A DNA stretch of 64,000 nt from Isoetes taiwanensis (taxonomy: Eukaryota; Streptophyta; Lycopodiopsida; Isoetales; Isoetaceae), in the NCBI GenBank assembly GCA_021234155.1, contig JAJEKV010000128.1, positions 1,961,736-2,025,735 on the forward strand, given 5' to 3'. Both the position numbers and the translations under genes were made by a program. Numbering within the stretch: the first letter of the stretch is position 1; each line of letters begins with the position of its first letter. Shown here one piece after another: positions 1-64,000 of this stretch. The notes below the pieces were generated by a model, which worked only from the letters and a program-made list of their open reading frames with translations, ran no database searches and had not been told where the DNA came from.

Positions 1-3000
1 GTGGTCAAACAAAGGTCCAATCTTTCTAGTGGTGATCCAACAAACATATGATCGACTAAAAGCCAAACTTCGGCACAATGCAATGCATGTGTAACCAATT
101 GAACGGTGCTTACTAAATGGTCTATCGTCGTCAATACTCCAAGAAGGTCTATAAAACCAAAGCTTGCTTGTTTGCTTTTTACGCAAACACATATATCATG
201 GCATCTTTCAGGGCAAAGACACATTGAAATTCAATAGATTCCAAATTTTTATATAATTTGCTCTTCAAAAAGCATTGCTAGAGTATTATGTAATTGGTTT
301 TAACCCGATCAATTTCATAGATTCATACAATCAACATGTTGACATTGACAATGAAGCTAGTTAGAATGAACCCGCGCATCAAAAAGAAGGAAGAGACGAA
401 TGCGCAGGGCAGCTATAGAAGAGATAGTTGCACAACCAAATCGTTGAAGCATAAGATGTTTGAAAGACACTGGTCGCCCAAATAAGAGTGGAGGTACATA
501 AAGGATGGCCACATAAAAAGAAGCCATGGTGCACAAGCAACAACAGCCTCATGCCCCTAAGACATTACTTTGAAAGTGTAGGCATCCCACAAAGTGCAAT
601 TGAATGTTTCCGCTCCAATGCCATAAGCATTGAAACTAGCTCCGCTTTTTGATCTAGCCATTTTATATCTAGGGCACAATGTGATACGCTCATTTCTAAC
701 CGAAAAGAACTCATGGTCAGGATCGGAGGGCAAAAAGCCCTCGTGGTAGTTTAGGCTTGGAGGCAAGGAAAAAACGGCCAGATTCGGCGGCCAGCAAAGG
801 GGCGACCAAGGTGCAAAGCTCGAACTGGAGCTTATGCGACGCTCACGGACTCCTTGGCTTGTTGTCTGTCTGAGGATTCCCGCCATAGCCAAGCGGTGCA
901 GGCCTCAAGAACCAAAGCATCTTTCTCTTTTCTTTTTTTCTTGCAAAAAAAAATGTCCGGGAAAAACATGCGTTAACGTTAGAATGCATGGCTTGTCGCC
1001 ATTAATGCCCCTATCGGACATAATAACTTATATATGTGTAGATATGGGGAGAAATTGCCGTTTGTGAAGGCATAAAATCATAATCTGATGAGTCTCGGAT
1101 TAGGCCACATTTTATTTATGGTGGTTGAATAATAAGAGTTGTATAATGCTCATTTTATTTATGGTGGTTAGACTAATGGCAACACATTCCTGCTAGAAAG
1201 CAAAAGCGATTGTTTTGTATTGGATATAGATTTGAGACCAAGCAACGGTGTAAGAGCAAACATGGGATATAGATTTGAGACCAAGCAACGGTGTAAGAGC
1301 AAACATGGGTCATGCGTATGCATTTTCTAAACATTGGTTTTCATTTTATTTTATTTTTTTATCGAACTTTACAGAGCTCCCTATGCAATAGCAATATGAG
1401 ATTGTATGTTATTTCCTTGTTACCAATCTGGCATTTATTCGAATTTGCAACATAAATATTGTTCAATGGCACATACTTGTTACTTATAAATAACCACAAC
1501 CTTGCAACCATATAGGAGAGAAGCCAAGATAATGCTTTTGTAATGTACATACCTTAAAACAACAATAACCTTATGTAACTATATTCCTGCATATAATCCA
1601 AGACTTCCAATTGTTCGGGCTTGTTTGGCAAATATTCCAGGTGAATGAATATCCAGCTTTAATTTGTTTATATGTTGCCACACGGAGATACACCTTTTTA
1701 AGTCTAGGATGGATCTACACTTCCATAAGTATGAGGCAAGCTGATTGTTAATAGATTCTGGAAATAATTGCCACGACATCAACGAATCTTTCATCATGTG
1801 AATAAATGCAGGACTACAAGCTGCTGGTTATCCTGAAGAATTGAATTGAAGTAATTGAGGGCACCCTTAGGCATGAAACAATTGCACGACATCAATTCCT
1901 TAAATGGTTTCTGCTTGAGAGCGAGAGGCAGAGACATATCAAATTTCCCTGGACCAACACTGCATACAATCAAGTCAAACATAGATCAAAGAATACTGCA
2001 AATCACTATATCCAAAACATTTAAGACAAAGAGAATCCATGTTTGAAAGCACAATATCTTCATCTCCAAGCATACAATCTAAAGTGTTAATTGTGAATAA
2101 GTAGTTCAAATCTCATACAAATGCATAACAATCATGATATGCATGTTGCATATGTTGCTAAATGATTTTGCAAAATGAAACATGTCAAAATGGTGCAAGA
2201 TAAACCCAAGATAAATCTCTAAAAAAACCAAGAATTATGCATGCTATCATTTGCCACTCAGTTCTGCCATCATTTGCACTACATGCTTCACTACAACAAT
2301 TATGAATAAAAGAAAAGAGCCATAAAAGGCAATTCTACTATATTGCTCTGCATGGCGCTTTTGAGATGCAAATTTGGATATGTCAATCAAAAGAGGTAGA
2401 GCTTATTGTTGTCAAGCTGCAAAAGTACGAATCTATGAAGCTGATTATCAAATAACAGCTTCAGAAGACGCAATATATATACTTGGAGGTTAAGAAATAC
2501 ATACTTGGCTTATTGCAATTTAGAAGAGTGGCTTTTAGATGTTGGAGCATGTGCCATGGATATGAATGCATGTTCTTGTAAGAAAGCAGCATCAGTTTAA
2601 AAAAAGAATACTGCAAAGGGACTGGCACAAATAATATCTCGAATACACCTCATCTAGGGCATGTAATAGCTCAAATGGTTGTAGAATATGGTTAAGGCTC
2701 ATTACCCCTATCCTCCAGAGGCAAAGCCTGGTATGAAATGATTTCAAAAGAAGCGAAGGGAAATAATAATGGATAAAATGATACAACAAAGTACTTAAAG
2801 TATTGTAGCAACAGCTCAAGAACAACCAAAGACCAAGTAGAAAGCCTTAAAAAATTTGCAATCAAGAACATATATTGTGTATTGCTATTGTGCTCCTTTT
2901 TGAATGCCCTCAAACTATGCATGAAATAATAAATAAGGACAAAATTGCAAGGCTTCAGGAAAAAACAAAAGAGGAGGCAAAACACACCATCTTATCATAT

Positions 3001-4249
3001 AAACTGTGCAATAGTGCAGTAGCAAAATATTACCTCTTTGCATGGGCCCATGTTTCTCATCATGGAACATGTTTTTCATCAAACAACTCCTTATGCAGGA
3101 GGACATTTCTGTCTGCAGACAACAAAGAACTTGAGCTAACATAGACTCTAGAGCCTCTTTGAAAGTCAAGGAGCTAGATTCCAATTGGGTTGAGAGGGAC
3201 CATACGTAAATGCACTATCAAGCTGGATAATGCACTTGGGCTTGAAGAGATGCCCTGAATATGCCATAGCAATATAGAGGATTGTAACATGTCAATTTAA
3301 ACTCCCTTGCATCTACATCCATTAATATCTACATTCGTTGGTCACATTCGATCATCTGAGCCTTTTCTATGTGTTGAATAAAAAAACCAAGAAAACACGA
3401 AACTTGAATATATTAGTTCTGGAAATTGTAGATATACAAAGTGCAGCCGCTGCATCAAACATGCTTACAAATGGAATAGAAAATCACGTTACCTGATAGA
3501 CATGCTATCTGTAAGAGACGTTTGTTATCCATTGATGGCATATGCGGACCTCGTTACCACATACTCATTCCAAAGAATTTTTTCCGCGAGCGTGTTTTTG
3601 TCATATCTGAACAATCTATAGTCAAACAGGAATAAAGGCAATCTGAATGTGTCACGTCATACTGGAATGCATGTCAATGTTTATTGAGACATAAGCAAAA
3701 ACTGTAGTTATCTTTGTTGACATGCAAAACCCATTGTAATGGAAGGCATATTTCTCTGCCTCTTTGAATCCAATGTACATAAACTATGAGAAGAGAAATA
3801 AGAAATGTGTTTTAAGTACGCAGGCCTCTAATGCCAGATAAGGAATTCTAAATATGTACATGTAGGAAAGAACCGAAATCAGTCAGAACTCGCTTTGTCT
3901 ATGAAAAAAGTGTCCCCCCATACTCAAGCCCCTGTTACATGGTGTTATGAGGTTCTTAAAGCCAAGAATCAAGACAAATACAAAGACTAATGTACATACC
4001 GAGGAAGGTAAATCTCAAGAATAATTTGGACTTGAAAGTTACCGAGATAGATATGGATTGCAAGAGCTAATTTGAAGACTTTTCGATTGGGGGAGTCCTA
4101 ATGAAGATAAAGAATAGATTTGCAATTACCGGTGCACATTTACTTATTTGAAGCTAATAATTGCAAGGCAAAACCCATGAATTTGAGTGATTTTCATGTG
4201 CAAAATCAAGTCATATGTGTTATTTAAACCATTGCAGATTCACCAAAGA
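1..4249. other. AT-rich stretch without a recognisable gene
   Basis: No open frame here shows a domain I recognise, and the longest frames (about 60-110 codons) are what chance gives in AT-rich DNA. The minus-strand frames at about 1579-1982 are the most exon-like: two consecutive frames with ordinary amino-acid composition and an AG acceptor-like site near 1975. I could not tie them to a family. A short duplication of a 19-base string occurs near 1110 and 1152. The right edge is where homology to the second R1 copy begins. Confidence 0.5.
1222..1307. repeat. Two perfect tandem copies of a 43-bp unit
   Basis: The unit beginning ggatatagatttgagacc at 1222 is repeated exactly from 1265 to 1307. 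Only two copies are present and no coding function is visible. Confidence 0.9.
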
Positions 4250-4802
4250 ATATGTAGCATAATAGCGGGGGTTTTCTTTGTGTTTTTGTACGCTTTTCAC
4301 AAAGGTTTTCCCAAGATTTCAAGGCGATTGAATGGATGTACTAACGCGCACATCTAGAGTGCACCATTTCTTAGTCGTTGATTTAGCTTTTTTTTCAATG
4401 GTCCAACATCCAAGAGCTCACAACAAAAGCCCTCTTTTTATTTTAGGGGCTGATTTTCCCTTGAAAATCAATTATTTTAAGTAAAAAACAGACATGCAAG
4501 CATCGGAGGTCCCTTATTTTAGGGTTCTTTGAGGAAAGGGTTTGCTTTACGGTAGCTGATTTGCTTCAGGAGAAGAAACTTCTATGTTCCCTGCCTCTTC
4601 CCAAGATAGTAACTCCGCCCGTAAGCCCGTTTCGGCCTCTATGTTTTTGTAAATTTCTATGGCAACTCAAAAGCTTTGGAATGCAGGATGAATGCTTGAA
4701 GCTTGTTCTTCTTCCTTCTACTTGGATGTTTAGAACCCAAGATAAGCCTCGGCGGAGATACTTCCTTCATGGATGAGACCAGAACGAGAGATTAATTGTT
4801 AA

Positions 4803-5030
4803 AGTCCATTGTCGATCTTTTTGTGGATGCCCACAGATTCATCACAAATGTCCGAAAAGCTGGGACGTTTATCGAGACTCATACCCCAAAGAACGGTGAA
4901 GCAGGTCCTTAAAGCCAGAAGGAAGGGTCTCAGGTAAAGCAGGCCTCTTTCCAGCCTTAAGAAGTTCTCTTAATTGTGTCATTGTCTGCTTACGAGGGTA
5001 CAGCTCCTTTCTATGGAAATGGTGACATGC
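4803..5030 (-). pseudogene. Protein kinase (TKL-like) C-terminal fragment, copy A, corrupted
   Basis: This is the counterpart of the open kinase fragment at 30003-30265. On the minus strand it would encode the last part of a kinase C-lobe (subdomains X-XI, with the RCW and RPSF signatures seen in copy B). Here the frame is broken at several places, nearly all of which are CAG or CTG in copy B: tcagatc reads tcgatc, tctgaaa reads tccgaaa, atcagac reads atcgagac, and tcccagcaacg reads ccccaaagaacg. No catalytic loop or N-lobe is present. It is a captured or duplicated fragment, not a functional kinase. Confidence 0.65.
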
Positions 5031-5216
5031 GAAAGCAGACCGATAAGTGTCATTTATTACAGTTCAAAGGGTTATGTTGCCCCTTTTTCTTTATCATTGC
5101 AAAATGGAAACATCAAGTATGATTTATGATGGATAGGCTAGCATATATGCAGAGTATTTTTCATGCACCGACTAGCCCTAAGCTTGAATAAATGCATGAG
5201 GTTTTCTTTGCAGGCC

Positions 5217-6243
5217 CTCAAGGTTATACAGGATACAAAGTCATCATTAAACAAAGCGCCTACCGAACGGAAAGTTAAATGCCATCTCCGGCTGCTCCAT
5301 ACATAAGAGCAACAGAGTTGATATTAGAATCGCTTGAGATGAAACCCATGCTATTTTCCTTGCTTGCGCCCTTTACAACCAAAGATTTGCATCGGGCCAC
5401 AAGAGTGTTGTCGTTGGAAGGAATACGCTAATGGTATAATTGCAAAGAATTAATGGTTCTCGCAAGCCGATCCTTTAACTTCCGATAGTATAAGGAATGA
5501 AATGACTGGGTCAAACAAGATGTGGGAAAACTAGGAGACGCTAAGTGCAAGAAACAAAGTGGAAATGTACACATGAAGAATGCTACAATTTCACATTCGC
5601 TTTGGATGCATAAAGAGATACTTATTACGAAGGTGTAGTAGTGTCTACTACTTAGGGACTTTTAAGGTGCCTCTTCAAGGCATCAGCCCTTTGGATGACC
5701 CCTTTTGTACAAAGGAAGCGATCCCATGGGATGAGTGCAGTACCGATGTTATTCAAGTTCAGCCGTGTCGATTGCTTTTTATTTTAATCTTGAGATAAAG
5801 GTCAAATCCCAACGAGTGCTAGCCGCGTGACAAACCATGGGGTCATTTGGCCTTTTCGAAGGTCTAACAAAGAAAATCAATTTGGTGGGTACTTATTTTA
5901 AATTTCTTTTTGAGGTCTTTTTAGCAAACGTTTATCTAAGGAGCCATTGTAAAATGTTGCTAACATATAGGTGGGTTCCTCGCCGCGAATCGAAGTTTTG
6001 ACAATCCTTCATGAAAGCTCTTTCATGCACATCCAAAGGAAGGTAGTTTTCAATTGAATGGCCTCAATCTTGTGTATATTATTTTGTAGCTTAATGATGG
6101 AAGTTATTTGTACTTTGAAGGTGAGAAACAGTGAGAGGATATCATTGTTGAATACAGAGGTAGATAAGGGACCTTATCTGAATATGTCTTCAGATGGCAA
6201 GGTTGCTACTGACAGTTTATCTTATCCTCCTGAGGTATCATAG
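5217..6243 (+). pseudogene. EMB8-like alpha/beta hydrolase exons, copy A, corrupted
   Basis: This is homologous to 30416-31440, where the reading frames are mostly open. The region follows a TTTGCAG acceptor-like site and includes the segment that in copy B encodes the hydrolase core around SLDDP and HGGHLAF. In copy A the frame is broken repeatedly. For example ctcctgctgcaactgag-like sequence in copy B appears here as ctcgccgcgaatcgaag, and gggacagttaagg appears as gggacttttaagg. The last exon (about 6121-6240), which contains no changed CAG/CTG site, is identical to copy B. The start of the gene and its catalytic nucleophile region are absent, so this is an exon fragment within R1. Confidence 0.65.
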
Positions 6244-6904
6244 TAACAAACAATTTAGTATTTTATTTTGGCATGGTTTATGCGAAGATAATTTTCTTTG
6301 ATTCGCATATGCGTGGATCGGCCGTTAACTAAAGCTTGCAAGAGGCAAGATGGAAATGGATCCCTGAAACCCCATAAAGACATGGGAAGAATGTTACTGT
6401 GCAACTCTTGCCAGTTTATGTGATGTTTTTCATCAAATATTTCATTATTCAATTTGGCTACATTTAAGAACAAAGCATAGCATCCACATGTGAAGGCACT
6501 ATTCAAGGTCAGAAAAACTTTTACATTAATTGTGTCCTCTACTTTCGTTTATAAATTGAAATTGTATATTGCAATCTGAGATGTGCAATTAGATGGTTTT
6601 ACATGAAGAAGGTGTAACCCTGATTGCAGATAATGTTTCCTATAATCTGGTTCTGGATGTGTACCGTTTATAGTAACTGTCATCTTACATTGGAAATCAA
6701 AATTGTATATTGGACTCAAAGATTTAGAAACATTTTCATACATATGATGATGGTCCTTGCTTTTGTCGATCTTTGTAAAACGCAATGGTCCTGTTTGCTG
6801 ATCTTTGTAAAACGCATGTCAATATGGAATTAAATGTCCTATATTATGGTTCCCTTTATTGTTTCCATATGTTCTTTATCTATTTGTCTTTATTTTAATA
6901 CTGA

Positions 6905-7629
6905 CAAATAACCATATTCTTACAGTTGTTTATTTTTTGGCACTTATGTACTTACATAGACAACCTCTATAGTGTATATTTCTTGGCACTTCAATACTTA
7001 CATAAACAAGGCTAACTGGCCCATAAAGTTTACCTAGCGTTTTAGTTAGGGCCCGAAGGGCCCAAATTTTTTTTTAATATAACAATCAACACACAACTAC
7101 CATTAACATTATTAACACAAACCATTGCATTTAACACATTTAAATTAAAATTCCCCTTAAACCCCCTTTGGTTTGGGTGCATATTCACACGGGGGGTTAC
7201 GTAGGGCAGCGAGAGCCCCAAGAATATATTTATAATACATGTACAAAATTAACACTATTAAGTACATTCTCTCAAACCTTATAGTATTTTGCAAACCTTA
7301 ATATACACTATACAAAAATTTGTACATGCATACCCCACAAACGAGGATCGTTATGTGCGGTCCAGATCTTGGAATAAAGGGCAAATATGCCCATCCGACA
7401 GCTCTCGTTGCCCGGAGTAACCCCCCGTGTGAATATGCACCCAAACCAAAGGGGGTTTAAGGGGAATTTTAATTTAAATGTGTTAAATGCAATGGTTTGT
7501 GTTAATAATGTTAATGGTAGTTGTGTGTTGATTGTTATATTAAAAAAAAATTTGGGCCCTTCGGGCCCTAACTAAAACGCTAGGTAAACTTTATGGGCCA
7601 GTTAGCCTTGTTTATGTAAGTATTGAAGT
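6905..7629. repeat. Foldback (long inverted-repeat) element, copy A
   Basis: The left arm (about 6905-7205) and right arm (about 7417-7629) are reverse complements over roughly 215 bp, from aagtttacctagcgtttta through caatcaacacacaactacc to the string cacacggggggttacg. They enclose a loop of about 210 bp. The right arm stops near 7629, so the outer 85 bp of the left arm are unpaired in this copy. The arms would form a long near-perfect hairpin if transcribed. No ORF of note lies within it. Confidence 0.85.
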
Positions 7630-9341
7630 ATTGAAGTATGCAACTGGAAAGAAAAAGCTAGTCAAGTACCTGGAAGCTTGCAAATTTGAATCAGTGGTAT
7701 CATGAGCTCCAACTATAAATTTCGATCCAACTATAGCTTCTATATGACATGATATCACCGGAACTTGTGATTGGGTCTTGAGCTATGCAAAACAGTCAAT
7801 TGGAGTGGCCGGAATTGCATGGTTGCTAGATCGCCATCTATGCATTCAGGCGCCTTACAGAACAATATCCAGCTATCCAGCTAGGAATACGGGTTATCTG
7901 GCATGTATCGGAGATGCCGCTGCCTACTACTACCAGGTAGATCCATGGAGAAGATAATGGATCGATTGCAAAAAGCCCCATGCATGTTAGCCTGGAAAAA
8001 TACGTGTCACTGTGTTCGATGCCGCCCCTTCATTAGAAATTTCAAAAAAGACATGATCGATCGCAACAGAAATCCATTCTCGAAATCATAGAAAGGTAAA
8101 TTTTTTATTTTTGGATCATCGGAAATATTTCAGGCAGCCAAACTACCCCTAACCTTAGGAAATCAAATAAAAAAAAATTCCAAAAATATTTTCAGCCATA
8201 CCGAAAAATCCCAAATTAACAAGGTAGATCTACGTAGATTTTTGCAAAATCGAGGCATTGGAAACATGCTTATTTGTTTTCCTTTCCATTTCATGTTCTT
8301 GATAGGAGCCATGTTGTAGGAATCATGTCTAATTGGATCTATATGCAAAAGACGATTAATAATATTGAATTGCATAAAAAAACATCCTCTGTCTGTAATT
8401 TATGAGGGTTGAATGGCTGGGAAAAAGGCTAGGAAAAAAAACACAGCGTATAAAATAAAAAAGGAATGCCATCTAGTTTTGTGTAAATAAATCAGAGCAT
8501 ATAAGTGAAACAAAGCATAAAATAATGAAGTCAAATGGTCTCTATTTTTTATTCATATAAGTGAAATAAAGCATAAGATAATGAAGTCAAATGGTCCTCT
8601 ATTTTGTATTGATACAATGCTCAAGGAAAAAATGGTCCTCTGTATTGATAATAGAATAGAATAGAATAGAATATGAAATGCCGAGAATGCAAATAAAGAC
8701 AGAATAGCAAAAGACAAATAAGCAATAGAAACATGGAAGAAAGAATAATATATACCTGTTATAACTATGCTTTGATGTCTGAGTTATCTTCAAGCCCTTC
8801 TCATGCATGCAAAATCACAATCGCCTAGACCCACTAACATCGACTTTAAGTAAACTAAAAAATAGCAGATAATAAGACTCAACCAGAACACTACAACGGC
8901 TTCAAGCTGGCTTCAACTCCCAAAACAACTCGATTGTGCTCCAGCAAACCTGAAAATGCCGGAGGTGAACAAAAAAAAAATGTGGAAAGCTTTTTGAACT
9001 TTTATTTTTTCCCTCTCTCTTTACGGGTACGAGCCCTGGTTGGCAAAAAAACCTATCGGCCAAAATCCGAAATGCCGAATTTTTTTGGACGGGAGAAAAA
9101 CCGACTCCTTGTCATGTTGAACGGAAAATTTACAAAAAGTAAACGGACAATTTGTGCCCCAAACTTTGCCCAACATTCGCTTTGAGCATTTCATATAAGA
9201 TGCATCATAAATGAGGGTTCTACCCCAGGCTCAAACTCAAGGGGTCGACTGACAAACATGGTCTCCAGATAACAACAGACGGAATTACGGCAATGGCATT
9301 GGCATAGAATAATGGCTAGGGTAGTCCATTCCATCCGCCTC
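7630..9341. other. Intergenic stretch with no recognisable gene
   Basis: I see no gene here. A short GAATA pentanucleotide run lies at about 8649-8672. The segment near 8166-8225 (aaaaaattccaaaaatatttt and following) resembles 57605-57668, so both probably belong to the same old dispersed repeat. The sequence just before 9342 is the left flank of the copia insertion. Confidence 0.5.
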
Positions 9342-9346
9342 CTGTG

Positions 9347-10203
9347 TGATAAAATTTCAGCTTTATAAGTTTGGTACACTTCCATGAGAAGCATGTATAG
9401 CGAAGTTTGGTCATTGCAAATACATTACAAGTGACAGTACTTTCATGAGAAGCAGTGGCAGTGAAGGTACTAATGTGAGCTGAGATATGATGATTGCTAT
9501 AATTATTGTTGAAGCTCTTAAGAAGGAGAATATGTGCAAGATGATTTGGAAAGCATTATGCAACTGTACCATGACTTTCATGATGCAGAAGTAGCATACT
9601 AGAATCATGATGGATTATATGATTTACATGATTACCTAGGTTAATAATTGCCTAGGTAATGGTTACCTATATGATTTACTAAATTAAATCATATCCAATG
9701 GTCGAACATTTGAACGGGCTTATTCAAAGGCTTGAGCATGTGGGATAATTCCTACGTGAAGGCGTCTTCATTTAGCGCGCTTGCCGGATCGGTAGGCCTT
9801 AAAACTCCGGACCGCCTAAATAAATTGTGGAGATAATATTTGTGGATACGGCTCCGTGATTTGACGGATCGATCAAGCAAAGGAGGAGAAGAGTTGAAGT
9901 GAAAGATCGTGGTCAAACAGCTACAGTTATTGGGTCAATGTCCCGAGCTCTGGGGAGAACCATTAGCATTTGATTTATTATTATTTGCTTGTATGAAGAA
10001 CTGAAGTTTAAGTTGCGATATGCTAGGATTATTTGAGAATGAATGACCACAACTTGGCTTCTCAAATACCTTGCATAATGAATTCATATGAATGATTGAT
10101 CAAATAGATTTGTGCATTTGAATGACAAATTGAGTTGCAAGAGAAACTTTGCTAGTAATTTGTAAAGTGTTGCTTGCTATTATTTCCCGTGGATTTAACT
10201 ATC
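9347..10203 (+). repeat. 5' LTR of the copia element
   Basis: This is an 857-bp direct repeat of 13441-14310, beginning TGATAAAA and ending at about AACTATC. It matches the 3' LTR throughout, with differences concentrated at CAG/CTG positions, such as agcagtggcagtgg in the 3' LTR versus agcatgtatagcg here. A tggcttctcaaataccttgc segment is identical in both. Confidence 0.9.
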
Positions 10204-10205
10204 GG

Positions 10206-10702
10206 TCACGTATCGAGCCCTGTCATGGCTAGCGGCAGGTTTGGAGCTAATTTGCTCAACACCATAGAGGTGTACAAAGGAGGAGCTGGATTCCATCTTT
10301 GGAAAGATGCTATTATGCATGTTTGGATGTTGAAGACACGGGGAAGTTGTTGATCCAAGCAAATGATATCGCCAGGTATTTTGGCGGCTGCCTCTACAGT
10401 TTGATAGCGTGAGCTGGAGGCCAATCATCAAGAGAGTCGCAGCAGGCCGGAGGTTAGGGGAGGAGGTTCCAAAGATTCGAGAGAAGTCTTTGCAGACCAA
10501 AACCAAAGAAGCTCAGGGCATTATAACTTGTAAGTTGAGTCCAGCTATTCGTCTAAGGATTAGATCATTAACTCCTAGGGAAATGTGGAAATATCTCCTT
10601 AAGCATTATGAGGAAAAAACTTCCTCTCAAATAGACGCTTTGGAAACCGAATTGAGGAATTTAAAGCTAAGAGAGGATGAGGATGTGTCAATTCTTCAAT
10701 AA
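10206..10702 (+). pseudogene. copia gag (UBN2-like) fragment
   Basis: Frames in this stretch encode a gag capsid-like polypeptide. It has a start-proximal segment with NTIEVYKGGAGFHLWKDAI, then after a frame change a run with IRSLTPREMWKYLLKHYE and a leucine/glutamate-rich tail ETELRNLKLREDEDVSILQ. The order of a tryptophan-containing start, an mWkyL-hY motif and a following helix is that of plant copia gag (UBN2/retrotran_gag). At least two frame changes and a stop break it. The following 240 bp continue gag without a clean frame. Confidence 0.7.
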
Positions 10703-10941
10703 ATTTGATAATTTCTGGTTGACCTTGAAGGGCTGGTGTAATAATATCCGACAGGAGTCAGGTATTACAAATATCCAGGGCCATAAGTGAGAATGAAACT
10801 CTAGCCTTGTTTATTAGAAACTCAAACAAAAGTAGAGAAGAAGCAGAAGTTATGCTGAGAACTGAATGGGAGCAGAAAAAAATTCTAAGACAAACTGAAG
10901 AAACTCCTGAGATCTTGATGGTTAAAAGGAAAGATAAGGTT

Positions 10942-10998
10942 ATTTGTCATCATCGTTCATGAAGCTGGACATTATAAAATGAATGTCCTAAAGCTAGA
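10942..10998 (+). pseudogene. gag zinc knuckle, broken
   Basis: Combining two frames gives a CxxC-like start (ICHH), then EAGHYKMN and CPKAR, i.e. the CX2CX4HX4C nucleocapsid knuckle of copia gag with one frameshift. It sits where the knuckle is expected, between gag and protease. Confidence 0.6.
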
Positions 10999-11259
10999 AA
11001 AGAATTCAATTGTTTTCACATGTGGTGGTAGAGGGGCATATGGCTTCCAAATGCCCTACACCAAAGAATTTTGGCAGAGCATCAAGAGGAAGAGGAGATT
11101 CAAGCCGGGAGGTCCGGAAGAAGTAGAGGCCGAAATTATGAGAGAGCCTATGTGGCAAAGAAGTACAAGAGGAGAAAACCAAATCAGCGAAGATGAAGAT
11201 GAGGTAATACACACGGTTTTGCGCTTATCAATGAGGATGTTTGTACTAATAAAAGTAAT

Positions 11260-11573
11260 CATTTGATAGTTGATTCGAGCTGAAAAGATCGTGAGTTCAG
11301 ACTCATCGATCTTTTGAAGAACATCTCAACTGCAAAATCAAGGAAAATTCAAGTAGGCAATGGAACCTTACAAGATGTGCAAAGGGAGGGATTGCCGCAG
11401 CTAGGAGGATTTAGATGGAAATATTATAAATATAGAAGATGTGCTATGTGTTCCAGCCATCATAAAAAATTTAATTTCAGTAAGTCAGTTGTGTGACTTA
11501 GGATACAGAGTTACATTTGATGCAGACCAATGTATTGTGCTACTTAATAATGAACCAAAGTTTGATACAAATG
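11260..11573 (+). pseudogene. copia protease/pre-integrase segment, truncated before integrase
   Basis: The start has an LIVDS string that fits the aspartic protease active-site region. It is followed, across frames, by KIQVGNGTLQDVQREG, DVLCVPAIIKNLISVSQL and LGYRVTFDADQCIVL, the usual copia series leading up to the GAG-pre-integrase domain. The expected HHCC and DDE integrase domains do not follow. Instead the sequence passes directly to a charged linker rich in glutamate and lysine (11580-11800), so an internal deletion of about 1 kb or more is inferred. Confidence 0.7.
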
Positions 11574-11773
11574 ATTCAGGATGAAGAGAAGGAAATTGAA
11601 AATGTGAAACAAGATATACAGGAGGATGCATCAGAGGAAAAAGAGATAAGGCAGCAAGACCTAAATCAGGAAATAGAAAAGGAAAGGGAAATACCACAAC
11701 AAGTAACAGAGCAGGAAATTGTTGAACCCCGGGTACAATCAAGACTAAAAGGAAAACTGAAGCTGAAAGATTA

Positions 11774-12744
11774 ATGGAGGAGGCCAAATTGGAAGACAAG
11801 TCATATGGAAGAACTAAATTAGGTAAGAGCAGAAGGATTGAGAAGATACATCATGAGCAAATAATGGCCATACTAGAAGATGAGGTTATACCTCAAAATT
11901 TCACAGAAGCTTTGGAAAGTATAGACAGAGACAAATGGGTAGCAGCCATGAATGAGGAGCTCAAATCCTTTGAAGAAACTAAAACTTATGAACTAGTAAA
12001 GTAAAATGGGAAACAAAATATTATTGGGAGTAAATGGCTTTATAAAATCAAACTGAACCCAGATGGAAGTAAAAAATATAAAGCCAGACTTGTGGCTCAA
12101 GGATACACTCAGAAAAAGGGCAGAGATTATGATGAAACATACTCTCCCATAGTAAAATTTACAAGTATCAGAATTCTTCTAGCTATGGCAAATGCCATGG
12201 ATCTAGAATTACATCACATGGATGTCAAAATAGCGTTTTTGAATGCCACACTTGAGGAGGAGGCATTTATGAAACAAGCTCCAGGCTATGAAAAAGGTAA
12301 GAACATGATCTGGAAATTGAATAGAGCTGTGTATTAAAACAATCACCAAGGGAATGGTACTTATGCATGAATCAATTTCTGCAAGAACAGGGATTTGAGA
12401 AGTTACAAAATGATGGAAATCTTTATAGGTTCAAACAAGGTGAAGCATATTGTATAATTGCATTATATGTAGATGATTGTATTATGATTGCAAACTCCAT
12501 GGAGGTTCTGAACTTGTGCAAGAATATTTTGAGATCTAGATTCCAAATGTCAGACTTAGGTGAATTGAAGAAATTCCTAGGCATAGAAGTTGACAGGAAC
12601 AGAAAGGAAAAATGGTTGAAGCTACATCAAGAGAAGCATGTAGAAAACATGCTTAAAAGATTCAACTTGACTGAAGCAAAAACAGCAAAGATCCCTATGG
12701 TTCCAGGTCATAAATTAACCGAACTACATGGAGGTGATGGATAA
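11774..12744 (+). pseudogene. copia reverse transcriptase (RVT_2), broken
   Basis: The frames give in order QNFTEALESIDRDKWVAAM, then SKWLYKIKLNPDG, ARLVAQGYTQKKGRDYDETY, SPIVKFTSIR, HHMDVKIAFLNATLEEE and, after a frame change, EQGFEKLQNDGNLYRF and the catalytic LYVDDCIM (YVDD at 12466-12477), then FQMSDLGELKKFLGIEVDR. This is the standard RVT_2 series of Ty1/copia polymerases. A TAA at 12002-12004 and a break at about 12335, where the expected GLKQSPREWY string is out of frame, make it non-functional as written. Confidence 0.88.
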
Positions 12745-12948
12745 AGACATGATACAAATGCGGAATGTTCCATACAGGGCTTTAATTGGGTGTTTATTGT
12801 ACTTAACAAATAGTACTCGACCTGATATGTCATATTCAGTTAATACCACAATCCAACCAAAGAACACTGGGAGGTTGCCAAAAGAATTCTTAGATACCTC
12901 AAAGGAACTGCAAGTCATGGTATTTGCTTTACATCCAAAAATCTAATT

Positions 12949-13446
12949 ATGAAATGTTATAGTGATGCAGATTGGGGAGGGATGCAATCTAGGGAGATCA
13001 ACCCTCGTGGATATGCTATCTTCTTAGGTGGAGGAGTCATATCTTGGAGATGCAAAAAGCAAGCTCGGGCCGTGGCTATGAGTTCAGGCGAGTATGCTTG
13101 CAAAGCATCATTGGTAGCCAAAGAAGTGGTTTGGTTAAGAAGGTTGCTTGATGAACTACATTGCAAAACAAATTATGCCCTGAGAGATATGGTGGGGGCG
13201 ACCAAAAGCTGCATAGCAATTGTTAAAAACCCTGTACAGCATGACAGGACAAAACACATTGAACTAAGCATACATTTCATAAGAGACTTAGCTGACAAAG
13301 GACTTATTCAGATGATGTATATTGAGACCAATAAGCAGGTAGCAGACATCTTTACCAAAGCCTTGGCAGAAAGTAAATATTCAGGTTTCAAGAGAGAGTT
13401 GAACGTGACAAATTCTCAAACTTATAAGCTGAAGGAGGAGTCATAA
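12949..13446 (+). pseudogene. copia RNase H domain, largely open
   Basis: A 165-codon open frame carries CYSDADWGGMQSREINPRGY, VISWRCKKQARAVAMSSGEY, TKHIELSIHFIRD and the terminal NKQVADIFTKAL motif typical of copia RNase H. The stop codon (TAA, 13444-13446) lies just inside the 3' LTR, preceded by the purine-rich tract aaggaggag that would prime plus-strand synthesis. A preceding frame at 12728-12946 holds the connection between RT and RNase H (YRALIGCLLYLTNSTRPDMS). Confidence 0.85.
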
Positions 13447-14310
13447 AATTTCAGCTTTATAAGTTTGGTACACTTCCATGAGAAGCAGTGGCAGTGGAAG
13501 TTTGGTCATTGCAAATACATTACAAGTGACAAGACTTTCATGAGAAGCAAAGTGCAAAGTGAAGGTACTAATGTGAGTTGAGATATGATGATTGCTATAA
13601 TTATTGTTGAAGCTCTTAAGAAGGAGAATATGTGCAAGATGATTTGAAAGCATTATGCAATGCGTACCATGACTTTCATGATGCGGAAGTAGCATACTAG
13701 AATCATGATGGATTATATGATTTACATGATTACCTAGGTTAATAATTGCCTAGGTAATGGTTACCTATATGATTTACTAAATTAAATCATATCCAATGGT
13801 CTAAACATTTGAGCGAGCTTATTCAAAGGCTTGAGCATGTGGGATAATTCCCTACGTTGAAGGCGTCTTCATTTAGCGGCTTGCGGATCGGTAGGCCTTA
13901 ACCGTGACCGCCTAAATAAATTGTGGAGATAATATTTGTGGATACGGCCCCGTGTGATTTGACCGGATCGATCAAGCTAAAAGGAGGAGAAGAGTTGAAG
14001 TGAAAGATCGTGGTCAAACAACTCATGCTTATTGGGTCAATGACCCGAGCCTCATGATAGAACCATTAGCATTTGATTTATTATTATTTGCTTGTATGAA
14101 GAACTGAAGTTTAAGTTGCATTATATGCTAGGATTATTTGAGAATGAATGACCACAACTTGGCTTCTCAAATACCTTGCATAATGACTTCATATGAATGA
14201 TTGATCAAATAGATTTGTGCATTTGAATGACAAATTGAATTGCAAGAGAAACTTTGCTAGTCATTTGTAAAGTGTTAAGCTTGCTATTATTTCCTGTGAT
14301 TTAACTATCA
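13441..14310 (+). repeat. 3' LTR of the copia element
   Basis: An 870-bp copy of the 5' LTR, starting TCATAAAATTTC (TC instead of TG) immediately after the polypurine tract and ending AACTATCA next to the CTGTG duplication. It contains the 20-base string catgagaagcagtggcagtg at 13477, also found in the LTR of the second copia element. Confidence 0.9.
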
Positions 14311-14929
14311 CTGTGCACAACTTGCTCTTACTAGACTGTTTGTCGGCAAGTGAAAACTCGAATCAGAAAAAAGGATTTCAATCAAAGCATTAAAAGACAA
14401 ACCCCTATTCTTTGATGCCTTCATGATGACCTGAATCCCTTTCAGGTCGTGATGATTTATCTTATTAGGTATATATATGGTACATTTAAGCTCCCTATTA
14501 CATGACCAATGTTGGTCAATCTCGATCTTATGATCTTACGATCTTATATCAATGGAATGTGAAGTCCCTAGCTGCACTTGATACGAGAAAGTTATTGGAC
14601 ATGCCTTTTTTCTTAGACATGCATAAGGGAAAAGTCCTCCTATTTCGTCTTCATGGTCCGATGACAAAATAAATTCAGTTGTATGATCTAATTAAACATC
14701 GATTGTACTAATGGGAAAAACATTTTTTTGCAAGAACGACTATATAATCATGTAATAAAATTGTTCCGTCACACTCACCCCGTTTTTGGTCCTTTGTTGA
14801 AAACATCGTTTTGGTAGGTCTACATGTCCCTGCTTTCAAAGAATCCTACATGTGGATTTGTGGAGGTGTGGTTTTGTTCGATAATGGTGTTCTTTTTAGG
14901 TGGACTAAAACATCCACTGTTGTTTTGTA

Positions 14930-15460
14930 GTTTCTTCTATTGTGATATGTCATTTTATAATACAATCCACCGTAGGAAATAATACTTGAATTTCTACATG
15001 TCTAATAATTCTATTGTCACATGTCTTTATAGATGTAGGAAAGAATATTTGATTCTCTACATGTCCTATACTTCCATTCACATGTCTTTATAGTAGTAGG
15101 ACAGAGTACTTTATTTGCTTAAGGCATTGTAGGAAAGAATACATGAATTACGACGTATGTGTAATACTTCTATTGTCACATGTCTTTATAGAAGTAGAAA
15201 AAGAATACTTGATTCTCACATATGTCATTGATGCTTCCATGTCACATGTCTTTATAGTAGTAGGACCACAAGACTTTTATTTGCTAAGGCATTGTAGGAA
15301 AGAATACATGAATTACGACATGTGTAATACTTCTATTGTCACATGTCTTTATAGAAGTAGGAAAGAATACTTGATTCTCTACATGTCCTATCCTTCCATA
15401 TCACGGATGTGCACGATTTGCTGCACGTGCACGATCACATGTCCTTATACTAGTATTCCA
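14930..15460. repeat. Tandem repeat, unit about 165 bp, about 2.5 to 3 copies
   Basis: Successive units share cacatgtctttataga-agtaggaaagaatacttgat and the companion string aaggcattgtaggaaagaatacatgaattacgac. The unit itself is made of two related halves (cacatgtctttatag occurs twice per unit). Copies begin near 15010, 15170 and 15335. There is no coding potential beyond a repeat-derived frame. Confidence 0.75.
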
Positions 15461-15519
15461 TGTAAGACAAGTTACTTCAACTACTTCAATTACTTAACAC
15501 ATATTCTTGCATAACAAAA

Positions 15520-16010
15520 CCATCAAGAATTTGATTTGTATTCCTTGAGGAAGTGCGGGACCATGCAACAAATCCCTAAGCATTAATGTCATAGGACCAC
15601 GCAAAATCCTAACAATATCCTAACATTTTGGATATTGTTAGAGAAAGACCATTAAACCACGCCTACATTTTTGCATAACAAACCATTAAGAATTGTGAGA
15701 TGTATTTTTTTATGGAGGATAGGACCATTGCAATAAATCCCCAAGCATTAAAATGGCAAGACCATGCAATATCCTAACATTATTCCCCATTTTGGATATC
15801 GTTAGTGGAACACCATTAAACCGTTCTTACATCTTGGTATAATTTTAGACCATTAAGAATTTGAGATGTAATTGTTTATGGGGAATAGGACCATTGCAAC
15901 AAATCCCCAAGCATTATAAAATGGCAAGACTATGCAATATCCTAACATTATCCCCATTTTGATATCATTAGTGGAACACCATTAAACCATGCCTACATCT
16001 AGTTGGTACT
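15520..16010. repeat. Second tandem repeat, unit about 160 bp, three copies
   Basis: Three imperfect copies begin near 15520, 15685 and 15849. They share ggaccattgcaacaaatccc, caagcattaaaatggcaaga, atatcctaacatta and agtggaacaccattaaacc. The family is distinct from the one immediately upstream. Confidence 0.75.
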
Positions 16011-16199
16011 AAGGTTCGCTATATAGACAATCCAATAGTTATCCACGCCATCCAATGGTTTTAATTGTATCTAATTTATCTTATCCAATGGTTCTTTCTA
16101 AGAATGCAATGGTTCTTTGAAAACAAGATAACTTATTGCACTTTAGACGATTTGCACTAAGAACATATCAAACCGCTTAAAGTGTCGCGCAATAATCGC

Positions 16200-19100
16200 G
16201 GTAGAAACCCAAGTGTTTTGTTGTTCGGCAAGCATAAAGGCTTTCAGGAATGGAGATTTGACTTCGCCATGTTGTCCTAAACAAAATTACCCTAGGGACC
16301 AAGTTACACGGCCATTTTTGCAAGCAAAAGAAACACAAACCCTCTACATGGCAAGATTACGCACCCTCCGCTTAAGGTCAATTCACTACTTAACATGTTG
16401 GGCATGAGCTGCTTTGGGCTTCCTGGAGGGGGGTGGTCTTCGCCTACCTAAACTTGGTCTCCGTGAGTAATGTCGATGTTTCGAGTCCGTTGGCGAGTCA
16501 TATCATTTCCCGAGGTGGGAGAGTTGCCCGGTCCGTGGCCAAGGACCTTCCTGAGAGGACCTTTGGGTCGAACCGCGTCTCGAAGGTTTTAGGGCCCGCC
16601 TTTCCGCCAACGCCTCCCACTACCCCTCATGACATTATGCAAGCCCCCTCGGTCCAACCGGCTGGGTATGGGCTCCAAAACGTAAACCCCGCGCCCTGCC
16701 GTGCTATTGTAGGGTTTACGCTATGGAGGTCGCTTTGGTCCGGTGCACTTGGGACATGGTCGAGCACCAGCGCTTGAAAACACGCAGGCAAAAAGAGAAA
16801 TTGCAAGAATGGGGGTTTGGATTTATTCTCCTCCTAGTTTTACAATTAAAAGTGTAGAGCCTTATTTCAATGGATGCAAAAATGGTGTTTTGGGGTCATT
16901 TAGGATTGGCTCAATCGGGATCGTAATATCTCAATAAAAACTCTATAACTTTTAAATATATTTTTCAGTTTTCATGGCTCCCCATGCATGTTTAGAAATG
17001 GTCCACCTAGTTATCAAAGAAGTGGTACACCCTAACATGCTTTTTTACCTCCACGCGTTTGGCCTCCAAACGTAAAACCCTGTGCGTTGCTAGGTTATTG
17101 TAGGGTTTACGTTATGGAGGTCGAGTTTTATTCAGTTGCACTTGAGACATGGTCGAGAAGCTGCAAATTGAAAACAAGAAGCAATAGAAACTGACGAAAT
17201 GGGGTTTGATTTACCGAGGAGGCTTTCCTATTGCTCCTCCGGAGGGCAAATGCCAATGCCTCCCTTCCCGAGCCCGGTTTCCCCTATCCGACCGCTGAAT
17301 TTCTCCATTCAAGTAACTTGCTTCGAAAGGTGTTCAAACAAATTCAAGATCTATCCGGGAGAACATATCAAACCGCAAAGTGTCCTCGCAATGACCGTAG
17401 AAACCCAAGTGTTTTGTCGTCGGCAAAGACAAAGGCTCGGAATGGAGATTTGACTTCGCCATGTCGTCCGAAAACAAAATTACCCTAGAGACCAAGTTAC
17501 ATGGTCATTTTTGCAGCAAAAGAAGCACTTAACCTCTACAAAGAGCTTTAACCTCCGCTAAGGCCAATTCACTTAACGTGTTGGACATGAGCTACTTTGG
17601 CGCTTCCCGGAGTAGGGTGGTCTTCGCCCATGAAACTTGGTCTCCGTGGTAATGTCGATGTTTCGAGTCCGCTTGAGTCAAATCCTGGCTCCGGTGGGAG
17701 AGTTGCCCGTCTGTGGCCAAGGACCTTCCGTGAGAGGACCTTTTGGGTCGAATCGCTCGAAGGTTTTAGGGTCTGCCCTCGGGCGCCAATGCCCTCCCAC
17801 CACCCTCATGACATTGTGCAAGATCCTGGTCCAATTTGGATTGGTATGGCCTCCAAAACGTAAACCTTGTGCGCTTGCTAGGTTATTGTAGGGTTTACGT
17901 TATGGAGGTCGAAGTTTTATCTTTTTTGCACTTTGAGACATGGTTGAGAAGCTGCAGCTTGAAAACAAGAAACAATAGAAACCCATTTAAATGGGGTTTG
18001 ATTTTACCGAGGCGTGCTTTCCTACCGCTCCTCCCGAGGGCAAATGCCAATGCATGCCTTCCCGATCTCGGCTTCCCCTATCCCGACCGCTGAATTCTCC
18101 ATTCAAGTAACTTGCTTCCGAAAGGTGTTCAAAAATTCAAGATCCGTCCGGGAGAACATATCAACCGCAAAGTGTCCCGCAAATAATCGCGTAGAAACCC
18201 AAGTGTTTTGTCGCTCAAGCAGTACAAAGGTTCGGAATGGGGATTTGACTTCGCCATGTCGCCCAAAAAAGCCGGTGAAATTACCCCTAGGGACCTAAGT
18301 TACATGGTCATTTTCTGCAAAGAAAAGAAACACTAACCCTCTACATGGCAAAGATCCCTCGCACCCTCCGCCAAGGCCAATTCACTACTTAACGTGTTGG
18401 ACATGAGCTACTTTGGCGCTTCCCGGAGGCGAGGGGTGGTCTTATGCCCACTAAACTTGGTCTCCGTGGTAATGTCGATGTTTCGAAGTTCGCTGGCGAG
18501 TCGATCACGCCTGGGTGGGAGAGTTGCCCGTCCGTGGCCGTGGACCTTCCAAAGAGGACATTTTGGGTCAAAACGCCTCGGAAGGTTTTAGGGCACCGCC
18601 TTTCTTCGACGCCAACGCCCTCCCACTACCTCATGACATTGTGCAAGATCCTGGTCCAATCAGGAGTATAGCCTCCAAAACGTAAACCCCGCGGCCTTGC
18701 CGTGTTATTGTAGGGTTTACGTTATGGAGTGGAGGCTTTGGTCCATTGCACTTGGGACATGGTCGAACAGAAAATGCGTTTGAAAACACGAGGCAAAAGA
18801 GAAACCTTTAATGGGGTTTGGATTTAATCTCCTCCTAGTTTTGCAATTAAAAGTCTAGAGCGCTTTATGCAAGAGCAAAATTGTTTGGGATCACTCGGGT
18901 TGGCCAATAGATCGAAACTCTGTTATTTCATTCTCATGGCTCCCCATGCATGTTTAGAAATGGTCCACCTAGTTATCAAAGAAGTTTCCAGACGCTTTTG
19001 TTTCCAAAACGTAAACCCCCGGTGTTGCTAGGTTATTGTAGGGTTTACGTTATGGAGGTCGAAGTTTTATTCGATTGCACTTGAGACATGGTCGAGAAGT

Positions 19101-19930
19101 CGGCGATTGAAAACAAGAAGCAATAGAAACCCATTTAAATGGGGTTTGGATTTACCCCTCCTCCCAAAGGTCGCAATTAGAAGTCAAGAACACATTTTGT
19201 AGTAGCAAAATTTTTGGAATGATTCGGGATCGCCAATAGATCCAAACTCGTTATTTCAGTTGCCATGGCTCTGCATGCATGTTTGAAAAAGGTACACCTC
19301 AGTCCCAAGTAATAACCGACCACGTTTTGGCCTCCATAACGTAAACCCTACAATAACCGCAAGGCACGTGGTTTACGCTTTGAAGGCCATACCCCAGCTG
19401 CATTGGACCAGGATCTTGCACAATGTCATGAGGTAGTGGAAGGGTGTTGATGCCGTAAGGCGAGGCCCTAAAACCTTCCAAAAGCCGTTCACCCAAAATG
19501 TCCTCTCTCGAAGGTCCCCGCCACGAGGACGCAACTCTCCCCACCCTTTAACCGCGGATCCGACTCGCCAACGAACTCAAACATCGACATTACCCCGAGA
19601 CCAAGTTTCGCGGGCGTAAGACCACCCTGCCTCCGTGAAGCCAAAGTAGCTCGGGCGTCCAACACGCTCATAGTGAATTGGCCTTAGCTTGAGGTGCGAG
19701 AATATCACGCCATGTAGAGGGTTCGTGCTTCTTTTGTGCAAAAATGACCCGGTAACTTGGTCCCTAGGATAATCCATTTGTTTCGGACGACATGGCTAAG
19801 TCAAATCTCCATTCCGAGCCTTTGTACTGCCCAAATGACAAAGCACGTGGCTTTCTTACATGGTCGACTGCAGGACACTTTGCGGTTTGATATGTTCTCT
19901 GACAGATCTTGAATTTTTTTGAACCTCGTT
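16200..19930. repeat. Composite satellite-like array with palindromic core and terminal inversion
   Basis: Units of two lengths (about 330-390 bp and about 790-820 bp) recur in direct orientation up to about 19296. The reverse complement of a unit then occupies about 19300-19930. Every unit contains cctccaaaacgtaaaccc followed after a short spacer by gggtttacgttatggagg, an imperfect hairpin, at about 16672, 17068, 17850, 18672 and 19008, and inverted at 19331. Other shared blocks are acatggtcgagaag, catgacattgtgcaagatcc and ggctccccatgcatgttta. ORFs across the array are repeat-derived and show no domain. Confidence 0.8.
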
Positions 19931-20069
19931 TTGAAGCAGGTTACTTGAAGAGTGGATTCAACTGGCCGGATGGGAAACCGGCCCGGAAGGGAGGCATTGG
20001 CATTTGCCCTCCCAGAGGAGCACTAGTAGGAAAGCCTCGAACCTTTGTGATGTCCGCCTCCCGGGGTCC

Positions 20070-21640
20070 GGGCCCTCCAACATGCCACGTGAGCTCCAAC
20101 ATGCCACATAGGCTCCAACATGCCTCGTGGAGCATGCCACCTAGCATGCGTGCCACCTAGGCTCCAACATGCCACCTAGGCTCCAACATGCCAAGGTGGC
20201 TCCAACATGCCACCTAGGCTCATGCTGCCAAGGTGGCTCAAATATGCCACCTAGGCTCCAACATGCCACGAGGCTCCAAGATGCCACCCAGGCTCCAACA
20301 TGCCACACCTACGCCCAACATGCCACATTGGCTCCAACATGCCACCTAGCATGCCACCTAGGCTCCAACATGCCAATTGGGCTCCAACATGCCACGTGAG
20401 CTCCAACATGCCACATAGGCTCCAACATGCCAAGTTGGCTCCAACGTGCCACCTAGGCTCAGCTCTAGCATGCCACCTAGGCTCCAACATGCCACCTAGG
20501 CTCCAACATGCCAAGGTGGCTCCAACATGCCACCTAGGCTCCAACATGCCACCAAGGTGGCTCAAACATGCCATCTAGGCTCCAACATGCCACCTAGGCT
20601 CCAACATGCCACCCAGGCTCCAACATGCCCTCGTGAGCTCTAGCATGCCACCCAGGCTCCAACGTGCCACCTAGGCTCCAACATGCCACCTAGGTCCAAC
20701 ATGCCAAGGTGGCTCCAACATGCCACCTAGGCTCAAGCATGCCAAGGTGGCTCAAACATGCCACCTAGGCTCCAACATGCCATGCCCAACATGCCACCCA
20801 GCATGCCACCCAGGCTCCAACATGCCACACCGGCTCCAACATGCCAATGGGCTCCAACATGCCACGTAGGCTCCAACATGCCAAGTTGGCTCCAACATGC
20901 CACCTAGGCTCAAGCATGCCAAGGTGGCTCAAATATGCCATCTAGGCTCCAACATGCCACCAAGGCTTCAACATGCCAATGAGGCTCCAACATGCCACCT
21001 AGGCTCCAACATGCCACCTAGGCTCCAACATGCCACCTAGGCTCCAACATGCCACGTGGGCTCCAACATGCCACCTAGCATGCCACCCTAGGCTCCAACA
21101 TGCCACCCAGGCCTGGCCGCACCACGTGAGCTCCAACATGCCAAGTTGGCTCCAACGTGCCACCTAGGCTTCAGCATGCCAAGGTGGCTCAAATATGCCA
21201 CCTAGGCTCCAACATGCCACCATGGCTTCAACATGCCAATGAGGCTCCATGGGTCAAACATGCCACCCACGCCCAACATGCCACGCGGGCTCCTACATGC
21301 CAACGCGGCTCCAACATGCCACGGAGCTCCAACATGCCCTCGTGAGCTCTAGCATGCCACCTAGGCCCAACGAGGCCACCTAGGCTCCAACATGCCACCT
21401 AGGCTCCAACATGCCAAGGTGGCTCCAACATGCCAACTAGGCTCAAGCATGCCAAGGTGGCTCAAATATGCCACCATCAGCCCAACATGCCACGTAGGGT
21501 CGCAACATGCCACCTGGCTCCAACATGCCACGCGGAGCTCCCCAACATGCCACCTAGGCTCCAACATGTCAAGGTGGCCCCAACATGCCACCCTAGGCTC
21601 CAACATGCCAAGGTGGCTCCAACATGCCACCTAGGCTCCT
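20070..21640. repeat. 19-bp minisatellite array, about 1.57 kb
   Basis: The basic unit gccacctaggctccaacat (19 bp) repeats about 80 times with a variable centre: cctagg, aaggtgg, acgtgag, acattgg, aagttgg or acccagg. The spacer ctccaacatgcca is much more constant. Occasional units are shortened, for example ctagcatgcc. Because 19 is not a multiple of 3, a frame repeats every 57 bp, giving open frames on both strands that I do not regard as proteins. The array abuts the inverted unit of the preceding satellite. Confidence 0.92.
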
Positions 21641-22850
21641 TGCCAAACTCCTCTACCAAAAATCCAAAGGTTGTCATATTATTTTGCATAAAGTCCTAGC
21701 CATCACGCCCACGCCACCAACATCTCGCCATGTCATCCAAAATTTGCCAACATCACCCAATGAAAAGATAAAAGATGTACATCTATTCATTTTTGGCCTA
21801 GTCAAAACTTGAACTTGCTTGTTTGGCATCGCGATGTCACCAATTTTGAGTGCCACATCATCTTTTCCATGCTATTTTTGTGCCATAAGGGTAGCGACAC
21901 GCGCCGCCAAATCGACCACTTGTGGCAAGGCAGCCGACCCATAACGTGAACCCTATATTTTTGCATCGATGGAGACAAACGCGTTCTCGAGTGTGCATAG
22001 GGTCATCATCATGTCCAAATCACCCATATCTTGCCATGTCACCACCACATCAACCCATGGAAAACCGTAGTTGCACATTTTTATTTTATTTTTGGCCTAG
22101 TCAAAAGTTGGCATTGCTTACTTGGCATGACATGTCACCAATGGCATGCCACATCATCATGCATGTCAATAAAAGGTAACAAAAATTGCTCTAAGTTCTT
22201 AAAGTTTCCTTTTGTTTTGTCCTTGCAAAATTCCTATACAAAACCCTAAAAGTTGTCCTATTTCTTATGTTATCCATTTCTTGCAAAATGCCTCATATCT
22301 TGACATGTTGCCCAAACATTGTCATATCACCCCATAAAAGTCATGACCATGCAAGCGAAAGGGGTGGGCTTTAACTTGAAATTGATGGTTTCTAAGATTA
22401 CAATCTGAACATTAGATCCATAAGGGATTTTTTGTGACCTTGATGCGATTTACATATGCCAAACTAGAGATGTCAAGCTATAAACTAGTGTAGTCATATG
22501 TAGTTAAAGGATTTCTAGGAAAATCACTTGTATAGACCCGTGAAACGTTGTAGAGTATGATCAAGAATGGATGTAGTGGTGGACCGGAAGGTTACATTAT
22601 TAATGGAACTTGCAAAAAGTCTTTTCACCGGTCCTTGGCATGCGATTTGGTTGTGCTACTTTGCAAGGTGTGGTTGGAGTCCGCGTGGCATTTTGGAGCC
22701 TAGTTGGTCTTGCTTACTCGACGGCTGTGACATGTCAACGGTTGAAGTGCCACATCATCATATTACATGCCAACATTTGCATTGTGGGATGCTTACTATC
22801 CGAGATCCCAGATTTGACTATAAAATAGTGAACCCTTGTGGAGTGATGTA
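21641..22850. repeat. Dispersed imperfect repeats, about 150 bp
   Basis: Two copies, about 21715-21860 and 22010-22160, share tttttggcctagtcaaaa, gccatgtca and tgccacatcatc. A weaker relative occurs at about 22660-22780, ending agtgccacatcatcat. No gene is recognisable. Confidence 0.6.
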
Positions 22851-25800
22851 TCCCAATAAAGTTTTCTACAGATCAAGTGCTTGAAATTTGGCGGGTTATA
22901 TAGATCATTATACCTATATTTACAAAAATTTTGTGGAATATTAGTGAGCCGATGGGGAGCAATTGTTCAGAGGCGATCGCCAATTAAAACATAGTGGTCA
23001 ATTGAAGTTACTTCACCTATCCTTTTTATGTTTTGTCAAAAAAAAAGCCATAATTTATATGCCTCAAATGTCTGGATGGTTGCCACCCACAAAGGGCTCT
23101 CGGGTCCCGCTTCAACTGGAAGCACCGGGCCACCATTATCCTCGCAATGGCCCTCCTCAAAAAAATTATGTGTACATTTAGGACCCATGTAACAAATTAA
23201 TAATTTGATAAATGTAAAAACTATTCAATGGCCGAGATGGGCCGAGATGAACGGGCCGGATTTTGATCCGTGTCAGATCATCCTATTGGTTGGGGCCACT
23301 TTTGTGTTTCTTTTCCCTTCTTCCCCCCTTTGGCCCCCTTTCCTTGCGGCACCTTCCCTCATACGGCTATGGCGATCGGCATCTTATGCCGATGGTCGTT
23401 TCCTATGTTATTCTTTCTATGGCTATGGCGACGACGAAGCTGGGGCGAATCCGGCAAAGATTCCTTTGATTCCCCAAACCAAAGCTCCTTTGGTGTTTGT
23501 ACTTTTCCTCATCTCCTCCTTTAGATCTGATCAATCGATTCCTTTTGACCCTTCATTTCAAGCCCCCCGCACGTAAAAACCTATCAATTTGTCGAAAAAC
23601 GGCAAATTCGACCGACCTTACATCTATTTATTATTGGAATTGGCCACCAAGCTTCGCCAAAAAGCGTAAATGGGTGGTCGGCAAAGCTTTTTGGGGAGCT
23701 TTATTGTCTCGAGCATGGCATCCAGGGTAAATAGAAGATTGCTTTTATATTATTTTTTAAGCTTTGTCGTAGGGCTTCTTGCGGCTTTTTATCGCAGTTA
23801 AAACCAAAGAAAACCAAACCCAAAACCTCGCTTTTGCAAGATCTTGGCTAACTCAAAGACAAGCAGATCGGTCTTAGCAACGGCAATCGTGAACCGGTTT
23901 ATTGAAGCCAAAGTCGAAGATCTGTAGGATGCCGCCATAAAATGAAGTCCGAGATTCCAGAATTTAGAACCGTTATCTCGGATTATAGCCAAATCGGTCG
24001 TTATTTTTTGCTATTTCGACCATCTCCTCCTCCACGCTTTTGGTAGCTTATTTTGCATGATGTCTATTCGAGCATTTCCCTTTTCCTTAAGATAGAACGT
24101 TTCCCTTTTTCTTATACGTCAAATGGTTGCTTAGGATAATATCTTGCCCTTTTTCCATGATATCTTGCCCTTGTAACCATTGTTTTTTTGTTTTCCAAAT
24201 ACCCCATTGCCTTAGTTTCTTTTCTTCCCTGGACCACTCCCCCTAGCATGGCCCCATATCAAAACCTAAGGCCCCACCCAACCCCATCTTTGTTTACGGT
24301 TTACGTGCCTTTCTCATCACTATCAATTTCAACCCGAGGAGTAGGGAGATGGCCATTGCCCTCGGCTCTGATAAATCCTTATCTATTTTATCTATGCATC
24401 TGCTATGGCCGGATTCTGAAACTCCACATTCGGCCTCAATATTGACCTCATATTGATGTGATTCTTCCGGATATTTTAAGCAAACAACGATGGATGAGGT
24501 AAAATCGTCTCTAAATTTGGGATTATAGTTTTACTTCTCATTTTATGTTTCAAATTATTTACGCTGGAACAATTGATAATAGTGAAATAAGGTAAGCAAC
24601 TAAATTTATTTTTTTCCCTTTTCTTTATCACGTGCATTTCTCATCCTTTTTAAATTGGATTTTGAGCTCTTGGAACCGAAAAAACAAAGAAGCGGGGTGG
24701 TTGCATTACCTAAGCCCATTACCACATGTGCTAAAGGTAACGGCCGAATACGGTGGCTACATTGTTTTCAACTACCATTGAAATCACATTAATTTAATGT
24801 GTTGAACCTTAAACATTAAATTTACTTGTTTTACTTCATGCTTTGAACCTTATACAAGAAATTTAATTGTTTGAGTCTTAATGATTACTTTAATGTTTTG
24901 AACGCAATCATTCAATATTCAATGTTTTAATCTAAGGTTGGTATTTGGATTGCCGTATGGACTTGTTTGGGTTCGATTCCCAAAGGCTTTCTTATTTTAA
25001 ATTAAATTTGGAAGGCATGTTTTTTTTGTTTAAATGTATGCCACGTGTTAGTATATGATTGGTTAAAATAATAGTTTTTTTTATTTTAAAAATATGCCAC
25101 GTGTCGATATTTAATTGGTCAAAATACGCATTAGAAACAACACTTAGATTTTTCTATGTGTTATAATCATTCTTTTCTATATGTCCTTACTTTAGAAAAA
25201 CAATAGTTAGGAGCATTAAAAGCAATAGCTGGATTTAAGTAACACATATAGTATTTCGTTAAATAACATGTACATTTTTATAAAACCATGTTACTTTGAT
25301 GTTGTAATTTTATTTTTCACATGTAGTAATATCTAAACCTGAAGCAAAACAATTCATGGTTTCGCTAAAAACTACAAGTAGATAAAAAAAAAACACAGAC
25401 ATAGAAAAGGGAAAAAGAACGGTCTTTTATCACTTTTCCATGAGTACTAATATTTAAACCTACACGTGTTATTTGGAAGACAAACAACACGTCACTCCTT
25501 AAAAACAACGATCCAAGAAAAAACCACACGCCGAAAAGTTCGGTAAAAAACAACGACGAAAAAAGGACACGTTGACAAAAAAACAAAAAGTGCCGGAAAA
25601 ACCACCGGGATTTTTTGCCAAAACCACTCATCTCTTTGTGCAAATCCGGATAAGCGAGCCACGTGGACTTTGGGGTCATTTTGGTGTTGTTTTTGCATAA
25701 AACAACACTTCCGACAAAGAAAAAAACAACTGTGGACCAAAATTCGGGGTCGATTAGTGTACCTTAACATCCTTGGCCCCTCAACGCATTTAGCTCGTAT

Positions 25801-27413
25801 GTTTAAATCTCAGTAGTCTATTCCAAGATGTTATGTCTAGTAGCATTTTGTGGCCCAATCTGTTATGAAACGACAACCGGCAATATGGATGTTATGTCCA
25901 TAACATCTTCTATGTTGTGACATTGATCCTTTTATTGCGCTCCTCCGCCATAGCCATGGTCGAACCCTCTGCCATGAGCCCTCAACCATGACAGGCTCAA
26001 AATGCAAACTCCGATTAATAAGAACAACATTTTCATTGATGCCAGCGTAGCTAGAACTTTAGGTATGTTCTTAAAACAGAAGAGAATGGTTTTCACAAAT
26101 TCGGCTTGCCATTTGATAGTACAGTTATAAATTGGGGATGCCAGAGTCTGGCTATGGGGACCACATGCCATACTTTGGCACGAACTAAACTCGAGTTGTA
26201 GAAGACTAACCAAGCAAGGATCCAAACTCTGGTTACAGCGGAATTGGATTTGAAACTTAGAACTAATGGCATGACGAAGAAACTCAAGGAGATTGCTTCT
26301 CTAGAAAGTACCTAGTGCCTATTATCGTAAATCAGCATGTGTTTATGCAAGAAGGGATCAAATGGAAGCCATATGCATCAACGATGGAATATTGTGCAGG
26401 CTGCCAACCTAGGCCAAGCTTGGCTATGGCGACTACTCTGCCAAATGCTTCGATGTAACACACCTAGGGGGTTGAGGGCTAAGTAAATGATTTTTATTCG
26501 TAACCTTAGGTTAAGAATATTTAAAAGAATTGCAATGGTTGGGAAACAAATTGAATATGATATCTATATTAAGGTACGGTAGATATCTGAGGAAAAAATA
26601 GGGGGAATATCTAAACTAGAATAACTAGAACGTCGGGCATTAGTTGTGGATGTGTGGAATGGGTAGATGTAATGGAGTTCGTAAGTGAAATAGATAGTTG
26701 TAGGTTTGCCATGTCTATAGATACAATGGAACATGAAGATGTTATAAGTATTTTCCATATCGAAGTGGGCAAAGAATGGATATTCCTGCAAAGGATAAAA
26801 TTTGACCTTGAGTTTAAGCAGGAACAAAGTATTAAAGAAAATGCCTGCAAAACCTATCCAAATTTAGTTGTCAAAATGCCATTTTTTAGTTAAAACAATG
26901 TTACAATGTCTAAACGGGTTGCTCAAGCTGTCCTCAAGCTAGAAGTGTGAGGTTCCTAGCAAAAAGTGTTATTTTTCTTTTGCAATATCTGTGCATATGA
27001 GGCGAAGTTGATGTTATCATTCTGGGAGCTGCTGGCACTAACGTTTGAAAAGTAAGTCTTGTAAATCCCTATGTGCAACTAATCCTAATACGTAATACAA
27101 CTTAATAGTTCAACAAACACTAAGTACCTATATTTACAAAATAATTTGTCACCCTGATTTCACAAATATCACCACCATTTGAAGTGCATGAGAAATGAAT
27201 GCTAACAAATATCCTAACGTAGAACCACCTCTTAAAAATCCTTTTTAGCATTTGTGCAACTGCAAGTGTTGTGAGAGAAGGCCCAATTGGCAAATTTGAC
27301 TCACTCAAATATTTTGGCATCATGTTGGACATGAGAGCAAAACAACATTGTCTATTTCATACCAATAAGTGTTTCCCGTAACTTAATCTTGTGATTCTGT
27401 GGAAAGATCACAT
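22851..27413. other. Long stretch with no recognisable gene
   Basis: Frames here reach about 120 codons but show no domain. Between 23260 and 24450 the base composition is somewhat richer in C and pyrimidines. A small duplication with the G-box core CACGTG lies at about 25032-25115 (gccacgtgttagtatatgattggt and gccacgtgtcgatatttaattggt), each followed by caaaat or aaaat. I cannot say whether these act as regulatory sites. Confidence 0.5.
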
Positions 27414-27738
<325 letters not shown>

Positions 27739-30002
27739 GTTTGCATTGTAGGTTTTATCCTGATACATATGGAATCATGAGACTTGCACAAGTGGCTTGG
27801 TGCAAAAATATTCGGTATAGCCTAAACTACATAATGAACATTGTAATAAGAATGAATGGGTATTTGTACAATTACTTATTTGCATGCAATATTTGGGTTA
27901 GGGTTTTTCTAGCGACTAATCTACAGAGGAACGCCATCTATCGTAACCGTTTTTCAAGGAACAGTTGCAGATGAGCGTGTGCAGACACTCCGTCTACCGC
28001 CTTGAGAAGGTACTTTTCTCTTTTCAAGAATAGGTTTATCCAAGGATTTGGATGTCTAAGAACACTTGCCGAAATAGGACTGAACTGGTTAGGTACACAT
28101 CCGGCCCGGTGCATAAATAATGGATAGAATAAACCCGATTGGGTCCATGAGGGCCTTAGCGTCTTCCTTGCGCCTGATGAAGGCTATTTTTGTGTTGCGT
28201 TTTGTTGATGGGAAGGAAGAAGGGTGACCTGAATATGGCCACCAGAAAAGAGGTTAGAATTTGAGAAAAACAAATGGGTCCTAGGAGTAAGAAGTCGTTT
28301 GATTTTAGAAGAGTTGCTAAAGGCCTGTGATGAGAATAAGAGTGGCCGGACCAATGGAGGGAAAGACGGGAATACCATTGTCGTTAAGGTGGGAAATACC
28401 GAGGAAATGATGAAACCGAAGGGCATTGATGCCGCATCCGGGCATGGTCGGAAGGTGGTGAAACTATGAACATGGCAACAACTACAACTCCACATCCGGG
28501 CGATTTGCAAAATTCAAGTTCATTCGTGTTCTTATTTCATATTTTGGAACCGAAAATGGTAATTTGTAAATAGATCACCCATTGGAAGGTTAAATATGGA
28601 TACATTATGCTTGTATGAGATCCAAGATAGTTGGATGACTTAATAACTATTATTATTATGATTTGATTGAAGATTTGTAAATATCTATGAATGCATATAT
28701 GATAATACATAATATGGGAGTGTAGATCTTAGGAATAGTTAAAGACAAGGTAAGATCTCGAGATACTTCATGAATAATCTATAAAAATGAAATCCATCGA
28801 TCCGGGTTAGAAATGTCCGGCTGGATACCGTTTTTCAGGGCCATAATGGGCATGGAAATCCTTGATGCATAATACTAAAAGATCCGAGTAGACTTATGCT
28901 AATTTACGGGAATGGTAAGATTTGTGTATTATATGAGTATAATGTGGGATTCTCCATGATCGCACACACTAGGGGTTTGCATAGCAAAATTATAGATGAT
29001 TTACAAGTTGTAAGCAGGAACATCTAATCACTATATCTAGTTTTAACTGATTTTGAACATAGACTAGGAAGCTTGCTAGTTTGTTTTGCACCATATGGCT
29101 GAAAGTATATAAGGCTAAAACGTGAAGACTTTATGGTAAAGGAGTTCAGCTGGCATGTGGAGATCTGGTTATAAAATGCAGATTTAACCCAAATTTAACC
29201 TGGTAATGGGGAACAGGAGGAACTATGCAGATCCTAAGATTTAACTTGCACATTTATGTCATCAAACATTGTGGCTTGGTGAAGGGGATAAACCCAAGAA
29301 AACCTATAGCTTACCTATCAGTTCTGCCTTAATTACCCTACCTTGGCTAATGTTTGGTCTGTTTAACTGTAGGTAACCAGGTTTTCTTGCTCCAAGCTTT
29401 GATGTTTTTTAAGCTATGGTTGTATATTTCAAGATATCAAATATGTAGCATAATAACAGGGGGTTTTCTTTGTGTTTTTGTACGCTTTTCACAAAGGTTT
29501 TCCCAAGATTTCAAGGCGTATTCGAATGGATGTACTAATGCGTACATCTAGAGTGCACCATTTCTTAGTCGTTGATTTAGCTTTTTTTTTTCAATGGTCC
29601 AACATCCAAGAGCTCACAACAAAAGCCCTCTTTTTATTTTAGGGGCTGATTTTCCCTTGAAAAATCAATTATTTTTAAGTAAAAAAAACAGACATGCAAG
29701 CATCGAGGTCCCTTATTTTAGGGTTCTTTGAGGAAAGGGTTTGCTTTACGGTAGCCAGATTTGCTTCCGGAGAAGAAACTTCTATGTTCCCTGCCTCTTC
29801 CGGCATAGTAACTCCGGCCCAGAAGCCCTGTTCGGCCTCTATGTTTTTGTAAATTTCTATGGCAACTCAAAAAGCTTTGGAATGCACAGATGAATGCTTG
29901 AAGCTTGTTCTTCTTCCTTCTACTTGGATGTTTAGAACCCAGTATAAGCTTCTGCTGGAGATACTTCCTTCATGGATGAGACCAGGAACAGAGATTAATT
30001 GT

Positions 30003-30265
30003 TAAAGTCCATTGTCAGATCTTTTTGTGGATGCCCACAGTTCATCACAAATGTCTGAAAAGCTAGGACGTTTATCAGACTCATACTCCCAGCAACGGTG
30101 AAGCAGGTCCTTAAAGCCAGAAGGAAGGGTCTCAGGTAAAGCAGGCCTCTTTCCAGCCTTAAGAAGTTCTCTTAATTGTGTCATTGTCTGCTTACGAGGG
30201 TACAGCTCCTTTCTATGGAAATGGTGACATGCGAAAGCAGTCTGATAAGTGTCATTTATTACAGT
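30003..30265 (-). pseudogene. Protein kinase C-lobe fragment (TKL-like)
   Basis: The minus strand reads in one open frame through about 85 codons: TYQTAFACHHFHRKELYPRK, then MTQLRELLKAGKRPALPE, PSGFKDLLHRCWEYES, DKRPSFSDICDELW and a stop. This is the end of a protein-kinase domain: the subdomain X helix with KRP, the RCW of subdomain XI and the conserved arginine in RPSF. The pattern is that of plant tyrosine-kinase-like (TKL/Raf-like) kinases. The ATP site, catalytic loop and activation segment are absent, so it is a fragment carried by R1. It lies 150 bp from, and in opposite orientation to, the hydrolase exons, so the two came from different genes or were rearranged. Confidence 0.82.
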
Positions 30266-30415
30266 TCAAAGGGTTATGCTGCCCCTTTTTCTTTATCATT
30301 GCAAAATGGAAACATCAAGTATGATTTATGATGGATAGGCTAGCATATATGCAGAGTATTTTTCATGCACCGACTAGCCCTAAGCTTGAATAAATGCATG
30401 AGGTTTTCTTTGCAG

Positions 30416-31440
30416 GCCCTCAAGGTTATACAGGATACAAAGTCATCATTAAACAGTGCGTCTACTCTGAACGGAAAGTTACAGTCATCTCCAGCTGCTC
30501 CATACATAAGAGCAACAGAGTTGATATTAGAATCAGTTGAGATGAAACCCATGCTATTTTCCTTGCTTGCAGTCCTTTACAACCAGTATTTGCATCAGCG
30601 TCAGTAGTGTTGCTGTTGGAAGGAATACGCAGTGGTATAATTGCAGCAATTAATGGTTCTGCCGAAGCTGATCCTTTAACTTCTGATAGTATAAGGAATG
30701 AAATGACTGGTCAAACAGTATGTGGGAAAACTAGGAGACGCAAGTGCAAGAAACAAAGTGGAAATGTACACATGAAGAATGCTACAATTTCACATTCTGT
30801 TTTGGACAGACAGTAGATACTTATTACAGAAGGTGTAGTAGTGTCTACTACTTAGGGACAGTTAAGGTGCCTCTTCTGTGCGTCAGCTCCTTGGATGACC
30901 CTGTTTGTACAAAGGAAGCGATCCCATGGGATGAGTGCAGGTACCGATGTTATTCAAGTTCAGCCAGGTCGATTGCTTTTATTTTAATCTTGAGATACAG
31001 GTCAAATCCCAACGTAGTGCTAGCCGTGACAAACCATGGGGGTCATTTGGCCTTTTTCGAAGGTCTAACAGCAAAATCAATTTGGTGGGTACTTATTTTA
31101 AATTTCTTTTGAGGTCTTTTTAGCAAACGTTTATCTAAGGAGCCATTGTAAAATGTTGCTAACATATAGGTGGGTTCCTGCTGCAACTGAGTTTTTGACA
31201 ATCCTTCATGAAAGCTCTTTCATGCACATCCAAAGGAAGGTAGTTTTCAATTGAATGGGCTCAATCTTGTGTATATTATTTTGTAGCTTAATGATGGAAG
31301 TTATTTGTACTTTGAAGGTGAGAAACAGTGAGAGGATATCATTGTTGAATACAGAGGTAGATAAGGGACCTTATCTGAATATGTCTTCAGATGGCAAGGT
31401 TGCTACTGACAGTTTATCTTATCCTCCTGAGGTATCATAG
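30416..31440 (+). pseudogene. EMB8-like alpha/beta hydrolase, C-terminal exons
   Basis: Exon-like blocks follow in order: ALKVIQDTKSSLNSASTL after a TTTGCAG acceptor; a frame with LEGIRSGIIAAINGSAEADP; then VDTYYRRCSSVYYLG, KVPLLCVSSLDDPVCTKEAI and PWDEC. An apparent 60-nt GT-AG intron (30941-31000) follows, then NPNVVLAVTNHGGHLAFFEG and SIW. A second intron starts near 31086, and the next exon reads WVPAATEFLTILHESSFMH, followed by NSERISLLNTEVDKGPYL. SLDDP and HGGH hold the Asp and His of the catalytic triad in the YheT/EMB8 esterase family. The serine-containing N-terminal half is absent. Frame changes separate the blocks, so this is a gene fragment inside a transposed segment. Members of this family in plants are plastid-associated or uncharacterised. 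Confidence 0.78.
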
Positions 31441-32095
31441 TAACAAACAATTTAGTATTTTATTTTGGCATGGTTTATGCGAAGATAATTTTCTTTGACT
31501 GCATATGCAGGATCGACCGTTAACTAAAGCTTGCAAGAGGCAAGATGGAAATGGATCCCTGAAACCCCATAAAGACATGGGAAGAATGTTACTGTGCAAC
31601 TCTTGCCAGTTTATGTGATGTTTTTCATCAAATATTTCATTATTCAATTTGGCTACATTTAAGAACAAAGCATAGCATCCACATGTGAAGGCACTATTCA
31701 AGGTCAGAAAAACTTTTACATTAATTGTGTCCTCTACTTTCGTTTATAAATTGAAATTGTATATTGCAATCTGAGATGTGCAATTAGATGGTTTTACATG
31801 AAGAAGGTGTAACCCTGATTGCAGATAATGTTTCCTATAATCTGGTTCTGGATGTGTACCGTTTATAGTAACTGTCATCTTACATTGGAAATCAAAATTG
31901 TATATTGGACTCAAAGATTTAGAAACATTTTCATACATACAGATGGTCCTGTTTGCTGATCTTTGTAAAACGCAATGGTCCTGTTTGCTGATCTTTGTAA
32001 AACGCATGTCAATATGGAATTAAATGTCCTATATTATGGTTCCCTTTATTGTTTCCATATGTTCTTTATCTATTTGTCTTTATTTTAATAATCGA

Positions 32096-32857
32096 CAAAT
32101 AACCATTTTTTCTGCTTGTTTATTTTTGGCACTTATGTACTTACATAGACAACCTCTATAGTGTATATTTCTTGGCACTTCAATACTTACATAAACAAGG
32201 CTAACGCCTCAAAGTTTTTCAATGTTTTTAGTTTTTTTTTAATATAACAATCAACACACAACTACCATTAACATTATTAACACAAACCATTGCATTTAAC
32301 ACATTTAAATTAAAATTCCTAAAACCCCTTTGGTTTGGGGCATATTCACACGGGGTTACGTGAGGGCGCCGAGCCCCAAGAATATATTTATAATACATGT
32401 ACAAAATTAACACTATTAAGTACATTCTCTCAAACCTTATAGTATTTTTGCAAACCTTAATATACACTATACAAAATTTGTACATGCATACCCCACAAAC
32501 GAGGATCGTTATATGCGGTCCGTGATCTTGGAATAAAGGGCAAATATGCCCATCCGAAAGGCATGTCTCTGAGTAACCCCCTCGGTGAATATGCACCCAA
32601 ACCAAAGGGGTTTAAGGGAATTTTTAATTTAAATGTGTTAAATGCAATGGTTTGTGTTAATAATGTTAATGGTAGTTGTGTGTTGATTGTTATATTAAAA
32701 AAATTTGTTCTTCGGCCCTAACTAAAACGCTTAGGTAAACTTTTATGGGCCGCTTAGCCTTGTTTATGTAAGTATTGAAGTGCCAAGAAATATACACTAT
32801 AGAGGTTGTCTATGTAAGTACATAAGTGCCAAAAAATAAACAACTGTAAGAATATGG
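32096..32857. repeat. Foldback hairpin element, copy B, complete arms
   Basis: The left arm (about 32096-32360) and right arm (about 32572-32857) are reverse complements, from accat…cttgtttatttttggcac to gtgccaaaaaataaacaac…atgg, with a loop of about 210 bp. The outer parts of each arm contain two related sub-blocks (cttggcactt-aatacttacat and ttggcacttatgtacttaca). A 30-40-bp stretch of the left arm (about 32205-32235) is altered or shortened relative to copy A. The right end of this hairpin is also the right end of R1. Confidence 0.85.
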
Positions 32858-33278
32858 TTTGTGTTAAGCACATTCCATATAGAATTCTACATTCTAAAAA
32901 TTATGAAGAATAGTGTATGTAAAACAGTGATAGTATTTTCAGAAATTTATATGATTATGGTTATGACCAAATCTTGGATATATATAATTGATAATTGAAA
33001 TAGAAATTACAATTTATTCGTCTTTGCAACATGTGTAGTCTATTATTGATTGTTTTAACTTTGTCCTTGGCCTAGAAATCGAATCCTGTAAAATTTCTAG
33101 GGCTGCTAATTACAAGCTTGGTATTTCTGAAAGAAATATTAAGGTTGGGAGTCTGGAAACAGACTGTAAAAAGGTTTTTTTTATCTTAGATTCAGTTTTC
33201 TAGTTTTACTAGAAGCTAGGATAAAGTTATGATATTTCAGGAAAAATGGTATACTAAATTGATCATTTGGTTATATAG

Positions 33279-36200
33279 GAACCTGTCAAACTAGTGGAGG
33301 CTGATGCCAATGACCAATGGATAAAAGAACTTGTCCATTTCAAGTATCGTGATTGTGGAATTGAAAGCCCTAACATTGCTGTTCAGACCATTCTGGCTTG
33401 TATCAGGAACAAAGAAATTCATGAGTATATTACTTTCAAAGAGGCCAATATAGTGGACAAGTCAAGGTCCCCCGTTACATGGTTGGGATTCAATGGTTGG
33501 TTGAAATTATTTTATTTCCTAAAGAAAGCCAACTTTGAGTATAATAAATGCAAAGGGCCCATCTTGGAGATATACAACGACATCAACAATATCTTGTACC
33601 AGAGAACGTGTCTTGAAGATGACATGGCACGTAACTTTATGAAAGGCCTCTCTGCCCTGGAGGAGGGAAATGATATTCCCAACTCATTTAATCTTGCAAA
33701 TGAAGAGTCTGCAGAATTAGAGGTATCTGAATGCCTATTTTTGGAGAAAGACTTAGTTATTACTGACCAGACTTTTTGTATCCCTGAAACTCAACAGCAG
33801 GATGGCCTAAGCAATATGGATGAAGTACCAAACCTCACATTGGGAAACTCCTCTTGCTTCCCCATTATAATTGAACAATCAGTTGAATGTCTGGCTGCAA
33901 CTTATGATCACGCTATATGGAAAAGCTAGAATTTCGGTGCTTTGGCCCCAATTAACACTGAATCCTGGATTGCATTGGCAGGGATCACAAAGGACGAAAT
34001 TAGCAAGGCTAAAGCCACAGCAGTTAGACTGGAAAAGGTCTTTAGGTATATTAATCCTGGTTTGCTGTTTGATATGACTTTTTTTGATGAAGTCTGCACC
34101 AAAGACCCAACAATCCAAGTTTGCCAAAAGGGGCACATGGCCTTTCCAACTGAGCAAAGAGATGACTTTTACCTTAAAAGGATGTGCCGCACTCATTGCC
34201 CTTATTTCAAATGTAAGTGTTTTATCTTGCAGATGTGGGATTATCTGGTTTGACCAAGGGATTTGGTACTTGCTAAACCATATGGAAGCAGTATATGATG
34301 GGACTTCCCCAATTGAAAAAATGGTGATTATTTCAAAACTGTTGAACAATGTTTTGAAGCCTGTTGTCATTGCATACTTATCATATTTGGAAGTGAGAAA
34401 GACTATGATTGAGATGACCTTGTGCTATGCAGATAACCCTGAAGCAGATCTGAAAGCACGCTATGGTAACTCTAGAATGACAGATATTGTTGAAAAAAAG
34501 CTTAAACCTATAACCTTTCTCGTTGGAAAATGTGAATTTAATAGTAGAAATACTAAATAGGAGGGAAAGTGTCAAAGGAAAGATTACAAAACTTGTGGCA
34601 AAAGTTATCATAAAAATGGCACCAAGGATCACTATTGATCCTGCTTTAGCAAAATGCAACAGCAATATGGAAGTACAAAAGCCTGCCAGCAATATTTATC
34701 AAGGAAATGAGACCATCAGTAAAGGCGGGAACAAAGTCATATCCATGGAAGAATCTACTCCTTCTGACATTGAACGAGTAGAGGAGACACAATAAAATGC
34801 AAAACTTGCTTGACATTTGTCAGTATAAAAGTTTATAGCATTTGCTTTTATGGATCAATACTTATATACTCAGACTGGAGTATATATAATGTTTTTTGAT
34901 ATCTATCTTGAATACATCCTATATTTTGTCTATTTCTTTGGTTTATGGCTGTGAGTGGAGATGTATTTGGATTTACTAATACTGTTGGTACATGTAGGAA
35001 GACAGCAATCAAAACAGAGTAATCATTAGGGATATTAACAGGAAAAAGCACTTGAAGAGCAATAAGGAAACAAAGCATAAGAGAATTGTACACCTCACAT
35101 TTATGTCAAAAGCTTTGGAAAAAATGGATATCAGACAAGTATTCTATATTGTCATAGGGGAGGCATTGCAAGATAGAGGCCTAGAGTTAGTTGACAATAC
35201 CACATTTGCATGAAGATATGTGGAGCAGCTAAAAGATAAGGTTTATAAACCATATGCTATATTTGCTGAAGGCAAGGGAGCAAAATGTCCATGCAAAATA
35301 CATTGACCCTATAATATTGGGCATGTAAGAACTACTGACTTGGGAATTATCCACAGTTCTAAACTTAGAATGGCGTTTGCCAAGGGACTTAACCATATCC
35401 CAGATTGCAGCTTTAATGTACAAAGCTTTATGGAAGACTTCACTAAATTATGTCAGCAGTTTTGGGAAGTTCATAAATATGACGTTGGACATCAATGATA
35501 TAGATAAAGAAAAAATTACTGAACTGTTGATACAATATGCTCATATGGAAGTAGTTGAAATCGGAAGGAACTTACCTATCAGGAGATTCTTATGGAATGA
35601 TCCTACAGTTTGCAAAAACTTAGAATGGCTGTTACAAAATTTGTATATTTCGGGCTTGGACAAGGCCAACAACAATCCGGCTTTTATATGCCAGAAACAC
35701 ATCTTAGATATGACCAAGAAGAGAATGGATGGAGATGATTTTGAAAAAATAACGGAAGACCCGGATATAATCATAATTCAATGTAAGGATTACATTCAAA
35801 GTATGCTGGGCAGTAACAAAGGCTGTTACAATAAACTTCCCTACCTGATGGCAAGCTTTAAAGCCCATAAGGCTGAATATAGGTGGCTCACAAATGCCTT
35901 CGAATCCATTTTTTCTGAAATGGCACAATGGATTACTGCCATCCTCAATAACATTTTAGAAATCTGGCCATTGTTATGCCACAGACATACTGCTCCTTAC
36001 AGCATGTTCAACAAAGGTAAGATCAATGCGTCATGGATTGTTAGCTCGTCCTATGATGTTATACTGAATTTACCATGCAGAATTAGCAGTGTGTTCTCTG
36101 CAGACATAACAAAATGCTATGAAAATATACCATTATACGGAGATGACGGGATAATTGAGATTCTCAATGACATCAGTGACTTAACACGGGAGCATATGAG

Positions 36201-38010
36201 TATGGACCAACGTAAATTACATATGATTATAAAAGACAAGGAAGGGGTCTTCAAAATTAAATGGGAAAGACATCTCAAAAAAGACATTGAAAAGACATGC
36301 TGGGCTGAGGTAAAGAAGGAAGACTTTAAGAGTATTAATGAATGGTTGCTGACTCACTGTTACCTCCGATCAGGAAACGAAATTTGGAGACAGAAAAAGG
36401 GCATACCCATAGGATTTGCATGCAGCCCAGCCTGGTGCAATCTGTTCCTAGCATGGCATGAATTAAGATTTATGCTTAAACTAGCTCACCACGGAAAGTT
36501 CCAAGAAATTAAGAAATTTGAATTCTTCGCCGGATACATTGATGACCTCGATTGTAATTAATGCGCATAATATTGAATTCTAGGATGGGGCTCGCATGAA
36601 ACCGCCCGATAGATAGGCTTCCGATTTTCTACAATGGTGGACAGGGGTAGCCGCACATACGCGAACTACCCCGCGAAAAAATAAAGGGAAAATCCAATTA
36701 TATCATTTGGACCCCAAAAAAATACAATGCTAATAGATGAGTGGTTGATGTACCGCCGAAAGCTTATCACCGGATTAAAAACCCCGCCTTCGGTTTTCGA
36801 GGAAAACCCTAGTGATAAGCCTCTAAGGGGCTTGGACAAACGTGTAAGGCATAGAAATCGCCTCCCCAAACCCCCGCATGGAGAAGTCGAAGCGGATGCC
36901 GCCACCTGCACTCCGCACATCACCAACACAACAAACGAGACAACACAAACATACCAGGATAGCATCACCTCAAGGGTGAAAAAGCATCACCCAAATGGGT
37001 GGAAGAAAAACATGATAATGTAAATTTGTGCACAATACAATAAACAAAGAAGGGGGGGCCCCATCCTAGGGGGGGAGGGTGGGTTCAAAGAGAATAAGGT
37101 AATCGCCGAGAGAAGAGGAAGCTACCGGATGAGACGCTGATGCCTAACCACGCCTAAAATAGCTTAAACCCCAACTGTGAGAAGGGCATGCGCATGCATG
37201 CATGCAAGACATGCATGCTCGCCCCATCCTAGAATGTCGATCCGATGTCTCCTGGATCGACGGGATTCTAGGATGGGGGCTCGACATGAAACCAACAAAC
37301 CGCCCAGAATACCGAGAGAACTTCCTTATCAAACTAGAATCGAGGGCCTAAGGTCACGGGGATCTAAGGCTAAAGGCCGGAAAAGGACAAAGAAGAAAGA
37401 AACGCCAATTGGCCAAACCAAGCGTGAAGAAGCCCCTCCCCCCGCTTCCGGAAACAATTCAAAGAGAATAAGGTGCTGCCGAGAGAAGAGGAAGCCGATG
37501 AGACGTTGATGCCTAACCACGCCTAAAATAGCTTAAACCCCAACCAGGAAGGGCATGCGCCAAGCATGCATGCATGCAAGACATGCATGCTCGCCCCATC
37601 CTAGAATGTCGATCCGATGTCTCGGATCGACGGGAATGTACTTACCAAACTATGAATGTACCATTTACAATATGGATCATCTGGGGATTAAAGATGAGAC
37701 TATTTACAGGGTTTCCAATAGCGAAAAATATGGCTACATAGCTAATTTTCTCGATATCACAATTAAGGTGGAAGATGTGAACAAGGGCCTCTTTTTCAAT
37801 TTCCAGGTATGATAAAGAGTGAATCTACCCTTTGCCATCTACAAGTTCATTAAAGCGGACAGTTGTAGGCCATACTGGCAAGCCCTCAAGGTTATAATCT
37901 CGCAAATCATGCCATATATGTACTCTTACTGGACTGTGAAGCGACCAAGGATATCCATGACCGATACAATAATGGTTTTGGAAAGAAAGAAACTTTCAGG
38001 ACAGTACTAA
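33279..38010 (+). pseudogene. Penelope-like reverse transcriptase, decayed and interrupted
   Basis: An upstream region begins after a TTATATAG acceptor-like site (33279) and has an unrecognised frame to 33929 and others to 34795. From 35040 a frame with CPCKIH and NIGHVRTTDLGIIHSSKLR precedes the polymerase. The main frame (35377-36561; true start about residue 38) shows LDKANNN (95-100), SFKAHKAEYRW (160-170), SADITKCYENIPL (241-253), RQKKGIPIGFACSPAWCNLF (338-357) and YIDD (36535-36546). After an insertion the frame resumes at 37636 with GYIANFLDITIK and LPFAIYKFI, the last RT motifs. This order (DK motif, KxHK, D…Y.NIP, GIPxG..SP, YxDD, FLD) is that of Penelope-like RTs. TGA stops at about 35209 and 35312, frame breaks near 33930, 34250, 35490 and 36553, and the insertion abolish function. 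No GIY-YIG endonuclease is visible. Confidence 0.82.
36577..37635. mobile_element. Head-to-tail dimer of a small hairpin-ended element
   Basis: Unit 1 (about 36577-37263) and unit 2 (about 37264-37635) both begin ttctaggatgggg-ctcg-catgaaac and both end catgctcgccccatcctagaa followed by gtcgatccgatgtctc…gatcgac and ggga. The last 175 bp of each unit are nearly the same; the middles differ in length. The start and the near-end are inverted repeats (ttctaggatgggg and ccccatcctagaa). Beyond the inverted repeat, each unit ends in a hairpin (10-bp stem, 4-nt loop, 37608-37631 in unit 2). A possible short target duplication GAAT brackets the dimer. It interrupts the RT frame between YIDD and the next motif. 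It encodes no protein that I recognise. Confidence 0.7.
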
Positions 38011-41000
38011 GATATATATAAGAGGAGCATTTCCCGTGCCCCCCGTACAACAAAGGGGATATGGTAAGAACTCTTTATATGAATATACAGGATGACTAAG
38101 GTGCTCAAGTCTACATACTTGAATATTAGAGGGCGGGGCCTTGGCTATGTTAAAGGCCCCTGTTCTATGGTATAGCCTAGACTACATAATGAACATTGTA
38201 ATAAGAATGAATGCTTTTATTTGTACAATTACTTATTTGCATGCAATATTTGGGTTAGGGTTTTTCTAACAGCTAATACAGTGGAATGCCATCTACCGTA
38301 ACTCATTTTACAAGAAACGGTTGCAGATGAGCGTGTGCAGACACTCAAATCAACTGCCTTGAGAAGGTACTTTCTCTTTTCAAGAATAGGGTTTATCCAA
38401 GGACCGGATGTCTAAGAACACTTGCCAAAATAGGACTAAACCGTTAGGTACACATCCACCAAAGGCATAAATAATGGATAGAATAAAACCCGATTGGGAT
38501 GAGGGCCTTAGCGCCTACCTTGCACCTGATGAAGGCTATTTCTTGTGTTGCATTTGTTGATGGGAAGGAAGAACATGTGACTGAACATGGCCAATTTAAA
38601 GAGGTTAGAATTTGAGAAAACAAATTTTGGTCCTAAGAGTAAGAAGTCGTTTGATTTTAGAAGAGTTGCTAAAGAGCCCCGGATGAGAATAAGAGTGGCC
38701 GCACCAATGCAGGGAAAGAAGGGAATACCATTCTAAGGTGGGAAACACCGAGGGAAATGATGAAACTGAAGGCTATTGACGCAGATAGGGCATGGCTCTA
38801 AAGGGTTTTAAACTATGAACATGGCAACAACTACAACTCCACATCCGGGTGATTTGCAAAATTCAAGTTCATTCAGGTTCTTATTTCATATTTTAGAACC
38901 TGAAATGGTAATTTGTAAATAGATCACCCATTGGAAGGTTAAATATGGATACATTATGCTTGTATGAGATCCAAGATAGTTGGATGACTTAATAACTATT
39001 ATTATTATCCTATTGTTTAAATTCGGTTTTTCCGAGGTCCCGAAAAGTTTTTGGATTTTTGAGTTGGTTTATTTGTCTAAGGTTTGGGTTTATTTTGAGT
39101 GCCTAAGAAAAGTTTTCTCGTGAGCCAAAAATCGGGAAGAAAAAAATAGGGCCTCGACCAAGGGAAAAAAAAAAGAGGAGGCCATGGAGGCGAGATTTTG
39201 CCGAGTTTTTTTTGGGATGGGATCGTTTTTTGATAGGATGGCTCTTCCTCACCTGTCGGGAGATGGATAGAGATGGTGGCAGGTTGCATGTACATGCAAA
39301 TCTGAGAGGTATGTTGTATAGCTTCATAGCTAGCTGGATTTGGCATGAAAGGAGGCGGAAATCGCCGGTCATGTTCAGAGAAGAGCAATCATCAATAAGG
39401 TATGGTTATATCTCCTTCTCTCCGTCGATTGTTCACAGTTTTTGTGGGTAGAAAAACCCAAACGACGCTTCTTCATGGGATTCAGCCAAGAGGAGATGGA
39501 AATCGGACTGATAGGAATAGGCTGTGCCTTGCTTTCAGACCTACGCTCCAGCTTTGCTGAAACTATAAAGGTATCATAGTTTTAAACTGGCTTCTCTAAG
39601 TTTCTTCTTGAATCATTTTGTTCCTCTGCGATAGATATTATTTGTTTATTGTTTATCCCAAAGAATTCTCTACAGCAGATTTTATTTTGACTTCGCCCGT
39701 GTTAATGCTTTAATTTCTTTGCTCCTTTGCCAAGCATTCTACGGGTCTGTGCAGGAGGGTCAAAAGCGAAATGGGGAGCATGCTTTAAGGATGGAGGTGG
39801 TGTTTGCACAGATGTAGACATGGAGGCAAAAGGATTAAACTTTTCGGGACAAAATACGAGAGTTAAATCGGCTTGCATAGTTCAGTGTCAGGTGATAGAT
39901 TCACAAACAAGATTTAATAGATCAGTGTGAGCTGCTATATTCTGTTTTGATAGATTCAGAAATGTGATTCTATTCCAGAAAATGAGGGAATGCCTTTTTT
40001 TAATGGATTTGTTTTTATGCACAAATATTTTAGTGAAGAATCATTTGCAGAAGAATGATATGCTCTATGCTATAAGCTGCATCAACGATTTGCAGGTAGC
40101 AATAGTCTTCCAAAGAACTTATGGGATACGCATGAGGTACACAGTTCAATGAGTTTACATAAGCTTGCGTGTTAGTGTATGTTAAATATTGTTTGAATGT
40201 GTTTGAATTGTTAAATAGGTCTGTAGCTTTGCTTTAAGTATAGATAGTTTTGCTTTAAGTGTAGATACCGTTTCTATGCCAATTGGCCTTGGTATTAAAT
40301 CCATTGATTATTAGCCATTGTACGTGTTTCCTGTGTCTATCACAAGCCGGCATTGCCAGATCCCTTAGTTGCTTTCGAGGTAGATAGTTCATTGAGGTTA
40401 GATAAACTTGCACCATTTTCAGATGCAACTGAAGAAACTACTTGCATGGCTTGGCTATGAAATGTACATTAACGATTGTATATTGGCAGATCAAGCCTTT
40501 AGCTTCACAGTCATCACATTTTTTATTCTTAGATACTTGGAAGCGAATACATAAGTGGTATCATCCAGGATATACAGTTCAGGCATTGCAGGCCTTAGAA
40601 GGCAAAAAATGTAGCAGAAGACTCTTTTTCGTTCAATAGCAGAAAACACTATAATGTGCCATGATCTAGCTACTCCCAATATCCTATATTTCCTACCTAT
40701 ATACACATAATCTGATTGTCTCTAATCACGAAACAAACCTTTACTGTTCTAAAAGTTCTCAAGGTTCATTGCAGCTACAAGTTTTGAGCCACAGGACCAA
40801 AAACATCTTTGATTTGCCATATCCAGGTACTCCTAGCCACTAAGAGGATCATAGGTATCAAGGCTCTAATGCCAGATAGAATATCCAGCCTTCTAGCAAG
40901 TTTTGGGTGCATCAAGGACAGCTTAGGTAGAACTAGGTGCTATGTATTGCAGTGACAACTATATTGAATCCGCTTAGAAACCTTGCTTCGTAGCAACGTG

Positions 41001-41321
41001 GCTATTCTATCGTAAGCCTCGCTTTGAGATTCTTTGTAACAGATCCGCCCTCGTTGTCGATTTGGCTCACCGTTGTAACGTAGGGATTTTGTTTTTGGCA
41101 TTTAAAACGTAAAGCCGAGTTGTCTTTGTTCATTTTTGTCTTACAGTGTTTTTGACATGGTGCATCACATGTGTTATGACAGGCATATACATTTAGCTTC
41201 TCCGCACCCTTTGCCGCTCAAAGGCGATTATGACATGGAGGAGGAAGTTTTGCTCATTTGGTTCACTTCCTTGGTTTTCTAATTGTTCTATATGTTGTAC
41301 ATCATATGTGCATGGCTAGCA

Positions 41322-41590
41322 GGTTTGCCGGACAAAGATTTTAGTCCCCACGTTATGACCATTGCTGGTGGAGAAGATGTAGCAATGAGGGTGATGTCAT
41401 TTTCTCAGATTTGGTTTGAAGCTTTATTGCGCACACCAGGTGAACGTTGTCGTTAGACCACCTACGAAAATAGCGATGATGGTGTTCATGGCCGGTGTTG
41501 TCAGAATCGGACAAAATGCTACTGGGGTTGCAATATCTCTTCTCCTACCACATGCAATGAAGATTGTAATGGTGGGATCCAAAAGTCCAG
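41322..41590 (+). pseudogene. AT-hook nuclear-localised (AHL) PPC-domain fragment captured by the Helitron
   Basis: After an AG acceptor-like site (41321), the frame reads GLPDKDFSPHVMTIAGGEDV followed by AMRVMSFSQ (to about 41409). This corresponds to the start of the PPC/DUF296 domain of plant AHL proteins (FTPHVI-V-AGEDV--K-MSFSQ). A later frame (41475-41590) with MVFMAGVVRIGQ and MKIVMVGS may be the end of the same domain, where AHL proteins have an AVAG…VVVGSF pattern. The AT-hook itself is not visible. AHL proteins bind AT-rich DNA in the nucleus and regulate growth genes. Here the fragment is passenger sequence, possibly still with splice sites. Confidence 0.7.
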
Positions 41591-43742
41591 AAAGCCCTTG
41601 AGTCCAAAAACATTAAGTGACAATATGCAATCTCAGGACATGACAATGAGCTGGCAAACTAACCGAGGAAATGAAGAAAGCAACAAAAACGCAGATAGTA
41701 ACATTTCTTTGCCAAGTGGTCGAAAGCACATTTCTTTGTCAAGTGGTCGAAAGCACGCATACTTCATTATTTGTTTCTGTTTCAAACTTTATTTGGGGCA
41801 AGCTTCATCCTTCAATTCGGATTTTGATGATATATCACATGGAGCTCCAGTGCTAATGCTAAGTTTGTCTTTGGCTTTGTTTTAAATGTATCATGAACGT
41901 CTTGGTTATGGGGCTTGGAGTTGGATCCTTGGTTAGCCCATGAATTGGATCTTATGACAGGTCTTATATTGCAAGATCTTTGTTTGCAGGCAGGAAAAGT
42001 ATTTTTTCTTTCTTCGATAAATTACTTCGCATTCTATGTTGCCAGAAAAAGATTAGACGCATTTGAGCAGTGATCTACCTGCAAAATGTTGAGAAATGGA
42101 CTCCTAACTAAACAAATGCTGGAAACATGTAACCCAAATCCAGGTAAAATGATCGAGCCAACTGATCTGGCAAATCCTATGCTGATTTCAAAGGAAAAAC
42201 ATCTGCTTACAAATAAAATGCCGATCGATGGGCTTCTACCGGGACGACCTAAAGATGAGATTGTTGTTGCGACTTTGCCGTTTGAAGCCGTGAAAAAAGG
42301 CAGAGGATGAGAATCATCCCGGTATGATTACGTTTAGAAAAATGCTCATTTAAGGAAAAAAAAAAACTCTACGACTACAGCATTTACAATGCATGCGCTC
42401 GACTGATTCCATGCAACTGTTCCTCCACAAGATATTTCTTGCAACTCAACATCTTCCTTTTGTTATGTTATCTCCGGTCGCTGGGCTTGGCTTATTTTGC
42501 ACACATTCCACCACCTCCATAAATCTCCTCCTTCTATTCAAATATTATGCAAATATTCTTCCTTCCTCACTTCCAGGCCTAGGGTTTGCCTTTCGGGCAA
42601 CCCAAAAAGAAATGCATGTTTAGTATTTTCTTTTTCCTTTTTTTTGATAAATTAGTTGACATGCATGTAATGGCATTACAAAGCGCACTATATGTAATCG
42701 ACCAATAAATGTTTCTATGAATGCTTATCATTTCTTTTGTAATGATTACTTTGATTTGGAACAAGGAGACCTAGAAGGATTTTAAGCCCTTTGCATATAT
42801 GATAACAAAATATCCATACATTAAGGGATCACATATCCACATCATGTTTTCAATAGCAAATGAACAAGTTACATCCATAGGGATCACTTATCTACATTAT
42901 GTTTTCAATGGCAAATGGACACGTTACTACTTTGACGTCTGCCATCTCAAATTCTATAGCCTTCATGGTAGTAGATTTGAGCAGCACAAAATAATATAAA
43001 ACTATTTACGCAATTTCCATCTTGCAAAAAGTACCACTAGACTAAGCACTATATACGACATTTTTCAACATAGATAATTTTCATTAATAAACATGTTGTT
43101 TTTAAGCATCACCATATACATAGTTGTTTGTTCAACATTATATAGTTGTTGCACACAACTATAAAACAATATTGCACAACTGTTTGAATGCACCATGTCG
43201 TCCATCCTAATGGAAAACATTGTTGCCAAAGTTGAGCAACTCAATTTCGCCTTTCTTAATGGCGAAAATAATGTTACCAATTTAGTTCGATAATATTCAA
43301 AAGTGAATAGAATAGCATAATAATTGTGCATTCTAATCTTCACAAAAATTGAATTGACCCAAGAATAGGGGTTTACAACAATACTCTTCAATAACCAGTA
43401 ATTATTCATTTGCCCAGCGACTTTGGCAACTCCGACCCAATACCTCCAAGCACTTGAAAGTTCAAAACTATAAAGCATACGCTAGCAACTGGATATGGCG
43501 ACTATGTGAGGCGGTCCTACCATTCGAAGATCTTTATGCCAAGTGCAAAGGAATAAGAGGTTCCTATCCTATTTGCCAACTGCAAGGAAGCACGTTTCTG
43601 ATCCTGCTTCATCCTCGACACAATAGAGGTATCCTAACATAACATTATGATTACTATGTTCCTGCCAAGCATACACAACTTAACTGGGGATTGTTGAACA
43701 TTAAAAAGTATAATTTATTCTATAGTATACATTACAGCTAAA

Positions 43743-43770
43743 GCCCGGCAACGCCGGGCACCATTACTAG
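43743..43770 (+). terminator. Helitron 3' hairpin and CTAG end
   Basis: A 7-bp GC-only stem with an AAC loop is followed 11 nt later by the end of the element (CTAG). In Helitrons this hairpin is taken to be the rolling-circle replication stop signal. Confidence 0.9.
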
Positions 43771-44795
43771 TTATTATTATGATTTGATTGAAGATTTGTG
43801 AATATCTATGAATGCATAGATGATAATACATAATATGGGAGTGTAGATCTTAGGAATAGTTAAAGACAAGGTAAGATCCGAGATACTTCATGAATAATCG
43901 AAAAAAATAAAATCCATCGATCCGGGATAGAGATGTCCGGCCGATACCGCCAGGGCCATAATGGGCATGGAAATCTTTGATGCATAATACTAAAAGATCC
44001 GAGTAGACTTATGCCGATTTAGAGGAATGGTAAGATTTGTGTATTATATAAGAATAATGTGGATTCTCCATGATCCGCACACGAGGGGTTTGCATAGCAA
44101 AATTATAGATGATTTACAAGTTGTAAGCGTAAACATCTAATCACCTTGTCTAGTTTTAACCGATTTTGAACATAGACTAGGAAGCTTGCTAGTTTGTTTG
44201 CACCATATGGCTGAAAGTATATAAGGCTAAAATGTGAAGACTTCATGGTAAAGGAGTTTAGTTGGCATGTGGAGATCTGGTTATAAAATGCGATTTAACT
44301 CAAATTTAACCTAGTAATGGGGAATAGGAGGAACTATGCGCATCCTAAGATTTAACTTGCACATTTATGTGATCAAACATTGTGGCTTGGTGAAGGATAA
44401 ACCCAAGAAAAACCTATAGCTTACCTATCGCCTCCGCCTTTAATTACCCTACCTCGCTAATGTTTGGTCGTTTAACCGCAGTAACTGTGTTTTCTTGCTC
44501 CAAGCTTTGATGTTTTTAAGCTATGGTTGTATATTTCAAGATATCAAGTGTTAACGTTCCATATGGAATTCTACATTTCTGAAAAATTATGAAGAATAAT
44601 GTATGTAAAAAAAGTTGATAGTATTTTCAGAAATTTATATGATTATGGTTATGACCAAATCTTGGATATGTATAATTGATAATTGAAATAGAAATTACAA
44701 TTTATTTGTCTTTGCAACATGTGTAGTCTATTATTGATTGTTTTAACTTTGTCCTTGGCCTAGAAATCTAATCCTAATTAATTGCAAGCTTGGTT

Positions 44796-47700
44796 TTTCT
44801 TTTTAATTATAAATACTTAAAGATAAAAGCAACTAGGGCAGATATGTTGCTTTCACTATGTCACAATGGGGCTATTTTGAACAGGTGGACAGAGTCTTTG
44901 ACTAAGGTAAGAACCCAGGAAGTATGTTTGTATTATATTTAAAAAAAACCAGTTGGACAATATGTTGGATAATTACAAGATAATGTCGAGGGCAAGGAAG
45001 GATGCCCTAAAGAAAATGCATAACCGCATTCTCGCTAGTTGCCGTACAAAAATTGTTTGGGACTGATTTGATCCGATGGCACGTGATGAATCGTAATTCC
45101 TCCAATCTTCCGATTCAAGGTCTTGCCGGTAATAAGAACATGTGCAATAAAAAGTGAAGTCCTCAAATCAGATATAAATTAGTGATTTCAAGATTGGCAT
45201 TGGAAGCTATGGCCGCTTAAGCAAAGTCTGTTGGTAGTATTATGATGGTGAGGAAGAAAGAAGATCTTAATATCTCTACCAGGAAGAGGATTGCAGAAGA
45301 AAAAGCTTTGGCAAGTGGAAGAAAAAAGATCTATGAGTATCATAAAGTCAGAGCCATTAACAAGAGAGGCCGTGAGCAAAGGAGAATACAAATGATGGAG
45401 TTAGAAATGGCAATGAATATCGAGAAAGTTGGTGTGACCAATAATGATAATCTGATCAACATTGAAGGCAAGGGCATGCTTGGTGACGATGGTTGTATTG
45501 TTGGAATCATCGCACAAAATTGTAGCAATCGAAAGCGAACTCTAGCAACATGTCGAACAAGGATGCAAATGATGGGAGCAAATCTCTAGATCCACCTCAA
45601 ATAACTCAGGTTTAGTCATTTGAATGTTATTGTTGTTTTTATCCGATCTAGAAGCTTTTCAAGAATATAGCACGATCTCGCATATCTAGACATTGAATAG
45701 GCTTAGAACCGGTGGTTGCATAGGCATATAATGTCATCCCCATGTGTAACTGATATGATTAATAGTTAAATGACAATGCTTGATCCCACTATAATATCTC
45801 GCCTTTTTGTGAGATCGCATGTGCATTGGAATTTGATCCGGTATTTAAAGTAGAAATTAATTGTAAGAAAAAGTGCTCGCCGTGGTCGGGCTTTTCATCA
45901 TGTATAATTTAAAAAACCAATAAAAATGGTGGATATATTTCATGTGAGAAGGCTTGTGTTGAATGATGAGAAGGGTTGCGTTAAATGTGAAGGGAAGGTT
46001 AATGGTAGAATCTTGAGAAATTTTTGTATGTACTACCCCATACTAATACAATGTGACATGGCAAATATGGTGCACTCCCATTGCAATATCATCCGCTAAA
46101 TCAAACTTGCAAAGAAGACATGATAAGTCATTTAAATTACTTGGTTTAGATATTGCTTAATGTTTTATGCAAGATGGAAGTTTAATTTAACGCTTTACTT
46201 TTCGTTTTTCCCCTCCTACTAGTGCACTATCTTAAGCTCATGTATACTTGCAGGTGACTGTGCATGAATCCATGTTCTTAGATGATGCAACCATCCGCAA
46301 TCTAGAGTTCCCGCAATAAAAGAGAAACTGAAACCTTTTCAAAATAGCCTTTAAAAAGCCCCCGCCACTGCGGATGAACCCGCTTATTTTCCTCATTGAA
46401 TGTGGCCTCAATTATCCGGGTAATAATAGCAAGTCTATGTAGTGAGCATAAAAAGAGATTTGAAGGAAGCCAACATTGCCATGCACCTGCAGGCATGTTT
46501 ATGACTAACACCAACCATAAAATATAAATAAATACTATATAGGCCATATATTACCCAAGCAATATGTTCTAAGCTTCAAAATAAATATAGCCTTAATCGA
46601 ATGTATAGGGTGCTAATGAGCAAAGATTTCCCCATCGGCTCCATATCAATGGACTGCATGTGAGTTGTGACAGAGTTCACAATCCAATTAGAAGTCCATG
46701 TTATAGGGCGACAATTATAGAGAAAACTCGGTGCATCTAAGGGCATAGGTTCTACCTACAATCTTGCACTCGACCGCAAGAGAACCAGATATTGACAACA
46801 CATTTGATCCTTCTATGTATGATTATGTATGTATGGTTCAAGCCTAAAAAAGCCCTTGGAGTCATGCACCATCTTCATATGGCTAAAACTATGTGAATTC
46901 CCCTTGGTTCGGGTCCCATCACCGATACAAATGCCGAAGCTTTCGGTCATTAAGGCCCTTCAAATTCGATCAAACCGTCAGAAGCACAAATGCTCCATAA
47001 CTAAGACAAAGAAATCATATGTAAAATTCTTTGCTAAATGTAAATCGGCATAATATGCTCTACAATACCATAATTTTTGTTTCTAGCCAAGGTCAAAGGC
47101 ATGAACTTAAATGATTAAATCGAGATGTTTGGTTCAAGTGGTTCTCCTTGAGTACCCTTTGAATGGAATATGCACCCAAATGACTTGAATAAAACTTTAT
47201 CCCATTGAATCAATTTTTGACATAAACGTCTCAAAACTTCAATCCACCATGCTTGTCCATGACCTATTTGGACATCACTTTAACATAGTTATCATTGTTT
47301 ACTTCCCTCTTAAACCATCTTGTTATAAAAGTTGCTGACACCAGGAAAACAATAACTTCAGTTGGCAAATTACACAAACCCAAAAATCTTTAACATTGGA
47401 CTATACTTATGGCTTAGATCTTGGCCAGATAAGTTCCAATAGGATGCCATCAAAATACCATGGTAATTTACAGGCTGTTAAAATAATACACATGTTCGAT
47501 ACTAATTTTTTGAGACGCACAAATTGTCTTTCTCCAAAACCAGCTTTTTGTCCCATTGCTACTTCCAATATCTACAATATAAATTAAGGCTGATGTCCCT
47601 TGAAATGTTGGGGGCAAGTGCAAAAGGTCATTCATAATTGATATATGCTCTTCTTTTGGCCTAACTGGGTCCTTCATAGTGGCGTCTGTCATGCAACTCA

Positions 47701-48424
47701 TGTCTACCGAGTTTTTCGTCATTTGCTGCTCAATTTTCACTTTGGTCTCGGATAACACTTTCTCTTTTTGCAACTCCCCGCCAGTTCTTGATCCATGATC
47801 ATGGTTTGTAGATGAAGTTGACATTGAAGGTACATCTGCCTCAATTGTAAGGACAGTCTTTTGCCCGCCATAGCTTCCATATTTACCGTGTCATGGTCGT
47901 TGTTTCTTTGCAAAGATGGACGTCATGATTGTGTTTTCCTTCATATGTAGTTATGACCGCTTTAGGATCATTAGATGCCTTTTAACATGCCTTCTTATAG
48001 GACATCCTAAATTTTACACTTGTAATAGCTCCCTAATGAAACGTAGACAACATGTTAGTACATTAATAATGCATATTACAAATTGTTTTAGTTTAAAAAT
48101 GGAATACCAACTGGTTTTATACCCTAGATTTGAATTTCCTTTAACAACTTTTTGACCATATTTCCTCAAGAAATAACCATCATCACGAATCATTCATTGT
48201 CTATATAACTAATTGGGACTCATGAACAGTTATTGGAATAGGAGGGCAGTCCCTTAAAAGCTTTTCCTTCTTCCTGAAAATAAAGAGAACATCAACAAGG
48301 AATTTTAAATCAAAACAAACAAAGATATGAATACAAATATCATATGTCTAAATAAAATTCAATTTCCTGCTTAAATTTAAGCAAATATGAACATTTAAAT
48401 GTTTCAAAAGGAAACAAGAGAATA
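44796..48424. other. Sequence right of the PLE-like element, no recognised gene apart from one basic ORF
   Basis: Just after the direct repeat, a plus-strand stretch at about 44960-45050 reads SRARKDALKKMHNRILASCR before a stop. Further on are the basic ORF at 45242-45589 and a minus-strand frame at 47468-47824 (118 codons) with no domain. A minus-strand exon-like piece near 46330-46440 (NEENKRVHPQWRGLFKGYF) is also unassigned. No RNA gene was seen. Confidence 0.4.
45242..45589 (+). CDS. Unrecognised basic ORF, 115 codons
   Basis: The frame is rich in Lys, Arg and Glu and looks helical, with TRKRIAEEKALASGRKKIY and REQRRIQMMELEMAMNIEKV, followed by a more neutral tail. It starts about 450 bp after the 3' direct repeat ends. 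The position resembles where the body of a second tandem copy of the retroelement would lie, and the composition would fit a nucleic-acid-binding N-terminal region. I found no sequence match between it and the 33279-34800 region to prove this. It may be a chance ORF. Confidence 0.25.
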   Translation: MMVRKKEDLNISTRKRIAEEKALASGRKKIYEYHKVRAINKRGREQRRIQMMELEMAMNIEKVGVTNNDNLINIEGKGMLGDDGCIVGIIAQNCSNRKRTLATCRTRMQMMGANL

Positions 48425-48529
48425 TTCAAATCACTACTTAAGCACAATGCATGACCTTGATTTTAGCATCTAAGATGCAAGGACATTACCAAATACTTAA
48501 ATCAAAGAACTATTTTGATAATCTTGACA

Positions 48530-48720
48530 CAGCCAGATCCATTAGAGCTAAGGAAACTGGCCCTCTTGTGGTCGGATCTATCTCAAAGCCAACTTCATTG
48601 TAATCTCAGACAAACCACGCCCATGCTCATATACATGTATCCCAGGTTAAACATGGCCTAAGCATTTTGTTGCGAATGAACATGAGCATAAGCTTCATCA
48701 CCATTCCATATCCTTCCCAA
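48530..48720 (-). pseudogene. HRD3/SEL1L-like exon, second (more decayed) copy
   Basis: Reverse-complement frames give traces of the same repeat as the neighbour at 49560-49770 (YEHGRGL after a corrupted NLGY-like string) but with more breaks. It is recognisable mainly by DNA similarity to that copy. Confidence 0.45.
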
Positions 48721-49559
48721 TACCCCCGCAAAACATAGGAGGAAAGTGAAGCCCATAGTTTGAAACATCAATAATTAATTTGTTTCTTTACAATAAAAAT
48801 GAACTTGTCATGGTTTGTTTTAGAAGCATATTTGACCATAATAATACGCATCTCCAATAAGGAAAACAACATACTCATTATCCTGCTCTGATGCATGCTG
48901 CCAAAATGTATAAGCATGCTGATACCTCTCAGTATCTGTGGAAAAGCCTGATGGCTATTGAGAAGTGTCACCTCTTTTTTCTCTTCTTCTGCCTTTGAAT
49001 CCTTTGCAGCATATGGAAAAATAGTCTCATTTAGATCCACCCGGTTAATATACGCTTTAGATAATGCCCGTTTGAGCCACACATAAAAAGGGTACTTAAA
49101 TGCCCTTTCCATTACCCGAGTGGATAAATGAGCAATACCATCATACCTAATAATTAGACGATGGCCAATAACGAATGCAGGTGTTTAAACATTCTGAAAA
49201 TGAAAGTAATACTACAGACATAACCCTCAAAACAATTGGATTTCACTAATGGATTTGTATGGTAAAAAACTCGAGATAGTTTACATTTTAGACTTAGAAG
49301 CATGAATAGCAGACAATCAGCGTGAACAATGTAGCATTGCCTTCTCCCATTGAAACATTTTGTAACCAGCTTCTGCTCTTTGATGTCCACTCGGGAAGCA
49401 CGTCAATAGATTTTACCTGTTCAAACACAAGGGCAACAATATTCAAATTACTAAAACACAATGCACGACCTTAATTCTAGCATCTAAGGTGCAAAAACAT
49501 TTCCAAACACTTAAACCAGAGGCGGCAGTATATTTACCAAAAAATATTTTGATAATCCT

Positions 49560-49770
49560 AACACAGCCAGGCCCATTAAGGCCAAGGAAATTGACATTCC
49601 TGCGGCGGGATCTGTCTCAACAGCTTCATTATCCGTTTGGCTAAATGATAATCTACAGGCAGACCATGCCCATGCTCATACATGTATCCCAAGTTAAACA
49701 TGGCCTGAGCATTTTATTGCAAATGAGCACGAGCATAAGCTTCAGCAGCTCATTCCAAATCCTTCCCAAT
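49560..49770 (-). pseudogene. HRD3/SEL1L-like SEL1-repeat exon fragment
   Basis: On the minus strand one frame reads AAEAYARAHLQ, a stop, [19 protein letters not shown] and VDYHLAKR. A neighbouring frame continues with [20 protein letters not shown]. The [19 protein letters not shown]…LAKR pattern is a SEL1 repeat as found near the end of plant HRD3/EBS5, the SEL1L partner of the HRD1 ubiquitin ligase in ER-associated degradation. In-frame stops and one frameshift mean this piece is not functional as written. A minus-strand frame at 48960-49112 (PFYVWLKRALSKAYINRVDL) lies downstream in the same orientation and might be another exon, but I do not recognise it. Confidence 0.65.
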
Positions 49771-49874
49771 ACCTGCAAACACAGAAGGAAAATGAAGCTA
49801 ATAGTTTGGAACAACAAATGATTAATTTGTTTTTTTTACAATAAAAATGAACTTCTCATGATGCAGCAAGGAGA

Positions 49875-50306
49875 GATGAACGTTAAGCGCCTGGCTTCTG
49901 GGTGTTCTCCCCTACCCCGATGGATGAGGCTTTGTATGAAGCTGTTCTCCAGGGGTTGGGGATTACAAACATCCTGGAGGAAAACCAAGATTCTTTAGGA
50001 ATTATAGAAAATATAATTAGATGGGCATTTGAGTCTAGATCTAGAGTTGGCTTCTATAGGTTTGGGTTTAATTCTTTCTTCCTGTGCATCCTTTGCTTCG
50101 ACAGACCTGGTTCCTTAAGGGTGGCTGCTCACAACTCTAGGCCCTTTCTTGGGAACAGATTTGAACGTAATCTATTCATGATGAGTGCTCCCTTGGAATT
50201 TGGAGTTGAACCGATCTATTATTGGGCAGCCTTCTTTGATCTTCATCCTTCTCAGCATCTTAGGGACTTAGATGTCGTGGTGTGGAGGTTCTTGGTAGCA
50301 AATTAG
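49875..50306 (+). CDS. Unrecognised ORF, about 134-144 codons
   Basis: This is one of the longer non-repeat frames in the window. It has balanced composition and protein-like strings such as MDEALYEAVLQGLGI, FESRSRVGFYRFGF and EFGVEPIYYWAAFFDLHPS, and it ends with RDLDVVVWRFLVAN. An upstream ATG in the same frame lies at about 49875. I recognise no domain. It is followed by a second unassigned frame at 50575-50838, and both lie upstream of the decayed copia element, so an unrelated transposon gene is possible. Confidence 0.3.
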
Positions 50307-50574
50307 TTTAGTTTTCTCCGGGCCTTAAGGCCGATATAAGGGTCCCTCGGGTAGGGTCTTTTAGCTTCGTGGTCTCGGGATCCTCGAGGGCGGGTTGGTC
50401 TCCCGTCATATTCTGGTTCTCTTCTCGGGGGGAGGGGAAGACCATCATTGGCAGTTATTTCCTGGGGCGTACGGAGAATCGAAGGGGTAGCCTGCAGAAT
50501 TTGGTAACAGGCAGCTTCTTTGTGTCCTCAGAGGGTTCGATTCGCGGTTCAGCTTATTCTCTTCCGTTCGACTT

Positions 50575-50838
50575 TTGTTCAAGATGAGAACCAAAGCGAG
50601 TACTTCTAAAAATCAGTTTAGCAAGGAGGATGATGAATGGAATCAAATCTTCTGGTTGGATGACAGACGAGACAAAGCCTGGAGTGTTTTAAAGGAATTA
50701 TATACTGGCCTGGAGATAATCCGGGATCAACAGAAAGCAGCAGCATTCTGTATGGGGGTTCATGAAGAGGTGGGGAGCCTGACAAAAACCGGGACTCAAA
50801 ATCTTCAAATCTATTCTCTTAGAAAAGCTTGTACCTAA
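50575..50838 (+). CDS. Unrecognised ORF, 87 codons
   Basis: A charged frame with SKEDDEWNQIFWLDDRRDKA and VLKELYTGLEIIRDQQKAAA. It could be a gag-like or exon fragment, but no family is evident. It lies 270 bp after the preceding unassigned ORF, on the same strand. Confidence 0.25.
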   Translation: MFKMRTKASTSKNQFSKEDDEWNQIFWLDDRRDKAWSVLKELYTGLEIIRDQQKAAAFCMGVHEEVGSLTKTGTQNLQIYSLRKACT

Positions 50839-51539
50839 TCTTTTTCTTCTTCTGATATTTCAAAGCCTAATAACTAAATTGCCGAAAAAAACCACAGAGG
50901 ACGACTTCAGAGAAATCGTGGAAGAAAGAGGAAAAACCCCCGCCATGATCTTCCTGCTAATTTATGGTAACGGGCTAGAATAACGCCAGAACAAAAGCAC
51001 GCAACGGGAGGGAGAAGATGCCCGAAAAGTCAGAAAGGGTAAGTTAGATAGAAAACCTGCCGGAAAAATGCATTTTGAGTTCCAAAAGTCACATCCAGAA
51101 AAGGGCACACCGGCATGAAAGAGAATGGGCAAAAACTTTTTAAGTAAGTAGATACTTCCGCATCCCTGTTGATGCAACATGATACCATGCAAATTGCACT
51201 CATAAGATCAAACTTTGAAAGCTTTCCTTCATCTGCAAAGATTCCACTTTTAAAACTAATTCCATAGGTGCAAACTTGTCTTGTAGTTTGTGAGCAGCCT
51301 TGAAAGTCGGCCGCTGCACTCTTAGCCTTCTTCAGCAAGTCCTAAAAAGGGAAGAGGTCGAGGGGGATTCTCTGAAACTTATAGAGGTGGCAGAGGCAGG
51401 GGAAAATTCAAAGGAGGCTCAAGTATTAATGTGGTAGAAAAGCAAGATAGTAGTGAAGGTGAACTTGAGAATGATACCTTGGAGGTAAGGAAGAATTTAG
51501 CTTGTAATGTTTTGAGTTTCCAAGGAAAAGCAATAACCA

Positions 51540-52927
51540 ATTTGTTGTTATAGATTCTGGGAGCGTAAAAAGTGTGATATGTGACTTGCATATGCTTAAG
51601 GATTGGGAAAAGAAGGAAGGACATGTGCAACTTGGTGATGGGGGTTTGAAGAAAATAGAAGATACCAGGAGTTTTAGAGTTGTTTGACTTAAATGGCAAA
51701 ACTGTAAAATTGAGAGATGTTTTGTGTGTGCCCAGCCTTGTTAGAAATCTCATATCCGTATGCCGCCTTGTGGATTTGGGATATAAAGTACTTTGTTTGA
51801 ACAGATCCGTTGTAAAAGTATTTCTTAATGGTGAATTAAAGTTTATTGGCAAAAGAGTTGGTAATCTCTTTGGATTGGATATGGAGCATCTTCATGAAAT
51901 TAACCTTGTGGAATATTCAGATGTGAAAATATGGCATAACAGGATTATGTCATGTAAATGCTTTGCAACAATTAAAAGACTTGGAGAAAAGGGATTAATA
52001 TCCGCCAAGGTACAAAATGAAAAGTTCTTATGTGGGGTCATTCAACTTGAAAGCAATCAAGATTGCCATTTAAAAGGTCACACAAAAGAGCAAAGGGCAT
52101 TTTGGATTTGGTGCACATAAGCATTTATGTGGTCCTATAAATGTTACTAGTTTGAGTGGGCATAGATATTTCATGAGCTTTATTGATGATTTCAGCAGAA
52201 AAACCAAGTGTTATATTTTGAAAACAAAAGACCAAGCTTGTGATGCTTTGAAGTTATTTACTGCTGAAACCGAGCTAGAAACTGGAAGGAAGATAAAGTG
52301 CATAAGGTCGCATTGGAGGAGGTGAATATATCTCCGATGAATTTAAAGCTTTTTTGTGCAAACAGGGGAATCGGGAGGCAATTGACATGCGGATACTCAC
52401 CACAACAAAATGGAGTCGCAGAAAGGAAAAATAGAACATTGTTTGATGTTTGTGAGGTCCATGTTGAAGTACTCGGGCTTACCAAATTATTTATGGGATG
52501 AAGTCGTGAAGACTACTGCCTACATTCAAAACTTGTTACCTTCATCAAGTATTAAAGGTGCAATTCGTAAATGCTTTTGGTCGGTAAGTCACCTTCTTAT
52601 GATAGATTAAAAGCATATGGGTGTTTATGCTTTGTACATGTGCCCGAAGAACTAAGGAAAAAGTTGGATGATAGAGCATACATATCTTATCTAGTAGGGT
52701 ATGATTCTAACTCGAAAAAGCATTCAGATTATATGATCCCCGCTAGAAGAAAAATTATAGTGAGTAGAGATGTGGTCTTCAATGAAAATGAATTTTATAG
52801 GAAAATTCCCAAGATAAATAATGAAGATCCATGTGAAAGTGAAAGGAAAGATAGTATTGAAGAAGCAAATCGGTCAATAAGTGAAGAGGAGAAAACTCAA
52901 GGATTGAAGCAGTGTAGATTTGAGTGA
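51540..52927 (+). pseudogene. copia protease and integrase region, broken
   Basis: In order across frames are FVVIDSGSVKSVICDLHMLK (protease active site DSG), then the pre-integrase series LRDVLCVPSLVRNLISVCRL and DVKIWHNRI. Next come integrase core strings HRYFMSFIDDFSRKTKCYIL, GYSPQQNGVAERKNRT and the downstream LKAYGCLCFVHVPEELRKKL and YLVGYDSNSKKH. This is the usual copia layout of protease, GAG-pre-integrase, rve core and C-terminal region. At least five frame changes break it. Confidence 0.85.
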
Positions 52928-53219
52928 CTCGATAATGAGTCGAAATGATTCCAAGTAATGTTGTTGAGCCGTAGTGGAATCAAGTCTTTGAGCAAGAGAT
53001 TGAACACCAAGAGGCAGAGGGTGATAAACCCGATAGACCAAAAAGAAAACCTGCATGACGAACGTAAGCTCAAATGTTGGCGTAGAAGCCAAACATAATT
53101 TAGAGTCTCATGGTAGAACCGAACTTGGGAAAAAGTAAAAGACTTAAATCTCGTGTAGGAGAAATTAAATCAGATTTGACATTTTGATACTTGAAATGCA
53201 TAAGATTCCACAAAAATTA

Positions 53220-54200
53220 TATGGAGGCAGTTCAAGATATGAATGGAAAGAACTGGAAATGTGCTATGGAAGAAGAAATGAGAGCATTCAAAAGAACAAA
53301 CACTTATACAAAGGGTAGATATTCCTTCCGATAAGAATATAGTTGGAAAGTAAGTGGATCTATAGAATAAAACCAGGAGTAGACAAAAAATACTAAGAAA
53401 TTCAAAGCTTAGATTTGTTGCAATGTGGCTTTTACACAAAAAAAAAAGGGGAAGATTTTGATGAAACATTCTCACCATTGGTAAAGATAAATAGTTTGAG
53501 AATGTTATTAGCTATTGCTAATGCTTGTGACCTTGAAATCCATCATATGGATGTGGGTACAAACATTCTTGAATGCTAAATTAGAGGAGGAAATTTATTT
53601 AAGACTGCACCCGGGGTTTGAAGAGGACAAAGGAAAATTTGGAAGTTGAATAGAGCAGTCTATGGTCTTAAAACAGTCTCTCTAGGGAATGGTATAAATG
53701 TATGGATGGATATCTTGTAGAATAAGGTTTTGAGAAGCTCAATTATGATGGTAATATCTATAGGTTCAAAATGGGAGATGCCCGTGCATTATTGCTTTAT
53801 GTGTTGATGACAATATTATGATATCAAAGGGAACTCAAGTACTAAATCATTGCAAAGATATCTTAAAGAAACGATTCCAAATGAGTGATCTTGGAGAATT
53901 AAAGAGGTTTCGGGCATAGATGTTTACTGGGACAGAAATCACAAGATATTAGCTTTGAGTCCACAAGGGCATATTCAAAACATGTTGAAGAAATTTCATA
54001 TGGAAGATTGCAATATGGCATATACTCCTATGGTTCCGTCACGCAATTTCGCAGATATGAGCCCAAAGACGTAAAAATGAAAGCAAACAAATGGAGAAAA
54101 TACCTTACGTAAGTTTGATTGGTTGTTTGTCCTATGTAGCCAATTGTACTAGGCCCCGACATTGCATTTTGCGATTAATATTCTCGTGAGGTACAATGAC
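53220..54200 (+). pseudogene. copia reverse transcriptase, broken, CVDD at active site
   Basis: Strings across frames: EAVQDMNGKNWKCAMEEEMR, KWIYRIKPGVDKKY, KKGEDFDETFSPLVKINSLR, LEIHHMDV, KIWKLNRAVYGL, and an active site reading ALCVDDNIM at about 53796-53822 where YVDD is expected. These are followed by SPQGHIQNMLKKFHMEDCN. Family and order are clear; the frame is broken throughout. Confidence 0.82.
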
Positions 54201-54239
54201 AAGGTTGGTAAAGGACACCGGAATGCAACAAAAAGGATT

Positions 54240-54792
54240 CTCAAATACTTGAAAGGTACAATACATTTTGGTATAGTATTTAATGGAACCAACTTGCAAT
54301 TGCAGGCTTATTGTGATCTTTGATTGGGGAGGAGATTTAGATAAACTAAAATCAACTTTAGGGTATGTTATTTTATTAGGTGGAGCCCCAGGTTGCTTGA
54401 AGTGCAAGAAGCAAAGCAAAGCATTGCTTTATCTATGTCTTTGAAAGTACAACTCAAAGAGCCCCATTGACTAAGGAACTTATTTGGGAAAAGAAGGCTT
54501 ATGGCAGAATTTGGATTTGCTCAAAGAGGACCAACAATCATTTATTGTGATAATACTAGTTGTATTGCTATGACAAAAAACCCAATTCTGCATGAAAGAT
54601 CAAAACATATTGATATGGAGGTTCATTTTCAGGGATATGGTAAAGAAGGATCAGGTGCATTTAACTTATGTTAGTTCACAAGATCAACGAGCAGATATAC
54701 TTACAAAAGCCTTACCATTGTCCAGATTTGTGGAATTAAGAAGTTTGCTACACTGTGACAACAGGGAATATCACATGAAGGGGGAATGTTAA
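54240..54792 (+). pseudogene. copia RNase H, broken
   Basis: Contains ATKRILKYLKGTIHFGIVF, a YCD…DWGGDLDKLKSTLGYVI string split by a frameshift, and the C-terminal YVSSQDQRADILTKALPLS motif of copia RNase H, then a stop next to the polypurine tract. Confidence 0.82.
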
Positions 54793-55905
54793 AATTATGT
54801 GTCATGTGATATTCGAAAGCATATAAGGGATTAGTGACCACATCTTGGCTCCCCTAGGCTAATGAGGATTCATACAAGCATTCATGAGAAGCAGTGGCAG
54901 TGAATGCAAGAAAAAAACATAGAAGTTGAAAAGTGGTGGGCAGGTACTACCCAGACGTTGCTACGGCCGCTTGAAAAACGCTGATGATACCGCCACTTAG
55001 GGTTTTGATCGGTCAAACGGGTCAAAGTCAATGACTTTGACAGCTGGAACTTAAGGACAGCAGGGCATCCTATTATTTAGGTGAGTTGGAAAACTTTCTA
55101 TAGGAAGGGCATGCACGATTTGACATGTGGATATGTCCAGGTTGATAAGAAAATATATAGATGAATGATGGTGATAGAAAATATGAAGCCGAAAGTGCAT
55201 ACAAAAAGGCGTGTATGCGCTTTTTAGGAGCGGGTGGGTTTGAAGGAGACAGAGACTTGGCATACTTGGGTTCAAACCCCAAGCTCTGATTCTAACAATA
55301 GGAGCTTGTTTGCATCCTAACAATCTGAGCTTGTAATAGCTCATACATATATGAAGAAAAGCGATATTGTAAAGAAATGGTCATCATATCAGAATATTAG
55401 CCTCATTGATCAACAAAGAAGAGTGGCATACCTTGCATGTTGAGATGAGATTGGGAACACGTGCCATATTGTAGGCATTTGCTGGATAAAAGTGCACACT
55501 TCTTTGATTTAATATCTTATTGTCCATCCTCGTACATCTGCAGAGTGTTAAATTGCCATTGCAATATACAGACTATTGTATAAGACCTAGTTTGAACTTC
55601 TGGAACTTTCTAAAGTAATCCATTTACACTTCAAAAGGAAGTTGCCACTTATATGTTATTGTAGTAGCACTTTGGAGTACAGAGCAGTGTTGAAGCTTCG
55701 TATTAACCTTGTTGAAGATTCCTCTAACTCTTCACTATAAATATAAAGCATAAATGGAAGCATTTATTTCTCAGCTGCTTTTTTATATGCAAAACTCAAT
55801 TACACACATTCTCTCTCTCGCTACCTCGGGATCCTCTTATTAATTGCAAAACACAAATTCCTATAGTTTGCTCCGCCTCAATTTCTCGCTTCATGGCATT
55901 ACATA
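54787..55905 (+). repeat. 3' LTR of the second copia element
   Basis: It starts TGTTAAAATTATG directly after the polypurine tract. It contains catgagaagcagtggcagtg (54883), shared with the first copia LTR, and a TATA-like ctataaatataaag at about 55735. The right end is uncertain; a terminal CA near 55893-55903 is likely. No second copy is in the window to confirm it. Confidence 0.65.
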
Positions 55906-58576
55906 CATCCCCAAGGACATTTTTGAAGGATCAAGCCTTTGAGCGGAAGTGTCAAAGCCATGGCTTGATCTTGCTAGGTTTTACTGAGATATTAGAGTTG
56001 AACAGATGACACATAATGAGAAAATGCTAGCATATGGTAGTGGAAATCATAACAACACAGGAATGAAACTAAAATCCAATAAACCGATGAGACAACATAG
56101 AATTAGAGGAAAATGCAGAATCTTAGCACTATTATCAATCCATTCTAGATAAAAATAGGTTAAAAATGCATGCATTTGGATGCTAGAAAGATCTTGAAAA
56201 CCATTGTCCATCGAAAACAACTTATCTTATAGGACGAAAGGTAGAATTGCTCTTTCCAAACTTTGTTCGAACATGTTGAGATAGCATCAAAACTACCGGG
56301 TAAAAACTATCAAGATGAACATCATGCTTCACATTCTCTTAAGTTGATTGACACAAAAAAGTAAATGCTAACTATGATAAAACCCGCAAACGGACTCCAT
56401 CATTTCAAGATGGTAAGGTGGAATCACATTTTGGCCCTAATGTGCAAGAAGCTATATCACACAACCAAAGCGGGGAGGTAGCTAACAATGCATGCAAGCT
56501 TGGTTAATTATAATCTTGCTTCTAGATGGATTTCTGCAGATTGCCACAAAGGCCAAAACTCATAGATTTGTGGCCAAAATTTCGCCCTCAAATTTTCAAC
56601 ATGGAAAGGGGCCAAGCTATACATCCAAATTGCTACAGGCTCTCGTTTGTGCAAGAGCCGATAATGTAGGCTTTGATTTTAACAATTTTGCTCTAACAAA
56701 TAAAAGGCTAATGGCTATGGCCACCAGGTATTTCATGTTATATTAATAAGTTTGACACTTTTAATCATTCCGCAGCCCATTGAAATAAAGGAAATTCCCA
56801 TTGCTTTTCCTCAGATAGGTCCAGAGGTCGAGCAGCTGGTAGTCACTGTGTAGGTCTATTTCTTGAAAAAAAATCATGTTCTTGATTTTGATAGCATGTT
56901 CTTGCCCTAAAGCCTTGGCGCAAAGGCAGTTTGAGCTACCGCCATGCTACATTCTATGGAGGCAAGAGATGTCGCGTAACTATGGGTACAGCTTTTCAAG
57001 ATCTCTTATCTTTCTTTATCATAATAGTACAGTGTGTTTTTGTTTGCTTTAAGTTAGCAATTTCTCCATTTTGAAACGAATTTGGCTATGACAAAGGGTG
57101 CTTGTGGCTATGAAAATCTTTACAAAGTGGATATGGCAATAACAATGCAAGTCCTGGTTAGTTCTATGGCAAGCCATGCCGGTTCTAGTTAGCATATGAT
57201 ATCATGCAAAAGTATAGCAAGACAAATAAGACAAATATGGAACTTCAAAGAAGAGCTCGACGTAAAACCCAAAGGAAAAGAAAGCTTATGCTCACATCAT
57301 GTGGCGTAATCCGCTGGGCCATTCGCGAGGAAACCAAACCGCAGCACCAATCAACCAGGGCAAAATAGTGGCCACAAATATGGCATGCACTCCTTACCGA
57401 CGCACCTTTGCCGCGACCGAAAATCCCTCCTGAATATATCTTCCTAGATGCCACCGAAATGCATGCAGATTGTGTGGCATCGATGTGCCACTTGACGGGA
57501 TTAAGGGGAAATCTCGTGAAAATTTTCTCCGTAACTAAAACTTCTATGATTTTTGGAATATCGGGAAAAGTTTCCGACCTCCGTAAAACCCAAGAATCTT
57601 ACTAAATCGCATAAAAAAAATTCCAAAAATATTTTCCGCCAAATCGAAAATTCCAAATTAACAAGATTGATTGATTGTTCGGGTTGTTGTTTCAAAGTTG
57701 GTTGTGTACAATATTCCCGAATATCTATTAAAGGGGATTGATATCCATATACAGATCTGAGCATTGCTTAGTGCAAGAAGTTGAGGGCATGTAATTATGA
57801 CATTTATGGTGATTAAGATTTATGCATTTCATTGCATAAAATAGGATCTGGAAAAATGTGAGTAAAAAGACAGAAATAGGTTTATTATTGACTACTGATG
57901 CATAAATTTAACTGTTACATGGCATGGTACATGCCCTCTGTATGAGTGTAAAAAATTGAATGCTGTATGCTGATATAATGGAAGCTGGAACAGACTTATA
58001 GGAGTTATTCGTGATTGTTTGATCTATAATGCTGCTAAAAATTTTTTGTACATTGTAATAATGGTTAAACTCTTATTGGAGTGGCATTAGGTTGTAGAAA
58101 CAGGGCATATGTGCTGATCTATATAAATAGAGCTTTGGGTGTATATGTGACTGATCTACAGGATTATAAGAACAAAGTGGTAATTAATGCATTAGCTATT
58201 GTATATTGCAGTAAATATAGTGAGCTTTCAGGGGGTCTTTTGAGTGTGTTACTCTTGTGAATGGATCTGTATGATGTTGGATACATAACAGGGTCTTAAA
58301 GCAAAAGTCATAAGCTTTGCTGCTAATAATAATGGGCAGTTTCCACATTAAATTTTTAGTATTTACTGATTGCAAGCAGTGTGAAGGGGGATAACCTTAG
58401 AGGACCCCATGACACCTGCTAGTAGCTTAGACTCTTACCCATGAATTTGGCTAACCGTCCTTTGGTTCTACTGCAGGTAACAGGGTCCTCTACTCTCTGC
58501 TTTGCTTTCTTTTAATTAAGGAGCTCGTATTATGCTGTTTGGCTGGAGCATAGAGTTAAAAATGGTATTCTTGTTC
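55906..58576. other. AT-rich stretch with no recognised gene
   Basis: The only notable frame (56492-56746, 84 codons, with AKTHRFVAKISPSN) has no recognisable domain. 57605-57668 resembles 8166-8225. The part at about 58380-58520 has a layout similar to 29280-29400 (…gctaa-gt…ggtaac-agg…), a hint of a distant relative of the PLE direct repeat that I cannot establish by eye. Confidence 0.4.
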
Positions 58577-58902
58577 AAGAATTATGGCAGATTGGTTGTA
58601 AATTTTTTTTGATAAACCTGATAATGGTAATGTGCCTATCATTTGTATTTTACTCAATATACATTTGTATTATTGTCGTTATTCCAGTTGATTTCATATT
58701 GAATATATGGATATGTTGTTAAAGTGGCCTTGTCTATGTCAAGAATTATGGCAGATTGGTTGTAAAATTTTTTGATAAACCTGATAATGGTAATGTGCCT
58801 ATCATTTGTATTTTACTGAATATACATTTGTATTATTGCTGTTATTCCAGTGATTTCATATTGAATATATGGATATGTTGTTAAAGTGGCCTTGTCTATG
58901 TC
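58577..58902. repeat. Tandem duplication, unit about 162 bp, two copies
   Basis: The two copies (58577-58740 and 58741-58902) both run from aagaattatggcagattggt to gtggccttgtctatgtc and are almost identical. The differences include ttgtcgttattccagttgat versus ttgctgttattccagtgat. Confidence 0.93.
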
Positions 58903-61900
58903 TTAAGTCATAGGCACTGTGATGACTTGAGAACCGTGATATTGATGCTTGTTTTTCAAGTATGGTGGTTTGGGTTAACCAAACCAAATGGTTTTCTTTT
59001 TTGGGTTGCCCCTAGGGGGGCAAACCCTTGTTGAGGTGGGTTCTTAGCATATTCCAAGAATGTGCTGGTATATACCTAATATATTCAGAAAATTGCTAAA
59101 ACCACAAGCATCGCCATTAAACCGGGCGGTCATCCTTGTTAGCTGGGGAGGCTTTTTCTTTTCACCGCGGGTAAGCCGGTAGCTTGATTTAGGATATTGG
59201 GCAGCCCATCCCTTTGCAGTAAATGCGGAAGCTCTTGCTTGATCCAAATTGTCCGGACCACGATGATCCTCCAACGGATTTTCTCCTCCCTAAAAAGAAA
59301 AAGGAAATGCACCTGCCTCTAATTGCTTCTTGCCCGATGCAAATGCTTCTTGCCCGATGGAATTTCTGTGATATTCCGGACAGCCTATCATAGGCTATGG
59401 CATTCTTCCGCAGCTATGGTTAAAAAACGGTTCCTTTAGGCGCTTTCTTTGAGGTTGGAATTTCGTAATCTTTGGACTCGGGCAAGAAATCCATCCATTG
59501 CTTGAACCTGTATGCGAAACGTCTATTTCATGTACTCAAGTACTAAATATATGCGGTGCATTTACTGTAAATGTTGCATACTCACCATATATTCATCGGG
59601 CATATCCATATGGAAGAGCAAAAGTAGCGATAGGCCATCCGACCTATCAACATGCTTATATGGTGGCATTATCCAACCGCGGCCATTGCACTATTCTAAG
59701 ATTATTGATTCTGCTTTTCCCTCCTCTTGAGTATGGAAACCAAAGTGATGATTTCCCATGCGGCGGAGATCACGTAATCGGGCATTCCAAGATAAAAACA
59801 TTTCCATATGGGTCTACTCTGAATTTTTCGGGATCAAAACCAAGATTCCCCGTGATGATCTAATTTCTACGCCAAAGAAAACCGAATACTTCTTCAGATC
59901 CAAATCTTGGGACAATCCTCAAGAAATATTTTTGCCTTCAAGGTTCTCGCTACTTAAATCAAAGCGTGGAGATCTACGCTTTTTGCTTTAAAGGTAATCT
60001 TGAAATGATTTAGCTTGATCATTAAGATTTTCTCGGAGTAGTGGCATAATAGCTTGCTTCTAACTTAGTCCTTGAACTAGTTGCATGAGATACATCCAGA
60101 AGCATATATTATGTAAAGCATATATTATCTCTGAGTTTTTCGCCTCGTGTGAACCGTGATTTTAAATGTTAGGAGCTTTATTGCTTTATCATATCGGGGA
60201 ATGGGACAATCACATCTACAACAACATTTCCATTGATTTGAAAAGGATGAAATGCCTTGTCACAAGCCCTGGGAGATCCATTATCTTCAATGCCGGTGAT
60301 GCAACAATTATCTTTTAATTGTTATACATGTTTCTGGAATGAAGGGTTCACTTATTGTCCCAAGCTCGATGCCAAAGATGGAAATCGCTACCAATGAGAA
60401 TTCGGGGTACAGGCTTTTTTCATCCATGCCTCCCTTCCCATGCCAGTGTCGTCAAGGTAGGCTGTGTTCGACATTATCCTTACCTTACCTGCCCTGAGGT
60501 TCTTGGGTGGAAGTAATAATTACAAATTATTCCTCACCGAATTACGCCCAAATGTTGGGGTGTCTATAAGTACCCCTCCCTTCCTCAATGGCTCTTCTTT
60601 TCGTCTCTCCATCCAGTTTGCTAATGCTTTCAATCCTTCTAGTTCTGCGAGCTCATCTGATTTGACCGTTTGATCTAATTAATTTGCCGGTTCATTTCAG
60701 ATGGCGATTACCTCCGCCACACAACCGAGAACGATTTAATTTTCAATATATTTCTTGGGAGCTTGGATGACAACCGACCGCCACTCAGAGGTCCTCATCG
60801 GGTGATCAAAGGCAGGAGAAATGTTATTTCAAGCCATTGGAAGGCTATTGTTGTCGGGTTCGAGGTGAGAGGGAAGTATATATCAAGGTCGAGACACCTA
60901 TACACACCCGGGCATGAGAAAAGAAAAGATAAGATCTCGGCGTAATTTCCTTCGAGCTTCATTGCTAATTGTGAGTTTCATTATATGTGTGCTAATCGGG
61001 CCATTCATTATATTTTGAAGAAATCAACTAATTGGGTTTACGTATCTCGTGGCTCAGATTTCGATGTCTTTGGGCCGGAACCATCGAAGTTCTATCACAA
61101 GCATCTTCCGTGCTTTCTATTATGATATTGATCCTTGGTTTTGAAGGTCAAGCGAAGTGCAGCAAGGGAAAGGGGATTTGGTTCTTAAAATATGAGTATT
61201 ATCCCGGAAAGGCAAAATTGTGGACTTACCATTGCCCCATTATCACGGCTTTTAGTTCCCGCCCAATGGATTCCAGTTCTCTTTTTCTTGCCAAGCTGAA
61301 ATTGTCACAGAAATTTTCGCTTTGAAAGAGAAAGGTGGAGTCCGTGGACACGGAAAGTAAATGTACCCATCGATATGTTTATTACATTGTTTAAGAATGT
61401 CGAGAATGTCAAGAAGACTTCAAAAATGTTTACCGTGAAGTGATTGTCGTTGTTTCTCGGATGATATTTTATGTGATGAATGGTCATCCCGCCCCGCATG
61501 AAAGGAGTTGAGAAGGTACAAAGGCGTGATAAAGAAAGAAAGCTGCTCGAATCAGGTATTGTATTCGAAGCAAAAGCTTTACATTACCTTCAAATACAGA
61601 AGATGGAGGGAAGTAAAAGAAGGGAGCAGATGGACGTGGGTTCCAGTGGAACAAGACGATGCTGATGGTACCCATTCTGCGGTCATTGACATTGCTATCT
61701 TCAAAAGTGGTCAATTGTTTAAAACTTTAAAAGTCGAAGAAGCATGGTCTTTATTTGATGTAAGAATTATTTTGGAATCAGAATGTGACTTAAACGTCTT
61801 CCATTTTTGGTGGATGGTGTCAAGGTAGGGAAAACGTAGGGAAGAATTGTATACAACAAAGCTCTGTATGCCTCTGTTGTACTTTCTTTAAGTGAAAACA

Positions 61901-61979
61901 GTTAAACAAATAAATAACAATGGTGTTACTGGGTTCAAATCCCAGTGTTGTTTGCCAATAACTTATATCCTTTTGCAAA
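58903..61979. other. Unrecognised sequence with several short ORFs
   Basis: Frames up to 121 codons occur (59498-59863 and 61508-61828). The second contains YITFKYRRWREVKEGSRWTW and AIFKSGQLFKTLKVEEAWSL and reads like protein, but I know no matching family. CAG and CTG appear scarce in this stretch, which may mean broken frames are partly sequence error. Confidence 0.35.
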
Positions 61980-62245
61980 GATAGCACCGTGGCCACCGTG
62001 CGAAATATGTGGAGTTCGTGGTAGTCGTGGTTGTGAAGTTTTCGACCGCGGGCTACGGTGTGTAACTATGTTTTGCGCTTAACCTAAATTTGGCCTTCTT
62101 TTTCAAAATATCGTGACCGCGGGCTAATGCGAAAACCTTATTGTTGTCTTTGGGTTTATTTGTTTCAAGACCGCGGCCACGGTGGGACATATTCTCGCCG
62201 TGACACTTAAGACATTTTAGTTTCACGCCGGGCCCGCAGTGCACT
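61980..62245. repeat. Recurrent GC-rich motif, spacing 54-71 bp
   Basis: The motif gaccgcggccacggtg and variants (gaccgcgggctacggtg, gaccgcgggctaatgcg, cgccgggcccgcagtgc) start at about 62044, 62115, 62169 and 62226, with a reverse-type copy near 61985 (caccgtggccaccgtgcg). The same motif returns at about 63930-64000 at the window edge. Confidence 0.65.
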
Positions 62246-63930
62246 TACTTTTAGGCGATCAGGTTTTTATTGCACTAAAGGAGGCGCCACAATTCCGCTA
62301 ATGTCAAACGGCAAAGGTGGTCGAAAGCTTGGGAACAGGCCCAAGCATGGTATGACCAGATCGCCGAAGGAAGCGAGTATCGGCTGTCACACCCGACATG
62401 AGTTCGCCACAAAAAACCCGGTAGACGTTTTAATAGTCTACAATAACTTCGCCTAATCAGATATAATCTAATCGAGGCCAACAAACACATTGACGGTATG
62501 GTCGCGATATTCAGAGTTTCATGGTCCGTGGCGTAAACTGAAGCTGGCCCTTCTCCCTCGACCGAAGATTGTATTGAGTCTAAAGTCCTTTCTGAAGCTT
62601 TTTCCCAAAGGTGACCAAGATAAGGTTCAAGGTCGCTCAAGAGATCGCCAAAATTTAATTTATGTGAGAAGGACGGGAAGGATAATTTATATCTAGTTGA
62701 CATCATGTTTGCTACTTACATGATATATACACGGTTCCACCAACAGATAGGGGGAAGAACCACAGGTGAAGGCTATTGCAGAACCCTCGGCCACCTGTAG
62801 AGGAGGTATTTGATGCAGAGAAAGAGAAGGAACCGTGGAAAAGCTCCTCGACGAGGACTAAGATGAAGACGTAGACGAAAGCATGAAGAGAATTTTGATA
62901 GATGGGGTGTCACGGAAGCCTTGCCGTTAACATAGGAGGGAAGGACTATCTTCTTTCTCCACCGATATATCTTCCACACGGGTTTGAGGGAAGATGAGGT
63001 CCCCGGACAAATCTATGCTTTCGTTGTTGGTCTAGACGACTTCATTGACTTCGAGCCGAAGTGCCTAGGGACCTCCACGATCTCTTAACCTATGATGGAA
63101 CTTCAATAGCTCCCGAGAATGCTTTTGATAGAGTTCGAGATGGCGTAAATGGCCCCAAGGAAGTCCTAAGTAAAGTTCGAGGCGAAAGTACATCGAAGCT
63201 AAAAAAGATAGTGCAAAACAAGTATCAAAGAGCTTAATCAAGCTCTTCAAGGTCAGCCCATCAACATTTCTACCAAAGGGGTTATTGCATCCGATGAAGT
63301 GGAGGTAAGCTACCATAAGTTTGCTTATTTTGTTAAGTGCCTAAAAACGATTGTTTATTGTGCAGCAGAGATTTTGTGGACCATTTTTGCTTGGACATGA
63401 CAGAGTTACCCTTGGCGAGATGCAAGTATCGCCCACTATATGGGCTACCTTTATAAGGGAGAGATCGTTGTGTTCCATTCTAAGTACGCACTATATGGAC
63501 GGAAAGAGGTCTTGAAACTCAAGGCCCTCTCGTTGATTGGTAATCACATCCCATTATCCGCCAATTCTGATCGAGTAGTGGTCGTTAGGAGAGATATCGC
63601 CACACATATTTTTGGTGGCTTTAGTATGTATTCTATGGCTGCCAAGAGAGCTGCATTGGCCTTGTCCCAAGATGGATAAGGCTACAATTGGACCGATTTG
63701 GGAAGAGAGGGAGCCCCGCATTCCTCCTTTATGTACCCGTTGGATGCCGGTCCGCAGAGTCCGAATTGGAAGAAGTCAAGTGTCCGATGACTTACATGTT
63801 TCTAAGAAAATGAAGTTGTAACCATTGTCAATTAATGCAAAGACTTGTTTGAAATCTATTCTTGTTATATCGAACATAAACTTTCAGTTTCATTTTAATT
63901 TGTTTTACGCTTCTATTTTACTTGCACTGG
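62246..63930. other. Unrecognised ORF-rich stretch, possibly one broken gene on the plus strand
   Basis: Plus-strand pieces read like protein in order: WSKAWEQAQAWYDQIAEGSE (about 62320), then SIKELNQALQGQPINISTKG (about 63220). A GT-AG interval of about 60 nt (about 63304-63363) follows, then QQRFCGPFLLGHDRVTLGEM, and in another frame KGEIVVFHSKYALYGRKEVL and NSDRVVVVRRDIATHIFGGF. I do not recognise the family. It may be a transposon ORF of the same unit that carries the GC-rich motif on both sides. Confidence 0.3.
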
Positions 63931-64000
63931 TAACCGCGGGCTACCTGTATAAAACCGTGTTGTCCGTGGCTACAACTAACTAATATTCGCGACCACCGTA
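63925..64000. repeat. Second cluster of the GC-rich motif, cut by the window end
   Basis: Contains aaccgcgggctacctgtat and gaccaccgta, matching the 61980-62245 cluster. The two clusters flank about 1.7 kb of ORF-rich sequence. Confidence 0.55.

Follow-up and report, generated by a model that had tools for sequence, protein, structure and literature searches.

How does a Penelope-like element (PLE) with a reverse transcriptase (RT) but no endonuclease that can be recognized choose its template and enter new sites? Template choice and integration are poorly known in PLEs, and a locus of the lycophyte Isoetes taiwanensis, analyzed here within a stretch of 64,000 nucleotides (the window), bears on both. 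The original prediction placed a relic of a Penelope-like RT, with no visible endonuclease, at 33279-38010. We favor, with a probability of roughly 0.6, a Penelope-like family that lacks a recognizable GIY-YIG endonuclease, is dispersed and not telomeric, and follows the scheme of splicing, template use and priming proposed below. In a dispersed, apparently recently active family of this kind, reverse transcription is uncoupled from DNA cutting.

The window copy is a decayed member of a Penelope-like retroelement family (Table 1). Comparison with two relatives, C612 and C939b, gives it a span of about 27737-44795, interrupted by three nested insertions and beginning where a microsatellite stops; the interval singled out initially is the core of the element, not its full extent, and contains one nested insertion (36578-37634). 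Both genes are damaged: the ORF1 exon contains a stop at 33927 and shifts frame near 34224 and 34558, and the RT exon is disrupted by in-frame stops, frame changes and one insertion. Pseudo-LTRs (pLTRs), a coding exon inside them, nested insertions, junctions with T-tracts or (ATT)n and a structured RNA are features beyond those first noted.

Table 1. Features of the Penelope-like element and its surroundings (window coordinates).
Feature	Position	Strand	Basis or remark
(ATT)107 microsatellite	27416..27736	no strand	Tandem Repeats Finder; adjoins element 5' end
5' pLTR, first part	27737..29443	+	about 79-81% identity with both C612 pLTRs
First coding exon in 5' pLTR, MGRKKGDLNMATRK..., broken	28208..28520	+	end approximate, inferred from C612 alignment
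Structured RNA block, 5' pLTR, inside inferred first intron	29260..29404	+	covariance model R1, 170.6 bits
Nested insertion, type unknown, in 5' pLTR	29444..32864	no strand	absent from C612 and C939b, where flanks are continuous
5' pLTR, second part, terminates AGG-T8	32865..33182	+	window sequence; comparison with relatives
ORF1 exon	33279..34795	+	preceded by 3' splice-like site, AG 33277-33278
RT exon	34998..38098, 3' end approximate	+	preceded by 3' splice-like site, AG 34996-34997
Nested insertion, about 1.06 kb, between RT motifs C and D	36578..37634	no strand	also in C939b copy
3' pLTR, first part	38165..38999	+	comparison with relatives
Second copy of first coding exon, 3' pLTR, broken	38560..38876	+	donor CAG/GT at end
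Nested insertion in 3' pLTR, ATT-rich site	39000..43770	no strand	absent from C939b, continuous there
3' pLTR, second part	43771..44795, end approximate	+	3' end shorter than in relatives
Structured RNA block, 3' pLTR	44371..44512	+	R1, 119.9 bits; among the 19 rows building R1
Divergent structured RNA block	58361..58507	+	R1, 48.8 bits, E 3e-10

What do the two genes encode? All strings named in advance are found in the window sequence, and tblastn with the RT of a genomic relative (L011) aligns residues 1-169 to 34998-35489, 168-518 to 35482-36552, 529-625 to 37639-37929 and 629-680 to 37935-38078. The RT is about 690 aa long, with an invariant CxC and invariant catalytic aspartates: C97 and C99, ahead of the RT, are kept in 10/10 copies (alignment A5), and the motif set (DK, KxHK, motifs A-D, thumb) persists across alignments of 10 copies each. 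As regards an insertion-in-fingers domain, in A5 about 98 residues separate the motif A aspartate (376) from motif B (474); AlphaFold gave the 410-aa window frame a pLDDT of 34.8. The best profile scores are 2e-6 for RVT_1, below its curated cut-off, and 5e-5 for a group II model; other RT classes, sought among Pfam, NCBIfam and PDB profiles, yielded these weak matches and otherwise chance ones. Of the hallmarks of LTR retrotransposons, neither RVT_2 (Copia-type RT) nor an integrase matched ORF1 or RT in the scanned copies, and no relatives were confirmed in viral contigs, prokaryote genomes or phages. The assignment as Penelope-like, supported by motifs characteristic of PLE RTs, is a probable one. 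Telomerase reverse transcriptase (TERT) has an RT related to that of PLEs; unlike TERT, the Isoetes family is a multicopy mobile element, and the genome has a separate TERT candidate of its own (PF12009).

The unassigned frames upstream (33279-34800), where a new domain was suggested as a possibility, are pieces of one gene, ORF1, whose conserved product of about 510 aa has no known domain. Residues 1-315, 321-431 and 433-510 of the L011 protein align by tblastn to 33279-34223, 34225-34557 and 34559-34792. A search against the PDB yielded nothing beyond two TGF-beta receptor 3 chains, with E-values (0.11 and 0.73) that we attribute to chance; nucleic acid binding is the probable role.

Chance does not explain the similarity: in the same genome, 41 DNA matches exist for 1.5 kb of the interval, and 102 protein matches were scored for the 410-aa frame (self included in both; the latter are the best 102 of 3538 candidates). 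The search for intact copies recovered near-complete ones that carry both genes, in the order pLTR - ORF1 - RT - pLTR, with direct pLTRs of about 2 kb that are 95-98% identical within each of five elements; some copies are arranged head to tail in tandem. A listed RT lies within 4 kb of ORF1 in 44 of the 84 listed ORF1 matches (the best 84 of 3867 candidates). Although the window copy is a relic, the family looks alive: among the 102 best-scored RT copies, 76 have a matched part free of stops, and dN/dS is low (0.05-0.09) in both genes; for the same reasons, the description as a relic holds for the window copy and not for the family. A family with more than 3,500 first-look candidates may thus be unnamed in the I. 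taiwanensis genome: Penelope is not mentioned in the main text of the paper describing it.

If the family is active, what cuts the target? Naiad/Chlamys elements, a clade reported by Craig et al. in 2021, are said to combine a CxC before the RT with an N-terminal GIY-YIG, pLTRs, tandem copies and no hammerhead; they reportedly also have an insertion-in-fingers domain and a microsatellite bias, and occur in lycophytes, with spike-moss Chlamys said to target rDNA. By such features the Isoetes family appears to be a new PLE variant nearest to this CxC-bearing group, minus the endonuclease: it shares the CxC, pLTRs, tandem copies, absence of a hammerhead, insertion at simple repeats and a lycophyte host, but differs in that no attached GIY-YIG was found, in that no rDNA targeting was noticed, and in having a separate ORF1, a pLTR exon and the structured RNA. 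No hammerhead matched Rfam in 13 loci at gathering, in four loci at E<=10 or in window positions 27400-45200 at E<=5. Could a Chlamys-type GIY-YIG nevertheless be present, so diverged within ORF1 or the pLTR exon as to go unrecognized, and cut the element's own targets? The shared features (the invariant CxC, pLTRs, no hammerhead match, repeat-rich targets) invite this explanation, which we regard as unlikely: a Pfam scan covering ORF1 and RT gave no GIY-YIG match at E<=10, and none of the 150 scored PF01541 matches (the best 150 of 263 candidates; a domain too divergent for PF01541 would escape) lies closer than 35 kb to any of the 186 RT/ORF1 matches listed. The absence of a visible endonuclease, as predicted, held up in both searches, and scans of ORF1 and RT from several copies revealed neither an integrase nor a GIY-YIG, either of which had been named as contrary evidence. 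A split system, in which a stand-alone GIY-YIG protein serves both genes in trans, could draw on short GIY-YIG matches, which number at least 150 genome-wide, and at one locus (L037) such a match is followed, 1.8 kb downstream, by a PLE-like 3' end. This arrangement is weakened because two of the four fetched GIY-YIG loci adjoin PIF1/Helitron-like helicase sequence (named from translation); L035, L036 and L038 share no DNA with PLE loci, and we consider such a system highly improbable.

The ends of the copies bear on where the family inserts. Most ends examined adjoin T-tracts or (ATT)n, usually at short T runs, and T-tracts occur at 13/13 external 3' ends (our own reading of 20 fetched ends, a small and related sample); together with the (ATT)107 at the window copy, this agrees with a microsatellite bias of the Naiad/Chlamys type, with two exceptions among five pLTR pairs: C612 ended without a T-tract, 49 bp further on, and C1027 had only T7. 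Could the family instead extend chromosome ends? Gladyshev and Arkhipova are said to have described, in 2007, EN(-) PLEs comprising Athena, Coprina and Selaginella elements. The Isoetes family resembles them in having an RT without GIY-YIG, and EN(-) PLEs are reported from Selaginella in two papers (PMC9033089, PMC12477314); with no GIY-YIG in the Pfam scan of ORF1 and RT or within 35 kb of listed matches, a telomere-associated element of this kind would be a natural suspect. A link with telomeres was not supported, however: no telomeric repeat of two or more units was seen in the family loci examined or in the window, copies are dispersed inside large contigs (e.g., at 5.4 of 10.4 Mb), 3' ends lie at T-tracts, unlike in Athena and Coprina, and the genome has a TERT candidate. 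We judge this alternative improbable and retain a dispersed family.

How might the RNA to be copied be recognized? Between the pLTR exon and ORF1, in the inferred first intron, lies a conserved structured RNA of about 145 nt, which has no Rfam match and is not described in the literature searched. A covariance model built from 19 rows (R1) found it in 22 of the 25 stretches searched (misses: L018, L019, L028) and missed 2/2 short stretches whose positions had been guessed (L065, L066). That the block is inverted-repeat DNA or a small-RNA source, kept by chance or by silencing, is doubtful. It is a strong inverted repeat, and differences between pLTRs of one element often fall at CWG sites; but 22 of 43 pairs show compensatory changes, a number that 0/500 shuffles reached, with slid controls giving 5-11 pairs (in an alignment that had itself been fitted to the structure), G-U pairs fall on the coding strand, and divergent copies carry the block at a comparable position of their pLTR. 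A structured RNA remains our preferred reading. Between pLTRs of one element, CWG sites are touched by 24/28 multi-base differences (four elements; event length uncontrolled) and contain 59/142 of all differences (four elements), although CWG columns make up 10-12%. Hypervariable sites in the block were dropped as biology given this bias; because pLTR differences concentrate in CWG sites, base-calling errors at methylated sites are the likely explanation, and the assembly may likewise be in error at some of the stops and frame changes.

The first coding exon lies within the pLTR (MGRKKGDLNMATRKRLEFE...) and ends in a phase-0 donor compatible with both phase-0 acceptors, one ahead of ORF1 and one ahead of RT; donor, acceptors and branch-point-like strings resemble those of introns and are retained in genomic copies. 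An ATG/GT donor inside the RNA block was rejected because the ATG is not kept, and the pLTR exon took its place. Judged from DNA, alternative splicing would join the first exon either to ORF1 or to RT and so yield two proteins that share a basic N-terminus. The unspliced RNA would serve as the template: the structure in the intron, which lies about 350 nt before the 3' end, may be what the RT complex recognizes, and therefore only unspliced RNA would be copied, a testable reason why PLE copies retain introns. Reverse transcription may start internally, at a U7 run that directly follows the pLTR, with 3' ends that terminate in A, at A/T tracts or ATT repeats, serving as primers; the DNA ends could come from pre-existing breaks in A/T or ATT repeats or from a yet unrecognized activity of ORF1. 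A lizard PLE is reported to initiate internally and to have AT-rich targets (PMC11167929). A bolder and quite tentative version likens this to the marking of retroviral genomic RNA: with the recognition structure and the RT start in the first intron, spliced mRNAs would make protein while copying is confined to unspliced RNA, the RNA in the intron, which might represent a new class that cleaves itself or binds the RT, would stand in the hammerhead's place, and ORF1 would supply a new integration or RNA-binding function replacing GIY-YIG.

Penelope/Poseidon elements (PMC11167929, PMC3846280) share with the Isoetes family pLTRs, tandem arrays, AT-rich targets, introns kept in genomic copies (putative introns in the Isoetes family) and reverse transcription that begins immediately beyond the pLTR (a proposed start in the Isoetes family), but have a C-terminal GIY-YIG, a hammerhead and one gene instead of two. 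Elsewhere in the window, tblastn over its whole length finds no second RT or ORF1, and we read the divergent RNA block there, with neither gene beside it, as a solo or non-autonomous copy.

The original prediction had listed a series of reverse transcriptase (RT) motif strings, and these are present in the window sequence. They belong to a damaged Penelope-like element (PLE) with a second conserved gene, ORF1, upstream of RT; the residues of both genes follow one another in order, in pieces that contain in-frame stops. Its extent emerges from comparison with C612, a copy elsewhere in the genome, and C939b, a copy 51 kb away, and its 5′ end adjoins (ATT)107. Because the window copy and C939b carry the same insertion within RT, they share a common history after that event.

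Features of the window, in window positions
Feature	Position	Remarks
Copia-like fragment	12325-12741	RVT_2 at 6e-28
GC-rich minisatellite	20075-21639	19-bp unit (CTCCAACATGCCACCTAGG), ~82 copies
Element span	~27737 to ~44795	
Nested insertion	29444-32864	Flanks continuous in C939b
ORF1 and RT residues	33279-38078	ORF1 in 3 pieces, RT in 4 (tblastn, relative as query)
In-frame stop, ORF1 pieces	33927	
ORF1-RT spacer	34796-34997	
In-frame stops, RT pieces	35211, 35304, 37810, 37813, 38019	
Nested insertion, 1.06 kb	36578-37634	Between RT motifs C and D; also in C939b; GC-richer
Internal duplication in that insertion	37084-37265 and 37458-37635	
Nested insertion	39000-43770	Flanks continuous in C939b
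Fragment akin to pLTR first exon	45239-45349	46% identity; just outside the element
Copia-like fragment	51659-52117	Pol_BBD at 9e-6, slightly below its cut-off
Divergent RNA block copy	58361-58507	

Are there better preserved relatives? The assembly searched comprises 1,658,258,908 bases in 1110 contigs, and a 1.5-kb RT DNA query has 41 matches in it. A search for intact copies had been proposed at the outset: a 410-aa RT frame yielded 3538 first-look candidates, and among the best 102 protein matches scored, a sample that favours intact copies, 76 are, by our count, stop-free in the matched part. For ORF1, the best 84 matches were scored out of 3867 candidates; at least 44 of these 84 lie no more than 4 kb from a listed RT, and at least 44 of the 102 listed RT matches likewise have a listed ORF1 nearby. 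The frames in relatives reach ~690-700 aa (RT) and ~510-520 aa (ORF1). Across ten diverse copies, with identity down to 51%, five residues never vary: the two cysteines of a CxC motif (97, 99), the aspartate of motif A (376) and both aspartates of YxDD (522, 523). RT dN/dS is 0.046-0.094 in the eight of 28 pairs for which it is computable, the other 20 being saturated, and ORF1 dN/dS is 0.056-0.082 in five of six pairs; dS is below 1 in no more than two RT pairs, with ratios of 0.094 and 0.084, and is ~1 in a single ORF1 pair (0.079); all remaining pairs have dS of at least 1.8 and a rough ratio.

The prediction that the element has no visible endonuclease holds for GIY-YIG: neither ORF1 nor RT matches this domain at E≤10, and among the best 150 PF01541 matches scored of 263 genomic candidates, none listed is closer than 35 kb to any of the 186 RT and ORF1 matches listed. 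The four GIY-YIG loci read (L035-L038; C941, C1019, C1030, C1041) have frames of 118-144 aa, three with part of another conserved frame upstream. A PIF1/Helitron-like helicase sequence, named from its translation by eye, lies beside the GIY-YIG frame in two of them; in one of these, L037, 1.8 kb separates the frame from a PLE-like 3′ end, which is taken as a separate insertion. The short GIY-YIG matches (at least 150 in the genome) may represent Helitron-like elements that carry a gene of this type. Endonuclease-lacking PLEs are recorded for Selaginella, pine and spruce in a review table (PMC9033089), and Chlamys PLEs for Ectocarpus in another paper (PMC12477816); the Isoetes family is not named Chlamys because the endonuclease was looked for and not found. 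A literature search that covered few subscription papers found no published description of this Isoetes family or its RNA, and the family is filed as a variant form of PLE, apparently undescribed.

The two genes are flanked by pseudo-LTRs (pLTRs), direct repeats of ~2 kb with 95-98% identity within an element (C1084, C612, C1064, C1027, C1038). The same comparison gave only short pieces of a pair in C963 and C1055 and none in C1019 or the window. C1007, C1060 and C1038b have head-to-tail copies at a spacing of ~6 kb; the repeated unit at C1058, ~8.5 kb, includes other DNA. The RT frame ends ~142-146 nt before the 3′ repeat (C1064, C1084, C612). Between the 5′ repeat and the ORF1 exon lie ~92-97 nt in C1084, C1064 and C1038, against 48 nt in C612.

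Each gene is directly preceded by a 3′ splice-like site: ORF1 in 7/7 aligned copies (upstream CTAA in five, TTAA in two) and RT in 8/8 (upstream ACTAA in all except C1084). ORF1 ends at its own stop codon in 8/8 aligned copies. The pLTR itself holds a coding exon, MGRKKGDLNMATRKRLEFE...LQNSKxIQ. Of 23 sources, 17 gave a tblastn match to it, counting the locus of the query itself; L028, L019 and L061-L064 gave none, the last four being short stretches that do not necessarily extend to the exon. Pattern matching places a phase-0 CAG|GT donor at nine sites in seven sources, the others having no match to that pattern. Judging from these DNA signals, splicing of the single pLTR exon to one or the other of the two phase-0 acceptors would yield two proteins. 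Strings resembling TGACATTTGTCA and AGCATTTGCTTT are conserved in the ORF1-RT spacer of 8/8 aligned copies and are possible signals.

Between the exon donor and ORF1, the pLTR contains a structured RNA block of ~145 nt, with a predicted fold of -48.7 kcal/mol (z -5.28; equally low in 0/200 shuffles). The RNAalifold consensus of 19 copies has 43 pairs, seven with both-sided changes. A covariance model from these copies has 34 matches, spread over 22 of the 25 sources searched; L018, L019 and L028 have none. Of the positive sources, 14 had supplied model rows, and the other eight are L021, L023, L025, L027 and the divergent copies L061-L064 (4/4, 1.3-kb stretches). L065 and L066, two narrower stretches whose positions were guessed, gave no block. 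In the block alignment, both-sided changes occur at 22/43 pairs and 95.9% of cells pair, a count reached by 0/500 shuffles and by no slid version (5-11 pairs); because the alignment was fitted to the structure, such compensatory counts lean towards structure. Re-paired stems are plain by eye in L063 and the divergent window copy. The coding strand has G-U pairs, which suggests folding of the sense RNA. At gathering scores, no Rfam family matches any of 13 loci; four loci at E≤10 and window 27400-45200 at E≤5 gave six unrelated sub-threshold matches, none on the block.

The element ends were compared in five pLTR pairs, a sixth row (C1058) being left out as not a pLTR pair. At the 3′ end, long T-tracts occur in C1084, C1064 and C1038 and T7 only in C1027; C612 ends 49 bp further on, without a T-tract. 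The 5′ end shows a T-tract in every pair but C1027, where the stretch is A-rich. Twenty further 3′ ends were chosen among the 40 top matches to a single query: 13 are external by eye (automatic sorting called 15 "external?"), and all 13 have T-tracts of at least 12, single interruptions allowed; ~10 are independent, because four share a flank (C930). Five others are internal, with T6-7 followed by [A/G]TCTT, and L055 and L058 are judged internal to another subfamily. The 64-kb window has one T-run and five A-runs of at least 10, and neither it nor the family loci examined contain telomeric repeats (two or more units).

How might such an element be copied? In a lizard PLE study (PMC11167929), reverse transcription starts inside the RNA, directly downstream of the pLTR, and the DNA that is cut is AT-rich. 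By analogy, synthesis could initiate internally at the U7 run, primed by A-ended or ATT-repeat primers; as the RNA block and this start site are both intronic, the template would be unspliced RNA only. Antisense templates, which a paper on an A. vaga PLE discusses to explain why introns are retained (PMC3846280), are a possible alternative account.

Multi-base differences between the pLTRs of C1084, C612, C1064 and C1027 touch CTG/CAG sites in 24/28 cases (CWG columns 10-12%, event length uncontrolled); the likely cause is miscalled bases where CHG sites are methylated, in an assembly made from long reads.
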